Of a stretch of 42,342 nt of DNA, positions 1 through 42,342 are shown piece by piece. This DNA is from Bdellovibrionales bacterium (GTDB taxonomy: Bacteria > Bdellovibrionota > Bdellovibrionia > Bdellovibrionales > UBA1609): assembly GCA_019695175.1 (NCBI GenBank), contig JAIBAM010000024.1:1-42342 (forward strand). The letters run 5' to 3'. Below the pieces are notes generated by a model, which was not told the origin of the DNA, made no database searches, and saw nothing but the letters and a program-made list of their open reading frames with translations. Made by a program: the position numbers and the translations under genes. Positions within the stretch are counted from its first letter, which is position 1. Each line of letters opens with the position of its first letter.

Positions 1-1
1 C

Positions 2-334
2 ACTTGGTCAGTCTATCCGTTTGAGTTTATCTTCGCAGAAAAAATGGAAGCTTTATTTTCTCGCGGCAGCAATAACTCCAGATCAAAAGACATCTACGAT
101 ATGCAGCTCATCTTTGGAAAAATCAAAGATAAGAAGTTGCTCCGCAGGGCCATTCAAAAAACTTTTGAAAACCGAAAAACTCCGATCCCTGAATCGTTCT
201 TCGTAACCGCTCAAGATTTTGAATTGGCCGTTTTAAGGAAGGCCTGGGGCTCGGTTGAGCTTTCAACTGGCCACGAATCATTTGATGTAGTTTGGGAAAA
301 GTTTCTGGTGGTGTTGCAGTCTTTGGAGTCGTAA
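2..334 (+). CDS. AbiEii/AbiGii-type nucleotidyltransferase toxin, C-terminal part (cut by window edge)
   Basis: The frame is open from the first bases and reads TWSVYPFEFIFAEKMEAL, followed by FSRGSNNSRSKDIYDM, then a helical tail ending at a TAA at 332-334. The EK-(M/L)-EAL...SR...(S/K)RxKDxYD(L/M) signature is characteristic of the C-terminal half of the AbiEii (DUF1814) nucleotidyltransferase family. These are the toxin halves of type IV toxin-antitoxin or abortive-infection pairs and transfer nucleotides to RNA targets. The N-terminal nucleotidyltransferase motif and any AbiEi-like antitoxin gene would lie upstream of the window. An internal ATG at 44 is not the real start because the family signature begins before it. 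A decaying IS21-type element follows immediately, consistent with an accessory island. The family call rests on one motif block. Confidence 0.72.
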   Translation, partial: TWSVYPFEFIFAEKMEALFSRGSNNSRSKDIYDMQLIFGKIKDKKLLRRAIQKTFENRKTPIPESFFVTAQDFELAVLRKAWGSVELSTGHESFDVVWEKFLVVLQSLES

Positions 335-397
335 AGAGCTTGATGCTTTTTAATAATCCGCTTTTTTAATAAAATCCCCGTTTTTTTACTCCATCAC

Positions 398-500
398 TGT
401 CGAATTTCCAGCATAGTGTACCAGTTAATTTCCAAAGAAAGTGTACCACTAGATTTCCATCAAAGTGTACCATCCAATTTCCAAGGAAAGTGTACCACTT
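398..500. repeat. IS21-type multiple terminal repeats (left end)
   Basis: Four direct copies of a GTGTACCA core lie at 416-423, 441-448, 465-472 and 490-497, a 24-25 bp period, separated by (A/C)ATTTCCA-like spacers. IS21-family elements carry such multiple terminal repeats, which bind the IstA transposase. The array lies just upstream of the istA remnant, so it marks the left end. The outer tip may be the TGTCGAATTTCC near 398. No matching inverted copy is visible downstream, so the right end appears lost. Confidence 0.7.
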
Positions 501-574
501 TTTTGTAATAAAATTGAGTTAGCCATAATGGCCATGAGAACCTCATTTTGATCAGTAAAGATCAAGGAGGAAAA

Positions 575-1590
575 ATGGCCGGTAAGGAACTCAAAATGAA
601 AATAATTGATGAAATTTTACGATTAAAATCAATGGGAAAAAGCAAGCGACAAATTTCAAAAATATTAGGTATCCATAGAAATACTGTTTCAAAGTATTTT
701 GAGAATGAGTCCAACAATATTATTAAGGAAGAAATTAAAAATTCATTTTGTGGGATTGAGAGTTGGGTAGAAAAAATAGAGTGGGAAAAAATTCGAGAAG
801 AGGTTTTACAAGGAGTTCCGATACAGATTATCCATGAGGAACTAAGGGAGAAGGGAAAGCTTGAGGTTTTGTACCCTGCATTTTGGAAACAACTTCGAAA
901 AAGAATGAGTTTATCAAAGGCTACCATGGTACGGGTGTTTGAGCCGGGGTCACGCTGTGAGATTGATTATTGCGATGGGATTAATATTATTGATGTAGTT
1001 ACGGGGGAAGTTCTTAGAACTAATTTTTTTGTAGGGGTGCTTTGTTCAAGTAGGTATACTTTTGCTGAGTTTACGTTTTCCCAGAAGTCAGAAGATTTTT
1101 ACATTCTCATGTTGAGATGTTTAAATTTTTTGGAGGTTGTCCTCAGGTAGTGGCCCCTGATAATTTAAAATCAGCAGTAACAATAGCCCATCGTTATGAT
1201 CCTGTAGTAAATCCAGCCTACACCAGACTTGCGGTTCACTATGGTTTTGCCGTAGTACCAGTACGAGTAAAAACCCCGCAGGATAAAGCCATTGTTGAGA
1301 GAACTATACAGTGTTTTCAGAGATGGTTTTTTATGAGAGTCAGAAAAATGGTATTTACGTCATTGGTAAGTTTAAATAAAACTTTAGCAGAGAGTTTAGA
1401 GATTTTTAATAAAAAGATCCACCGAGTATTTAAAAAAACTAGAAGAGAGATGTTTGAAAATGAAAAAAATTTTTTAATGTCACTTCCAAAGGATCCTTCA
1501 TTTGAAACATTTGTAAAATTAATGGTTTTAAAATCAGAAGAAACAATTGAACAAACATCTCAAGTTTTCACAGCAAATGCCGAACTTTAA
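575..1590 (+). pseudogene. istA: IS21-family transposase IstA, frameshifted and 3'-truncated
   Basis: The ATG at 575 follows an AAGGAGG at 564-570. The first frame gives an N-terminal HTH (GKSKRQISKILGIHRNTVSKYF) and the start of the DDE core, with the first acidic residue in EIDYCDG, and runs to a stop near 1150. Homology then continues in another frame from about 1100: SHVEMFKFFGGCPQVVAPDN carries the second Asp and DKAIVERTIQ the catalytic Glu. The split lies near 1095-1105, in T-rich sequence. The second frame stops at 1590, giving roughly 340 codons in total against about 500 for a full IstA. No istB ATPase follows. The element therefore has three lesions: a frameshift, a lost 3' part of istA and a missing istB with the right end. 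It cannot be active on its own. Confidence 0.85.
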
Positions 1591-1728
1591 TTGCGACGCA
1601 ATTTAACTAACAACAAGAGCATCGATGAATTTATAAAGGTCCAATTCGACCATCAAAATAGTGCTTTAAGAATCAACTATTACATATACCCATCAGCTTC
1701 AACTGTACCGAGAAAAAAGTGAACGGCA

Positions 1729-2322
1729 TTGACTTTAAGTTGGGGTTTAAGAGCTCATTTTCAAAGCTTAGTGAGGGGGCATGTTATGATAAATCCCATG
1801 CCTTTGGATCCTTTGCCCACCTTAAAAAGCGCACAATTAAGAATGCTTTTTGGTTTAAATATGGTTCCTGGAGCTCTTCCTTTGTTTTTAAAAACCAAAT
1901 TGGGTCGAGAGCTTATGATGGATTTGGGTGAGATATTTGGATTTTCATTTAATAATGTTTTAGATCAGGAAAGTTGGTCAGAAAAAAAACTAAATTTGAT
2001 TCAGAGGGTCACGCAAAGATTTTCGTGGGTAGTGCAAAATGAGGACTGGACTTATTGGTCGGGACAGTTAAGAGATCACTGCATTCCTCTTTTACTCATG
2101 ACGGGATGTAAGGATAAACTTTTTAATGAAAAAGACTTAAGAAGCTATCAGCACATGGTTCCCTTCAGTGAGCATATTTCTTTTTTATCAGGGGATCATC
2201 TGATGATTCGAAGTCTAGCCCATGAGATAGCACCTATAGTTTTAAAGTTTGTGGATAGCTTTAAGGATGATTTAGAAGAGTCAAAAACTGTGCTAACTCC
2301 TTTTGCAGCAAAACCAGCCTGA
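1729..2322 (+). pseudogene. alpha/beta-hydrolase, C-terminal half only (5'-truncated)
   Basis: The frame reads VMINPMPLDPLP, typical of the strand after the nucleophile elbow in alpha/beta-hydrolases. A helical lid follows, then IPLLLMTGCKDKLF (triad Asp region) and HISFLSGDHLMI (triad His). The N-terminal half with the GxSxG nucleophile is absent: upstream sequence to 1591 has no matching homology and abuts the broken IS21 remnant. Without the serine the product cannot be a working esterase. Translation could still begin at ATG 1786, which has GAGGGGG at 1774-1780 just before it, or at TTG 1729. I read it as a gene remnant left by IS-associated deletion. A divergent short protein is a less likely alternative. 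Confidence 0.6.
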
Positions 2323-2480
2323 GACAATTTCAAAGCTCTAGGTCAGTTATAACTGGCACCAAAATTCTTATTTCATCTTTGTCAATCGGAAAACAAGCTA
2401 CTGGGCTTACGTCTTTTTCTGTGACTTCGATTTTAAATAATTTTTATATTGCTTTGTGAGGCATCGCATTTCCAAACAAG

Positions 2481-3434
2481 TTATTTAATAATCTTATCTA
2501 TCCGCAACAAAACCTCAAAACTATTTTTTGAAGGGACTATTCTTCGGATTCTGTTACATAGGGTTCCTCCAGGTTGGATGACGGCACCTGAGTCGCTGCT
2601 ACCCGCAATTAACATTCCCAAAATAATTTTAGTTTTAGATTCAAAAACAACGGATCCTGAATTAATGGAAAAAGCATCGAGATCACTTTCTATATTTTCA
2701 GTTTGATCTGATGAATTCTTCAAAATATGCCCATCGTTTGTGAGCGTGGACGGCAGTCCCAGAGGAAACCCAACCATGGATAGTTCGGTTGTTGAGTTGA
2801 GAGGAATGGTTAATGGGTCAGGGTTTTGTTCATTAAAATTGGCAAAACGAGGCGGAACAAAATCTTTTATTGCATGATCTAATTCAATGATAGCATAGTC
2901 CAACTTAGAGTTTCTTTCTATAATGCGCTGACAATGGAAAACCTGTTCTGTGGAAATTAAGAGAGTTTTATGAGCGCTCAAATAATCCTCTGCATTTAGG
3001 TTCAGAACCCAAACTTTAGATAAAGAATTACAATCTGATTCCTCTGGCAAATCTTTGAGACAGTGATTAGCCAAACTAATTTTATTTTCAGTTATTGCAA
3101 AACCCGAACAATCACTGGGGGCTGGAACATCTAAATAGGATTCATTTTTGCAAAGATTCCAACGATCCACTAGAGTGTCGGAACTAATTTGCACTTGGGA
3201 CTTTGGGTTATTTCCAAATGTGGGAAGGGTGGAGGGTGTTATTTTATCCTTTGTGATCATTGCAAATGGATAAATTCCACTTTGATTAAGCTGAATTAGT
3301 TGATCTTTTTCCAGAAGAGTACGGTTGTCTTTTTCACCGTAGATAACGAAAGGTCGAATAGGGAGCACCGCAAATAGAATCCATGGGAGGGTCTTTTTTT
3401 TTAAAAGGAAAATTTTGCGAATTGAATTCATCAT
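2481..3434 (-). CDS. exported trypsin-like serine protease
   Basis: 317 aa. A basic N-terminus with a hydrophobic segment (residues 15-32) suggests Sec export. The chymotrypsin-fold triad can be placed: His124 in DCSGFAITENKISLANHC (the usual CSGFxI...AxHC block), Asp179 in KLDYAIIELD, and Ser259 in SINSGSVVF, which replaces the usual GNSGSPVF. Cys109 and Cys125 probably form the disulfide that brackets the His loop. The V8/trypsin-like (S1) assignment comes from this order and spacing. The degenerate serine motif lacks the Gly two residues before Ser, so activity could be altered. The ATG at 3434 overlaps the stop of the upstream metalloprotease gene by four bases (ATGA), implying translational coupling. 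Substrate unknown. Confidence 0.72.
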   Translation of the reverse strand: MMNSIRKIFLLKKKTLPWILFAVLPIRPFVIYGEKDNRTLLEKDQLIQLNQSGIYPFAMITKDKITPSTLPTFGNNPKSQVQISSDTLVDRWNLCKNESYLDVPAPSDCSGFAITENKISLANHCLKDLPEESDCNSLSKVWVLNLNAEDYLSAHKTLLISTEQVFHCQRIIERNSKLDYAIIELDHAIKDFVPPRFANFNEQNPDPLTIPLNSTTELSMVGFPLGLPSTLTNDGHILKNSSDQTENIESDLDAFSINSGSVVFESKTKIILGMLIAGSSDSGAVIQPGGTLCNRIRRIVPSKNSFEVLLRIDKIIK

Positions 3435-4756
3435 AAAGAATCCTTATAAGTGGAAATAATTTCTTTTAGCATGGTTTCGTTGAATCGCCCCCAGATCGCA
3501 CACATAAGATTTTTTTCATCTAAAGAATAGTAGACGACCTGTGATGGATTTTCTCTATCGATAAAACGCAAATAACAATCTTCGAAACCTAATACATGTC
3601 CAAATTCGTGTTGAATCGTCCATTTGGTGTAAGCGTCATCAAAGGACTCTAATTTCCCCATTCTAATTATAGAGGTGTTTTGGCATGCGGCATAGGAGCC
3701 TTCTACAAATTGAAACTCTACAGCAGCTTGATCGTAATCATCTGTAAACTGGATTATAACTTGCCAACCATTGAGTGCAAACTCAGCTTCAATATTTTCT
3801 TTGATAAAGTTTCTCACCCGTTCAACTTGATAATTAAAATCGACACTCCCCTCTTTAGAATAGTTTTTCTTTACCTCAAATATGGGGTCGTAGAAAGGGA
3901 CGATAATTTGTTTTTGTGAAGGGTCGAGATGAATGCGGGAATTTCTTTTTCCAGGTTGAATTCTAAAGGGAAACTTGATCCAATATTCTGCAAGGTAAAG
4001 GTAGCGTTGGTACATACTTTCAACACTTTTATTTTTAATTTTAGTATCCAACTCCTCTTCGCAGATATTAATGGAGATTCTGGTCGCTAAGCACATCCCA
4101 ACAAGAGCTTTCCTGATGGTGCTAACTTCATCTTCAGATAAATTGTAAGCTTCATTGGTCAACGTTTTATTAAGTTCTACGAATTTTTGTTCCAGACCAT
4201 TCATTTTTTTAAGGAGATAATAGGGTCGAACATCTCGAGTCGCACGATCTCGATAGAACTCGTAATTTTCTTCTACATCTTTCCAGCTAATAACTTCGAG
4301 GTAAATTCTTTTAAACGAGCGCGCCAAAGATGCAAAAACTTCATCGTTGATACCTTTGGGAACAGTGTTAGGTGGTTCGGTTGCAGAAAAAAGGATTTCT
4401 TGCATTTCTTGTGGCATTTCATCCATGAGAGATTTCATTTTCGAAAGAATAAGAAAAGGACCAAGGAAGTAAGGATTTTCATAGCCATACACGTAAGCGT
4501 CCCCTTCAACATATAAGGTCACTACGGGCTCACTTTGCTTTTGCCTTTTTTCATTAATTAATTGGATCCAATAGTGCAATTTTTCACCAGCAGAGAGTAT
4601 TTTTTTTCCCTGGTCAGACGCGGTAAAATGAAGAATAAAATCTCGGTTTTCAACCGTGGAAGCCTTTGCATAAGAACCAATGAAGTTATTTATAAGTATA
4701 AAATTTAAGAAGAAGAAATTTAAAAAAATGAATGAATTCAAGATGAATCGAAGCAT
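3431..4756 (-). CDS. exported zinc metalloprotease with metzincin-like HExxHxxGxxD
   Basis: About 441 aa from ATG 4756. An in-frame ATG at 4762 is also possible, but it abuts the G-rich ribosome site, whereas 4756 has normal spacing. A very hydrophobic signal peptide ends near SYAKA|ST. The C-terminal part contains HEFGHVLGFED (residues about 383-393), matching HExxHxxGxxD, in which two His and an Asp bind zinc, as in snapalysin-type metzincins. NLMCAIWG about 25 residues later, with Met418, could be the Met-turn. The N-terminal 300 residues resemble nothing I recognise. The gene is first in a two-gene unit with an overlapping serine protease gene, so the pair is probably made together for periplasmic or extracellular proteolysis. 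Whether one processes the other is not visible from sequence. Confidence 0.7.
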   Translation of the reverse strand: MLRFILNSFIFLNFFFLNFILINNFIGSYAKASTVENRDFILHFTASDQGKKILSAGEKLHYWIQLINEKRQKQSEPVVTLYVEGDAYVYGYENPYFLGPFLILSKMKSLMDEMPQEMQEILFSATEPPNTVPKGINDEVFASLARSFKRIYLEVISWKDVEENYEFYRDRATRDVRPYYLLKKMNGLEQKFVELNKTLTNEAYNLSEDEVSTIRKALVGMCLATRISINICEEELDTKIKNKSVESMYQRYLYLAEYWIKFPFRIQPGKRNSRIHLDPSQKQIIVPFYDPIFEVKKNYSKEGSVDFNYQVERVRNFIKENIEAEFALNGWQVIIQFTDDYDQAAVEFQFVEGSYAACQNTSIIRMGKLESFDDAYTKWTIQHEFGHVLGFEDCYLRFIDRENPSQVVYYSLDEKNLMCAIWGRFNETMLKEIISTYKDSL

Positions 4757-4942
4757 TGCCATCCCCTCCCACCAAAAGATGCTGTGCTACACATACCAAA
4801 AAGAACGTTAAATTGTCTTCATCTCTGTTCTGAGATGCTGTATCGGTTGCCCCAGGCTGCAAAATTCTTAAAATTTGAATCTCAATGTCCCCTTTGATTT
4901 TAGGGCCCATTGTTTGTTGGGCATTGTCGAAATTTATTGACC

Positions 4943-4958
4943 AGAAGTAAATACTTCT
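4943..4958. promoter_or_regulatory. palindrome in divergent intergenic region (operator candidate)
   Basis: AGAAGTA-AA-TACTTCT is a 7-bp perfect inverted repeat. It sits between the minus-strand protease unit (start 4756) and the plus-strand ldcA (start 5044). The size and symmetry suit a dimeric regulator, but no binding protein is encoded beside it. The remainder of the 287-base gap shows no other feature except a possible ldcA promoter. Confidence 0.35.
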
Positions 4959-4981
4959 CTTGCATTTGTAAAATTGTAATT

Positions 4982-5011
4982 TTGCTTTGCGCTAAAAGAT
5001 AAATATATATT
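4982..5011 (+). promoter_or_regulatory. possible sigma70-type promoter for ldcA
   Basis: TTGCTT at 4982-4987 and TATATT at 5006-5011 are separated by 18 bp, with the gene start 32 bases further on. The surroundings are AT-rich, so chance matches are likely and the call is tentative. Confidence 0.3.
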
Positions 5012-5043
5012 AATCAATGTGATCTCACTGGTTAGAATGGGTT

Positions 5044-5997
5044 GTGACAACATTTCCTAAACCTCAATATACTAAAAAGATGTGCTCTTTACAGCCGGGT
5101 GACACTGTTGCAGTGATTGCACCGGCCTCAGCTTGCACTAGAAGCGAACTTAAGCGTGGACTGAATTGGTTAAAATCAATTGGATTCAATCCAAAAGTTT
5201 CAAAAAACATTTTCAATAAGGATAGATTATTTTCCCATTCTGATGAAGAGCGATTCAATCAATTGAAAAGTGCCTTGTATCATGAGCAAGTTAAAGCCAT
5301 CTGGTGTGTTCGAGGTGGATATGGGTCGATACGACTGCTCAATGATTTAAAGACTTTGCCACAACCTAAGAACCCCAAGCTTATAATCGGTTATAGCGAC
5401 ATCACCACATTACATTGTTTTGTGCAAGGGCAGTGGGGATGGCCCACTTTGCATGGACCGTTATTAGATCGTTTTGGTCGTGGAGATAACCTTCCTGGTG
5501 AGACAAAAAAACTAACTGACCTTTTATTTGGAAAGAAAGATGAAATTAGTTTTGACTCACTCGTTCCTTTGAATAAAGCAGCTCTTAAAACTCAAACGAT
5601 AAAGGGATCGATTATTGGAGGAAACTTAACTGTACTTGTATCCAGTTTGGGCACGTGTGGATATTTTTTACCTCAAGGTCACCTGGTTTTTTTGGAAGAT
5701 ATTGGAGAAAGGCCACACCGAGTAGATCGAATGCTAACGCAATTGTTACTGAATAATTTTTTTTCAAAAGTTAAGGCTGTTTTATTTGGCCCCTTACTCA
5801 TTCAAAAATTGTCGGATCGCAGGCTCATTCATGAAGTGGTTTTGCCTCATTTTTGTGAAACTGTGAATATCCCTGTCTTTAAGGGAATGCCCTGTGGTCA
5901 TGGGAAAAAACAATGGCCACTACCCATGCTGACATCTGCTGAGCTTATGGTTTCTGGTGAAAAGGGTTTTTTAAAAGTGAATTCATGGTGCAAATAA
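5044..5997 (+). CDS. ldcA: LD-carboxypeptidase (MccF/LdcA family, peptidase S66)
   Basis: 317 aa from GTG 5044; an in-frame ATG at 5080 (MCSLQPGDTVAVIAPAS) is possible and matches the usual family start. Family landmarks are LQPGDTVAVIAPAS, WCVRGGYGSIRLL (oxyanion region) and GYSDIT with nucleophile Ser118. LEDIGERPHRVDRML gives Glu218 and GHGKKQWPLP gives His286, which completes the Ser-Glu-His triad. The enzyme removes the terminal D-Ala from murein tetrapeptides in the cytoplasm, and no signal peptide is visible. Its tripeptide product is the substrate of Mpl, encoded two genes downstream, so position supports a murein-recycling role. The length equals that of typical S66 enzymes (about 300-320 aa). 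MccF-type immunity proteins share the fold, but the neighbourhood favours LdcA. Confidence 0.9.
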   Translation: MTTFPKPQYTKKMCSLQPGDTVAVIAPASACTRSELKRGLNWLKSIGFNPKVSKNIFNKDRLFSHSDEERFNQLKSALYHEQVKAIWCVRGGYGSIRLLNDLKTLPQPKNPKLIIGYSDITTLHCFVQGQWGWPTLHGPLLDRFGRGDNLPGETKKLTDLLFGKKDEISFDSLVPLNKAALKTQTIKGSIIGGNLTVLVSSLGTCGYFLPQGHLVFLEDIGERPHRVDRMLTQLLLNNFFSKVKAVLFGPLLIQKLSDRRLIHEVVLPHFCETVNIPVFKGMPCGHGKKQWPLPMLTSAELMVSGEKGFLKVNSWCK

Positions 5998-6006
5998 GAA
6001 CTATGG

Positions 6007-7146
6007 TTGTTAACTGTCTGTTCGAATTTTTTACTTAAAACTATAAAATTAGACTCCGTTAGGATTTTTTGTTTGAACAAATATGAAAATAAATTCCAAG
6101 GTTTTATCAAAGATCATCAGTCGGTGTTAGAGCGAGCCACTCCAAGTCTACGGGTTCAGGTCTACCAATCGGGTCGAAAAATGATAGATACCCATTGGGG
6201 ACGATGGTACTTCTTCTATGATTTGGCTTCGCTTACTAAAATTATTTTTTCAGCTTCAGCATCTATGAAAGCATTGGATCTTGGAATGTTCTCTTTAGAA
6301 AATAAAGTGATAGATCTGTGGCCTGAATATGGCAAAACTTCCTCTGGCATGAAGAAATCAGTCCATATGAAAATGCTATTAACTCACACAGCGGGTCTTC
6401 CTTGGTGGAAACCTTTTTTTAAGGACCTCCAAGGATCATTTTTACCAGAGAAAAGATGGCAACAATTAGTTTCGATTCTGTTTAAAGTGAAATTAAAATT
6501 CAATAAACAGGCAGTTTATTCAGATTTGAGTTTGCTTTTCTTAGGGCAAATCTTAACTCAAATTCATGGTAAGAATTTATTGGAAATTTGGAATGGTCTC
6601 ATGGCGCAGGCGGACTGGGGACAGCTACATTTTAATGAAAAAAATCAGCTCAAGTTTTCTCAAAATTTCTATGCTCCCACCGAACATTGCGATTGGAGAA
6701 AAAAGGAACTGCAAGGTGAGGTGCACGATGAAAATGCATGGGCTTTGGGTGGTGTAGCACCCCATGCGGGTTTGTTTGGTCGAGTGGAGGATGTAGCTCA
6801 ATGGGCACTTTGGGTTAGGAAAATTTTAAAAGGGGAAATCATTTCGTTTATAAAATCAAGTACCATGAATCTTTTTACTCAAAGGCAGTTGCCACGGTTT
6901 CAGGGAGATTGGGGGTATTTATTTATGAAACCCACTCTTGGGAAATCAAGTTGTGGAAGGTTTTTTTCAAGAAAAAGTTTTGGACATACTGGATTTACTG
7001 GAACTTCTGTTTGGTTTGATCCAGTGAAAGATCGAATTGTGATCGTGCTAAGTAATAGGATTTGTCCAACTAGGGACAACAGAGAGTTTGTAAGATTGAG
7101 GCCTCAAATACATAATTGGATTGTTCAATCTCTGGACTCAGAATAA
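6007..7146 (+). CDS. serine beta-lactamase-fold hydrolase (class C / AmpH-like family)
   Basis: Up to 379 aa. The start is uncertain: TTG 6007 directly follows ldcA, and another TTG near 6073 has TAGGA upstream. The penicillin-binding/beta-lactamase signature is present: Ser75-Leu-Thr-Lys78 in DLASLTKI, Tyr171-Ser-Asp173 at the YxN position (Asp replacing Asn), THTAGLP, and His-Thr-Gly at 327-329 in SFGHTGFTGTSVWFDP. No clear signal peptide is seen, so the product may be cytoplasmic. This family includes DD-peptidases, esterases and beta-lactamases. Its place between ldcA and mpl suggests action on murein peptides, but sequence alone does not show a substrate. It is co-oriented with both neighbours, with short gaps, so it is probably co-transcribed. 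Confidence 0.8.
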   Translation: MLTVCSNFLLKTIKLDSVRIFCLNKYENKFQGFIKDHQSVLERATPSLRVQVYQSGRKMIDTHWGRWYFFYDLASLTKIIFSASASMKALDLGMFSLENKVIDLWPEYGKTSSGMKKSVHMKMLLTHTAGLPWWKPFFKDLQGSFLPEKRWQQLVSILFKVKLKFNKQAVYSDLSLLFLGQILTQIHGKNLLEIWNGLMAQADWGQLHFNEKNQLKFSQNFYAPTEHCDWRKKELQGEVHDENAWALGGVAPHAGLFGRVEDVAQWALWVRKILKGEIISFIKSSTMNLFTQRQLPRFQGDWGYLFMKPTLGKSSCGRFFSRKSFGHTGFTGTSVWFDPVKDRIVIVLSNRICPTRDNREFVRLRPQIHNWIVQSLDSE

Positions 7147-7181
7147 ATTTACTAAGAATTATTTTTATAGAGGTTCGTCAA

Positions 7182-8615
7182 ATGGAAAATAAGTGGAAGA
7201 ATTTAAAGCCGGGATCTCACATCCATTTAATGGGTATTGGTGGAACTGCTATGGGGTCGCTGGCAGGGATTTTTTCTAAAATGGGTTATCGGGTGACAGG
7301 TAGTGACCAAAATGTATATCCACCAATGTCGGTGCAATTGGCACAACTGGGAATTAATGTCATCAATGGCTATCGCCCAGAAAACCTATCCGATAAACCT
7401 GATTTAGTTATTGTAGGAAATGTTATTGGAAAAATGAACCCAGAAGCGCAGCGCTTGATGGAGTTAGATATTCCTTATTCGTCACTCCCTCAAGCTCTGG
7501 GAGAATTTATTATTGGCAAAAAGGAGTCCATTGTTATTGCTGGAACTCACGGTAAAACAACCACCACGTCAATGGTGGCATGGATGGCGGATCAATGTGG
7601 TGTTGATAGTGGATTTTTAATTGGAGGAATTCCTGAAAATTATGGTGTAAGCTTTAAAGTTTCAAAAGGAAATTGGTTTGTCATTGAAGGAGATGAATAT
7701 GATACAGCCTATTTTGATAAAGTACCAAAGTTTATCCATTACCGTCCTAAATATGTGATTTTGACAAGTATTGAATTTGACCATGCCGATATTTATCCAG
7801 ATTTAAATGCAATCAAAAATGCATTTAAAAAACTCATCGAATTAATTCCAGCTGATGGACACCTTGTGGTGTGGGATGGATGTAAAAATATTAAGGAATT
7901 ATTGCCGTTGGCCAAGTGTCCAGTCACGACTTATGGTATTGAATCGGGTGATTATATGGCTACGGAAAGAACTCTTATACATGGTCGCAATCAATTTTGT
8001 GTCGTGAAAAATAAGCAGAAAATTGCAGATATAGCTATAAAACTTTTTGGAGAACATAATACACTTAATTCCCTTGCAACTTTTACTTTGGGACAAGTTT
8101 TAGGTTGGAATTCCACCAAAATTCTTCAGAGTTTAGCTTCATTTACGGGAGTTCGTCGGAGACAACAGATATTAGGTGAGCCTGGGGGAATCTTAATTGT
8201 TGAAGACTTTGCTCATCATCCTACCGCAGTACGACTCACTATTAATTCAATAAAAGAAAAGTATCCGCATAGAAAAGTTTTTGCTGTCTTTGAGCCACGT
8301 TCGGCGACTTCCCGAAGAAAAGTTTTTCAAAAGGACTATGTGGAGGCGCTTAAAAGGGGAGATGAAGTCATTGTTGCCAATGCTTTTGATCAAACTAAAA
8401 TTGAGGATGACAATCGATTTTCTTCAGAACAATTGGTCGAAGAGTTGCGCCTACAAAAAGTAAAAACACATCTGGGAGTGAATACTCAAGAAATCATTGA
8501 TTGCCTATTTAAATACGCCAAAAAAGGGGATGTGATTCTTATTATGAGTAATGGTGGATTTGATGGTATTTATCAGAAACTACTAACGCGGTTAGAAAAA
8601 AAACTTGAAATTTGA
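7182..8615 (+). CDS. mpl: UDP-N-acetylmuramate:L-alanyl-gamma-D-glutamyl-meso-diaminopimelate ligase
   Basis: 477 aa from ATG 7182, chosen because AGAGG lies about 8 bases upstream and homology begins at once; a longer in-frame extension back to 7116 overlaps the preceding gene. Mur-ligase landmarks in order are HLMGIGGTAMGSLAG (N-terminal nucleotide fold), GTHGKTTTTSM at 121-131 (ATP P-loop), and EGDEYDTAYFDKVPKF with EFDHADIYPDL, a block specific to Mpl rather than MurC. EDFAHHPTAV and FEPRSATSRRKVF follow in the C-terminal domain. The enzyme joins recycled tripeptide to UDP-MurNAc in the cytoplasm. The length matches E. coli Mpl (457 aa). Together with ldcA it forms a complete tripeptide re-use step, which implies meso-Dap murein. 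Confidence 0.95.
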   Translation: MENKWKNLKPGSHIHLMGIGGTAMGSLAGIFSKMGYRVTGSDQNVYPPMSVQLAQLGINVINGYRPENLSDKPDLVIVGNVIGKMNPEAQRLMELDIPYSSLPQALGEFIIGKKESIVIAGTHGKTTTTSMVAWMADQCGVDSGFLIGGIPENYGVSFKVSKGNWFVIEGDEYDTAYFDKVPKFIHYRPKYVILTSIEFDHADIYPDLNAIKNAFKKLIELIPADGHLVVWDGCKNIKELLPLAKCPVTTYGIESGDYMATERTLIHGRNQFCVVKNKQKIADIAIKLFGEHNTLNSLATFTLGQVLGWNSTKILQSLASFTGVRRRQQILGEPGGILIVEDFAHHPTAVRLTINSIKEKYPHRKVFAVFEPRSATSRRKVFQKDYVEALKRGDEVIVANAFDQTKIEDDNRFSSEQLVEELRLQKVKTHLGVNTQEIIDCLFKYAKKGDVILIMSNGGFDGIYQKLLTRLEKKLEI

Positions 8616-8735
8616 ATGTCAAAAATTAGTTGTCACGATTTGGTTTGGTAGTACCTGGTTCGAATCATATAAACAAAAATAGAGATATCGGAATAGCTTT
8701 TTTAGAGTATCAAAAAAGCTAGAGCCACCGTCACT

Positions 8736-8760
8736 TTTCCTCTACAAAAGCTAGAGGAAA
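8736..8760. terminator. hairpin between convergent genes (bidirectional terminator candidate)
   Basis: TTTCCTCTA and TAGAGGAAA form a perfect 9-bp stem with loop CAAAAGC. It lies between the end of mpl (8615) and the convergent end of the diheme gene (8785). On the plus strand it is followed by TGGGTTTTTA. The A/T ends of the stem supply short U runs in both directions. Confidence 0.55.
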
Positions 8761-8784
8761 TGGGTTTTTAATAAATTAAAGTAT

Positions 8785-9927
8785 TTATTGTGGTGTTCCA
8801 TTTTGAACCCACGTCTTAATCGTATCTCTGTCAGTTGTAGAAAGTAATCCTGACTTGGGCATAGGGTTGATGGCGTCGTTGGTTCTTTTTACAATTTCAG
8901 AGCTTAAATTTTTAGCGGCCGTGTAATTACTTAAGTCCAACCCTCCAGAACGATTGTTGGAGTTATGACAACCAAAACAAGATCTGTTAAAGATTCCTCC
9001 TGCGGAAGTTAATTGTGTGTACGTGATTGGATTTGCTCCCCCACCGGGAATTGTTTCAGGAGGATTCACAACATCATCGGTGGCGATGATTTCATCAAAT
9101 GAAACAGAAAAAATATCATTGTTTTTGAGATTTCCTTCGGGAACCACCAAAGCATATGCCAAGCCAAGACCAACATTAACACCTGAGGTTTTGTTCACCA
9201 ATGCTTGTAGGAAACTATAAGTGTTCACATCACGAAGTTTTATATTGTTTAAAAACAAATTAATTCCATTTACTTTGTAAGCTGGAGCATTGGGTTTTAA
9301 CCGAAATGTTGGATTGCGAAATTCATATCCTGTTAAAAGTTGGTTCAAAATATATCCTCTTACTTCTATGGTAAATAAGGCTTTAATTTTGGCCCCTTGG
9401 TTAACCAAATCATTTTCCAAGTCCCAGCTCAATAATTCCCATGGGTTTGTTGTATTTGCTTTAGAAAAAATGTTTTGATTGGATTGGGTTTCTGTTAATA
9501 AAATATTACGACTCGTATTTTGACAGATATTTGAAATTGCTTCAGCCTGTTGAAATTCATATTGAGATTTATCCACAATGCTTTGATTTTGCTTTCCTGT
9601 ATAAGGAGGTTGGTGTTTTTCATTTAGTAAATTGTTCTCAACTTTGAATCGACCAATGCTTATAAAAGATTCATAGGCCGTATAGAGATCACTCGAAGCA
9701 AAAGCTCCAGTTCCTGGGCCGTTTACGTGACAACTCGCGCAATTCATTTTAAATAAACTGTAATAGTTGTTTGAAAAAGCCTCCAGTAATTTTGTTTCAC
9801 AGCCTTTACCGTAAGATGAAAATATGGATTCCTTTTCATCATGAACTGAATTCAGTGAAAAAGTTCCACTGCAACTTTGAAATAAAAAAAATGAGATCAT
9901 TAAAAAAAAACATGTTTTTTTAAACAA
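8785..9927 (-). CDS. diheme c-type cytochrome-like lipoprotein
   Basis: 380 aa. A lipoprotein signal peptide ends at Cys19 (FLFQSC). Two heme c sites are visible: CASCH at 63-67 and CFGCH at 317-321. NPMP with Met356 follows the second at the distance expected for a class I cytochrome axial ligand. Between the hemes lies a beta-rich segment of about 200 residues that I do not recognise, ending in a Pro/Gly-rich linker (ETIPGGGANP). It is the last gene of a four-gene minus-strand unit and its ATG overlaps the end of the DUF1501-like gene by 8 bases. Periplasmic electron transfer is the natural role, but the partner is unknown. Confidence 0.75.
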   Translation of the reverse strand: MFKKTCFFLMISFFLFQSCSGTFSLNSVHDEKESIFSSYGKGCETKLLEAFSNNYYSLFKMNCASCHVNGPGTGAFASSDLYTAYESFISIGRFKVENNLLNEKHQPPYTGKQNQSIVDKSQYEFQQAEAISNICQNTSRNILLTETQSNQNIFSKANTTNPWELLSWDLENDLVNQGAKIKALFTIEVRGYILNQLLTGYEFRNPTFRLKPNAPAYKVNGINLFLNNIKLRDVNTYSFLQALVNKTSGVNVGLGLAYALVVPEGNLKNNDIFSVSFDEIIATDDVVNPPETIPGGGANPITYTQLTSAGGIFNRSCFGCHNSNNRSGGLDLSNYTAAKNLSSEIVKRTNDAINPMPKSGLLSTTDRDTIKTWVQNGTPQ

Positions 9928-11353
9928 CTTTCACCACCTGGTTTAAATCTGCAGTATCCAGTCCAAAACCTCTAACAACATTACTAAATAAATTAATTTT
10001 TTTATTAAACTGTAAGTAATTAGCGAATACGGCTTGAGCTGCTAAATCAGGGCTATTTCCAATAAGGAATTGATCATCAGCAGATTGTCCTGAGGTAAAA
10101 GAACCCAATTGATTTGATAGAAGCTCAGGTCTTTTTGTGGGATCATATATAAATATATAAGAAGCCCCTGCTGAACCTCTATCACTTACCCAGGGAGTCG
10201 AGCGATCAGTTTCTGATTCTGCCGAAGAAACAGCTCCGTCCGAAGTAACATAGAGAAAAACTGGTTTATTGAGAACAGCCGCTGACTCTAAGACTCTACC
10301 CATGACCACTCCGGCCTGACGGTCTCTGGTGTCACCTGTGGATCGAGTATTATCATGATAATCAAAGCCCCCTTTTTCAAAAGAAACGGCACCTGAAAAA
10401 CTATTTAAAGCACAATAAGTCATAGAACCGAAAACATAGTCTTCAGAAGCTAAGTTATTGCTGTTTTGAAGATTCCATACTCGTGCAATGTCAGGGTTTT
10501 GTTTTGGATCTAAAATCATACCTCCTTGAGCTAATAAATTGGTGTTCTTTAGGCCCACACAATCAATGAGTTTTTTAGTTTCAACGCCCACAGTGCTTCC
10601 ATAAAGTTTTTCTGTTTGAGCTGAATTCAGACTCGCTACAAGGCGACTGACACTTATTTTTTGATTAGTGGTGAGATTGGAACCTAAAGACGCTGAGTAA
10701 CCCAAAGAGTTAATAATATCATTAAAGTTGTTAACCACTAAAGGAGCTGGTGGGTTTTTTAAGGTGGGCAATTGATTGACGCCAGAAAGGGTGTTGCGAA
10801 TTCCCAGTTGAGGGAGCCGTGAGCCAACCATTCCCGCATTGTTTAATAATCCAGATATGCTGAATCTATTTTCTGAAGAATCGTCCCGGGATTGAACACA
10901 CAATCCTAAAAAAGCTGTTTTATCAAGAGTTGCTCTCGAGGCCGTAGCACGTATTCCCTCAAGCATTTTGCTGATCAAGACTCCATTTCTTAACCCAGCA
11001 AATGTGGCATTGCCGAATTCCTTTTCTATGGGAACATTTCCATCCCCCAAACCCATTTTAGAATAGGAACCAAGAGGTTCCCCGGCGAGATTCATGGGTA
11101 CAAAATTGGAAGCCATGGCCGCACCACCTGACAAATTTAAATGAACAAAGGGAACCCAACTGGCTACATTTGAATCCAAACAATTATTCTTCTCTGCTAA
11201 AACAGAGGAACTTTCCAAGAGAAGTTTTAGGGCTGCTGGAAAATAAGCATAAGCTGCAAATGGAATGATCCCATGAGCTAAAAATTCTCGACGGTGCATC
11301 GGGCGGGAATGTCCTGTTTTTACCCAAAATGGGATCTTGTTTTTGTGCTTCAT
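9920..11353 (-). CDS. Tat-exported DUF1501-like protein
   Basis: 477 aa. The N-terminus carries a twin-arginine motif (MHRREFLAHG) and a hydrophobic stretch (IIPFAAYAYFPAA), indicating Tat export in folded form. PFVHLNLSGGAAMASNF and the later GGFDYHDN, where DUF1501 proteins have GGxDTH, place it near the DUF1501 group, which is distantly related to sulfatase/alkaline phosphatase folds. The similarity is weak outside these blocks. DUF1501 genes commonly sit beside DUF1592/1588-type heme proteins, and here the flanking genes encode CxxCH proteins, which supports the assignment. The reaction is unknown for the family. Confidence 0.6.
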   Translation of the reverse strand: MKHKNKIPFWVKTGHSRPMHRREFLAHGIIPFAAYAYFPAALKLLLESSSVLAEKNNCLDSNVASWVPFVHLNLSGGAAMASNFVPMNLAGEPLGSYSKMGLGDGNVPIEKEFGNATFAGLRNGVLISKMLEGIRATASRATLDKTAFLGLCVQSRDDSSENRFSISGLLNNAGMVGSRLPQLGIRNTLSGVNQLPTLKNPPAPLVVNNFNDIINSLGYSASLGSNLTTNQKISVSRLVASLNSAQTEKLYGSTVGVETKKLIDCVGLKNTNLLAQGGMILDPKQNPDIARVWNLQNSNNLASEDYVFGSMTYCALNSFSGAVSFEKGGFDYHDNTRSTGDTRDRQAGVVMGRVLESAAVLNKPVFLYVTSDGAVSSAESETDRSTPWVSDRGSAGASYIFIYDPTKRPELLSNQLGSFTSGQSADDQFLIGNSPDLAAQAVFANYLQFNKKINLFSNVVRGFGLDTADLNQVVKVV

Positions 11354-11366
11354 ATGATTCCTTTGT

Positions 11367-12008
11367 TTAATAGGTCATTGAGTCAAATGAACTTAAAAAA
11401 GCTGAACAAGTTGCTAAAAATAGGTTTCTTGTTTGAGCGGCTTGTGTCATTTGAGTTGAACTTAAGTTAGAAACAAATTCATTTCTAAAATCTTTAAAAA
11501 GAACTTTTTCTGAATTTGATGAAGTTCGACTCCAAAATGCTAATGCCATCCTATCAAGCGTTCCATAATAACTAGAATCACTCAATTCACTCAGTCCGCC
11601 ATTGAAATTAACTAAAGAAAAAATCCTATTGGAATTGGTGCTGTTCGCCACAGGGATTATTCCGTTACAAACCTCTCCCGCCAATGAAGTCGTAGCAATC
11701 AACCAGGGACCATTAAACATATTAAGATTATTCCCTGCAGATAAAGAACTTTCTCTTAAGAGAAATTCATTTAGTTGACTGGTTTTAATATTTTGAGTTT
11801 GATCGGTTAAATTAAGCATGGACTGGAATGCTTGATCAAAGTTAAGCAGTGCAAAAGGAAGATCTGGATTTATGTTTTGTCCCGGAACAATTTCATTGTG
11901 ACTGGAAAAATCCATAGAGTTAAAGCCAGTCTGACTGCAGTTGATTCCTTGAATAAAACTTAAAGACATAATTGTGATCCACGTAATAATAAATTTTATT
12001 TGCTTCAT
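11367..12008 (-). CDS. small secreted protein of the heme/Tat unit, unknown function
   Basis: 213 aa. The ATG at 12008 is preceded by a G-rich ribosome site (GGGGGCGGG). A hydrophobic signal segment (residues 4-20) ends at IQGINCSQ; the Cys suggests a lipoprotein, but the lipobox is not canonical. The rest is Ser/Asn-rich with three further Cys and no recognisable motif. It lies 13 bases upstream of the DUF1501-like gene and 30 bases after the CxxCH gene, so it should be co-transcribed with both. A chaperone or accessory role is only a guess from position. Confidence 0.65.
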   Translation of the reverse strand: MKQIKFIITWITIMSLSFIQGINCSQTGFNSMDFSSHNEIVPGQNINPDLPFALLNFDQAFQSMLNLTDQTQNIKTSQLNEFLLRESSLSAGNNLNMFNGPWLIATTSLAGEVCNGIIPVANSTNSNRIFSLVNFNGGLSELSDSSYYGTLDRMALAFWSRTSSNSEKVLFKDFRNEFVSNLSSTQMTQAAQTRNLFLATCSAFLSSFDSMTY

Positions 12009-12038
12009 TTTCCCGCCCCCTTGGAAACATTCACAAAG

Positions 12039-13325
12039 CTAGTGACATGCGGAGTGCGTAATCACACTCTCAAAAAGTTTTTTTATATTGTAATTATTGC
12101 GTTCAAAGTCTTGGCCAAGAAGTGTCATAATTTGGATTTGCTCACCTAGAGACATGCTTTTTATGCAAACGCTATCAAAAACCCTTTTAGCCATACACTG
12201 ACTAAATCGACTAGAATTTGCTATTAAAGCGCCAAAAGAATTCACTCCATAACCTGTAACTTCATCATTCATACTTGCAGAGGCTGGACCTCGATTATTA
12301 GAATTTATGGAGCTAAATCCTCGCCATCCAAAATTGTTTGAGTTAATTCCTCGATTTGCATTATTAATCCAAGAGTCATTTGTTACGATATATCCACCAG
12401 AGTAAACTGTTTCGTTTTTATTGAGTTTGGTCATCACCCCTTTGGCATCAGCTTGAGCCCTTGCTCCTTGTGTTCCGTTGACTCCAGAGTGAACGGCAAA
12501 GGTGCTTGGAAAATCCCATTTCGCAAAAGCTCCCCGAAACCCATCCATAACAGAATGACACCCCTTACATGATGTCTTATACTTCCCATGATCTCCTCCT
12601 GGAAACCGATCGATGTCTCGCCCAATTCTATTTTCTGAAGCCGAGGTATCAGCCCATTTTTCAATGGGAAGGCATGCAAATTCTCTGATTGCAAACTCCA
12701 CAGGTCTTCGATTGGTTCCAGCAAAAGCGTGTGCCGACATAAAAGCTCGAGAGGTCAGAACACCAGCTGGATCTGGATTGGCTACAGCAGTGGAGTTGCT
12801 ATTCATAACCGATTGTCCATTTACTTTTATCAATATGGATCCTATGTCGATAGATTTGTTGTCCAAAGCTTTGTAGTGATTGTTGGAGGTAAGAATGTCC
12901 CTAATTAAATTGGACGGGATGTTTGGAAGTTTACTAGGGTCAGCCATGTAAAAATAATTTCCAGTTAATAGTTCCCTTGAATCTAGGTTGTCGCGAGTGA
13001 TTCCCATAAATGTTGCAGAAAAATCATTAAATTCAGTTCTTAGGTTTTCTTCCCGTGAAGACATTTTTAACGCCAGTTGTTTTACTGTGATATTTAAGAA
13101 TTGTGGTTGGGCTAAAGCCAATTGAATCGCTTCACTTTTTTTTCCCTTTGATAAGAGGTCACTCATTTGCAGTAGAACAGGGCCATTGCCGGGCCATCGA
13201 ACTCCTGTGAGTCTTTCTAGCATCCACTTTGCCTGTGAATTTGTCTCTAGCTGAGACATGGATTGAAGAGAAAAAGAAAAAATAAAAAAAACTAACCCTA
13301 GTATCGTCCATCTTTTAATTTCCAT
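12039..13325 (-). CDS. exported monoheme protein, DUF1588-like
   Basis: About 428 aa from ATG 13325 (MEIKRWTILG), preceded by a GGGGGG run; a TTG at 13340 would add five residues. An N-terminal signal peptide ends near LQSMSQ. RAFMSAHAFAGTNRRPVEFAIREFACLPIEKW followed by CKGCHSVMDGFRGAFAKWDF mirrors the DUF1588 arrangement, in which a 'releases new lining of hydrophobic residues then CxxCHxxMDPxGFALENFD' order is typical. The heme c site is CKGCH, near residues 253-257 from this start. It is first in a four-gene unit with the DUF1501-like Tat protein and a diheme lipoprotein. Planctomycete DUF1592/DUF1588 plus DUF1501/DUF1552 pairs are the closest known analogy; their function is unproven. 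Confidence 0.62.
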   Translation of the reverse strand: MEIKRWTILGLVFFIFSFSLQSMSQLETNSQAKWMLERLTGVRWPGNGPVLLQMSDLLSKGKKSEAIQLALAQPQFLNITVKQLALKMSSREENLRTEFNDFSATFMGITRDNLDSRELLTGNYFYMADPSKLPNIPSNLIRDILTSNNHYKALDNKSIDIGSILIKVNGQSVMNSNSTAVANPDPAGVLTSRAFMSAHAFAGTNRRPVEFAIREFACLPIEKWADTSASENRIGRDIDRFPGGDHGKYKTSCKGCHSVMDGFRGAFAKWDFPSTFAVHSGVNGTQGARAQADAKGVMTKLNKNETVYSGGYIVTNDSWINNANRGINSNNFGWRGFSSINSNNRGPASASMNDEVTGYGVNSFGALIANSSRFSQCMAKRVFDSVCIKSMSLGEQIQIMTLLGQDFERNNYNIKKLFESVITHSACH

Positions 13326-13668
13326 GTCCCCCCCGGACAAGTAATGAACGTACCAAAAGTATGCATTTTCTAAAGATAATACATTTTGCGATTAAACAAT
13401 AATTATTATTTAATCATTGTTTCAAATTAATACATAATATCGTCTAAATCTTAGGACTTAGGAGCAGTTCCTTAGGACTTAGGAGCAGTTCGAACAGACT
13501 CAACATTTGCTTCGGAGAGATCCGAATCAGTTTGGGTTATCATTTTTTTAAAAGACGGAAATTCTTCAAAGAAGAGAAAAAGTGCCGATAAGTTCCATGC
13601 ATTTCAATGGTTTAATTATAAACTCAAATGGATTTTAATTTAAATTTTATATTCTACCAGGGTGGGAA
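13326..13668. other. 343-base divergent intergenic region
   Basis: This AT-rich gap separates the minus-strand heme/Tat unit from the plus-strand moxR triad and should carry both promoters. I could not fix a convincing -35/-10 pair. Its one clear structure is the 21-bp tandem duplication at 13450-13491. Confidence 0.5.
13450..13491. repeat. 21-bp perfect tandem duplication
   Basis: Two exact, adjacent copies begin at 13450 and 13471. Each contains CTTAGGACTTAGGAGCAGTT plus one C, and within each copy CTTAGGA recurs as CTTAGGAG, so the TTAGGA element occurs four times in 42 bases. It lies in the divergent promoter region and could be a multi-site regulator target or a replication-slippage product. 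Confidence 0.85.
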
Positions 13669-14619
13669 ATGAGTTGGTTAAAAAGAGCAGGACAAAAAGC
13701 GGGGCTCACTCTATCGGAAATGGCCCAGGTTGTGGATCGGGCTGAAACAATTATTTTAGGAAAGCAACAACAACTGAAATTAGCGATGACGGCGATTCTC
13801 GCTCATGGACACGTTTTATTAGAAGATGTCCCCGGGGTGGGAAAAACCACTTTAGTTAAAACACTAGCGCAATTATTGGGTTTAAAAACTAAAAGAATAC
13901 AATTCACAAATGATCTACTTCCCGCAGATATTTTAGGTACCACAGTTTTTGACAATATAAAAAATGAGTTTGTATTCCATCCAGGTCCTATTTTCGCTCA
14001 AATTATTATTGCAGATGAACTCAACCGCGCTACACCAAAAACACAAAGTGCTCTTTTACAAGCAATGGAGGAGCGAAGGGTTACAGTGGATGGTAGAACC
14101 TATTCTTTGCCAGATCCATTTTTTGTTGTGGCCACTCAAAACCCGTCCCATCAAATGGGTACTTATCCCTTGCCTGAATCACAATTAGACCGATTTATGT
14201 TTAGAATTGAAATGGGGTATCCGAACCGCAAAGCAGAATATGATTTGTTAACTCGTAACTATTCCGAGTCTTCGTTGGAAATAAGTCCAATGGTTGATGA
14301 AGACAAACTAAAAAAATGGCAAAATCAGGTTGAAAAAGTTTTTGTGAGTCCAGCTGTTGTCAATTACTTACAAAACTTAATCGATTGCACCAGATCAGGC
14401 GTCTATCAGGTTCTTGGTTTATCCCCTCGTGCAGGATTGGCTTGGTTGAAAGCAGCTCGTTCTTGGGCGCTTCTTAATGATCGACATGCCGTTTTACCAG
14501 AAGATATTCAATCTGTTGGAGTGGCACTGATGAGTCATCGTATCGCGCAGGCTAAACACAATTTACAAACTGGGGATCAGTTGGCTCGAGAAATTTTAGC
14601 AAAAGTTTCTGTGGATTGA
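13669..14619 (+). CDS. MoxR-family AAA+ ATPase
   Basis: 316 aa from ATG 13669. Walker A is PGVGKTTL (about residues 55-62) and Walker B is IIADELNRATPKTQSALLQAMEE. The family-typical VTVDGRTYSLPDPFFVVATQNPSHQMGTYPLPESQLDRF block (sensor 1 and arginine-finger region) follows, and SPRAGLAWLKAARSWAL lies near the C-terminus. The length matches MoxR proteins (about 310-330 aa). MoxR ATPases act as chaperones or metal/cofactor-insertion helpers and are usually paired with DUF58 and transglutaminase membrane proteins. Exactly that set follows here, four bases after the stop. Confidence 0.93.
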   Translation: MSWLKRAGQKAGLTLSEMAQVVDRAETIILGKQQQLKLAMTAILAHGHVLLEDVPGVGKTTLVKTLAQLLGLKTKRIQFTNDLLPADILGTTVFDNIKNEFVFHPGPIFAQIIIADELNRATPKTQSALLQAMEERRVTVDGRTYSLPDPFFVVATQNPSHQMGTYPLPESQLDRFMFRIEMGYPNRKAEYDLLTRNYSESSLEISPMVDEDKLKKWQNQVEKVFVSPAVVNYLQNLIDCTRSGVYQVLGLSPRAGLAWLKAARSWALLNDRHAVLPEDIQSVGVALMSHRIAQAKHNLQTGDQLAREILAKVSVD

Positions 14620-14623
14620 ACTT

Positions 14624-15544
14624 GTGAAAAATAAAATAAAAAATTTAAATCGATGCTTTATAAAACCTACAGGCCATGGAATTGTATTTTTAATTTTGAT
14701 TTTTTTAATTTTAGCTGTAGCATTGAGAGTTGAAAATAATTTAGTGTTTATATTGGGATTTGTGCTTTTTGCTGTACTAACAGTAACCATCCCTATGACT
14801 TACTATAATATAAAAAATTTAAATTTGAACTTCATTGAGGTGAGTGAAGTTTTTTCAGGTGATACTTTAACTATTAAATTAGATTTATTTAATAACTCCA
14901 AACAAAATAAAACATCTATTCAAGTTGCAGAAAAAGTGGATAAAGAGGGAAGCTCTTTTTTTATTCATGAAATTCCAAGTCAAACTCATTGGACTGTCGC
15001 ATTAAACTTGCAACCTTTGCTTCGAGGAAAACATGCGATCCCACATATCATTATTTCAACAATTTACCCCCTTGGTTTATTTAAATCTTGGATCATAATG
15101 GAAATTCGTGGTGATTTTTTTGTTTACCCCAAAAAAATAAACATTCGTAAATTAAACCCACAACCAGGACAATGGGTTTCTGGAAATGGGGATTCTTTTT
15201 CTGAAAATAGTTTTGCGGATGATTTTAAAGAGCATAAACCATTTACAGAGGGGCAATCCCAATATCGTGTGGACTGGAAGGCTTTCGCGCGAAGGGGAGT
15301 TTTGCTGAGTAAACACTATGAATCTAATGATCAACAACACTACTTATTGGATTGGAATAAAGTGAAAGAACTGCCTTTTGAAGAGGCGGTTAGTCAGTTG
15401 GCAACATGGATCGAATATCTCCGAAATTCTGAACATAACTTTGCGGTAATTCTTGATGGATTTCATTCTGGTTGGGATCAGGGTTTTTATCATGGGAAAA
15501 AGTGTTTACAGTATTTGTCCACATTTCAGAGAAAATCTGTATGA
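14624..15544 (+). CDS. DUF58 membrane protein
   Basis: 306 aa from GTG 14624, four bases after moxR. Two N-terminal transmembrane segments (HGIVFLILIFLILAVAL and NLVFILGFVLFAVLTVTI) form a short hairpin. A soluble part follows with the DUF58 core: NSFADDFKEHKPFTEGQSQYRVDWKAFARRGVLLSKHYE, matching the family R-x-Y-x-x-G-D..R.IDW..(S/A)AR pattern. DUF58 proteins partner MoxR ATPases and carry a VWA-like fold. The stop overlaps the next gene's ATG (ATGA at 15541), implying coupled translation with the transglutaminase. Confidence 0.85.
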   Translation: MKNKIKNLNRCFIKPTGHGIVFLILIFLILAVALRVENNLVFILGFVLFAVLTVTIPMTYYNIKNLNLNFIEVSEVFSGDTLTIKLDLFNNSKQNKTSIQVAEKVDKEGSSFFIHEIPSQTHWTVALNLQPLLRGKHAIPHIIISTIYPLGLFKSWIIMEIRGDFFVYPKKINIRKLNPQPGQWVSGNGDSFSENSFADDFKEHKPFTEGQSQYRVDWKAFARRGVLLSKHYESNDQQHYLLDWNKVKELPFEEAVSQLATWIEYLRNSEHNFAVILDGFHSGWDQGFYHGKKCLQYLSTFQRKSV

Positions 15545-17607
15545 AGGGATATTCTCAAAAATATATTTATCTATTAGTTATCTGTAATATTCTTATGATG
15601 AGTGGAGATCTTCCTCAATGGGTTGTCGTAACCTCATTATTGTTTGTGTCCGCGAGGTGGATTGGTGACATTCTTTTTGCTTTTACGGCTTGGTCCAAAA
15701 TAACGTTACTATTTTTGATATTTTCATTGCTGGGCCTTTGGTTTGAGTTTGGAATCGAAGTAAATTTCCAGTCCATGGGTTCGTTGCTGTTACTTATGGT
15801 TGCTGTCAAAACATTTTCAATCCGAAATTACCGTGATTTGATGGTTGCAGCGTATCTTTGTTTAATTATCCTCATGGGAAAATTAGTTTTAGAACAGTCA
15901 ATGATCAGTAGCTTTTATTTATTTTTTGATTTAATGGCTATTTTAACCCTCATGCATTTCTATCATTTGTCACAGAAATCATTGTTCCGATCTTGGTGGT
16001 ATATTTTTAGAGTTCTCCTATTCAGTTCACCTATAGTTATGACCCTATTTTTACTGTTTCCAAGATTCAATTTTAAAATGATAGGAGTTTCTCCTTTACA
16101 GACTTCATCCGTTTCATCTGTCGGTTTTTCTGGTGAAATAAATTTAAATACTACGAATAATTTATCCAACGGCGATGAAATCGTTTTTAGAGCCTTTTTT
16201 AATAATAATGCCATTCCTCCCCAAGATCAGCTTTATTGGAGAGGGGCCGTGCTTTCGGAGCCGAAAGGAATGAATTGGAGTTCAAAAAAAAAGGCATGGG
16301 TTCATAACGAAAATGATTTTTCAGAATTGAAAGAGGCAAGCTCTTTACAACAGGGGTCGGATCCATTTTCTGTGAATGATTCTAACTTGGTAAAGGTTGT
16401 ATTGGAATCGGTTTCTCAAAAAAATTTATTTATTTTAGATTGGCCACTTTCTGTAAAAATGTCTGAGAGTTCAAGACAATATGATGTGATAAAGAGGGAT
16501 CATTTGATCTATGAATTAAAAAGCTCCTCTGCTGTTCGAGAAAGTTATTTTTTTAGCTACTCACCTATTCCAAAAGAAATTAGGTGGTCAAATTTTTCCT
16601 GGAATCAGGAACTTAAATCAGAACCAATGGAGCCACAAACGGAAAAACTTGTAGGGCAATGGCGAGAAAAAAAAATTGATACTCTCGGTAAATTGAATCT
16701 TATTCGTAAATTTATTGTGGACAATAATTTTATTTATTCATTGAATGCGCCTAAAGTGAAGAGTTTAGAGGAATTTTTATTTTACTCTCGCCAAGGTTAT
16801 TGTGAGCACTTTGCAAGCGCTGTGACTCAACTTTTACGCTATTTAGAAGTGCCTGCTCATGTTGTTGTGGGTTATCAGGGGGGTAAGGTAAGCCTGTTGA
16901 GGGATTATGTTATTGTATCCAGTAAAGATGCCCATGCCTGGGTTGAGTATTGGAGTACAGAAAAAAAAAGATGGGATCGCATTGATCCTACTCTATGGGT
17001 AGCTGCAGAAAGAATTCTCCAGGGAAGTGAAAAATTTTTCTCAGAACACTTAATAGATGGTGGGTTGGGTGTAGGTAACATGTGGGTCTCGGTGTTGATG
17101 GGTTCTAAGGCCTGGGATGGTTTAGAACATTTACGATTGATTTTGGATCAAATGGAAATTTCTTGGACGCAGTTGCTTCTCCACTATGATTTGTCCCAAC
17201 AAAAGAAATTTTTAAAAAAATGGGGATTTTTTTACTTAAATAAACTGAGTCTTTTGGGTCTTTTCTTAGTTTTCATCGTTTTGGTATTTAGTCTTTTTTG
17301 GTATCTAAATCATCGTCAATTAAAAAACAAATTGGACTTGGATTTACAGCTCTATTTAAAACTTTGTCAGCTCCTAAAAGCTATGGGATTAAATAAACCA
17401 CCATCCGAAGGTCCTTATCACTTTAGTCTTCGCGCTCAAGAACAATTCCCGCAAATTGCTTTACAGTTGCATGCTGTTTTCAATAGGTTTATAGAGTCTC
17501 GTTATTGTAATAAACCGTTGTCAAAGGGTGAGCTCCGTCTTTACCTAAGGGCTTGTTCGGAGATGATGCGTCTAAGAGGGACTGAGGGGAAAACTCTTAA
17601 AAATTGA
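15541..17607 (+). CDS. TgpA-like membrane transglutaminase (DUF3488 / transglutaminase core)
   Basis: 688 aa from ATG 15541, which overlaps the DUF58 stop by three bases. About five or six transmembrane segments fill the first ~170 residues (DUF3488-type). The periplasmic core then has a papain-like triad: Cys421 in QGYCEHFASAVTQLLR, His465 in DAHAWVEYW and Asp482 in WDRIDPT. A further membrane span (LLGLFLVFIVLVFSLFWYL) and a cytoplasmic DUF4129-like tail end the protein. The architecture and length match TgpA-type proteins (about 650-700 aa). Together with MoxR and DUF58 this is a widespread envelope-associated triad. Its natural substrate is not known from sequence. Confidence 0.9.
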   Translation: MKGYSQKYIYLLVICNILMMSGDLPQWVVVTSLLFVSARWIGDILFAFTAWSKITLLFLIFSLLGLWFEFGIEVNFQSMGSLLLLMVAVKTFSIRNYRDLMVAAYLCLIILMGKLVLEQSMISSFYLFFDLMAILTLMHFYHLSQKSLFRSWWYIFRVLLFSSPIVMTLFLLFPRFNFKMIGVSPLQTSSVSSVGFSGEINLNTTNNLSNGDEIVFRAFFNNNAIPPQDQLYWRGAVLSEPKGMNWSSKKKAWVHNENDFSELKEASSLQQGSDPFSVNDSNLVKVVLESVSQKNLFILDWPLSVKMSESSRQYDVIKRDHLIYELKSSSAVRESYFFSYSPIPKEIRWSNFSWNQELKSEPMEPQTEKLVGQWREKKIDTLGKLNLIRKFIVDNNFIYSLNAPKVKSLEEFLFYSRQGYCEHFASAVTQLLRYLEVPAHVVVGYQGGKVSLLRDYVIVSSKDAHAWVEYWSTEKKRWDRIDPTLWVAAERILQGSEKFFSEHLIDGGLGVGNMWVSVLMGSKAWDGLEHLRLILDQMEISWTQLLLHYDLSQQKKFLKKWGFFYLNKLSLLGLFLVFIVLVFSLFWYLNHRQLKNKLDLDLQLYLKLCQLLKAMGLNKPPSEGPYHFSLRAQEQFPQIALQLHAVFNRFIESRYCNKPLSKGELRLYLRACSEMMRLRGTEGKTLKN

Positions 17608-17712
17608 AGAGCCAGTTGACCCTGTAACCAATAGATAAGGCAGTGACTCAAAACGACAACGCAAGAATTTTGAAGTTTGTAATGGCCGACGCAACATCTT
17701 TACAAAGGCTCG

Positions 17713-17734
17713 AAATCAACGGCTGTTGATTTTT
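17713..17734 (+). terminator. hairpin after the MoxR-DUF58-TgpA unit
   Basis: AAATCAAC and GTTGATTT form a perfect 8-bp stem with tetraloop GGCT, followed by TT. It lies 105 bases after the transglutaminase stop and 40 bases before mutS. The stem is AT-rich and the U-tract short, so efficiency is uncertain. Confidence 0.45.
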
Positions 17735-17773
17735 AGATAAAAAAAATGGGATTCAATTAATTTCGAGGAAAAA

Positions 17774-20362
17774 ATGGAAATTTTAGAACAACAGACTGGT
17801 GACTTTGTTGCCCCACGGACGCCGTTAATGAAACAGTATTGGGAAATTAAAAAAGATCATAGTGATAAGATTGTATTGTTTAGAATGGGTGATTTTTATG
17901 AAATGTTCCATCGCGATGCCGAAATCGCAGCACCTCTTCTTGGGATTGCCTTAACAGTAAGAAATCGTAAGTCAAATGATGATACAAAAATGTGTGGAGT
18001 TCCTTATCACAGCATTGCCACACCCATTGCAAAGTTACTTAATGCCGGACTCAAGGTGGCATTGTGTGAGCAAATGGAAGATCCTGCCTTGGCGAAAGGG
18101 TTGGTGCAAAGAGCTGTTACCCGTATACTTACACCTGGAATGGTTTATGATCCCTTAACTTTGGATCAAAGTCAGGGGCAATTTATAAGTGCTTTTGATC
18201 GCACAACAGTTAGCTTTTTAGAAACAACGACAGGTGAGGCTTTTTATTATTCCATTAACTCTTTGAAGGAATGTGAAACTTTATGGTCCTTGATTCGACC
18301 AAAAGAATTAGTTTTGACTTCCATGCAAAGACAGCAACTGAATCAAACGTTATTCCATTTTAATCCTCATTTAACTGTGGAGGATTCTGTAAATCACACG
18401 AGTGTGCACTCTTTGGAGAATTTGCAAAATGCTTCATTAGATAAAAATAGTTTAGTTTATGTTTCTAACAGTGATAATTCAAACACACCAGAAAGTGCTC
18501 TACGACTGCTAAGTTATGCCATAAAATTACAGGGTAGTGACTTTACCGCCGCCATTTCTGGATGGGAAATGAGAAAATATTCTCTTACGATGCAATTGTC
18601 TTCAACTGTAGTCCGTCATTTGGAGCTTATTGAAACATATAAGGGTGATAAAAAAGGGTCGCTGCTTTATGCGGTGGATCGCACCCGTTCGGCTTCGGGA
18701 GCTCGACTCTTAAAAAGTTGGCTGCAATTTCCTTTAACTGAGTTAAGTTTAATTCAAAAAAGATTGGACCAGGTTCAGTATTGGGTGGAGCGAAGTGAAT
18801 CGCTGCAGATGGTACGAAGTTCTATGTCTATGATGGGAGATGTGGAGCGTCGTTTGGGAAAAATTTCAAATCCCAACTGCAATCCCCGCGATCTTATAGC
18901 CTTGGCTCAATCTTTAAAAGCTGGATTGTCCATGAAGAAGGTGCTTCCAGAAGAGTTGATTTCCAAAAATCAATGGGCAGTGGCACAGAGGGTTTTAGAC
19001 CTTATTGAAGGGAGTCTTGTGGAAGATCCTCCTCTGCAAACTAAAGTTGGGGGAATTTTTAAACCAGGAGCTGTTTCGGAACTGGATGAGCTCATTGAGC
19101 TCACAGAAAATAGTAAAATAAAACTTATTGAATTTGAGAATAAAGAAAAAGAAGTCACAGGAATTGGTTCTTTGAAAGCACGCTTTAATCAGGTTTTTGG
19201 TTTTTATTTAGAAGTTACTAAAACTCATTTAGCAAAGGTGCCCCCTCATTATTTAAGGAAACAGACTTTAGCCCAAGTGGAAAGGTACACCACAGCGGAG
19301 TTACAAGATTTAGAGGGTAGGATCTTATCTGCGCAAAGTCGTAGACAAGATTTAGAGATGGAGCTGTTTTTACAACTTCGACTCAATCTCTTGAAATCAA
19401 GTGTAGATCTGATTGAATTGGCAAGACTTTGGAGTGAATTGGATGTGCTGACGAGCTTGGCTTGGTTGGCAATTGAGTTTCAATACTCGCGTCCGCAATT
19501 TGGAAACGATCTTGAGTTAATCTCTTCACGCCACCCCGTTGTTGAGCAGGAATCCCAGCACTCTTTTGTTCCGAATGACATTCAATTAAAAAGGGGAGGG
19601 TGTATTTTATTGACCGGACCTAACATGGCCGGAAAAAGCACTCTCATGCGACAAGTTGCTATTACAGCAATTTTAGCCCAAATGGGAAGTTTTGTTCCCG
19701 CTAAAAAAGCCGTGTTGCCAGTATATGATCGTTTGTTTACTCGGATTGGGGCTAGCGATTTTTTGTCTGAGGGTTTGTCCACATTTATGGTAGAGATGAC
19801 AGAAGTCGCTGAAATTCTTAAATTTGCTACAAACAAATCTTTAGTTGTGCTCGATGAAGTGGGTCGTGGCACAAGCACTTATGATGGGGTCAGTCTGGCT
19901 CAAGCGATTTTGGAATTTTTGATGACAGGGCTACGACCCATGGTGTTTTTTGCAACCCACTACCAAGAGCTGACTTTTATCACGAGTAAATTACAAAACA
20001 TTTGCAATTTACATATGGCAATAAAAGAGAAGTCAGGACAAATTCAGTTTTTGCACACACTTACGTCAGGACCTGCAAATAAGTCCTACGGGATTCAGGT
20101 GGCTCAGTTGGCTGGAATTTCACCAGAGATTACTCGGCGGGCTCGACAGTTATTGGATTTTCATGAATCCGGGGGTAAAATTTCTGCGTTGCAACCTTCT
20201 TTAATGGATGCCACGTTGTGCGAGAATCATGAGTCCACAAACTTTCCCCCAAACCCTCAGGAAGCAGAAATTATTGAACAGTTGAGAAATTCATCTTTAC
20301 AGAAAATGACTCCTTTGGAAGCCTTAAATCAGTTGCATATTTGGCAAAAAAAATTAGTTTGA
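17774..20362 (+). CDS. mutS: DNA mismatch repair protein MutS
   Basis: 862 aa from ATG 17774, with CGAGG at 17763-17767. Domain order is canonical. FRMGDFYEMF carries the mismatch-wedging Phe-x-Glu; the connector and core follow, with VDRTRSASGARLLKSWLQFPL. The clamp region is next, then GPNMAGKSTLMRQVAI (Walker A) and LVVLDEVGRGTSTYDGVSLAQAI (Walker B and ABC signature). FFATHYQELT and SYGIQVAQLAGIS follow. The length is close to E. coli MutS (853 aa). No mutL is present nearby. It appears to be a single gene: a terminator-like hairpin lies upstream, and a gap of about 150 bases with its own promoter candidate follows. Confidence 0.97.
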   Translation: MEILEQQTGDFVAPRTPLMKQYWEIKKDHSDKIVLFRMGDFYEMFHRDAEIAAPLLGIALTVRNRKSNDDTKMCGVPYHSIATPIAKLLNAGLKVALCEQMEDPALAKGLVQRAVTRILTPGMVYDPLTLDQSQGQFISAFDRTTVSFLETTTGEAFYYSINSLKECETLWSLIRPKELVLTSMQRQQLNQTLFHFNPHLTVEDSVNHTSVHSLENLQNASLDKNSLVYVSNSDNSNTPESALRLLSYAIKLQGSDFTAAISGWEMRKYSLTMQLSSTVVRHLELIETYKGDKKGSLLYAVDRTRSASGARLLKSWLQFPLTELSLIQKRLDQVQYWVERSESLQMVRSSMSMMGDVERRLGKISNPNCNPRDLIALAQSLKAGLSMKKVLPEELISKNQWAVAQRVLDLIEGSLVEDPPLQTKVGGIFKPGAVSELDELIELTENSKIKLIEFENKEKEVTGIGSLKARFNQVFGFYLEVTKTHLAKVPPHYLRKQTLAQVERYTTAELQDLEGRILSAQSRRQDLEMELFLQLRLNLLKSSVDLIELARLWSELDVLTSLAWLAIEFQYSRPQFGNDLELISSRHPVVEQESQHSFVPNDIQLKRGGCILLTGPNMAGKSTLMRQVAITAILAQMGSFVPAKKAVLPVYDRLFTRIGASDFLSEGLSTFMVEMTEVAEILKFATNKSLVVLDEVGRGTSTYDGVSLAQAILEFLMTGLRPMVFFATHYQELTFITSKLQNICNLHMAIKEKSGQIQFLHTLTSGPANKSYGIQVAQLAGISPEITRRARQLLDFHESGGKISALQPSLMDATLCENHESTNFPPNPQEAEIIEQLRNSSLQKMTPLEALNQLHIWQKKLV

Positions 20363-20432
20363 TTCTAGGATTTTCACTTCTGTAACATAAAGGTTGTGAC
20401 GTCCAGATCAGGTAAAGTTTTATTATTTTGTA

Positions 20433-20460
20433 TTGCAGTCCTCATTTTTTTCTGTAGACT
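20433..20460 (+). promoter_or_regulatory. possible sigma70-type promoter of the LuxR-type gene
   Basis: TTGCAG at 20433-20438 and TAGACT at 20455-20460 are 16 bp apart. They lie about 70 bases upstream of the ATG at 20530, with the short leader between them free of other features. Confidence 0.4.
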
Positions 20461-20529
20461 TTAATACAGGTGGTCGTAAGACTCTAGAATTAAGGTAATG
20501 TCCATAACAAAATGGGGGAGGGAGCAAGG

Positions 20530-20928
20530 ATGCTCAGAGATGTACTTATTCAAAAGGGGTTATCCAGTCGTGAGGCGGAAGTCGCTGAACTGGTAACGAA
20601 GGGTTTATCCAACAAGGAAGTTGCAAACCAGTTATTCGTTACTGAAAAAACAGTTAAATTTCATCTCACTAACATTTATAAAAAGATGAATGTAAAATCA
20701 CGAGCACAATTAATTGTGTGGTGTTTGCCTCATCTTGGATTTGTGGAAAAAGAAGAGCGCCAGACGAATCAACAAATTATGGCGACAGCTGCAAATCAAC
20801 CTGCCGCACCTACAATTCCCATTGGAAATGCAAACAATATTTCCCCCGGAGTCGTCATTCCTGGTTTGGCTCGTGGTGGTGGCAATAGCGAGAATGGGTC
20901 AGATATCAGTGGCTTTGGTGGGGTTTAA
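20530..20928 (+). CDS. orphan LuxR/GerE-type HTH regulator with low-complexity tail
   Basis: 132 aa from ATG 20530, preferred over ATG 20512 because GGGGGAGGGAG (20514-20524) then acts as its ribosome site. Residues ~10-75 form a complete LuxR-type HTH: LSSREAEVAELVTKGLSNKEVANQLFVTEKTVKFHLTNIYKKMNVKSRAQLI, including the recognition helix TEKTVKFHLTNIYKK. No receiver or ligand-binding domain precedes it. The C-terminal ~50 residues are Ala/Pro/Gly/Asn-rich and look disordered. It is a single-gene unit ended by a strong terminator. It may bind DNA constitutively or be controlled by level; targets are unknown. Confidence 0.88.
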   Translation: MLRDVLIQKGLSSREAEVAELVTKGLSNKEVANQLFVTEKTVKFHLTNIYKKMNVKSRAQLIVWCLPHLGFVEKEERQTNQQIMATAANQPAAPTIPIGNANNISPGVVIPGLARGGGNSENGSDISGFGGV

Positions 20929-20972
20929 AATCTCCTTATAGTAATCGCAAGTCCGTCATTAACAAAGACAAC

Positions 20973-21008
20973 AACCCCCTCCTCACCGAATGAGGCTGGG
21001 GGTTTTTT
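20973..21008 (+). terminator. strong Rho-independent terminator after the LuxR-type gene
   Basis: AACCCCC pairs with GGGGGTT, and inside it CCTCA pairs with TGAGG around loop CCGAA, with a small T/CT bulge. Six T follow. This is the clearest intrinsic terminator in the window. The sequence from 21009 to 21231 shows no further feature. Confidence 0.92.
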
Positions 21009-21231
21009 ATTTAGTGTTAAATTTTGTAATGATGGCTCGTTTTTGAGCACCGGTGGCACCGACTTTTGAAATCGCGCACTTTTTTAAGAAATTTTTCATG
21101 CCAATATAAATCCTATAATTATTATGGATAAAACATATTAAGTTCTAGACAATGGTCCCAATCTTCTAACCCGACTATTTTAATTTAAAACAACTTGGGT
21201 TTGTTATTTTTTCTGACGATAAAAAGAAGTC

Positions 21232-21918
21232 ATGAACCAAAAACCATTAGCACTCTTGTCATTAATTTTGTGTTTTATCTATCTCCAATTTTTTTGGACG
21301 GCAAAAGCGATTCAAAATCCAACACCTTATCTTAAAAAAAAAATAGCCTCTCTACAAATTGAATTAAAACGATCGCACCTTCGAGAGCTTCTCCAAGTCG
21401 AAAACCTGCAGCAATTTCGTCAGGATGTTGCCGTCATTTTACCAGAAGCTTTAAAGCATGTGACGCAAAAACCAAAGGACTATCCCTTACGGAATATGGC
21501 ATCAGTTCTTATGACTTCTCAGAATGAAAAACTTGCCATGATCGGGGCCAAAAACTTGTTTTTGACAGGGAAGGCTTTATTCAAAAAAAAGGATTTTATT
21601 TCAGCTCGAAGAATGTTTGATAAAGTTATTAAAAATTATAGTTATTCTGAACATGTAATTGAGTCTTTTTATTTACTTTCAGAGTGTGAGTACGCTCTGG
21701 GTAATTTGGAAAGTTCCCAGGCAATAATTGACCAAATGGTGACGCTTTTCCCAGAAAGCGAAATGACGGGATATGCTTTGATTCGCTTGGGGATCATCTT
21801 AAGTGAACGTCATTTTGTAGAAAATGCCATTCAAACCTATCGTTTGATACTTAACACCTCACCCTACCAAGGGGTGATAAATTTAGCAAAGAGTCAACTG
21901 AGTGAGTTGGGACTGTAA
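21232..21918 (+). CDS. exported TPR protein (YbgF/BamD-like)
   Basis: 228 aa from ATG 21232. A signal peptide (ALLSLILCFIYLQFFWTAKA|I) is followed by a helical region. At least three TPR-like helix pairs begin near residue 105: NLFLTGKALFKKKDFISARRMFDKVIKNY, ESFYLLSECEYALGNLESSQAIIDQMVTLFP and GYALIRLGIILSERHFVENAIQTYRLILN. Such periplasmic TPR proteins scaffold envelope complexes. The next gene begins at the base after its stop, so the two are co-expressed. No lipobox Cys is present and the coiled-coil trimerisation region of YbgF is not evident, so a specific name is not justified. Confidence 0.75.
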   Translation: MNQKPLALLSLILCFIYLQFFWTAKAIQNPTPYLKKKIASLQIELKRSHLRELLQVENLQQFRQDVAVILPEALKHVTQKPKDYPLRNMASVLMTSQNEKLAMIGAKNLFLTGKALFKKKDFISARRMFDKVIKNYSYSEHVIESFYLLSECEYALGNLESSQAIIDQMVTLFPESEMTGYALIRLGIILSERHFVENAIQTYRLILNTSPYQGVINLAKSQLSELGL

Positions 21919-22734
21919 ATGGGGCCTTTAATAGTCAAAATTTTTACTTTGTGGGCTTTATTTTCTGTGGAAATTCATATTCAAGCCAATGAAAGATCTC
22001 AAAATGAAAGTGCTCAATTTAAACCAAAAGTTTTTATTAAAAAGATGACAGCAGATTATTGGTTAACTGAACCAAAAGATTGTGATCTTGCTCAGGAAGG
22101 GAGTTGTATAGGATTGGCTTTGACAAACAAGGCCGTCAAAGTGTTTCCCACAGCAGTCTTGGTCGCAGAAAAAGGGACTGTGATTCGTTGGGATGATCAA
22201 ATGCAAATGACTGTGGTTCAAGGGACCGCTCTTGTTGAAAGTGAAGAGAATCAAGTTGTTCTATTCCCTTTTGCGAAAGTCGAAGGCCAAGGTCGACTTT
22301 TAATATTTCGTCAAAATCAGAGGGTAAAAATAATTGTAATTCAAGGATCTTATCAAGTTCTTGCAAAGGGAAGGAATCAGGCTTTTCACCTTCCCAGAGG
22401 TTTTATGATGACTTTAGGGGAAGTCTCCACAGAAGGTTTTGCATCAGTAGGGGTCCCCCAAATGGAGTCTTTGAATCTTGTGCTTAAAAAATGGTGGAAT
22501 CTTTTTGTCGGGTCCAAACATGACTTTAGTCTATTAGCTAAGGACTATATACAGCATCACTTGGATATAATCCACGAGGCCAGCTTGTGGCAAAAAGATA
22601 AAGCTCAAAGGTATATTGCCAGCGAAAATGAGAAACATAACATTGCCCTGGAGCATCAGCGCCAGCGTGAATTGCAAAAGGCAAAAATGAGAGCTCTTTT
22701 TAGAAAAATGAATTACCTCGAAGAAAACGAATGA
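21919..22734 (+). CDS. exported FecR-like protein with charged helical tail
   Basis: 271 aa. The ATG immediately follows the TPR gene's TAA, suggesting coupled translation. A signal peptide ends near HIQA|NE. Residues ~75-170 alternate short beta strands (VLVAEKGTVIRWDDQMQMTVVQGTALVES, VEGQGRLLIFRQNQRVKIIVIQGSYQVLAKG), the repeating G-x-(V/I) pattern of FecR/LPS-assembly-type beta folds. The last ~50 residues are a charged helix (ASENEKHNIALEHQRQRELQ). I infer a periplasmic beta-domain protein that works with the TPR partner. The FecR relationship is weak and based on strand pattern. Confidence 0.6.
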   Translation: MGPLIVKIFTLWALFSVEIHIQANERSQNESAQFKPKVFIKKMTADYWLTEPKDCDLAQEGSCIGLALTNKAVKVFPTAVLVAEKGTVIRWDDQMQMTVVQGTALVESEENQVVLFPFAKVEGQGRLLIFRQNQRVKIIVIQGSYQVLAKGRNQAFHLPRGFMMTLGEVSTEGFASVGVPQMESLNLVLKKWWNLFVGSKHDFSLLAKDYIQHHLDIIHEASLWQKDKAQRYIASENEKHNIALEHQRQRELQKAKMRALFRKMNYLEENE

Positions 22735-22965
22735 TTTTCCAGAAAATTTTAAGGGACTCTTTGTCTTTATTTTGTGTTTAGTTGGCTTTATTTGCTTTTT
22801 TGATCGGTAAAAAGAAGAGCCAAAAACCCGTGCAAACTGCCTCTGTCAACTATCCTCTTCATCTCGACTTTGCCTTTTGTCCTGTTCCAAAAAAATTAAT
22901 CAAAAAGACCTTATTCTTAAGTACAATAGAATTTATTGGTAAAGATGGATGGGGGAGGGGAATTG
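22735..22965. other. 231-base gap with no clear gene
   Basis: A 70-codon open frame begins at TTG 22782 but has no ribosome site and overlaps the leader of the next gene. TACAAT at 22922-22927 resembles a -10 box without a good -35. The strong G-rich ribosome site for the coiled-coil gene is at 22951-22960. No terminator separates it from the upstream pair. Confidence 0.4.
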
Positions 22966-24642
22966 ATGAGCGCAATCGGAAGTACTTCTGTTGAAAACTC
23001 TTCAGCCAGACAGGATGAAAAGATTCGTCGGGATCGGGAAGAGTATCGTAAAGCCGAAAGTGACTTGGTCAAAAAGCACAATAAAGAATTACGTCGACTG
23101 GCTGAGGCTCATAGCCAAGAAATCGAGACCATCAATAACAATCACCAAAAACAAATGAATGAGCTGAAGACAAGAGTTAAAGATACCATGTCGGATCGGG
23201 ATCACAAATATCAACAGGAAATTGAAGGGATAAGGAGTTTGCATCGAAAACAATTACAGGACGTTGCTAATAATTCCGGACGGACTTCAGAAATCAATAA
23301 AAAAACAATGGGTCAAGAGCTGCAGCAGGAAAAACTTCGTCAACAGGATAAAATCCGTGAATTAACGGATTCATTTAATCAAACCATTCAGAAAAAAGAA
23401 GAAGAACATTCTCAAACATTAGATGAATATCGATCCGAACAACAGAAAGCCATCGCTGCTTATCGTCAGGATTTGGAATCCAAACATCAAAAACGGGAAG
23501 AAGATTTTAGGGACTACAGTCAAAAAGAAATGGGGAACTTAAAAAAAGAGTATTCAGACTACAGACATGAAGCCAAAGAACAAGCTAAAGAACAGGAATT
23601 ACGACACTTTAAAAATCAAGAAAAATCCAGTCAAAATTTATTACATGCTGTGGGTGAAGAGAGGCAATTGCGATCTGAGAATGAAATGGAATTAAGAAAA
23701 GACTTTCAGCAAAATCTCGCCGATTTAAAAAATCGCTATGGTGAGGATCTTTTGCAGCAAAAACAAGAGTTTGTAGATCGAAGTGAAAGTTTAAAGGGCA
23801 CAGTTAATGCGCGTGTCAATAATCAGGTAAATCGCCTGGAAATGGAAAATGAAAATTTGAAAAATGAGGGGGTTAAGGAGTTGGCCAAAAATAATCGAGA
23901 AATTGAAAGGCGAATCGCAGACCTTCGCAGTCAATTCCAAAAAAACGTTGAGGTAGCTCAAAGTCAACGTGATGCGGTTATTCGTCAGGCCAACACTCAA
24001 ACCGCTCGTGAGTTAGCGAGGGAAGAAAAAGACCATAATAAAGAACTGGTTGATACCAATCAGAGGTATTTATCTCAATTAAGTGATCAAAAGGAAGTGA
24101 GTCAAAGTAATTTAGATCTGTTGAAAAATGATTTTCAAGCTCATACAGATATGACAAAAAAAACCGCTGAATTAAGGGTGCAGCATATTTTAGGAGAAAC
24201 AGATGCTGAGATTGAACGTTTAAATGAAAATCAAGATTCGGCACGAAAATTACTTCAAGAACAACATCGTAATGAACTCAATGAAATGAAAAAGATTTTT
24301 GAAAAGGACAAACAAGCCGCGGTGGAAAGAATTAAATCCATGTTGCGAAAACAAGAAGTACAACACACTGAACAAATGGGTCAGACGGTTTCTAAATATG
24401 AAAAGGAAGTGACTCGTCTAAAAGACGAATTGGTACGGGTTCGGCGCTCCCAGGATGATGAAATTCAAAGACTTACAAACCAAATGCAAAGACAAAAACA
24501 ATTGGAGTTAGATGCTCAACAATTGCAATTTGATGAAAAAATGCGGAAAAGTGAAGTTAAATATAACGAAGAACTTCGTCAGACCCAACAAAGAGGGCAA
24601 CAAAAACTTAATGAGCTTGCGGCAGTAAAGAAGAGAGGTTAG
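22966..24642 (+). CDS. long all-coiled-coil cytoplasmic protein
   Basis: 558 aa from ATG 22966, placed 5 bases after GGGGGAGGGG; an in-frame ATG at 22936 lacks such a site. From residue ~15 to the end almost the whole chain is charged heptad-like helix, rich in Glu, Gln, Lys, Arg and Asn, with almost no Pro, Cys or Trp and no signal peptide or membrane segment. Similar composition is seen in bacterial intermediate-filament-like proteins and in SMC-like rods, but no head domain or ATPase motif is present. A cytoskeletal or scaffolding role is inference. Pyruvate kinase starts 5 bases after its stop, with its ribosome site inside this gene's last codons, so the two share a transcript. Confidence 0.82.
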   Translation: MSAIGSTSVENSSARQDEKIRRDREEYRKAESDLVKKHNKELRRLAEAHSQEIETINNNHQKQMNELKTRVKDTMSDRDHKYQQEIEGIRSLHRKQLQDVANNSGRTSEINKKTMGQELQQEKLRQQDKIRELTDSFNQTIQKKEEEHSQTLDEYRSEQQKAIAAYRQDLESKHQKREEDFRDYSQKEMGNLKKEYSDYRHEAKEQAKEQELRHFKNQEKSSQNLLHAVGEERQLRSENEMELRKDFQQNLADLKNRYGEDLLQQKQEFVDRSESLKGTVNARVNNQVNRLEMENENLKNEGVKELAKNNREIERRIADLRSQFQKNVEVAQSQRDAVIRQANTQTARELAREEKDHNKELVDTNQRYLSQLSDQKEVSQSNLDLLKNDFQAHTDMTKKTAELRVQHILGETDAEIERLNENQDSARKLLQEQHRNELNEMKKIFEKDKQAAVERIKSMLRKQEVQHTEQMGQTVSKYEKEVTRLKDELVRVRRSQDDEIQRLTNQMQRQKQLELDAQQLQFDEKMRKSEVKYNEELRQTQQRGQQKLNELAAVKKRG

Positions 24643-24646
24643 GCAT

Positions 24647-26140
24647 TTGAAATTAATTGATCGAAGAGTCAAAATTGTGGCAACCATCGGGCCCAGTATC
24701 TCTTCCAAAGAGGGATTAAAAAAAGCAATTGAATCAGGAATGAATGTGGCCCGTCTAAATTTTTCCCATGGAACCCATCAAGAACATCAACAGGTTTTAC
24801 ATCATTTAAAGGATTTGATTCGTGAGCTCTCAACACCAGTGGCTATTCTTCAGGATTTGCAGGGACCAAAAATTAGAGTGGGGAAGTTTAAAAATGGAAG
24901 TGTGGAGCTGATTGTGGGTCAAAAAGTTGTTATATCACCTGATTTTAAAGTTGGTGATGGCAACGAAATATCAACAGAATTTGTAGAATTACCTCGGTCG
25001 GTACAGCCAGGCATGAATATTTTATTAGATGATGGCCTTATGCAATTGCGAGTTTTAAGTGTTCAAGGAAACCAAGTGGAAGCAGAAGTGATTCACGGAG
25101 GGGTATTAAAAAATCGCAAAGGTATGAACCTCCCAGGGGCTCAATTGCCCGTGGAGGGGTTAACGGAAAAAGATAAAATTGATTTAGAGTTTGGTTTAGA
25201 TAACCATGTGGATTATGTGGCTTTGAGTTTTGTGCGACATGGGGACGATATTAGAAAGTTGCGGCGTCTTATTGAAGAAAAAAAATCAAGTGGTACAAAA
25301 ATAGTAGCTAAGATTGAGATGTTCGAAGCTTTACGTCACCTGGAAGAAATTATTTCTTTAAGTGATGCTGTCATGGTGGCAAGAGGAGATCTTGCAGTGG
25401 AAGTGGGTCAAAGTCAGCTTCCTGGATTGCAAAAGAAAATTATTGCTTTATCCAACCGATTGCATCGTCCTGTGATTACGGCGACTCAGATGTTAGACAG
25501 CATGGTTGAAAACCCCCGTCCCACACGAGCGGAGATTACGGATGTGGCCAACGCGGTCATTGATGGTTCTGATGCTCTTATGTTGTCTGCGGAATCAGCC
25601 AGCGGTCAACACCCTTTTGCTTGTTTGCGAACCATGCACGAAATTATCTATGAAGTGGAAAAAACCACGGATCTTTATTACGACATTAGTCTGAGTAATG
25701 ATGAAAATTTAGATGTGGCTGAAGCGATTGCTGTGAGTGCTTGTGTGACTGCCCTGAAAGTGAATGCTAAGGCTATAGTTTGTTTTACCACTACTGGGCG
25801 CACGGCCACTTTAATTTCCCATTATCGTCCCCAAGCTAAAATTGTCGCAGTAACCCATGTTCATGAGGTCTTAAATCGCCTGGAACTTCCCTGGGGGCTT
25901 ATGACTTTTGGTATTCGACCCTATCAGTCTACCGAAGAAGCTTGGGCTCAAGTGGAAGAATTGCTACTGGGGCTAGAGGTGGTGCAAAATGGCGACAAAG
26001 TGGTGATCACCATGGGTTGGCCGGTGTCGGAAAGAGCCAAAACAAATTCCATTCGAGTGGTTGAAATTAAAAAAAATAGAACGGAATTCATCCCTAAAAC
26101 AGTTCCTGTTCGTTGCCGTAACCTTGGAAGTGAAATCTAA
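24647..26140 (+). CDS. pyk: pyruvate kinase
   Basis: 497 aa from TTG 24647, with AAGAGAGG just upstream. Motifs are VKIVATIGPSI, GMNVARLNFSHG (substrate Arg), LQDLQGPKIRVG, VDYVALSFVR and VAKIEMFEAL with the catalytic Lys. MVARGDLAVEVG gives the metal-binding loop, and TATQMLDSMVENPRPTRAEITDVANAVIDGSDALMLSAESA is the signature block. The C-terminal effector domain includes CFTTTGRTATLISHYRP. It transfers phosphate from PEP to ADP in glycolysis. The length is slightly above the usual ~470 aa. Co-transcription with a coiled-coil gene is unusual. Confidence 0.97.
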   Translation: MKLIDRRVKIVATIGPSISSKEGLKKAIESGMNVARLNFSHGTHQEHQQVLHHLKDLIRELSTPVAILQDLQGPKIRVGKFKNGSVELIVGQKVVISPDFKVGDGNEISTEFVELPRSVQPGMNILLDDGLMQLRVLSVQGNQVEAEVIHGGVLKNRKGMNLPGAQLPVEGLTEKDKIDLEFGLDNHVDYVALSFVRHGDDIRKLRRLIEEKKSSGTKIVAKIEMFEALRHLEEIISLSDAVMVARGDLAVEVGQSQLPGLQKKIIALSNRLHRPVITATQMLDSMVENPRPTRAEITDVANAVIDGSDALMLSAESASGQHPFACLRTMHEIIYEVEKTTDLYYDISLSNDENLDVAEAIAVSACVTALKVNAKAIVCFTTTGRTATLISHYRPQAKIVAVTHVHEVLNRLELPWGLMTFGIRPYQSTEEAWAQVEELLLGLEVVQNGDKVVITMGWPVSERAKTNSIRVVEIKKNRTEFIPKTVPVRCRNLGSEI

Positions 26141-26269
26141 ACTCATGTGGGGTAACCTCTCCGAATAGACTCCTCTAAGTTGAAAAGTGATCAAGTGACA
26201 AAGTGACACTTTTTTTGTGGCACGACAATTGCTGTTACACACATCTGTGCGTTGTCAGACAAAGAGTTT

Positions 26270-26294
26270 AAAGCAGTTACGAAACTGTTTTTTT
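26270..26294 (+). terminator. intrinsic terminator after pyk
   Basis: AAAGCAGTT and AACTGTTTT form a 9-bp stem with one G-U pair around loop ACGA; T residues continue to 26294. It lies 130 bases after the pyk stop and 50 bases before the next gene. A weaker AAGTG/CACTT hairpin with a T7 tract lies just upstream, near 26193-26218. Confidence 0.6.
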
Positions 26295-26343
26295 ACTTTT
26301 AATCATTAATAAAATATATGCCGGGGGGCATGGAGGGGGAAAG

Positions 26344-26916
26344 ATGGGAACTCATCTTTTTAGCAATTTTTCGTCAAAAATATATAAAACAAAATTACTT
26401 TGCTCATTTATTTTATGTGGAACTTTATTGCATTCCACATCCAATGCAGATTTTTGGCGTGGCGATCATGATCGTAATCATGACAGGGGTCACGATTTTA
26501 GAGACGGGAGAGGTTGGGGACGAGGAGAGGATCGACGGGGTCGACCCGGTGATGGTTGGGGGCGAGGGCCCGGAGGCCACGAAGATCGATACAATATGGA
26601 AGACACTTTTTCAGGGGGGTGTCTGGGGGGCAGTATTTGTCGAAATCGCTACTTAGTTATTAATCTCCCACGTCAACGGGCCATTCAATCTGTAGAATTC
26701 TACGCCCGAGATAATATCGGAAATCGACATGAGGCTGTGGTAAATCTTTATTTGGATAACAGATTAATTGCTTCTAATATTGACATAAAGAAAGCAGGGT
26801 CTACACATTACTTTTCAGGGAACAATAGATACGCCTACTCCATAAGATTTGAGGCTGTTGTTGATGATGAATCCCAAATTGAATGGGTTACAGTCACTTA
26901 TGCAGATCGAAGATGA
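26344..26916 (+). CDS. secreted single-domain member of a GGC(L/I)GG-domain family
   Basis: 190 aa from ATG 26344, with GGAGGGGG 4-5 bases upstream. A signal peptide ends at STSNA|DF. Residues ~38-86 are a Gly/Arg/Asp/His-rich linker (e.g. HDRNHDRGHDFRDGRG). Residues ~87-186 form a compact domain: TFSGGCLGGSIC (Cys93, Cys99), then AIQSVEFYARDNIGNRHEAVVNLYLDNRLIASNIDIK and SIRFEAVVDDESQIEWVTVTY. The strand-like pattern suggests a beta-sandwich, possibly with metal-binding acidic loops and a disulfide. The same domain occurs twice in the next gene. I do not recognise a named family; function unknown. It has its own terminator. Confidence 0.8.
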   Translation: MGTHLFSNFSSKIYKTKLLCSFILCGTLLHSTSNADFWRGDHDRNHDRGHDFRDGRGWGRGEDRRGRPGDGWGRGPGGHEDRYNMEDTFSGGCLGGSICRNRYLVINLPRQRAIQSVEFYARDNIGNRHEAVVNLYLDNRLIASNIDIKKAGSTHYFSGNNRYAYSIRFEAVVDDESQIEWVTVTYADRR

Positions 26917-26977
26917 TGATTAAATAAATTCAAACTATCTTATTCAATTTAACTTACAATTATTCTTGATAACTTGG

Positions 26978-27017
26978 ACACTGCTTGAATGAATTTTTCA
27001 TCAAGCGGTGTTTTTTT
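26978..27017 (+). terminator. intrinsic terminator between the two GGC(L/I)GG-domain genes
   Basis: ACACTGCTTGA pairs with TCAAGCGGTGT (11 bp, one T-G pair) around a 12-base loop, followed by a T7 tract. It ends just before the leader of the second paralogue, so the two genes are probably transcribed separately or the second by read-through. Confidence 0.85.
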
Positions 27018-27049
27018 GAAATAAAAATACGAATAAATTAGGGGGGATT

Positions 27050-27988
27050 ATGCAGTGCTTTCAAATGCGAAAGACTCAGTTCATGCTTTTGGCTCTCTTC
27101 ATAATGGGGATGTTTTTTCAATCCAAAGGGCAAGCTGATTTCGGTCGCGGAAGAGGCTGGGGTGGAGGATACGGATGGGGGCGTCCCGGTCGTCCTGGAG
27201 AGGGAAGAGAGCGCGATCCAGGTCGTCCCGGTGATCCGAGTCCACCAACCAATGAAGAGGTTTTTTCTGGGGGTTGTCTTGGGGGAAGAGTTTGTCCCAA
27301 TCGATACTTCATCGTAAATTTTTCCCAAGGACGTACTGTACAATCCATTCAATTTTTTGCCAATGATCGAGTGGGGGATCGTCATACGGCAGTACTTAAT
27401 CTTTTTCTGGATAATATTTTAGTGGCTCAAAATATTGATATTAAGCAAGATGGTTTTTTACATTCCTTCAACGTAAATAACATTTTTGCAAGGTCTCTTC
27501 GTTTTGAAGCTGTGGCTGATGATGAAGCCCAGATAGATTGGATCAAAGTTACTTATGTTCCTCAGGATTCAGGACGAGGTGGTGACGGGAGAGATGGTGA
27601 TGGTGAGCGAGATCGCGATGGCCGTGATCGTGATCGGGGGGATCGAGGCTCTGAGCAAATGTTCTTCCCTGGCGGCTGCATTGGTGGGGCCTGTCGACGG
27701 AGTGAAATAGCAATGAATTTAGATGATCAAGGGAGAGGGCCTGTGTTCATCGAAAGTTTGGATTTTTTTGCCAGTGATCGTCCTGGTCCCGGAAACGATG
27801 CTATTGTGGATATTTTGGTAGATAATTTCATTGTGGTTAGAGGGGTAAGTATTCGAAGCTTACGTTCAAACTATCACATTCCCATTAACCAAAGGGGTCA
27901 ATTCGTTAGAATTGTAGCCTACGATGCGGAAGTTCGCCTGGGTACAGTGACCGTCAATTTTTCCCGAAGAGGATGGGGGCGGAGATAA
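27050..27988 (+). CDS. secreted two-domain member of a GGC(L/I)GG-domain family
   Basis: 312 aa from ATG 27050, three bases after a GGGGGG run. A signal peptide ends at SKGQA|DF. Residues 32-70 are Gly/Arg/Pro-rich. Domain 1 (about 71-170) contains EVFSGGCLGGRVC (Cys76, Cys82) and VQSIQFFANDRVGDRHTAVLNLFLDN, closely matching the single domain of the upstream protein. A linker rich in Arg, Asp and Gly (about 173-202) joins domain 2 (about 205-305), more divergent: MFFPGGCIGGACRR (Cys210, Cys215), ESLDFFASDRPGPGNDAIVDILVDN. The order implies tandem gene duplication plus internal domain duplication. It probably acts outside the cytoplasm; binding partner unknown. Confidence 0.8.
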   Translation: MQCFQMRKTQFMLLALFIMGMFFQSKGQADFGRGRGWGGGYGWGRPGRPGEGRERDPGRPGDPSPPTNEEVFSGGCLGGRVCPNRYFIVNFSQGRTVQSIQFFANDRVGDRHTAVLNLFLDNILVAQNIDIKQDGFLHSFNVNNIFARSLRFEAVADDEAQIDWIKVTYVPQDSGRGGDGRDGDGERDRDGRDRDRGDRGSEQMFFPGGCIGGACRRSEIAMNLDDQGRGPVFIESLDFFASDRPGPGNDAIVDILVDNFIVVRGVSIRSLRSNYHIPINQRGQFVRIVAYDAEVRLGTVTVNFSRRGWGRR

Positions 27989-28074
27989 TACCTTTTAAAG
28001 GCTATTTTCTGCTTTTAAGGTCGCCTAAATTTTTGATTTTTGGATATTGAAGATTCATTTTTTAAGGGATACTT

Positions 28075-28103
28075 AGGGCTCTTTTAAAAAGAGCCCTTTT
28101 TTT
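28075..28103 (+). terminator. strong intrinsic terminator after the second GGC(L/I)GG-domain gene
   Basis: AGGGCTCTT pairs with AAGAGCCCT around a short A/T loop, followed by seven T. It isolates the 26.3-28.0 kb pair from the large operon that follows. Confidence 0.9.
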
Positions 28104-28716
28104 AGAATGTGGTTTAAACCACTCGTGTTTAAAAAATGACACATTAAAATAAACTTAATTTATTGAAAATAAAGTTTATTTTTATATAAACTTAACAAAA
28201 GTGGTTTCAAATTGGTGAATACCTGCATTTATTTATCGATACAAAAAGATTTTCTTATTCAATACTGTAATTAATTTATGAAATGAAAAAGTCAGGTTAC
28301 AGCGGCGTATTAGAGTGTTAAAACGGCACGTTAGCGCTCATTACGGGTGAAAACTAAAACAACATAAATACTAAGTTTATTGAAATGAGAAAAAGGTATG
28401 ACTTTTGATTTGTGTAATTTCGTTTCGTTATTTGCTGTTTCAGCAAAATCTTCGAATTCTGTGAAGAGCTTCCCGTTGGTTACAAACGTACTCAATAACA
28501 CCGTTTTTTGTTCTAATGAATTTTCTGCTAAACATCTTCGATATTTCCTCGGGCAAAGATGCAAAAACTTTTTTAGTGTGAAATCTAAATATCCACGAGG
28601 ACAATGCTACCGCAAAATGGATTTTCTATAAATAGAATAGAAAGTATTATAAAAATTACATCTTTTTAAAAAATTGTGAGGGTAGAAAAATTTTTAACTG
28701 GTGCAAAAAAATAACA
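28104..28716. promoter_or_regulatory. 613-base palindrome-rich region upstream of the giant-lipoprotein operon
   Basis: A perfect 14-bp palindrome GTGGTTTAAACCAC lies at 28109-28122, and GTGGTTT recurs at 28201. Between them an ATAAACTT element occurs three times in alternating orientation: 28149-28156, the complement at 28172-28179, and 28186-28193. The first two form a 9-bp inverted repeat (AATAAACTT/AAGTTTATT). The remaining sequence to 28716 is AT-rich. Open frames on both strands (28331-28631) lack family resemblance or clear ribosome sites. I interpret the block as a control region for the gene starting at 28717. Its regulator is unknown. Confidence 0.5.
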
Positions 28717-29913
28717 TTGTGGTTGAAGGTGTTAATTGCTTTTTTTCTGTGGGCATCTTGGGGTTATGGGGTTTTAGTTGGAGCCGAAGAATTAGATGCG
28801 GGAGGTGTAGCAGAGGCCTCCACAAAAAAAATCCCGGCTGAATCTCCATTAGAGAATCTGGATCAAGAAGATAAATTTCAAGCTTGGGACTATTCTTGGA
28901 GGGGGAGAATGTTTGCTTTGGGAGTTTCTGACACTACAGAGGAGAGTCGTGTTTCTGGTTTGCAGCTTTCCGGTGGGTTAAAAAAGAAATTTAGCGAATA
29001 TTTTGATTTTGCTACGAGTTTACAAGCTCGATTTGAAACGGGTACCACCCACTCTTTATATGAAGTGAATCGGGTGGCCAATGGTATATGGCTGGATGAA
29101 GCCCAAGCCAATGTACATTTGGTTCCCCATTTTGTGACTTTATCTGCAGGAGCTATCAATCAGAGATATTTACAGAATCCACTTCTTCTCACCGAATTAA
29201 GTTTCCCGGCCGTGCAGGAAAAGTTCCAATGGGAAGGGGCTGGGCTATCTCTTGGTTTGGTGATACAGCAAGCGGTTCCCACATCCATGAGCCTTTCCAC
29301 TCGATCTGTTGCGAAGGAAAAACTGCCCTCATTTTTCACCGAAACCTTTTTTGCAAACTACAACCCTCAACAGTCGTTATGGTCCATAAATGGAAGAGTG
29401 GGAGCCTTTGCTTTCTATGATCTTCCCTCTTCGGTGGCTTACGACAGTAGAACACAGGGGAACTTTGCAGAAGGGGAATTCCCTGAAAACTCCAGCTTTC
29501 GTTACGGTTTTCGTGGTTTGACTTACGGCGGAGACCTGGGTCTTAAGCTAAAAAATGTACAATTAAAAGCGGGTGCGGATGCTTTGATTAACCAAGAAGC
29601 TCCTCAAAAGTATGGCAGAGGTCTTTTGACCTATGTACAAGCAGGGGTCAAAGGCTTCGGTCAGTGGACTCTGATTCCGAGGGCAGAGTACTTCCGTAAC
29701 GAACGACAAAGCTCGCCTGCGTTTTATAATTCTGCAGACTATGGGCACAACAATCGTCATGGTTTCGCCTATGAGCTTAAAGCTGAAAATCTTAAGCTGG
29801 GTGTAGCCTTCAAGGCCAAATATTCGGATGCGCAATTAATTGAGGAATTCCCCTCTCAAGCTAATACTAAAATAATTATGATTTATATGGATATATTCAA
29901 TGGCGTTAATTGA
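28717..29913 (+). CDS. probable outer-membrane beta-barrel protein
   Basis: 398 aa if TTG 28717 is the start; TTG 28723 is equally possible, as no ATG lies near the signal peptide. The N-terminus (VLIAFFLWASWGYGVLVGA|EE) is a signal peptide. After a short acidic region the chain shows alternating amphipathic strands separated by Gly/Asn/Asp turns and rich in aromatics, e.g. GLKKKFSEYFDFATSLQARFETG, FRYGFRGLTYGGDLGLKLKNVQLKAGADALI, HGFAYELKAENLKLGVAFKAKYS, with no hydrophobic helices. That is the look of a barrel of roughly 14-18 strands. The terminal strand (IIMIYMDIF) has an aromatic residue but not a final Phe. It heads a three-gene unit with two giant lipoproteins. Family not recognised. 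Confidence 0.65.
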   Translation: MWLKVLIAFFLWASWGYGVLVGAEELDAGGVAEASTKKIPAESPLENLDQEDKFQAWDYSWRGRMFALGVSDTTEESRVSGLQLSGGLKKKFSEYFDFATSLQARFETGTTHSLYEVNRVANGIWLDEAQANVHLVPHFVTLSAGAINQRYLQNPLLLTELSFPAVQEKFQWEGAGLSLGLVIQQAVPTSMSLSTRSVAKEKLPSFFTETFFANYNPQQSLWSINGRVGAFAFYDLPSSVAYDSRTQGNFAEGEFPENSSFRYGFRGLTYGGDLGLKLKNVQLKAGADALINQEAPQKYGRGLLTYVQAGVKGFGQWTLIPRAEYFRNERQSSPAFYNSADYGHNNRHGFAYELKAENLKLGVAFKAKYSDAQLIEEFPSQANTKIIMIYMDIFNGVN

Positions 29914-29983
29914 TTTTAATAAAATATTTTCTAGACAAATAAATCGTTTTTTCAACAATGATTTTAATTTTATCCAGAACACC

Positions 29984-32900
29984 ATGGTTTTTAATTCAAA
30001 GACGGTTGGGATGCTGTCGTTAAGCCTGGCGCTTGTGCTTCTGTCGACGGGTTGTACCTTAAGGACGGAAAAGGGTGAGTCTTCAGGAGATGCTACTTTT
30101 CGTGTGGACTATGTTGTTGAGCCTGGTGTTGTAAAAAATGATAAGACCAATTTAGATTGGAATATTCCTAAGTCCCGAATTTTTGATTTTGTGGCTTGCT
30201 TACGTCCCATATCTCAAAAAAATCCTATTGTTGGAGATGTCTTTGAGATTTTAGGTGGGGAAGGTGTTTATCAGCGTACAACGGATAGTCAAGGCTGTTT
30301 GCACTGGTCTGAGAGCATCCCATTTGAGTATTTTGCAAAACCTACGTATGTGACTGTAGAACGCAAATTCAAAGCCCTAAAACGACAGGTGGGTGTGGCC
30401 AGTTATCGTTTTGGTATTAACCCTTGGAGTGGACTTACGGATACAAGACCTCCGTTGATTGACTTTAGGCGTACGAATGCTTTTCATGTTGTTGCAGGTA
30501 ATGTCGGCGTTGAGGCCTTAAGAGGTCAGGGTGGAGAGGGTGCACAAATGTTTATCCCCACCATTTCGGCAGTTCTGGAGCAACCTTTTACAGAGGAAGA
30601 AACGCGACACAGTTCAGATTATAATTTGCATGTGGTTTTAGAACCAAAAGTTCTTGTGAAAGACATGGTGGGGCAAAGACAAAAAATAAGTTTGGAAAAG
30701 GGTTCGTTTTGGATGACTGCTGATGTGGTTAAGATAGATCCTTCTCAGTCTACCTCGGCTGGCATAGACCTTATTCCGCCGATAGGGACTCCTCTTTTGG
30801 CTTTATCTGAAAAAAAGTTAGTTGAATTTAGCAATGGGAGAGTTGATTTCAATGTGCCTAAAAGACTGGTCTCCCTTATTGAACACCAGTCTAAATATAG
30901 TTTAGTTATTAGCATTGAGCCAGGACCTAATGCCCCAGCAAAAATAAATAAATTTTATGGAATTTATTCCGCAAAAGAACTTGTATGTTTGAGTCAGGGT
31001 TGTACTTTCGAATTAAGTGATCAGTTCAATGGTTGGATTCATCCCGATGTGGTGGGTCAACAAATAACTTTATTGAATCCGAAAGTTACAGATGAGGAGC
31101 AGAGACTGATAGAAACTCAACGTGGGAGATTTAACTTTGAACAAGTGAGTTTGACGCCAGCAACGGCACCAAGGATAGCGCCTAACCAAGCAGAAAATAG
31201 TATCTCAAATACAGTTGTTTTTGATCTTAGTGTCCGTGTCGCAGATACGTTGCAACGTGGGGCAGGTGTGCTTCAAAGGGCCTTTCATATTTACGGAATG
31301 ACCCCCTATGATGAGCGTCCTGTAAGTTCAATTGATCTCAAGCAGTTGAAATTAAAAAAAACTACAGATACAGGTATCAATGGTGATCTAACTTGGTTTG
31401 ATTCTATAGTAGCTAAAACCTACGAGAAGAGAGTCTATAAAAAAATGCAGATAGTTTTCCAAGATGTTTTAACTAAAAATTTATACAAAGCTTGTGTTTT
31501 TGTAGCTCCCTTTAACAAAATACAACCCATTAAGGACTGTCGAAAAGATGCTAATGAAATGGTTCTTACACAAAGGGGGATCGGCCGTCCTACGTTAAGT
31601 GTGGGGCATATTGAGTTGAAGCGAAATGGAACCAATCTTAAAGATTATAATATTATCACTCCTGATTTGTTTTTGGAGTCCTCTTTTATTTACGACTTTA
31701 AAGCTACGTTAAATATTCATCGTGCTGATTCGTTGGAAAATCCGGAAACAGAAGTAGAAAGAATAGCCCCAGCTTGGTGGCTTGTAACTTTAGTTATGTT
31801 TAAAAAAAATGTTTCAGGTAATTCAACGAGCGATGGGAAAGATGGGAATATAGTTCCATTGACAACCTTTGAAAAGGTTTTTTGCGGCTATAAAGATCCA
31901 GAAATGCAGTTGGAGTTAATGGTACAAGATTTGGGGTTAATGCAGCAGCGTGGGTTTTTTGCGTTGCAATTTAAACCATTAAAACAAAACAGACTAAAGT
32001 TCATCGAAGGTCCATCCCCTAATACTTCAATAGATTGCCCTGGTCAGGAAGTGGCGACTGATTCCCCCATAGAAATTGATGATGAGAATGATCTGCAATC
32101 GCCAGTTCATTTCATTTCTTGGATCCCAAGCCAAAGTGGATCACCAATTGTAAATTTTAGTCCTAGTAATTATCAGGACCCCAAAATAAAGGACTTAATA
32201 AATGAATTAAGGACAGAAATTGCGTCCTCTGATTTGCATGTATTACATGAAAAAAATATGCAAAAAAGAAAAACAATTGCCGAACAGGTGGTAAAAGATC
32301 AAACCAGTAATAAGGAAAATAATGATTGGTTTGCTTTTGGTGCGGCCATGTTGCACATGCCCTACGAACTTAAGAGCACTCAAGATCTGAAACACTTCGC
32401 GATAACAGCTTTTAATTGGACAAGGGACAAACGTGCACAATGGAGTCCTTTTGTTAGACCAGACCCTCAGCCCGTGGGGGCTACTCCTCCTAGTAGCTTG
32501 GGGGATAAAAATTCTAGGGGGTTCAACGAACAGCGATATAATTATTTGTTGGAGCAGTGGAATAAGTATTCCAGACACCAATTTGAAATAGGAAGTGATT
32601 TCGTAAATCAAAAGGATTTTATTGCTCCGTCGGAACCAAGTGTAATTGATGATTCAGGTGCATATTGGTATACTAACAAGCAACATTTGCAGTTATTGCT
32701 CCATAAGATTAAAGAGAGTAATATTGAATCAAAAGAATTCTTTGGCATGCTTTCCTGCATGGATCAGATTTTTTGGTCGGACAGAGCCAGTCAAGTCGCC
32801 AGATGTGCCGATGTGAAAACGGATGAAGGCAAAAGAAATTTAGAAATAGCCCACTGGCTTTGTTTAGTGACTTCACGGAACCCTGATGCAACAGATTGCT

Positions 32901-33934
32901 CTGGAACCAAACCCATCACAGAAATGATTGTTGAGAAGAAAATTCATGTTTATAGATTAAATTCGTCACGACTAGTTGCTGGGGTCTCTTCAAGTCTCAC
33001 AATCTCTTCAAGCTTTGATGTGGGATCTTTTGTGGCGACTGATTATGGAACTATGTTTTCTGATGGTGTTACAGGGTCTGTAACAGCTGAGGCTTCTTAT
33101 TCTATGCCGGTCTCAGTTGTTAAGTTGGGGGCTGGAGTTGCGACATCACTTTCAAAAACAAAAGCGACTGTACGATTTGATTTTAATCGTGAATGGACTG
33201 ACAACCTTGCGGGGTTTGGTGCGGGCATGACTCTGTCAAATCAGGAAATGATTGTGGAGTTGGAGCTGGGTGAATACAGAAAATGCTACATCGTTCGTTT
33301 TGATATGAACGAAAAATCTGGGTTGTATATTTGTGAGGGAATTACAAGTGATTCACCACTGACTCTTAAAGAGCACTATTATGTACTGTTTAATCCTGTA
33401 GTGCCTGAGTTACTTCTTGATTCTGCTGATCAACGAAATCATATGGTTGTACAAATGCGAGGGCAGAGATCCTACTATAGATTTCTTAGCCATATTGACT
33501 GGTCCTTGCGTCCATTCCACCTTAACGGTATTTCCAGGCCGGTCGGCGAAATGGTGCGAACGCTTAAGCTAAGAATACGAGATGAAGAGGTAGAAAGAGC
33601 AAATGCGACGGCTAAAATGGAAACAGATAGTTCTAGAACTACAGCAAACTTGAATCGTGGGCCTGATTGGGCAGTTAATTCTAGAGTTACAGAAAACTTG
33701 AAGCGTGGGCCTGGTTGGGCAGTGCCTTATGTAATAGATTCTTCACCCCCAGAGAGCTCCGCTTATAGAGTGAATATAGAAAAACTGAGAGAGAGAGATA
33801 TGCCAATATTTGGATTTCAAGCTTTTCAGGACTTAATAAATGATAGAGTTCCAAATGGTAACGTCCATGATGCTGCTAGCGAACCTACTAGAGCCTATCC
33901 AGATGATCGAGCGTATAAGTCTTATGGTGATTGA
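29984..33934 (+). CDS. giant lipoprotein A of the barrel/lipoprotein operon
   Basis: 1316 aa from ATG 29984; an in-frame ATG at 29900 overlaps the barrel gene by 14 bases but would add a charged stretch before the signal. The lipobox is LLSTGC, so the mature protein is lipid-anchored at Cys24. The N-terminal block, with CLRPISQ...GCLHWSESIPFE...YVTVERKF...NPWSGL, has a clear counterpart in the next gene, as does a C-terminal block (YRKCYIVRF...CEG...LKEHYYVLFNP). A Gly/Ser/Thr/Val-rich amphipathic section (FDVGSFVATDYG...AGVATSLSK) near residue 1030 resembles membrane-active or barrel strands. A 16-residue tandem repeat (SR(T/V)TxNLxRGPxWAV) sits near the C-terminus. No known domain recognised. 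Confidence 0.8.
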   Translation: MVFNSKTVGMLSLSLALVLLSTGCTLRTEKGESSGDATFRVDYVVEPGVVKNDKTNLDWNIPKSRIFDFVACLRPISQKNPIVGDVFEILGGEGVYQRTTDSQGCLHWSESIPFEYFAKPTYVTVERKFKALKRQVGVASYRFGINPWSGLTDTRPPLIDFRRTNAFHVVAGNVGVEALRGQGGEGAQMFIPTISAVLEQPFTEEETRHSSDYNLHVVLEPKVLVKDMVGQRQKISLEKGSFWMTADVVKIDPSQSTSAGIDLIPPIGTPLLALSEKKLVEFSNGRVDFNVPKRLVSLIEHQSKYSLVISIEPGPNAPAKINKFYGIYSAKELVCLSQGCTFELSDQFNGWIHPDVVGQQITLLNPKVTDEEQRLIETQRGRFNFEQVSLTPATAPRIAPNQAENSISNTVVFDLSVRVADTLQRGAGVLQRAFHIYGMTPYDERPVSSIDLKQLKLKKTTDTGINGDLTWFDSIVAKTYEKRVYKKMQIVFQDVLTKNLYKACVFVAPFNKIQPIKDCRKDANEMVLTQRGIGRPTLSVGHIELKRNGTNLKDYNIITPDLFLESSFIYDFKATLNIHRADSLENPETEVERIAPAWWLVTLVMFKKNVSGNSTSDGKDGNIVPLTTFEKVFCGYKDPEMQLELMVQDLGLMQQRGFFALQFKPLKQNRLKFIEGPSPNTSIDCPGQEVATDSPIEIDDENDLQSPVHFISWIPSQSGSPIVNFSPSNYQDPKIKDLINELRTEIASSDLHVLHEKNMQKRKTIAEQVVKDQTSNKENNDWFAFGAAMLHMPYELKSTQDLKHFAITAFNWTRDKRAQWSPFVRPDPQPVGATPPSSLGDKNSRGFNEQRYNYLLEQWNKYSRHQFEIGSDFVNQKDFIAPSEPSVIDDSGAYWYTNKQHLQLLLHKIKESNIESKEFFGMLSCMDQIFWSDRASQVARCADVKTDEGKRNLEIAHWLCLVTSRNPDATDCSGTKPITEMIVEKKIHVYRLNSSRLVAGVSSSLTISSSFDVGSFVATDYGTMFSDGVTGSVTAEASYSMPVSVVKLGAGVATSLSKTKATVRFDFNREWTDNLAGFGAGMTLSNQEMIVELELGEYRKCYIVRFDMNEKSGLYICEGITSDSPLTLKEHYYVLFNPVVPELLLDSADQRNHMVVQMRGQRSYYRFLSHIDWSLRPFHLNGISRPVGEMVRTLKLRIRDEEVERANATAKMETDSSRTTANLNRGPDWAVNSRVTENLKRGPGWAVPYVIDSSPPESSAYRVNIEKLRERDMPIFGFQAFQDLINDRVPNGNVHDAASEPTRAYPDDRAYKSYGD
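33631..33726 (+). repeat. in-frame 48-bp tandem duplication in lipoprotein A
   Basis: Two adjacent 48-base units start at 33631 and 33679, differing at a few positions, and encode SRTTANLNRGPDWAVN and SRVTENLKRGPGWAVP. The exact multiple of 16 codons keeps the frame. It is probably a recent duplication in a tolerant C-terminal tail. Confidence 0.85.
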
Positions 33935-33962
33935 TGTGGGTTGGAAAAAAGTTGTTTAATAC

Positions 33963-36900
33963 ATGAAAAATTTATTTCTAATTTTTACGATGATAGGGAC
34001 GATTTTTTTCATAGGATGTCACAAGTCTATGAATAAATCAAAGTCCGTTGAAGTGAGAATGCTTACAGGGGCTATCCTTGACGGAGAATCTACTAACAAA
34101 TGGAGTTTATTTAATAAAACTAGAATCAGTTTCCTTGTTTGCTTACAGTTTGATGATTTAAAACAACCTGTTGGAGTAGCAGAATGGGAAGTGAAGGGAG
34201 GCAATAACGGATCGGTTAGTATTTTCTCCGAGGAGAACGGTTGTCTCACCTGGCAAGAGTCTTTTGATGTGGATCCGGTCAGTCAACCCGGATATATCGC
34301 TATTGAAAGGGTGATTTATGGAAAAAAGAAAGAATTCAATCCTGTTTCAGTTAAAGCTCTTGTAAACCCATGGAGTGGTTTGGTTGGAAGTGAACCTGCT
34401 GTGGTGAATCCACTTTTAAGTCCACTGGTGCCAAGAATGGCGTTTCAAGACTCTGTGGAGAATTTAAAAAAAGGGGAGTTGTTTTTTAAAGAAGTAAGAT
34501 ATGAATTTTTTAGCACACCGATGCGGTTGAACTTGTCTTTGTTTCCTCAGCTAAAAACCACAGCTATGGATGGCAAAGAGACTTACATTGAAATTAAATC
34601 AGGTGTTGTGAATTTAAAAATTCAGATATTTTATCAGTCAAATAAAGAGAAAAGCGCTGTCCCTGTTAGTAAAATCATAGCTTTAGAAAATTTAAAATTT
34701 GAGGGTGGACTTTTAGTTTTGCAAAACTTGCAACCGGACTGGAACGGTGGGTTGAGTAAAAATGCAGGACAGTATTTTATTCAGTTAAGTGGGGAGCCAG
34801 TGGGCTCTGCTGTGGGAATGCAACCATTTTCCCATACCTTTTCTGTTGGACCTTATCAGCGATTGGCTGGAGGTGTGACCCCTTACCAACCTGATTTAGC
34901 TATTGTTATGGGTATGGAAGGAGGAAAAGAAGCTCGCTCAGGGGATACAATAGTTGGAAATGTAAGATCTGACGTGGGGCCTATGGCAGGTTCGGCTCAT
35001 TTAGTCTTTAGTTTGGGAAAAATCAGAGGCCAGCCGGGTTCTGTCAATATGGATCAGGCTGCCGGGGAGGATCCATTACAAAGAACTAAGTTAATTCAGT
35101 TTAGCTTACCAGTTCAACCTGAAACTCTATCTAAGGAAAGTCTTGAGGGAAGGCTATTTACTGTCTCCTCTTTGTCAGACGCTAAAAACAACTTTTCAGT
35201 TAGAGTTGTTGGTGGGTATCTTATATGGACGGACATAATTAAATATTCTTACGTCAAACGGTTTCAACCTCTTAATTTTGAAATTTCTGTGACCCATGTT
35301 GAGACCGGAAAAAGTATAAAAAAGGGCTTTAAAGTAACCCCTGGTGAAAATAGTTATTTTGTAATTGATGATAAAATCGGGACTAATTTTTACGGCTCTT
35401 TAGTTAAGGGAACCAAACCATTTTTATATTTAAGTACGACCTGCTTTGAAAATGGAGAGAGAACTTTCTCCATTGACCCAGGTTCTTTGGCTCTGTCCCA
35501 GGTAAAATTATATAAAACATTTGAATTCACCCCAAAGGTAGAGTTTCTAACTGTATTTTCCCCCGACCTTAAATCAGAGGATCTTATTGCTGGTGCCTAC
35601 CAAATTACAATGGCATTTTATAGTCGAGAATATTTTCTTGATGGTAACATATCTACGTTACAAAAACCTTTAGCGGTGACTCGTAAGGTTATAGATCACA
35701 TTGGTTCAACATCCAAAGCTGAATTTGAGGTTAAGTTTTTACCGATATATGCAAATATGATGGGTTTTGCTGTTATTCAAATGGATTTTTTTGACAGGAA
35801 AAAGAACCGAGTCATACCAAAAGAAGAACTTGGAATGGGGCCTTCTGCACAGGTGTTTGAGGTAGATATAAATGGACAGGGATGTTCCGTTGTTCCTGCT
35901 CGAATAAATACAAAGAATTTTTTAGGCAGTTCCGTGGCTAAGAACATGATAGAGGATCCCAATTTTAATTTAATTTCTATCGCTGATCAGTGGGGTGAGG
36001 AGGAAGAAGGGCTTAAACAAAAACTTATTGAAAAAAATAAAAATCAAGATCCGCGCATGAGTTCTGATTGGAATAATTATGCCATAGATATGGGATTAAC
36101 TCCGGTGGAACTAAATAACCAAACTGACTTGACCAAATATGGGTTTACCAAAGACACCACATTAAGTGAGGTAGAAGAAGCCTTAGATTGTGCTTATAAG
36201 GTGAATTATCAGAAGTTTGGTAATGGTGCGAAGTGCATGTATGACTTTAAAAATGGAAATCCTCAATTTTTACTTTATAAGGCGATAACTAAACATTGGG
36301 GTGAAGAATTAACTAAACAAAGCGATAAAGAGTGGAATAAAAGGATTAAAAATGATCCAAGAATGATAACTGAAAGAATCAAGTCATTGCGAATGTCGCC
36401 AGGAACTAAATTTATAAAAAGACAAAAAGATTTACTGAGGGATTTAATGTCTGACTTTTACTCGGACCCTTCTAAAGTAGGTTGGGTTTTCAGAGTACAA
36501 AAATTTGTTTATCCGTATCAACTTACAAAGTTAGAAAATCTCTCTGGCTTTGGGGAAAGAACAACAAGGACTATTCAACTTAAATCTGTAGTTCAATCTA
36601 TATTTGGATATGAAAAGTTGGATGATATAGGGGGTGTGGTTGGGACCACTTTAAGTTTTAAGAAACCAATTCTTTCCACCAACGGACAAACAAATGGTGC
36701 ACTTGTTGAGGGAGCCGGGGTCGATGCTGCCGGAGGTACTATGGGTGGTTCAGGTGGCGGTGCTGTAGGTATAACGCCGCATAAAAAATTTGGTTCTGAT
36801 CTCTATTCCAAATTAGATTTCTCAAAAAAGGGCGGAACTTTTAGATGGGAGGCATTTTACGAGACGATGGATACTACTGCAGCTTACGATCAAAGCGTAG

Positions 36901-37631
36901 ATTTTCAGATGGAGGACATTCATTTAAATGTGGAATTTGCCAGCTATAGAACTTGTTATAGTGTAGAAGCGAGTCTTAATGTGGCTGCTTTTAATGAAGA
37001 TCAAAAAGGCAGTTCAAGATGGAAGAATCTGAATTTTAGTTTGGATTATAATGAAGCCTATAAACCAAAGTTTTTCTTTTGCCTCCCTGTAAAAAATGAA
37101 ACTAAAACTTTACAAGAAACTTATTATTTTTTAACGAATCTTCCTCCGGAACATAGTCTTTTGCTAAACAATAAATCTATTATAAATAGGTTTTTCCTCA
37201 TTCTGCGAGGAAAGAATCAATATGATTACTTCATAAAAAATCTTGGTAACCAAACGGAAAAAATTTATCGAAACATTTGGGATCCTGAGATGAGAATTAC
37301 TGAACCAGTTGCAGCTACATTTCTTAAGATAAAAGCTCAGTCCTTTTTGATGAATCAGGAAGTTTATCCGGGGTTGATGATGGATGAACTTCCTACAAAC
37401 GACAGTTATGACACTATTGAAAATTTAGATAGCTGGTGGACAGGTGCGAAGAGAAAATTTAGGAATGCTGTAGATTATTACTTCAATCCTCTATACGCTT
37501 TTGGCAATGGGAGTTACAAGACTCCAGCTAAAAGGGATATTTTTTACCAGAATGGTTCTGAGTGTAGAGTTTATAATGAACAGTGGCGAGATGGTTTCCC
37601 TTGCACTGGGCAGCCTGAAGAAACCCCGTGA
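33963..37631 (+). CDS. giant lipoprotein B, paralogue of lipoprotein A
   Basis: 1222 aa from ATG 33963, 29 bases after the preceding stop. The lipobox is FFIGC with Cys19. The N-terminal block aligns with lipoprotein A: FLVCLQFDD...GCLTWQESFDVD...YIAIERVI...LVNPWSGL, including a conserved Cys pair that may form a disulfide. The C-terminal block also aligns: YRTCYSVEA...FFCLP...LQETYYFLTNLPPEHSLLL...FFLILRGKNQYDYF. Between them are Ig-like, beta-rich stretches and a charged helical section (residues ~670-830) with a Gly-rich AGGTMGGSGGGAVG segment. No enzyme motif is visible. The pair with the upstream barrel suggests an outer-membrane surface complex. Confidence 0.8.
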   Translation: MKNLFLIFTMIGTIFFIGCHKSMNKSKSVEVRMLTGAILDGESTNKWSLFNKTRISFLVCLQFDDLKQPVGVAEWEVKGGNNGSVSIFSEENGCLTWQESFDVDPVSQPGYIAIERVIYGKKKEFNPVSVKALVNPWSGLVGSEPAVVNPLLSPLVPRMAFQDSVENLKKGELFFKEVRYEFFSTPMRLNLSLFPQLKTTAMDGKETYIEIKSGVVNLKIQIFYQSNKEKSAVPVSKIIALENLKFEGGLLVLQNLQPDWNGGLSKNAGQYFIQLSGEPVGSAVGMQPFSHTFSVGPYQRLAGGVTPYQPDLAIVMGMEGGKEARSGDTIVGNVRSDVGPMAGSAHLVFSLGKIRGQPGSVNMDQAAGEDPLQRTKLIQFSLPVQPETLSKESLEGRLFTVSSLSDAKNNFSVRVVGGYLIWTDIIKYSYVKRFQPLNFEISVTHVETGKSIKKGFKVTPGENSYFVIDDKIGTNFYGSLVKGTKPFLYLSTTCFENGERTFSIDPGSLALSQVKLYKTFEFTPKVEFLTVFSPDLKSEDLIAGAYQITMAFYSREYFLDGNISTLQKPLAVTRKVIDHIGSTSKAEFEVKFLPIYANMMGFAVIQMDFFDRKKNRVIPKEELGMGPSAQVFEVDINGQGCSVVPARINTKNFLGSSVAKNMIEDPNFNLISIADQWGEEEEGLKQKLIEKNKNQDPRMSSDWNNYAIDMGLTPVELNNQTDLTKYGFTKDTTLSEVEEALDCAYKVNYQKFGNGAKCMYDFKNGNPQFLLYKAITKHWGEELTKQSDKEWNKRIKNDPRMITERIKSLRMSPGTKFIKRQKDLLRDLMSDFYSDPSKVGWVFRVQKFVYPYQLTKLENLSGFGERTTRTIQLKSVVQSIFGYEKLDDIGGVVGTTLSFKKPILSTNGQTNGALVEGAGVDAAGGTMGGSGGGAVGITPHKKFGSDLYSKLDFSKKGGTFRWEAFYETMDTTAAYDQSVDFQMEDIHLNVEFASYRTCYSVEASLNVAAFNEDQKGSSRWKNLNFSLDYNEAYKPKFFFCLPVKNETKTLQETYYFLTNLPPEHSLLLNNKSIINRFFLILRGKNQYDYFIKNLGNQTEKIYRNIWDPEMRITEPVAATFLKIKAQSFLMNQEVYPGLMMDELPTNDSYDTIENLDSWWTGAKRKFRNAVDYYFNPLYAFGNGSYKTPAKRDIFYQNGSECRVYNEQWRDGFPCTGQPEETP

Positions 37632-37938
37632 ACTGTCTGAAAGCCCGTAAACTTTAAAAACAAAAAGATTTTTTTTAGGTTAAATCTACGCAAAGGCTGG
37701 GGATAATTAGGAATTGTACGCGTTCAAGATTGGTTGACCAAATGAGTTCCGTCCGGTAGTAGGCTCTGACAAGTTTACGAATTTGCTATTTTGTCATTAC
37801 AATTTGGTGACCCGTAGAAACTTATTTCGTGGAAACAAACGGCATCGGCAAGGCAACCGTTCTAGAGACTTCCGATGTTATTGAGTATTTTTTTATAAAC
37901 TTTGCTGTTGCTATATAAACAAAATTTAGGTGGGTGTT
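37632..37938. other. 307-base intergenic region before the liv operon
   Basis: No gene, RNA or convincing terminator is visible. It should contain the liv promoter; the last 70 bases are AT-rich, but no good -35/-10 pair stands out. AACGG/CCGTT near 37838-37862 is only a 5-bp inverted repeat. Confidence 0.4.
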
Positions 37939-39141
37939 ATGCAGTTGGATTTACTCAATTTATTAAAGCGGTTTTGCAACTGTATTTTTTATTTTGTCCG
38001 TGCACTTCTTCCTGTTGTGTTACTAAGTGGTTGTGTCAAAAATTGTTCCCCCAAACAAAGGGAGTCCTTTCAATCGAGTCCAGAAATTCTTATTGGTCAC
38101 TTCGCTTCAATGACAGGTGGAGAAGCTTCCTTTGGTCAGTCCACTGACAAAGGCATTCGTTTAGCTGTTGATGCGCAGAATGTTGAAGGTGGGATTAAAG
38201 GAAAAAAAATTGTTATTTTAACTGAAGACAATCAAGGGAAGCCTGAAGAGGCTGCTGCGGTGGTCAAGAAGTTAATCACTCAAGATGGGGTGATCGCGTT
38301 GCTTGGGGAAGTGGCAAGTACGCGCTCGCTTGCGGCGGCTCCAACTGCTCAAAAATATCAAATTCCCATGGTGTCTCCCAGTTCAACCAATCCTCGAGTC
38401 ACTCAAGTAGGAGATTATATTTTTAGAGTTTGTTTTATTGATCCCTTTCAAGGTCCGGTCATGGCTCGATTTGCATCTCACTTTTTGAAATTAAAAAAAG
38501 TGGCTATCCTTAAGGACCTCAAATCAGATTACAGTTTAGGGTTGGCCGACTTTTTTAAATCCAAATTCATTTCCCTTGGTGGGGAAATCGTTTCGGAACA
38601 GTCTTTTCAAACAGGAGATACGGATTTTAAAGGTCAGCTCACTCGAATTCGAGCGGCAGACCCTGAAGCGATTTTCATACCTGCCTACTATACGGAGGTG
38701 GGCCTCATTGCCAGACAAGTGAGACAATTGGGAATCAAGGCCATCTTGATGGGGGGTGATGGATGGGACAGTCCAAAGCTTTATGAAATAGGCAAAGACG
38801 CGGTTGAAGGCGCTTATTTTTCCAATCACTACTCTAGTGAAAGTCCATCTGAAGTGACACAAAAATTTATTAAGGATTACATGGCCAAATACAAAGAAGA
38901 ACCAGATGGGCTTGCCGCCTCTGGTTACGATGCCGCTTTAATTTTGATGGATGCAATGAAAAGAGCTAAAGATTTGGATCCTAAAGAAATTCAAGTGCAA
39001 CTGGCTCAGACCAAAAGTTTTGTTGGGGCTACAGGAACGATAACAATTAATAACGAAAGAAATGCAAGCAAAGAAGCTTTTATCGTACAGGTTCACCAAA
39101 AAACACATAAATTCATTACACAACTGGGAGCTGAAAACTAA
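37939..39141 (+). CDS. livK: branched-chain amino-acid ABC transporter substrate-binding lipoprotein
   Basis: 400 aa from ATG 37939 (TAGGTGGG upstream); GTG 37930 is less well spaced. The lipobox LLSGC (Cys32) is preceded by a long N-region, so the protein is lipid-anchored in the periplasm. The type I periplasmic-binding fold shows ILIGHFASMTGGEASFGQSTDKGIRLAVD, VILTEDNQGKPEEAAAVVKKLI, PMVSPSSTNPRVTQVGDYIFR and YDAALILMDAMKRA. Gene order livK-H-M-G-F with overlapping frames supports a leucine/isoleucine/valine-family importer. Ligand specificity within the family cannot be read here. Confidence 0.93.
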   Translation: MQLDLLNLLKRFCNCIFYFVRALLPVVLLSGCVKNCSPKQRESFQSSPEILIGHFASMTGGEASFGQSTDKGIRLAVDAQNVEGGIKGKKIVILTEDNQGKPEEAAAVVKKLITQDGVIALLGEVASTRSLAAAPTAQKYQIPMVSPSSTNPRVTQVGDYIFRVCFIDPFQGPVMARFASHFLKLKKVAILKDLKSDYSLGLADFFKSKFISLGGEIVSEQSFQTGDTDFKGQLTRIRAADPEAIFIPAYYTEVGLIARQVRQLGIKAILMGGDGWDSPKLYEIGKDAVEGAYFSNHYSSESPSEVTQKFIKDYMAKYKEEPDGLAASGYDAALILMDAMKRAKDLDPKEIQVQLAQTKSFVGATGTITINNERNASKEAFIVQVHQKTHKFITQLGAEN

Positions 39142-40043
39142 TGGAAGAGTTGGTTCAACACATAATTAACGGGCTCAACTTGGGCGCTATTTATGCTCTT
39201 ATTGCGTTGGGGTACACCATGGTCTATGGGGTTCTTCAACTCATAAACTTTGCCCACTCTGAGGTCTATATGGTGGGTGCGTTTGCAGCTTATTATGGAG
39301 CCCTTCGCTTTAATTTGGTAGAGCATCCTGGTTGGTCGTCATTCTTTGTGACTTTAGTTATTGCAATGGTGGCTTGTTCGATCCTGGGTTTATGCATAGA
39401 AAGGTTCGCTTATCGACCTATGCGAAATGCCCCCAGAATCAATAATTTAATTACGGCCATTGGGGTCAGTCTTTTTTTGCAATTTTCAGGGCAATTAGTA
39501 TTTGGCGCTGATCCAAAAGTTTTCCCAGAGGTACTTCATGACAGTGTATTATTTAGTTTTGGTGAAATTCAGATCCGAATTTTTGATGTCACTATTTTAG
39601 GTGTAGCCCTAGTTGCGATGGGGTTTCTCAACTATTTTATCCACAAAACAAAAACGGGAATGGCCATTCGAGCGGTGAGTTTTTCATTTCGTTCCGCCAC
39701 ACTCATGGGTATCAACGTGAATGCCATTATTATGATTACATTCGTTTTGGGGAGTTCTCTGGCCGGAATTGGGGCCGTTTTGGTCGGTCTGAAGTATCCA
39801 AAAATTGATCCACTCATGGGAATGCTTATCGGGTTGAAGGCATTTGTCGCTGCTGTCTTAGGTGGAATTGGTAATTTGACTGGAGCTGTGGTGGGGGGGC
39901 TTATGATGGGATTGCTTGAAGAGATGGTTGTGGCTTACATATCCAGTACCTACAGGGACGCTTTAGCTTTTGGATTATTAATCTTCATATTATTAGTTAA
40001 GCCTTCAGGTTTGTTTGGCCAAACAAGAGTGGAGAAAGTCTGA
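39141..40043 (+). CDS. livH: branched-chain amino-acid ABC transporter permease
   Basis: 300 aa. The ATG shares one base with the livK stop (TAATG). About eight hydrophobic segments are present. GLNLGAIYALIALGYTMVYGVLQLINFAHSEVYMVGAF and AVLGGIGNLTGAVVGGLMMGLLEEM are the LivH inner-membrane signatures; the latter contains the loop that contacts the ATPases. It forms a heterodimeric channel with LivM. The length matches E. coli LivH (308 aa). Confidence 0.95.
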   Translation: MEELVQHIINGLNLGAIYALIALGYTMVYGVLQLINFAHSEVYMVGAFAAYYGALRFNLVEHPGWSSFFVTLVIAMVACSILGLCIERFAYRPMRNAPRINNLITAIGVSLFLQFSGQLVFGADPKVFPEVLHDSVLFSFGEIQIRIFDVTILGVALVAMGFLNYFIHKTKTGMAIRAVSFSFRSATLMGINVNAIIMITFVLGSSLAGIGAVLVGLKYPKIDPLMGMLIGLKAFVAAVLGGIGNLTGAVVGGLMMGLLEEMVVAYISSTYRDALAFGLLIFILLVKPSGLFGQTRVEKV

Positions 40044-41011
40044 TGCGATCAATTTATGGTTGGATTCTCGTTATCATTGTTGCGGCTGCGATCAGTTTTT
40101 ATGCCCAGCTATTTTTAAATCCATATTTGCAACAAATTTTACTCTACATTGCCATTAATGTTTTGTTGGCAACCAGTTTAAATTTGGTCAATGGTTTTTG
40201 TGGGCAATTTTCGTTGGGGCACGCTGGATTTATGGCTATTGGGGCCTATACCAGTGCCATGGTGAGTTTACATTTTCAACCCTTTGTTGGTTCATTGGAG
40301 ATTCTTAATTTTCCAATCTATGCCATCATTGGGGGCTCAGCTTCGGCTCTGGCGGGGTTCTTTGTTGGGATTCCAAGCCTGAGATTGCGAGGGGATTATT
40401 TGGCCATCGTTACCTTAGGTTTTGGTGAAATCATTCGAGTGGTGTTACTCAATTTGAATGTGGTGGGTGGAGCCCGTGGACTTTATGGTTTACCAGGGAA
40501 GACTGATTTTCTCTCTTGTTTTCATGCCTTCTTTTGGGCAGGAATGACTGTTTTGCTGCTCTGGAGATTAGTGCACAGCTCGTTTGGGAGGGCTTTCCTC
40601 AGCGTCAGAGAAGATTCTATTGCGGCGGAGTGCATGGGGATTAACACCACTCGAGTAAAAGTTATGGCCTTTGTTATCTCCAGTTTTTTTGCCGGAGCTG
40701 CGGGTTCGCTTTTTGCTCATGCAACCAACTCTTTAAATCCAGCGAGTTTTCAATTTGTAAAAAGTGTCGATGTGGTCATTATGGTAGTTCTTGGTGGTAT
40801 GGGAAGTATTACGGGATCCTTACTTGGGGTTGTTTTAGTTACAATTTTACCTGAAGCTTTGCGTCCATTGCAGAACTATACCCATATTGACTTACGTATG
40901 GTGATTTATTCCCTGGTTTTAATTTTGATGATGATTTTAAAACCGTCAGGTCTATTGGGTTCTAGAGAGTGGAATCAACTTTTGTGGTGGAGGCGAAAAG
41001 GTGCTGCTTAA
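40043..41011 (+). CDS. livM: branched-chain amino-acid ABC transporter permease
   Basis: 322 aa. The ATG overlaps the livH TGA by one base (TGATG). About eight to ten hydrophobic spans, with LVNGFCGQFSLGHAGFMAIGAYTSAMVSL and VVLGGMGSITGSLLGVVLVTILPEAL typical of LivM. It is shorter than E. coli LivM (425 aa), lacking that protein's N-terminal extension, but matches the many ~320-aa LivM proteins. It partners LivH. The C-terminal GSREWNQLLWWRRKGAA overlaps livG. Confidence 0.94.
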   Translation: MRSIYGWILVIIVAAAISFYAQLFLNPYLQQILLYIAINVLLATSLNLVNGFCGQFSLGHAGFMAIGAYTSAMVSLHFQPFVGSLEILNFPIYAIIGGSASALAGFFVGIPSLRLRGDYLAIVTLGFGEIIRVVLLNLNVVGGARGLYGLPGKTDFLSCFHAFFWAGMTVLLLWRLVHSSFGRAFLSVREDSIAAECMGINTTRVKVMAFVISSFFAGAAGSLFAHATNSLNPASFQFVKSVDVVIMVVLGGMGSITGSLLGVVLVTILPEALRPLQNYTHIDLRMVIYSLVLILMMILKPSGLLGSREWNQLLWWRRKGAA

Positions 41012-41768
41012 ACTTGAAAATGTGAGTATTCAATTTGGTGGGTTGAAAGTTATTGAGTCCATGAATACTTCCATTGCACAGGGGGAGCTTGTGGGTTTGA
41101 TTGGACCCAATGGGGCTGGTAAAACCACGGCCTTTAATTTGATCTCGGGTATTTATTCCCCCACCCAAGGTGAAATTATTTTGGAAGGTAGGTCTTTAAA
41201 GGGCTTGAAAGCTTTTGAAGTGGCACGACAAGGGGTCATCAGAACTTTTCAAAATATTCGTCTCTTTTCCACTTTAAGTGTTTTAGATAATATTTTAGTT
41301 TCCATGCATCAACGTTGTGATTACGGTTTAGCCTCTGTGTTTTTAAAACTTCCTAAATTTTTTAGAGCCGAAAAAAAATTTCAAGAAGAAGCCATAAAGC
41401 TTTTAAAACTTTTTAAACTAGATCATTTGAAAGATCATGAGGCCGGTTCACTGCCTTACGGTGTACAAAGAAAAATTGAAATTGTGCGGGCGCTCGCAGG
41501 AAAACCAAAATTGCTTTTATTAGATGAGCCAGCCGCTGGCATGAATCACTCTGAAACAGATGAGCTGATGAATCTAATTGAAAGAATCCGCAAAGAATTT
41601 AATTTGGCAATATTACTTATTGAGCACGATATGAAGCTAGTCATGGGGATCTCTCATCGATTGATTGTACTCGATCATGGTGAAATTATTGCTCAAGGAA
41701 CTCCCAGCGAAATTCAGAATAACCCTAAAGTGATTGAAGCCTACCTCGGGGTGGAGGAAACAGCGTGA
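41001..41768 (+). CDS. livG: branched-chain amino-acid ABC transporter ATPase
   Basis: 255 aa from GTG 41001, overlapping livM by 11 bases, with AAAAGG upstream. Walker A is GPNGAGKTTAFNL. The signature region is LPYGVQRKIEIVRAL, degenerate relative to LSGGQ as is usual in LivG. Walker B is LLLLDEPAAGMNHSE, and the H-loop is LLIEHDM. FQNIRLFSTLSVLDNILVSMH and the length are typical of LivG. It powers the LivHM channel with LivF. Confidence 0.95.
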   Translation: MLLKLENVSIQFGGLKVIESMNTSIAQGELVGLIGPNGAGKTTAFNLISGIYSPTQGEIILEGRSLKGLKAFEVARQGVIRTFQNIRLFSTLSVLDNILVSMHQRCDYGLASVFLKLPKFFRAEKKFQEEAIKLLKLFKLDHLKDHEAGSLPYGVQRKIEIVRALAGKPKLLLLDEPAAGMNHSETDELMNLIERIRKEFNLAILLIEHDMKLVMGISHRLIVLDHGEIIAQGTPSEIQNNPKVIEAYLGVEETA

Positions 41769-42342
41769 CGACAACAACGGCAAAACCCTTGCTTTCAGTC
41801 AAAGACCTTAAAGTAAGTTATGGAGCGATTGAGGCAGTTAAAGGTATTTCTTTTGAAATTTTTGAAAAAGAAATTGTTTCTCTGATTGGAGCTAATGGGG
41901 CCGGTAAAACCACAACTTTAAGGGCTATTTCCTCACTGATTCCTTACTCGGGGGAAGTTTTCTTAGGTGAAGAACTGACGCAACAAATTCCGCCCCACAA
42001 ACTTGTGGCCCATGGTTTGGTTCAATCTCCCGAAGGAAGAGGTATTTTTTTGAATTTGACTGTGGAGGAGAACCTAAAGCTGGGGGCCTATCACCGAAAA
42101 AATCGTCATGGAATTGCCGCAGAGATGGAACATTGTTTCGCATTGTTTCCTCGCTTGAAGGAAAGAATAAGAGCTAATGCGGGAACACTCTCCGGTGGAG
42201 AGCAACAAATGTTATCCATGTGTCGAGCGATGCTTTCCAAACCAAAAATTTTAATTTTAGATGAGCCCTCATTGGGTTTGGCTCCTCTCGTCGTACAACA
42301 GATATTTAATATCGTAAAGCAACTGAACGAAGAAGGTATGAC
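41765..42342 (+). CDS. livF: branched-chain amino-acid ABC transporter ATPase, 3' end beyond window
   Basis: 192 codons are visible from GTG 41765, which overlaps the livG TGA by four bases. The frame runs through MTTTTAKPLLSVKDLKVSYGAIEAVKGISF, Walker A GANGAGKTTTLRAIS, the Q-loop region VQSPEGRGIFLNLTVEENL, signature LSGGEQQMLSMCRAM and Walker B ILILDEPSLGLAPL. The sequence stops at the window edge about 40 residues short of the usual ~235 aa. PEGRGIF is characteristic of LivF rather than LivG. Confidence 0.95.
   Translation, partial: MTTTTAKPLLSVKDLKVSYGAIEAVKGISFEIFEKEIVSLIGANGAGKTTTLRAISSLIPYSGEVFLGEELTQQIPPHKLVAHGLVQSPEGRGIFLNLTVEENLKLGAYHRKNRHGIAAEMEHCFALFPRLKERIRANAGTLSGGEQQMLSMCRAMLSKPKILILDEPSLGLAPLVVQQIFNIVKQLNEEGM

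What the first reader, a model, noticed from the sequence alone, without database searches (positions are those of the whole stretch)
28717..37631. Operon of an outer-membrane barrel and two giant paralogous lipoproteins of unknown function
Three co-oriented genes with short gaps encode a probable beta-barrel and two lipoproteins of about 1316 and 1222 aa. The lipoproteins share an N-terminal Cys-paired block ending in NPWSGL and a C-terminal (Y)RxCY...YY block, so they arose by duplication, yet are too divergent to be redundant. No enzyme or secretion-system motif is visible. Size, anchoring and barrel partner suggest a surface complex such as an adhesin, a conduit or a prey/host-contact apparatus. 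The function is inference.
Basis: partly seen in the sequence, partly recalled or inferred. Interest (0 to 1): 0.8.

Follow-up and report, generated by a model that had tools for sequence, protein, structure and literature searches.

The report
Barrel plus giant pore-like surface lipoproteins
Predatory bacteria of the Bdellovibrio group and their relatives carry a conserved gene pair, an outer-membrane barrel and a giant lipid-anchored protein whose tail resembles the membrane-piercing part of pore-forming toxins, which may be an undescribed way of punching or spanning membranes.

Summary
The barrel (28717-29913), LipA (29900-33934) and LipB (33963-37631) are real ORFs with no Pfam or NCBIfam family. 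The unit is the pair barrel + giant lipoprotein. It recurs elsewhere in the same genome and across the phylum: barrel profile in 105/141 genomes of the order, lipoprotein C-terminal domain (CTD) in 116/242 genomes of the phylum, usually adjacent. In 81 of 107 loci the lipoprotein ATG lies exactly 14 nt before the barrel's end. LipB is a tandem duplicate of LipA; such doubling is rare.

Nearly all these lipoproteins share an N-terminal Cys-paired beta-sandwich ending NPW, usually repeated once, and a ~300-aa CTD holding an amphipathic hairpin with Ser/Thr at every other residue (0/20000 shuffles). All four PDB profile hits of the CTD are beta-pore-forming toxins aligned at their insertion hairpin; Foldseek puts aerolysin-family chains in its top 11 ranks; a composition-matched control gives none. 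E-values are individually weak and the CTD model is poor, so aerolysin membership is not claimed.

Best explanation: an OM-anchored, barrel-associated lipoprotein that oligomerises and inserts a beta-hairpin pore into its own OM or a contacted cell. Action on prey is inference.

The parts
28075..28097 (+). intrinsic-terminator-like hairpin with T tail, upstream of the operon
   Evidence: 10-bp stem, TTTTTT tail; pattern counts in the region are not above chance, so suggestive only
28717..29913 (+). probable outer-membrane beta-barrel protein, 398 aa, signal peptide and C-terminal strand
   Evidence: two family members match Porin_5 weakly; not modelled
29900..29913 (+). 14-nt overlap: LipA ATG inside the last codons of the barrel gene
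   Evidence: ATG at exactly -14 in 81 of 107 barrel genes (start codon of any kind in 84); about 2 expected by chance
29900..33934 (+). LipA, giant lipoprotein, 1344 aa from the overlapping ATG (Cys52 lipobox LSTGC)
30155..30436 (+). LipA NPW domain (Cys-paired beta-sandwich ending NPW)
   Evidence: E 2e-26
32906..33496 (+). LipA C-terminal domain with amphipathic Ser/Thr/Gly-rich hairpin stretch
   Evidence: E 1e-34; (richest S/T/G window starts at residue ~1028)
33963..37631 (+). LipB, second giant lipoprotein, 1222 aa (Cys19), tandem paralogue of LipA
34095..34379 (+). LipB NPW domain
   Evidence: E 8e-16
36795..37376 (+). LipB C-terminal domain; only the part after the hairpin matches the family model, the hairpin stretch being Gly-rich and degenerate
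   Evidence: HMM positions 121-308 of 311, E 4e-26

Best explanation
The trio is one local version of a two-gene outer-membrane system of Bdellovibrionota: a beta-barrel and a giant lipoprotein made from overlapping reading frames. The lipoprotein is anchored in the outer membrane by its N-terminal lipid, extends through tandem Ig/MG-like beta-sandwich domains (NPW domains), and ends in a domain whose long amphipathic Ser/Thr-lined hairpin works like the insertion hairpin of a beta-pore-forming toxin: several copies assemble and their hairpins form a shared transmembrane beta-barrel. The dedicated barrel protein co-assembles with it, probably helping it reach or cross the outer membrane. Shown: gene pair, fixed overlap, lipoboxes, conserved domains, hairpin pattern. 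Inferred: oligomerisation, insertion, surface exposure, and that the target is the outer membrane of a contacted (prey) cell or the producer's own. LipB is a diverged duplicate that has lost a clear hairpin and may be an accessory subunit.
For: Pair conserved: in the sampled loci nearly every barrel is followed by the lipoprotein (93 complete lipoproteins after removing duplicates, all with a lipobox by regex or by eye). Fixed start site at -14 in 81/107. Same pair elsewhere in the own genome, G000:C24. Co-occurrence at genome level. CTD in 99 of 103 lipoproteins. Hairpin: alternating hydrophobic/Ser-Thr columns over ~60 positions, longest every-other-residue Ser/Thr run 9, 0/20000 shuffles reach it. 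PDB profile search: all 4 hits up to E 10 are beta-pore-forming toxins (parasporin-2 0.011, natterin-like Dln1 0.064, monalysin 0.087, C2II 0.24), all on the insertion hairpin. A set of 15 diverse members finds three lysenin sequences (best 0.019) and C2II among seven hits; the column-shuffled control finds none. The 8-sequence full-length profile hits only monalysin, same stretch. Foldseek of the CTD model: ranks 1-11 and 13-18 are aerolysin-family chains. N-terminal half resembles MG/Ig beta-sandwich arrays. Two invariant Cys in the CTD fit an oxidising location.
Against: No single E-value against a toxin is significant; the shuffled control itself gives an unrelated hit at 0.004, so only the coherence of the hits counts. 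CTD model is weak (mean pLDDT 58, hairpin under 50), Foldseek probability at most 0.23, VIA-align Z at most 3.6 with no toxin above unrelated folds. No Pfam hit to aerolysin or ETX/MTX2 families. LipB lacks a clear hairpin. Many copies sit beside LPS-core genes in single copy, which could equally mean an envelope housekeeping role. One Bdellovibrio genome (G142) keeps the barrel but lacks the lipoprotein.
Confidence: 0.45

Rival explanations
1. Own-membrane conduit: the lipoprotein oligomerises from the periplasmic side into the producer's own outer membrane, as CsgG does, and with the barrel forms an export or uptake channel with no role on prey.
For: N-terminal lipid anchor and constant barrel partner; Ser/Thr-lined hairpins fit any multimeric beta-barrel; retained in genomes as small as about 1.2 Mb (G017, G030).
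Against: Size and fast divergence (members often ~15-25% identical) are unusual for a housekeeping channel; no cargo gene is linked.
Confidence: 0.25
2. Surface adhesin or recognition complex: the beta-sandwich arrays bind a partner and the CTD is only a Ser/Thr-rich structural tip; the barrel displays or secretes the lipoprotein (as SLAM does for surface lipoproteins).
For: Ig/MG-like domains in the N-terminal half; length variation ~580-1920 aa.
Against: The conserved part is the CTD with its hairpin and Cys pair, not a variable tip; a beta-sandwich resemblance at Z 6-8 is middling.
Confidence: 0.2
3. Envelope-lipid factor: the pair helps LPS or phospholipid assembly or repair, as its neighbourhood suggests.
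For: A probable Kdo-transferase (WaaA-like) gene in 40 loci and a heptosyltransferase-like gene in 31, across several families (identities read from sequence).
Against: The window copy and many other copies are elsewhere; no similarity to Lpt or Mla proteins was found; neighbours may be inherited by descent.
Confidence: 0.1

Closest known systems
Aerolysin-type beta-pore-forming toxins (aerolysin, parasporin-2, lysenin, monalysin, Dln1; also C2II)
   Same: long strands flanking an amphipathic Ser/Thr-lined hairpin with a hydrophobic tip; the only coherent group of profile and Foldseek hits
   Different: giant (600-1900 aa), lipid-anchored, domain at the C-terminus behind beta-sandwich arrays, encoded with an OM barrel; no significant sequence homology
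CsgG-type outer-membrane lipoprotein pores (from memory)
   Same: lipoprotein that would form a multi-subunit beta-barrel from hairpins
   Different: CsgG is about 260 aa and has no integral barrel partner; no similarity found here
SLAM / LptD-LptE type barrel-lipoprotein pairs (from memory)
   Same: dedicated OM barrel and lipoprotein acting together
   Different: this barrel has no large periplasmic domain; the lipoprotein is far larger; no homology found
Bacterial alpha-2-macroglobulin lipoproteins (ECAM)
   Same: large lipoprotein with MG-like domains; model residues 355-463 match 4zjg over 69 residues at 2.2 A
   Different: Z 6.3 is middling, no Pfam A2M hit, different C-terminus, barrel partner
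PopA, major OMP of B. bacteriovorus (PMC12228718)
   Same: OM barrel of the same bacteria
   Different: a different gene (bd0427); no relation was tested

Membership tests
Aerolysin superfamily of beta-pore-forming toxins | amphipathic Ser/Thr-rich insertion hairpin between long strands | tested here: met
   (0/20000), CTD model strands 138-171 and 221-252; family level and LipA, not LipB
Aerolysin superfamily of beta-pore-forming toxins | sequence homology to an aerolysin/ETX-MTX2 family model | tested here: not met
   no such Pfam hit among 81 CTDs at E 0.1; PDB profile hits at E 0.011-0.24 only
Aerolysin superfamily of beta-pore-forming toxins | aerolysin fold | tested here: inconclusive
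   Foldseek top ranks are aerolysins at E 7.8e-4 but probability <=0.23; VIA-align Z <=3.6; low-confidence model
Aerolysin superfamily of beta-pore-forming toxins | oligomerisation and pore formation | not testable with these tools
   needs purified protein
Outer-membrane lipoprotein | signal peptide with lipobox; OM-type +2 residue | tested here: met
   lipobox in all 93 lipoproteins examined (ten by eye); +2 residue Thr (LipA) and His (LipB), Asp in only 7 of 97 members scored; the +2 rule is from enterics
Outer-membrane beta-barrel (porin-like) | signal peptide, amphipathic strands, C-terminal beta-signal | tested here: inconclusive
   conserved C-terminal aromatic strand, two weak Porin_5 matches, best E 1.5e-4; no structure predicted
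Bacterial alpha-2-macroglobulin | MG-domain array with thioester domain | tested here: inconclusive
   single-domain match to 4zjg, Z 6.3; no Pfam A2M hit; thioester motif not looked for

The most novel reading that the evidence does not exclude
An undescribed contact weapon of predatory bacteria: a barrel-displayed, lipid-tethered pore-forming protein that reaches from the predator's outer membrane and inserts a multimeric beta-barrel into the prey envelope, linking the two cells at invasion; its absence from epibiotic Pseudobdellovibrio would reflect their not entering prey.
Probability: 0.17. Interest if true: 0.95.

Novelty: new variant of a known kind. Interest (0 to 1): 0.7.

Why it matters
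How Bdellovibrio-like predators breach and reseal the prey outer membrane is open (PMC10482364). If the C-terminal domain is a pore module, it would be a lipid-anchored, barrel-coupled counterpart of secreted pore-forming toxins.

Tried and rejected
Pfam, NCBIfam and PADLOC scans of the proteins: nothing meaningful (the weak TraI_2_C, MG423, ser_rich_anae_1 and ribosomal L3 hits were rejected as chance or composition). The wide barrel alignment was too divergent for the search for related loci; a Bdellovibrio-only one gave seven named loci. A hydrophobic-alternation amplitude test was not above its shuffled null; the Ser/Thr periodicity test was used instead. Foldseek/VIA on the full-length model tested only residues 16-468; its complement/TEP, transglutaminase and GH2 matches are read as generic beta-sandwiches. 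VIA-align listed no aerolysin above unrelated folds for the CTD, which excludes nothing. No match in plasmids. Literature: only two incidental co-mentions of Bdellovibrio and aerolysin, and no open text found that names the HD100 genes here (prefix search on estimated locus tags). The conserved-trio idea was dropped: the pair is the unit. Presence outside the phylum was not tested beyond plasmids and the PDB.

Full report
WHAT IS THERE. The window is an entire contig (C16, 42,342 bp) of a 2.6-Mb genome. The three ORFs are as described. LipB follows LipA after 28 nt. A terminator-like hairpin lies at 28075-28097, about 600 nt upstream, and a branched-chain amino-acid ABC transporter cluster begins at 37930, so the three genes look like one transcription unit; that is inference.

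A CONSERVED PAIR. The same genome has a second barrel-lipoprotein pair on contig C24. With the barrel as query, 42 of 59 relatives and 116 of 242 genomes of the phylum have it; with a 35-sequence profile, 105 of 141 genomes of the order. With a profile of the lipoprotein C-terminal domain, 116 of 242 genomes of the phylum match, largely the same genomes. In the fetched loci the lipoprotein follows directly; exceptions are contig ends, one divergent arrangement (L082), a subset of family f12 where the lipoprotein lies kilobases downstream (for example L169, L179, L206), and G142, where the lipoprotein gene is missing next to the barrel and no CTD is found in the genome. An ATG sits exactly at -14 in 81 of 107 barrel genes, 66 times as TATG, that is, using a Tyr codon of the barrel's final strand. 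So the start codon of the lipoprotein is built into the barrel's C-terminus, which points to translational coupling.

TRIO VERSUS PAIR. LipA and LipB group together in the CTD tree (83/95), LipB on a very long branch. G101 has three CTD lipoproteins in a row behind its barrel. Doubling is therefore a rare local expansion.

LIPOPROTEIN ARCHITECTURE. Nearly all members have a lipobox, an N-terminal NPW domain and usually a second copy about 330 residues later, a variable middle, and a ~300-aa CTD found in 99 of 103, with two invariant Cys and near-invariant Cys, Glu, Asp and Arg. Mature lengths range from about 580 to 1920 aa. The AlphaFold2 model of the B. bacteriovorus kdesi lipoprotein, from eight eligible sequences, is confident only in the N-terminal half (mean pLDDT 61), which matches generic beta-sandwich arrays including complement/TEP MG domains and one E. 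coli alpha-2-macroglobulin domain (Z 6-8, middling).

THE C-TERMINAL HAIRPIN. In the family profile, hydrophobic residues alternate with Ser/Thr through two long stretches joined by a hydrophobic tip; the longest strictly every-other-column Ser/Thr run is 9, reached by none of 20,000 shuffles. Against 177,635 PDB sequences the CTD profile has only four hits up to E 10, all beta-pore-forming toxins aligned on their insertion hairpin, E 0.011-0.24. A second, small and maximally diverse subset hits lysenin (three sequences) and C2II among seven hits. A column-shuffled version of that subset, with the same composition, hits none, but does give unrelated hits at E 0.004, so the single E-values mean little and the coherence is the evidence. 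Foldseek of a CTD-only model ranks aerolysin-family chains 1-11 and 13-18, but the model is poor (pLDDT 58) and VIA-align gives nothing above Z 3.6. Conclusion: it works like a pore-toxin hairpin with moderate probability; membership in the aerolysin superfamily is not claimed. LipA keeps the CTD with a Ser/Thr/Gly-rich stretch; in LipB the stretch is Gly-rich and outside the matched part.

DISTRIBUTION AND LIFESTYLE. G141 is B. bacteriovorus kdesi and G056 Bdellovibrio sp. UBA4095 by matching named contigs. All genomes of genus g38 (Bdellovibrio) listed have the barrel, and all but G142 of those listed have the CTD; in genus g33 (Pseudobdellovibrio) only G172 of the listed genomes clearly has them. 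JSS and qaytius are epibiotic (PMC11656739). This association is suggestive but confounded by descent, and many positive genomes have unknown lifestyles.

NEIGHBOURS. In 40 loci, including C24, a probable Kdo-transferase gene is near, in 31 a heptosyltransferase-like gene (identities by my reading of the sequences). The window copy lacks this context. The HD100 copy lies next to TolQ/TolR-like genes, possibly the edge of gliding cluster Bd2368-Bd2377, reported as up-regulated at prey exit (PMC12546842); the locus tags of the pair were not established.

JUDGEMENT. Shown: a phylum-wide, translationally overlapping barrel/giant-lipoprotein pair with defined conserved domains and a striking hairpin. 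Inferred: oligomerisation, membrane insertion, which membrane, and any role in predation.

Noticed in passing
window 5044-8615: Probable peptidoglycan-recycling cluster: LD-carboxypeptidase (S66), beta-lactamase-fold protein and Mur ligase (Mpl-like). Mur-ligase homologues also lie near the barrel in four other loci (L074, L088, L095, L178).
   Followed up: partly
window 13669-17607: MoxR ATPase, an unmatched 306-aa protein and a TgpA-type transglutaminase: a MoxR/TgpA operon.
   Followed up: no
window 8785-13340 (-): Cytochrome-c-like protein (8785-9927) with three upstream proteins that match no Pfam family.
   Followed up: no
window 21232-21918: TPR protein resembling YbgF/CpoB, BamD and, weakly, NCBIfam's CpoB-like predatory vesicle lipoprotein Bd0635.
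   Followed up: no
L190 (G142:C1:412000-430500): A Bdellovibrio genome that keeps the barrel gene but has lost the lipoprotein gene behind it: a natural single-gene loss that could be phenotyped.
   Followed up: partly
L194 / L037 (G006:C12 ~107.2-110.4 kb): Orphan CTD lipoprotein (1059 aa) on the opposite strand about 3 kb from a complete barrel-lipoprotein pair.
   Followed up: no
L198 (G101:C76): Barrel followed by three tandem CTD lipoproteins (790, 823, 827 aa).
   Followed up: partly
window 28100-28716: About 600 nt without an annotated ORF before the barrel gene; no Rfam match.
   Followed up: partly
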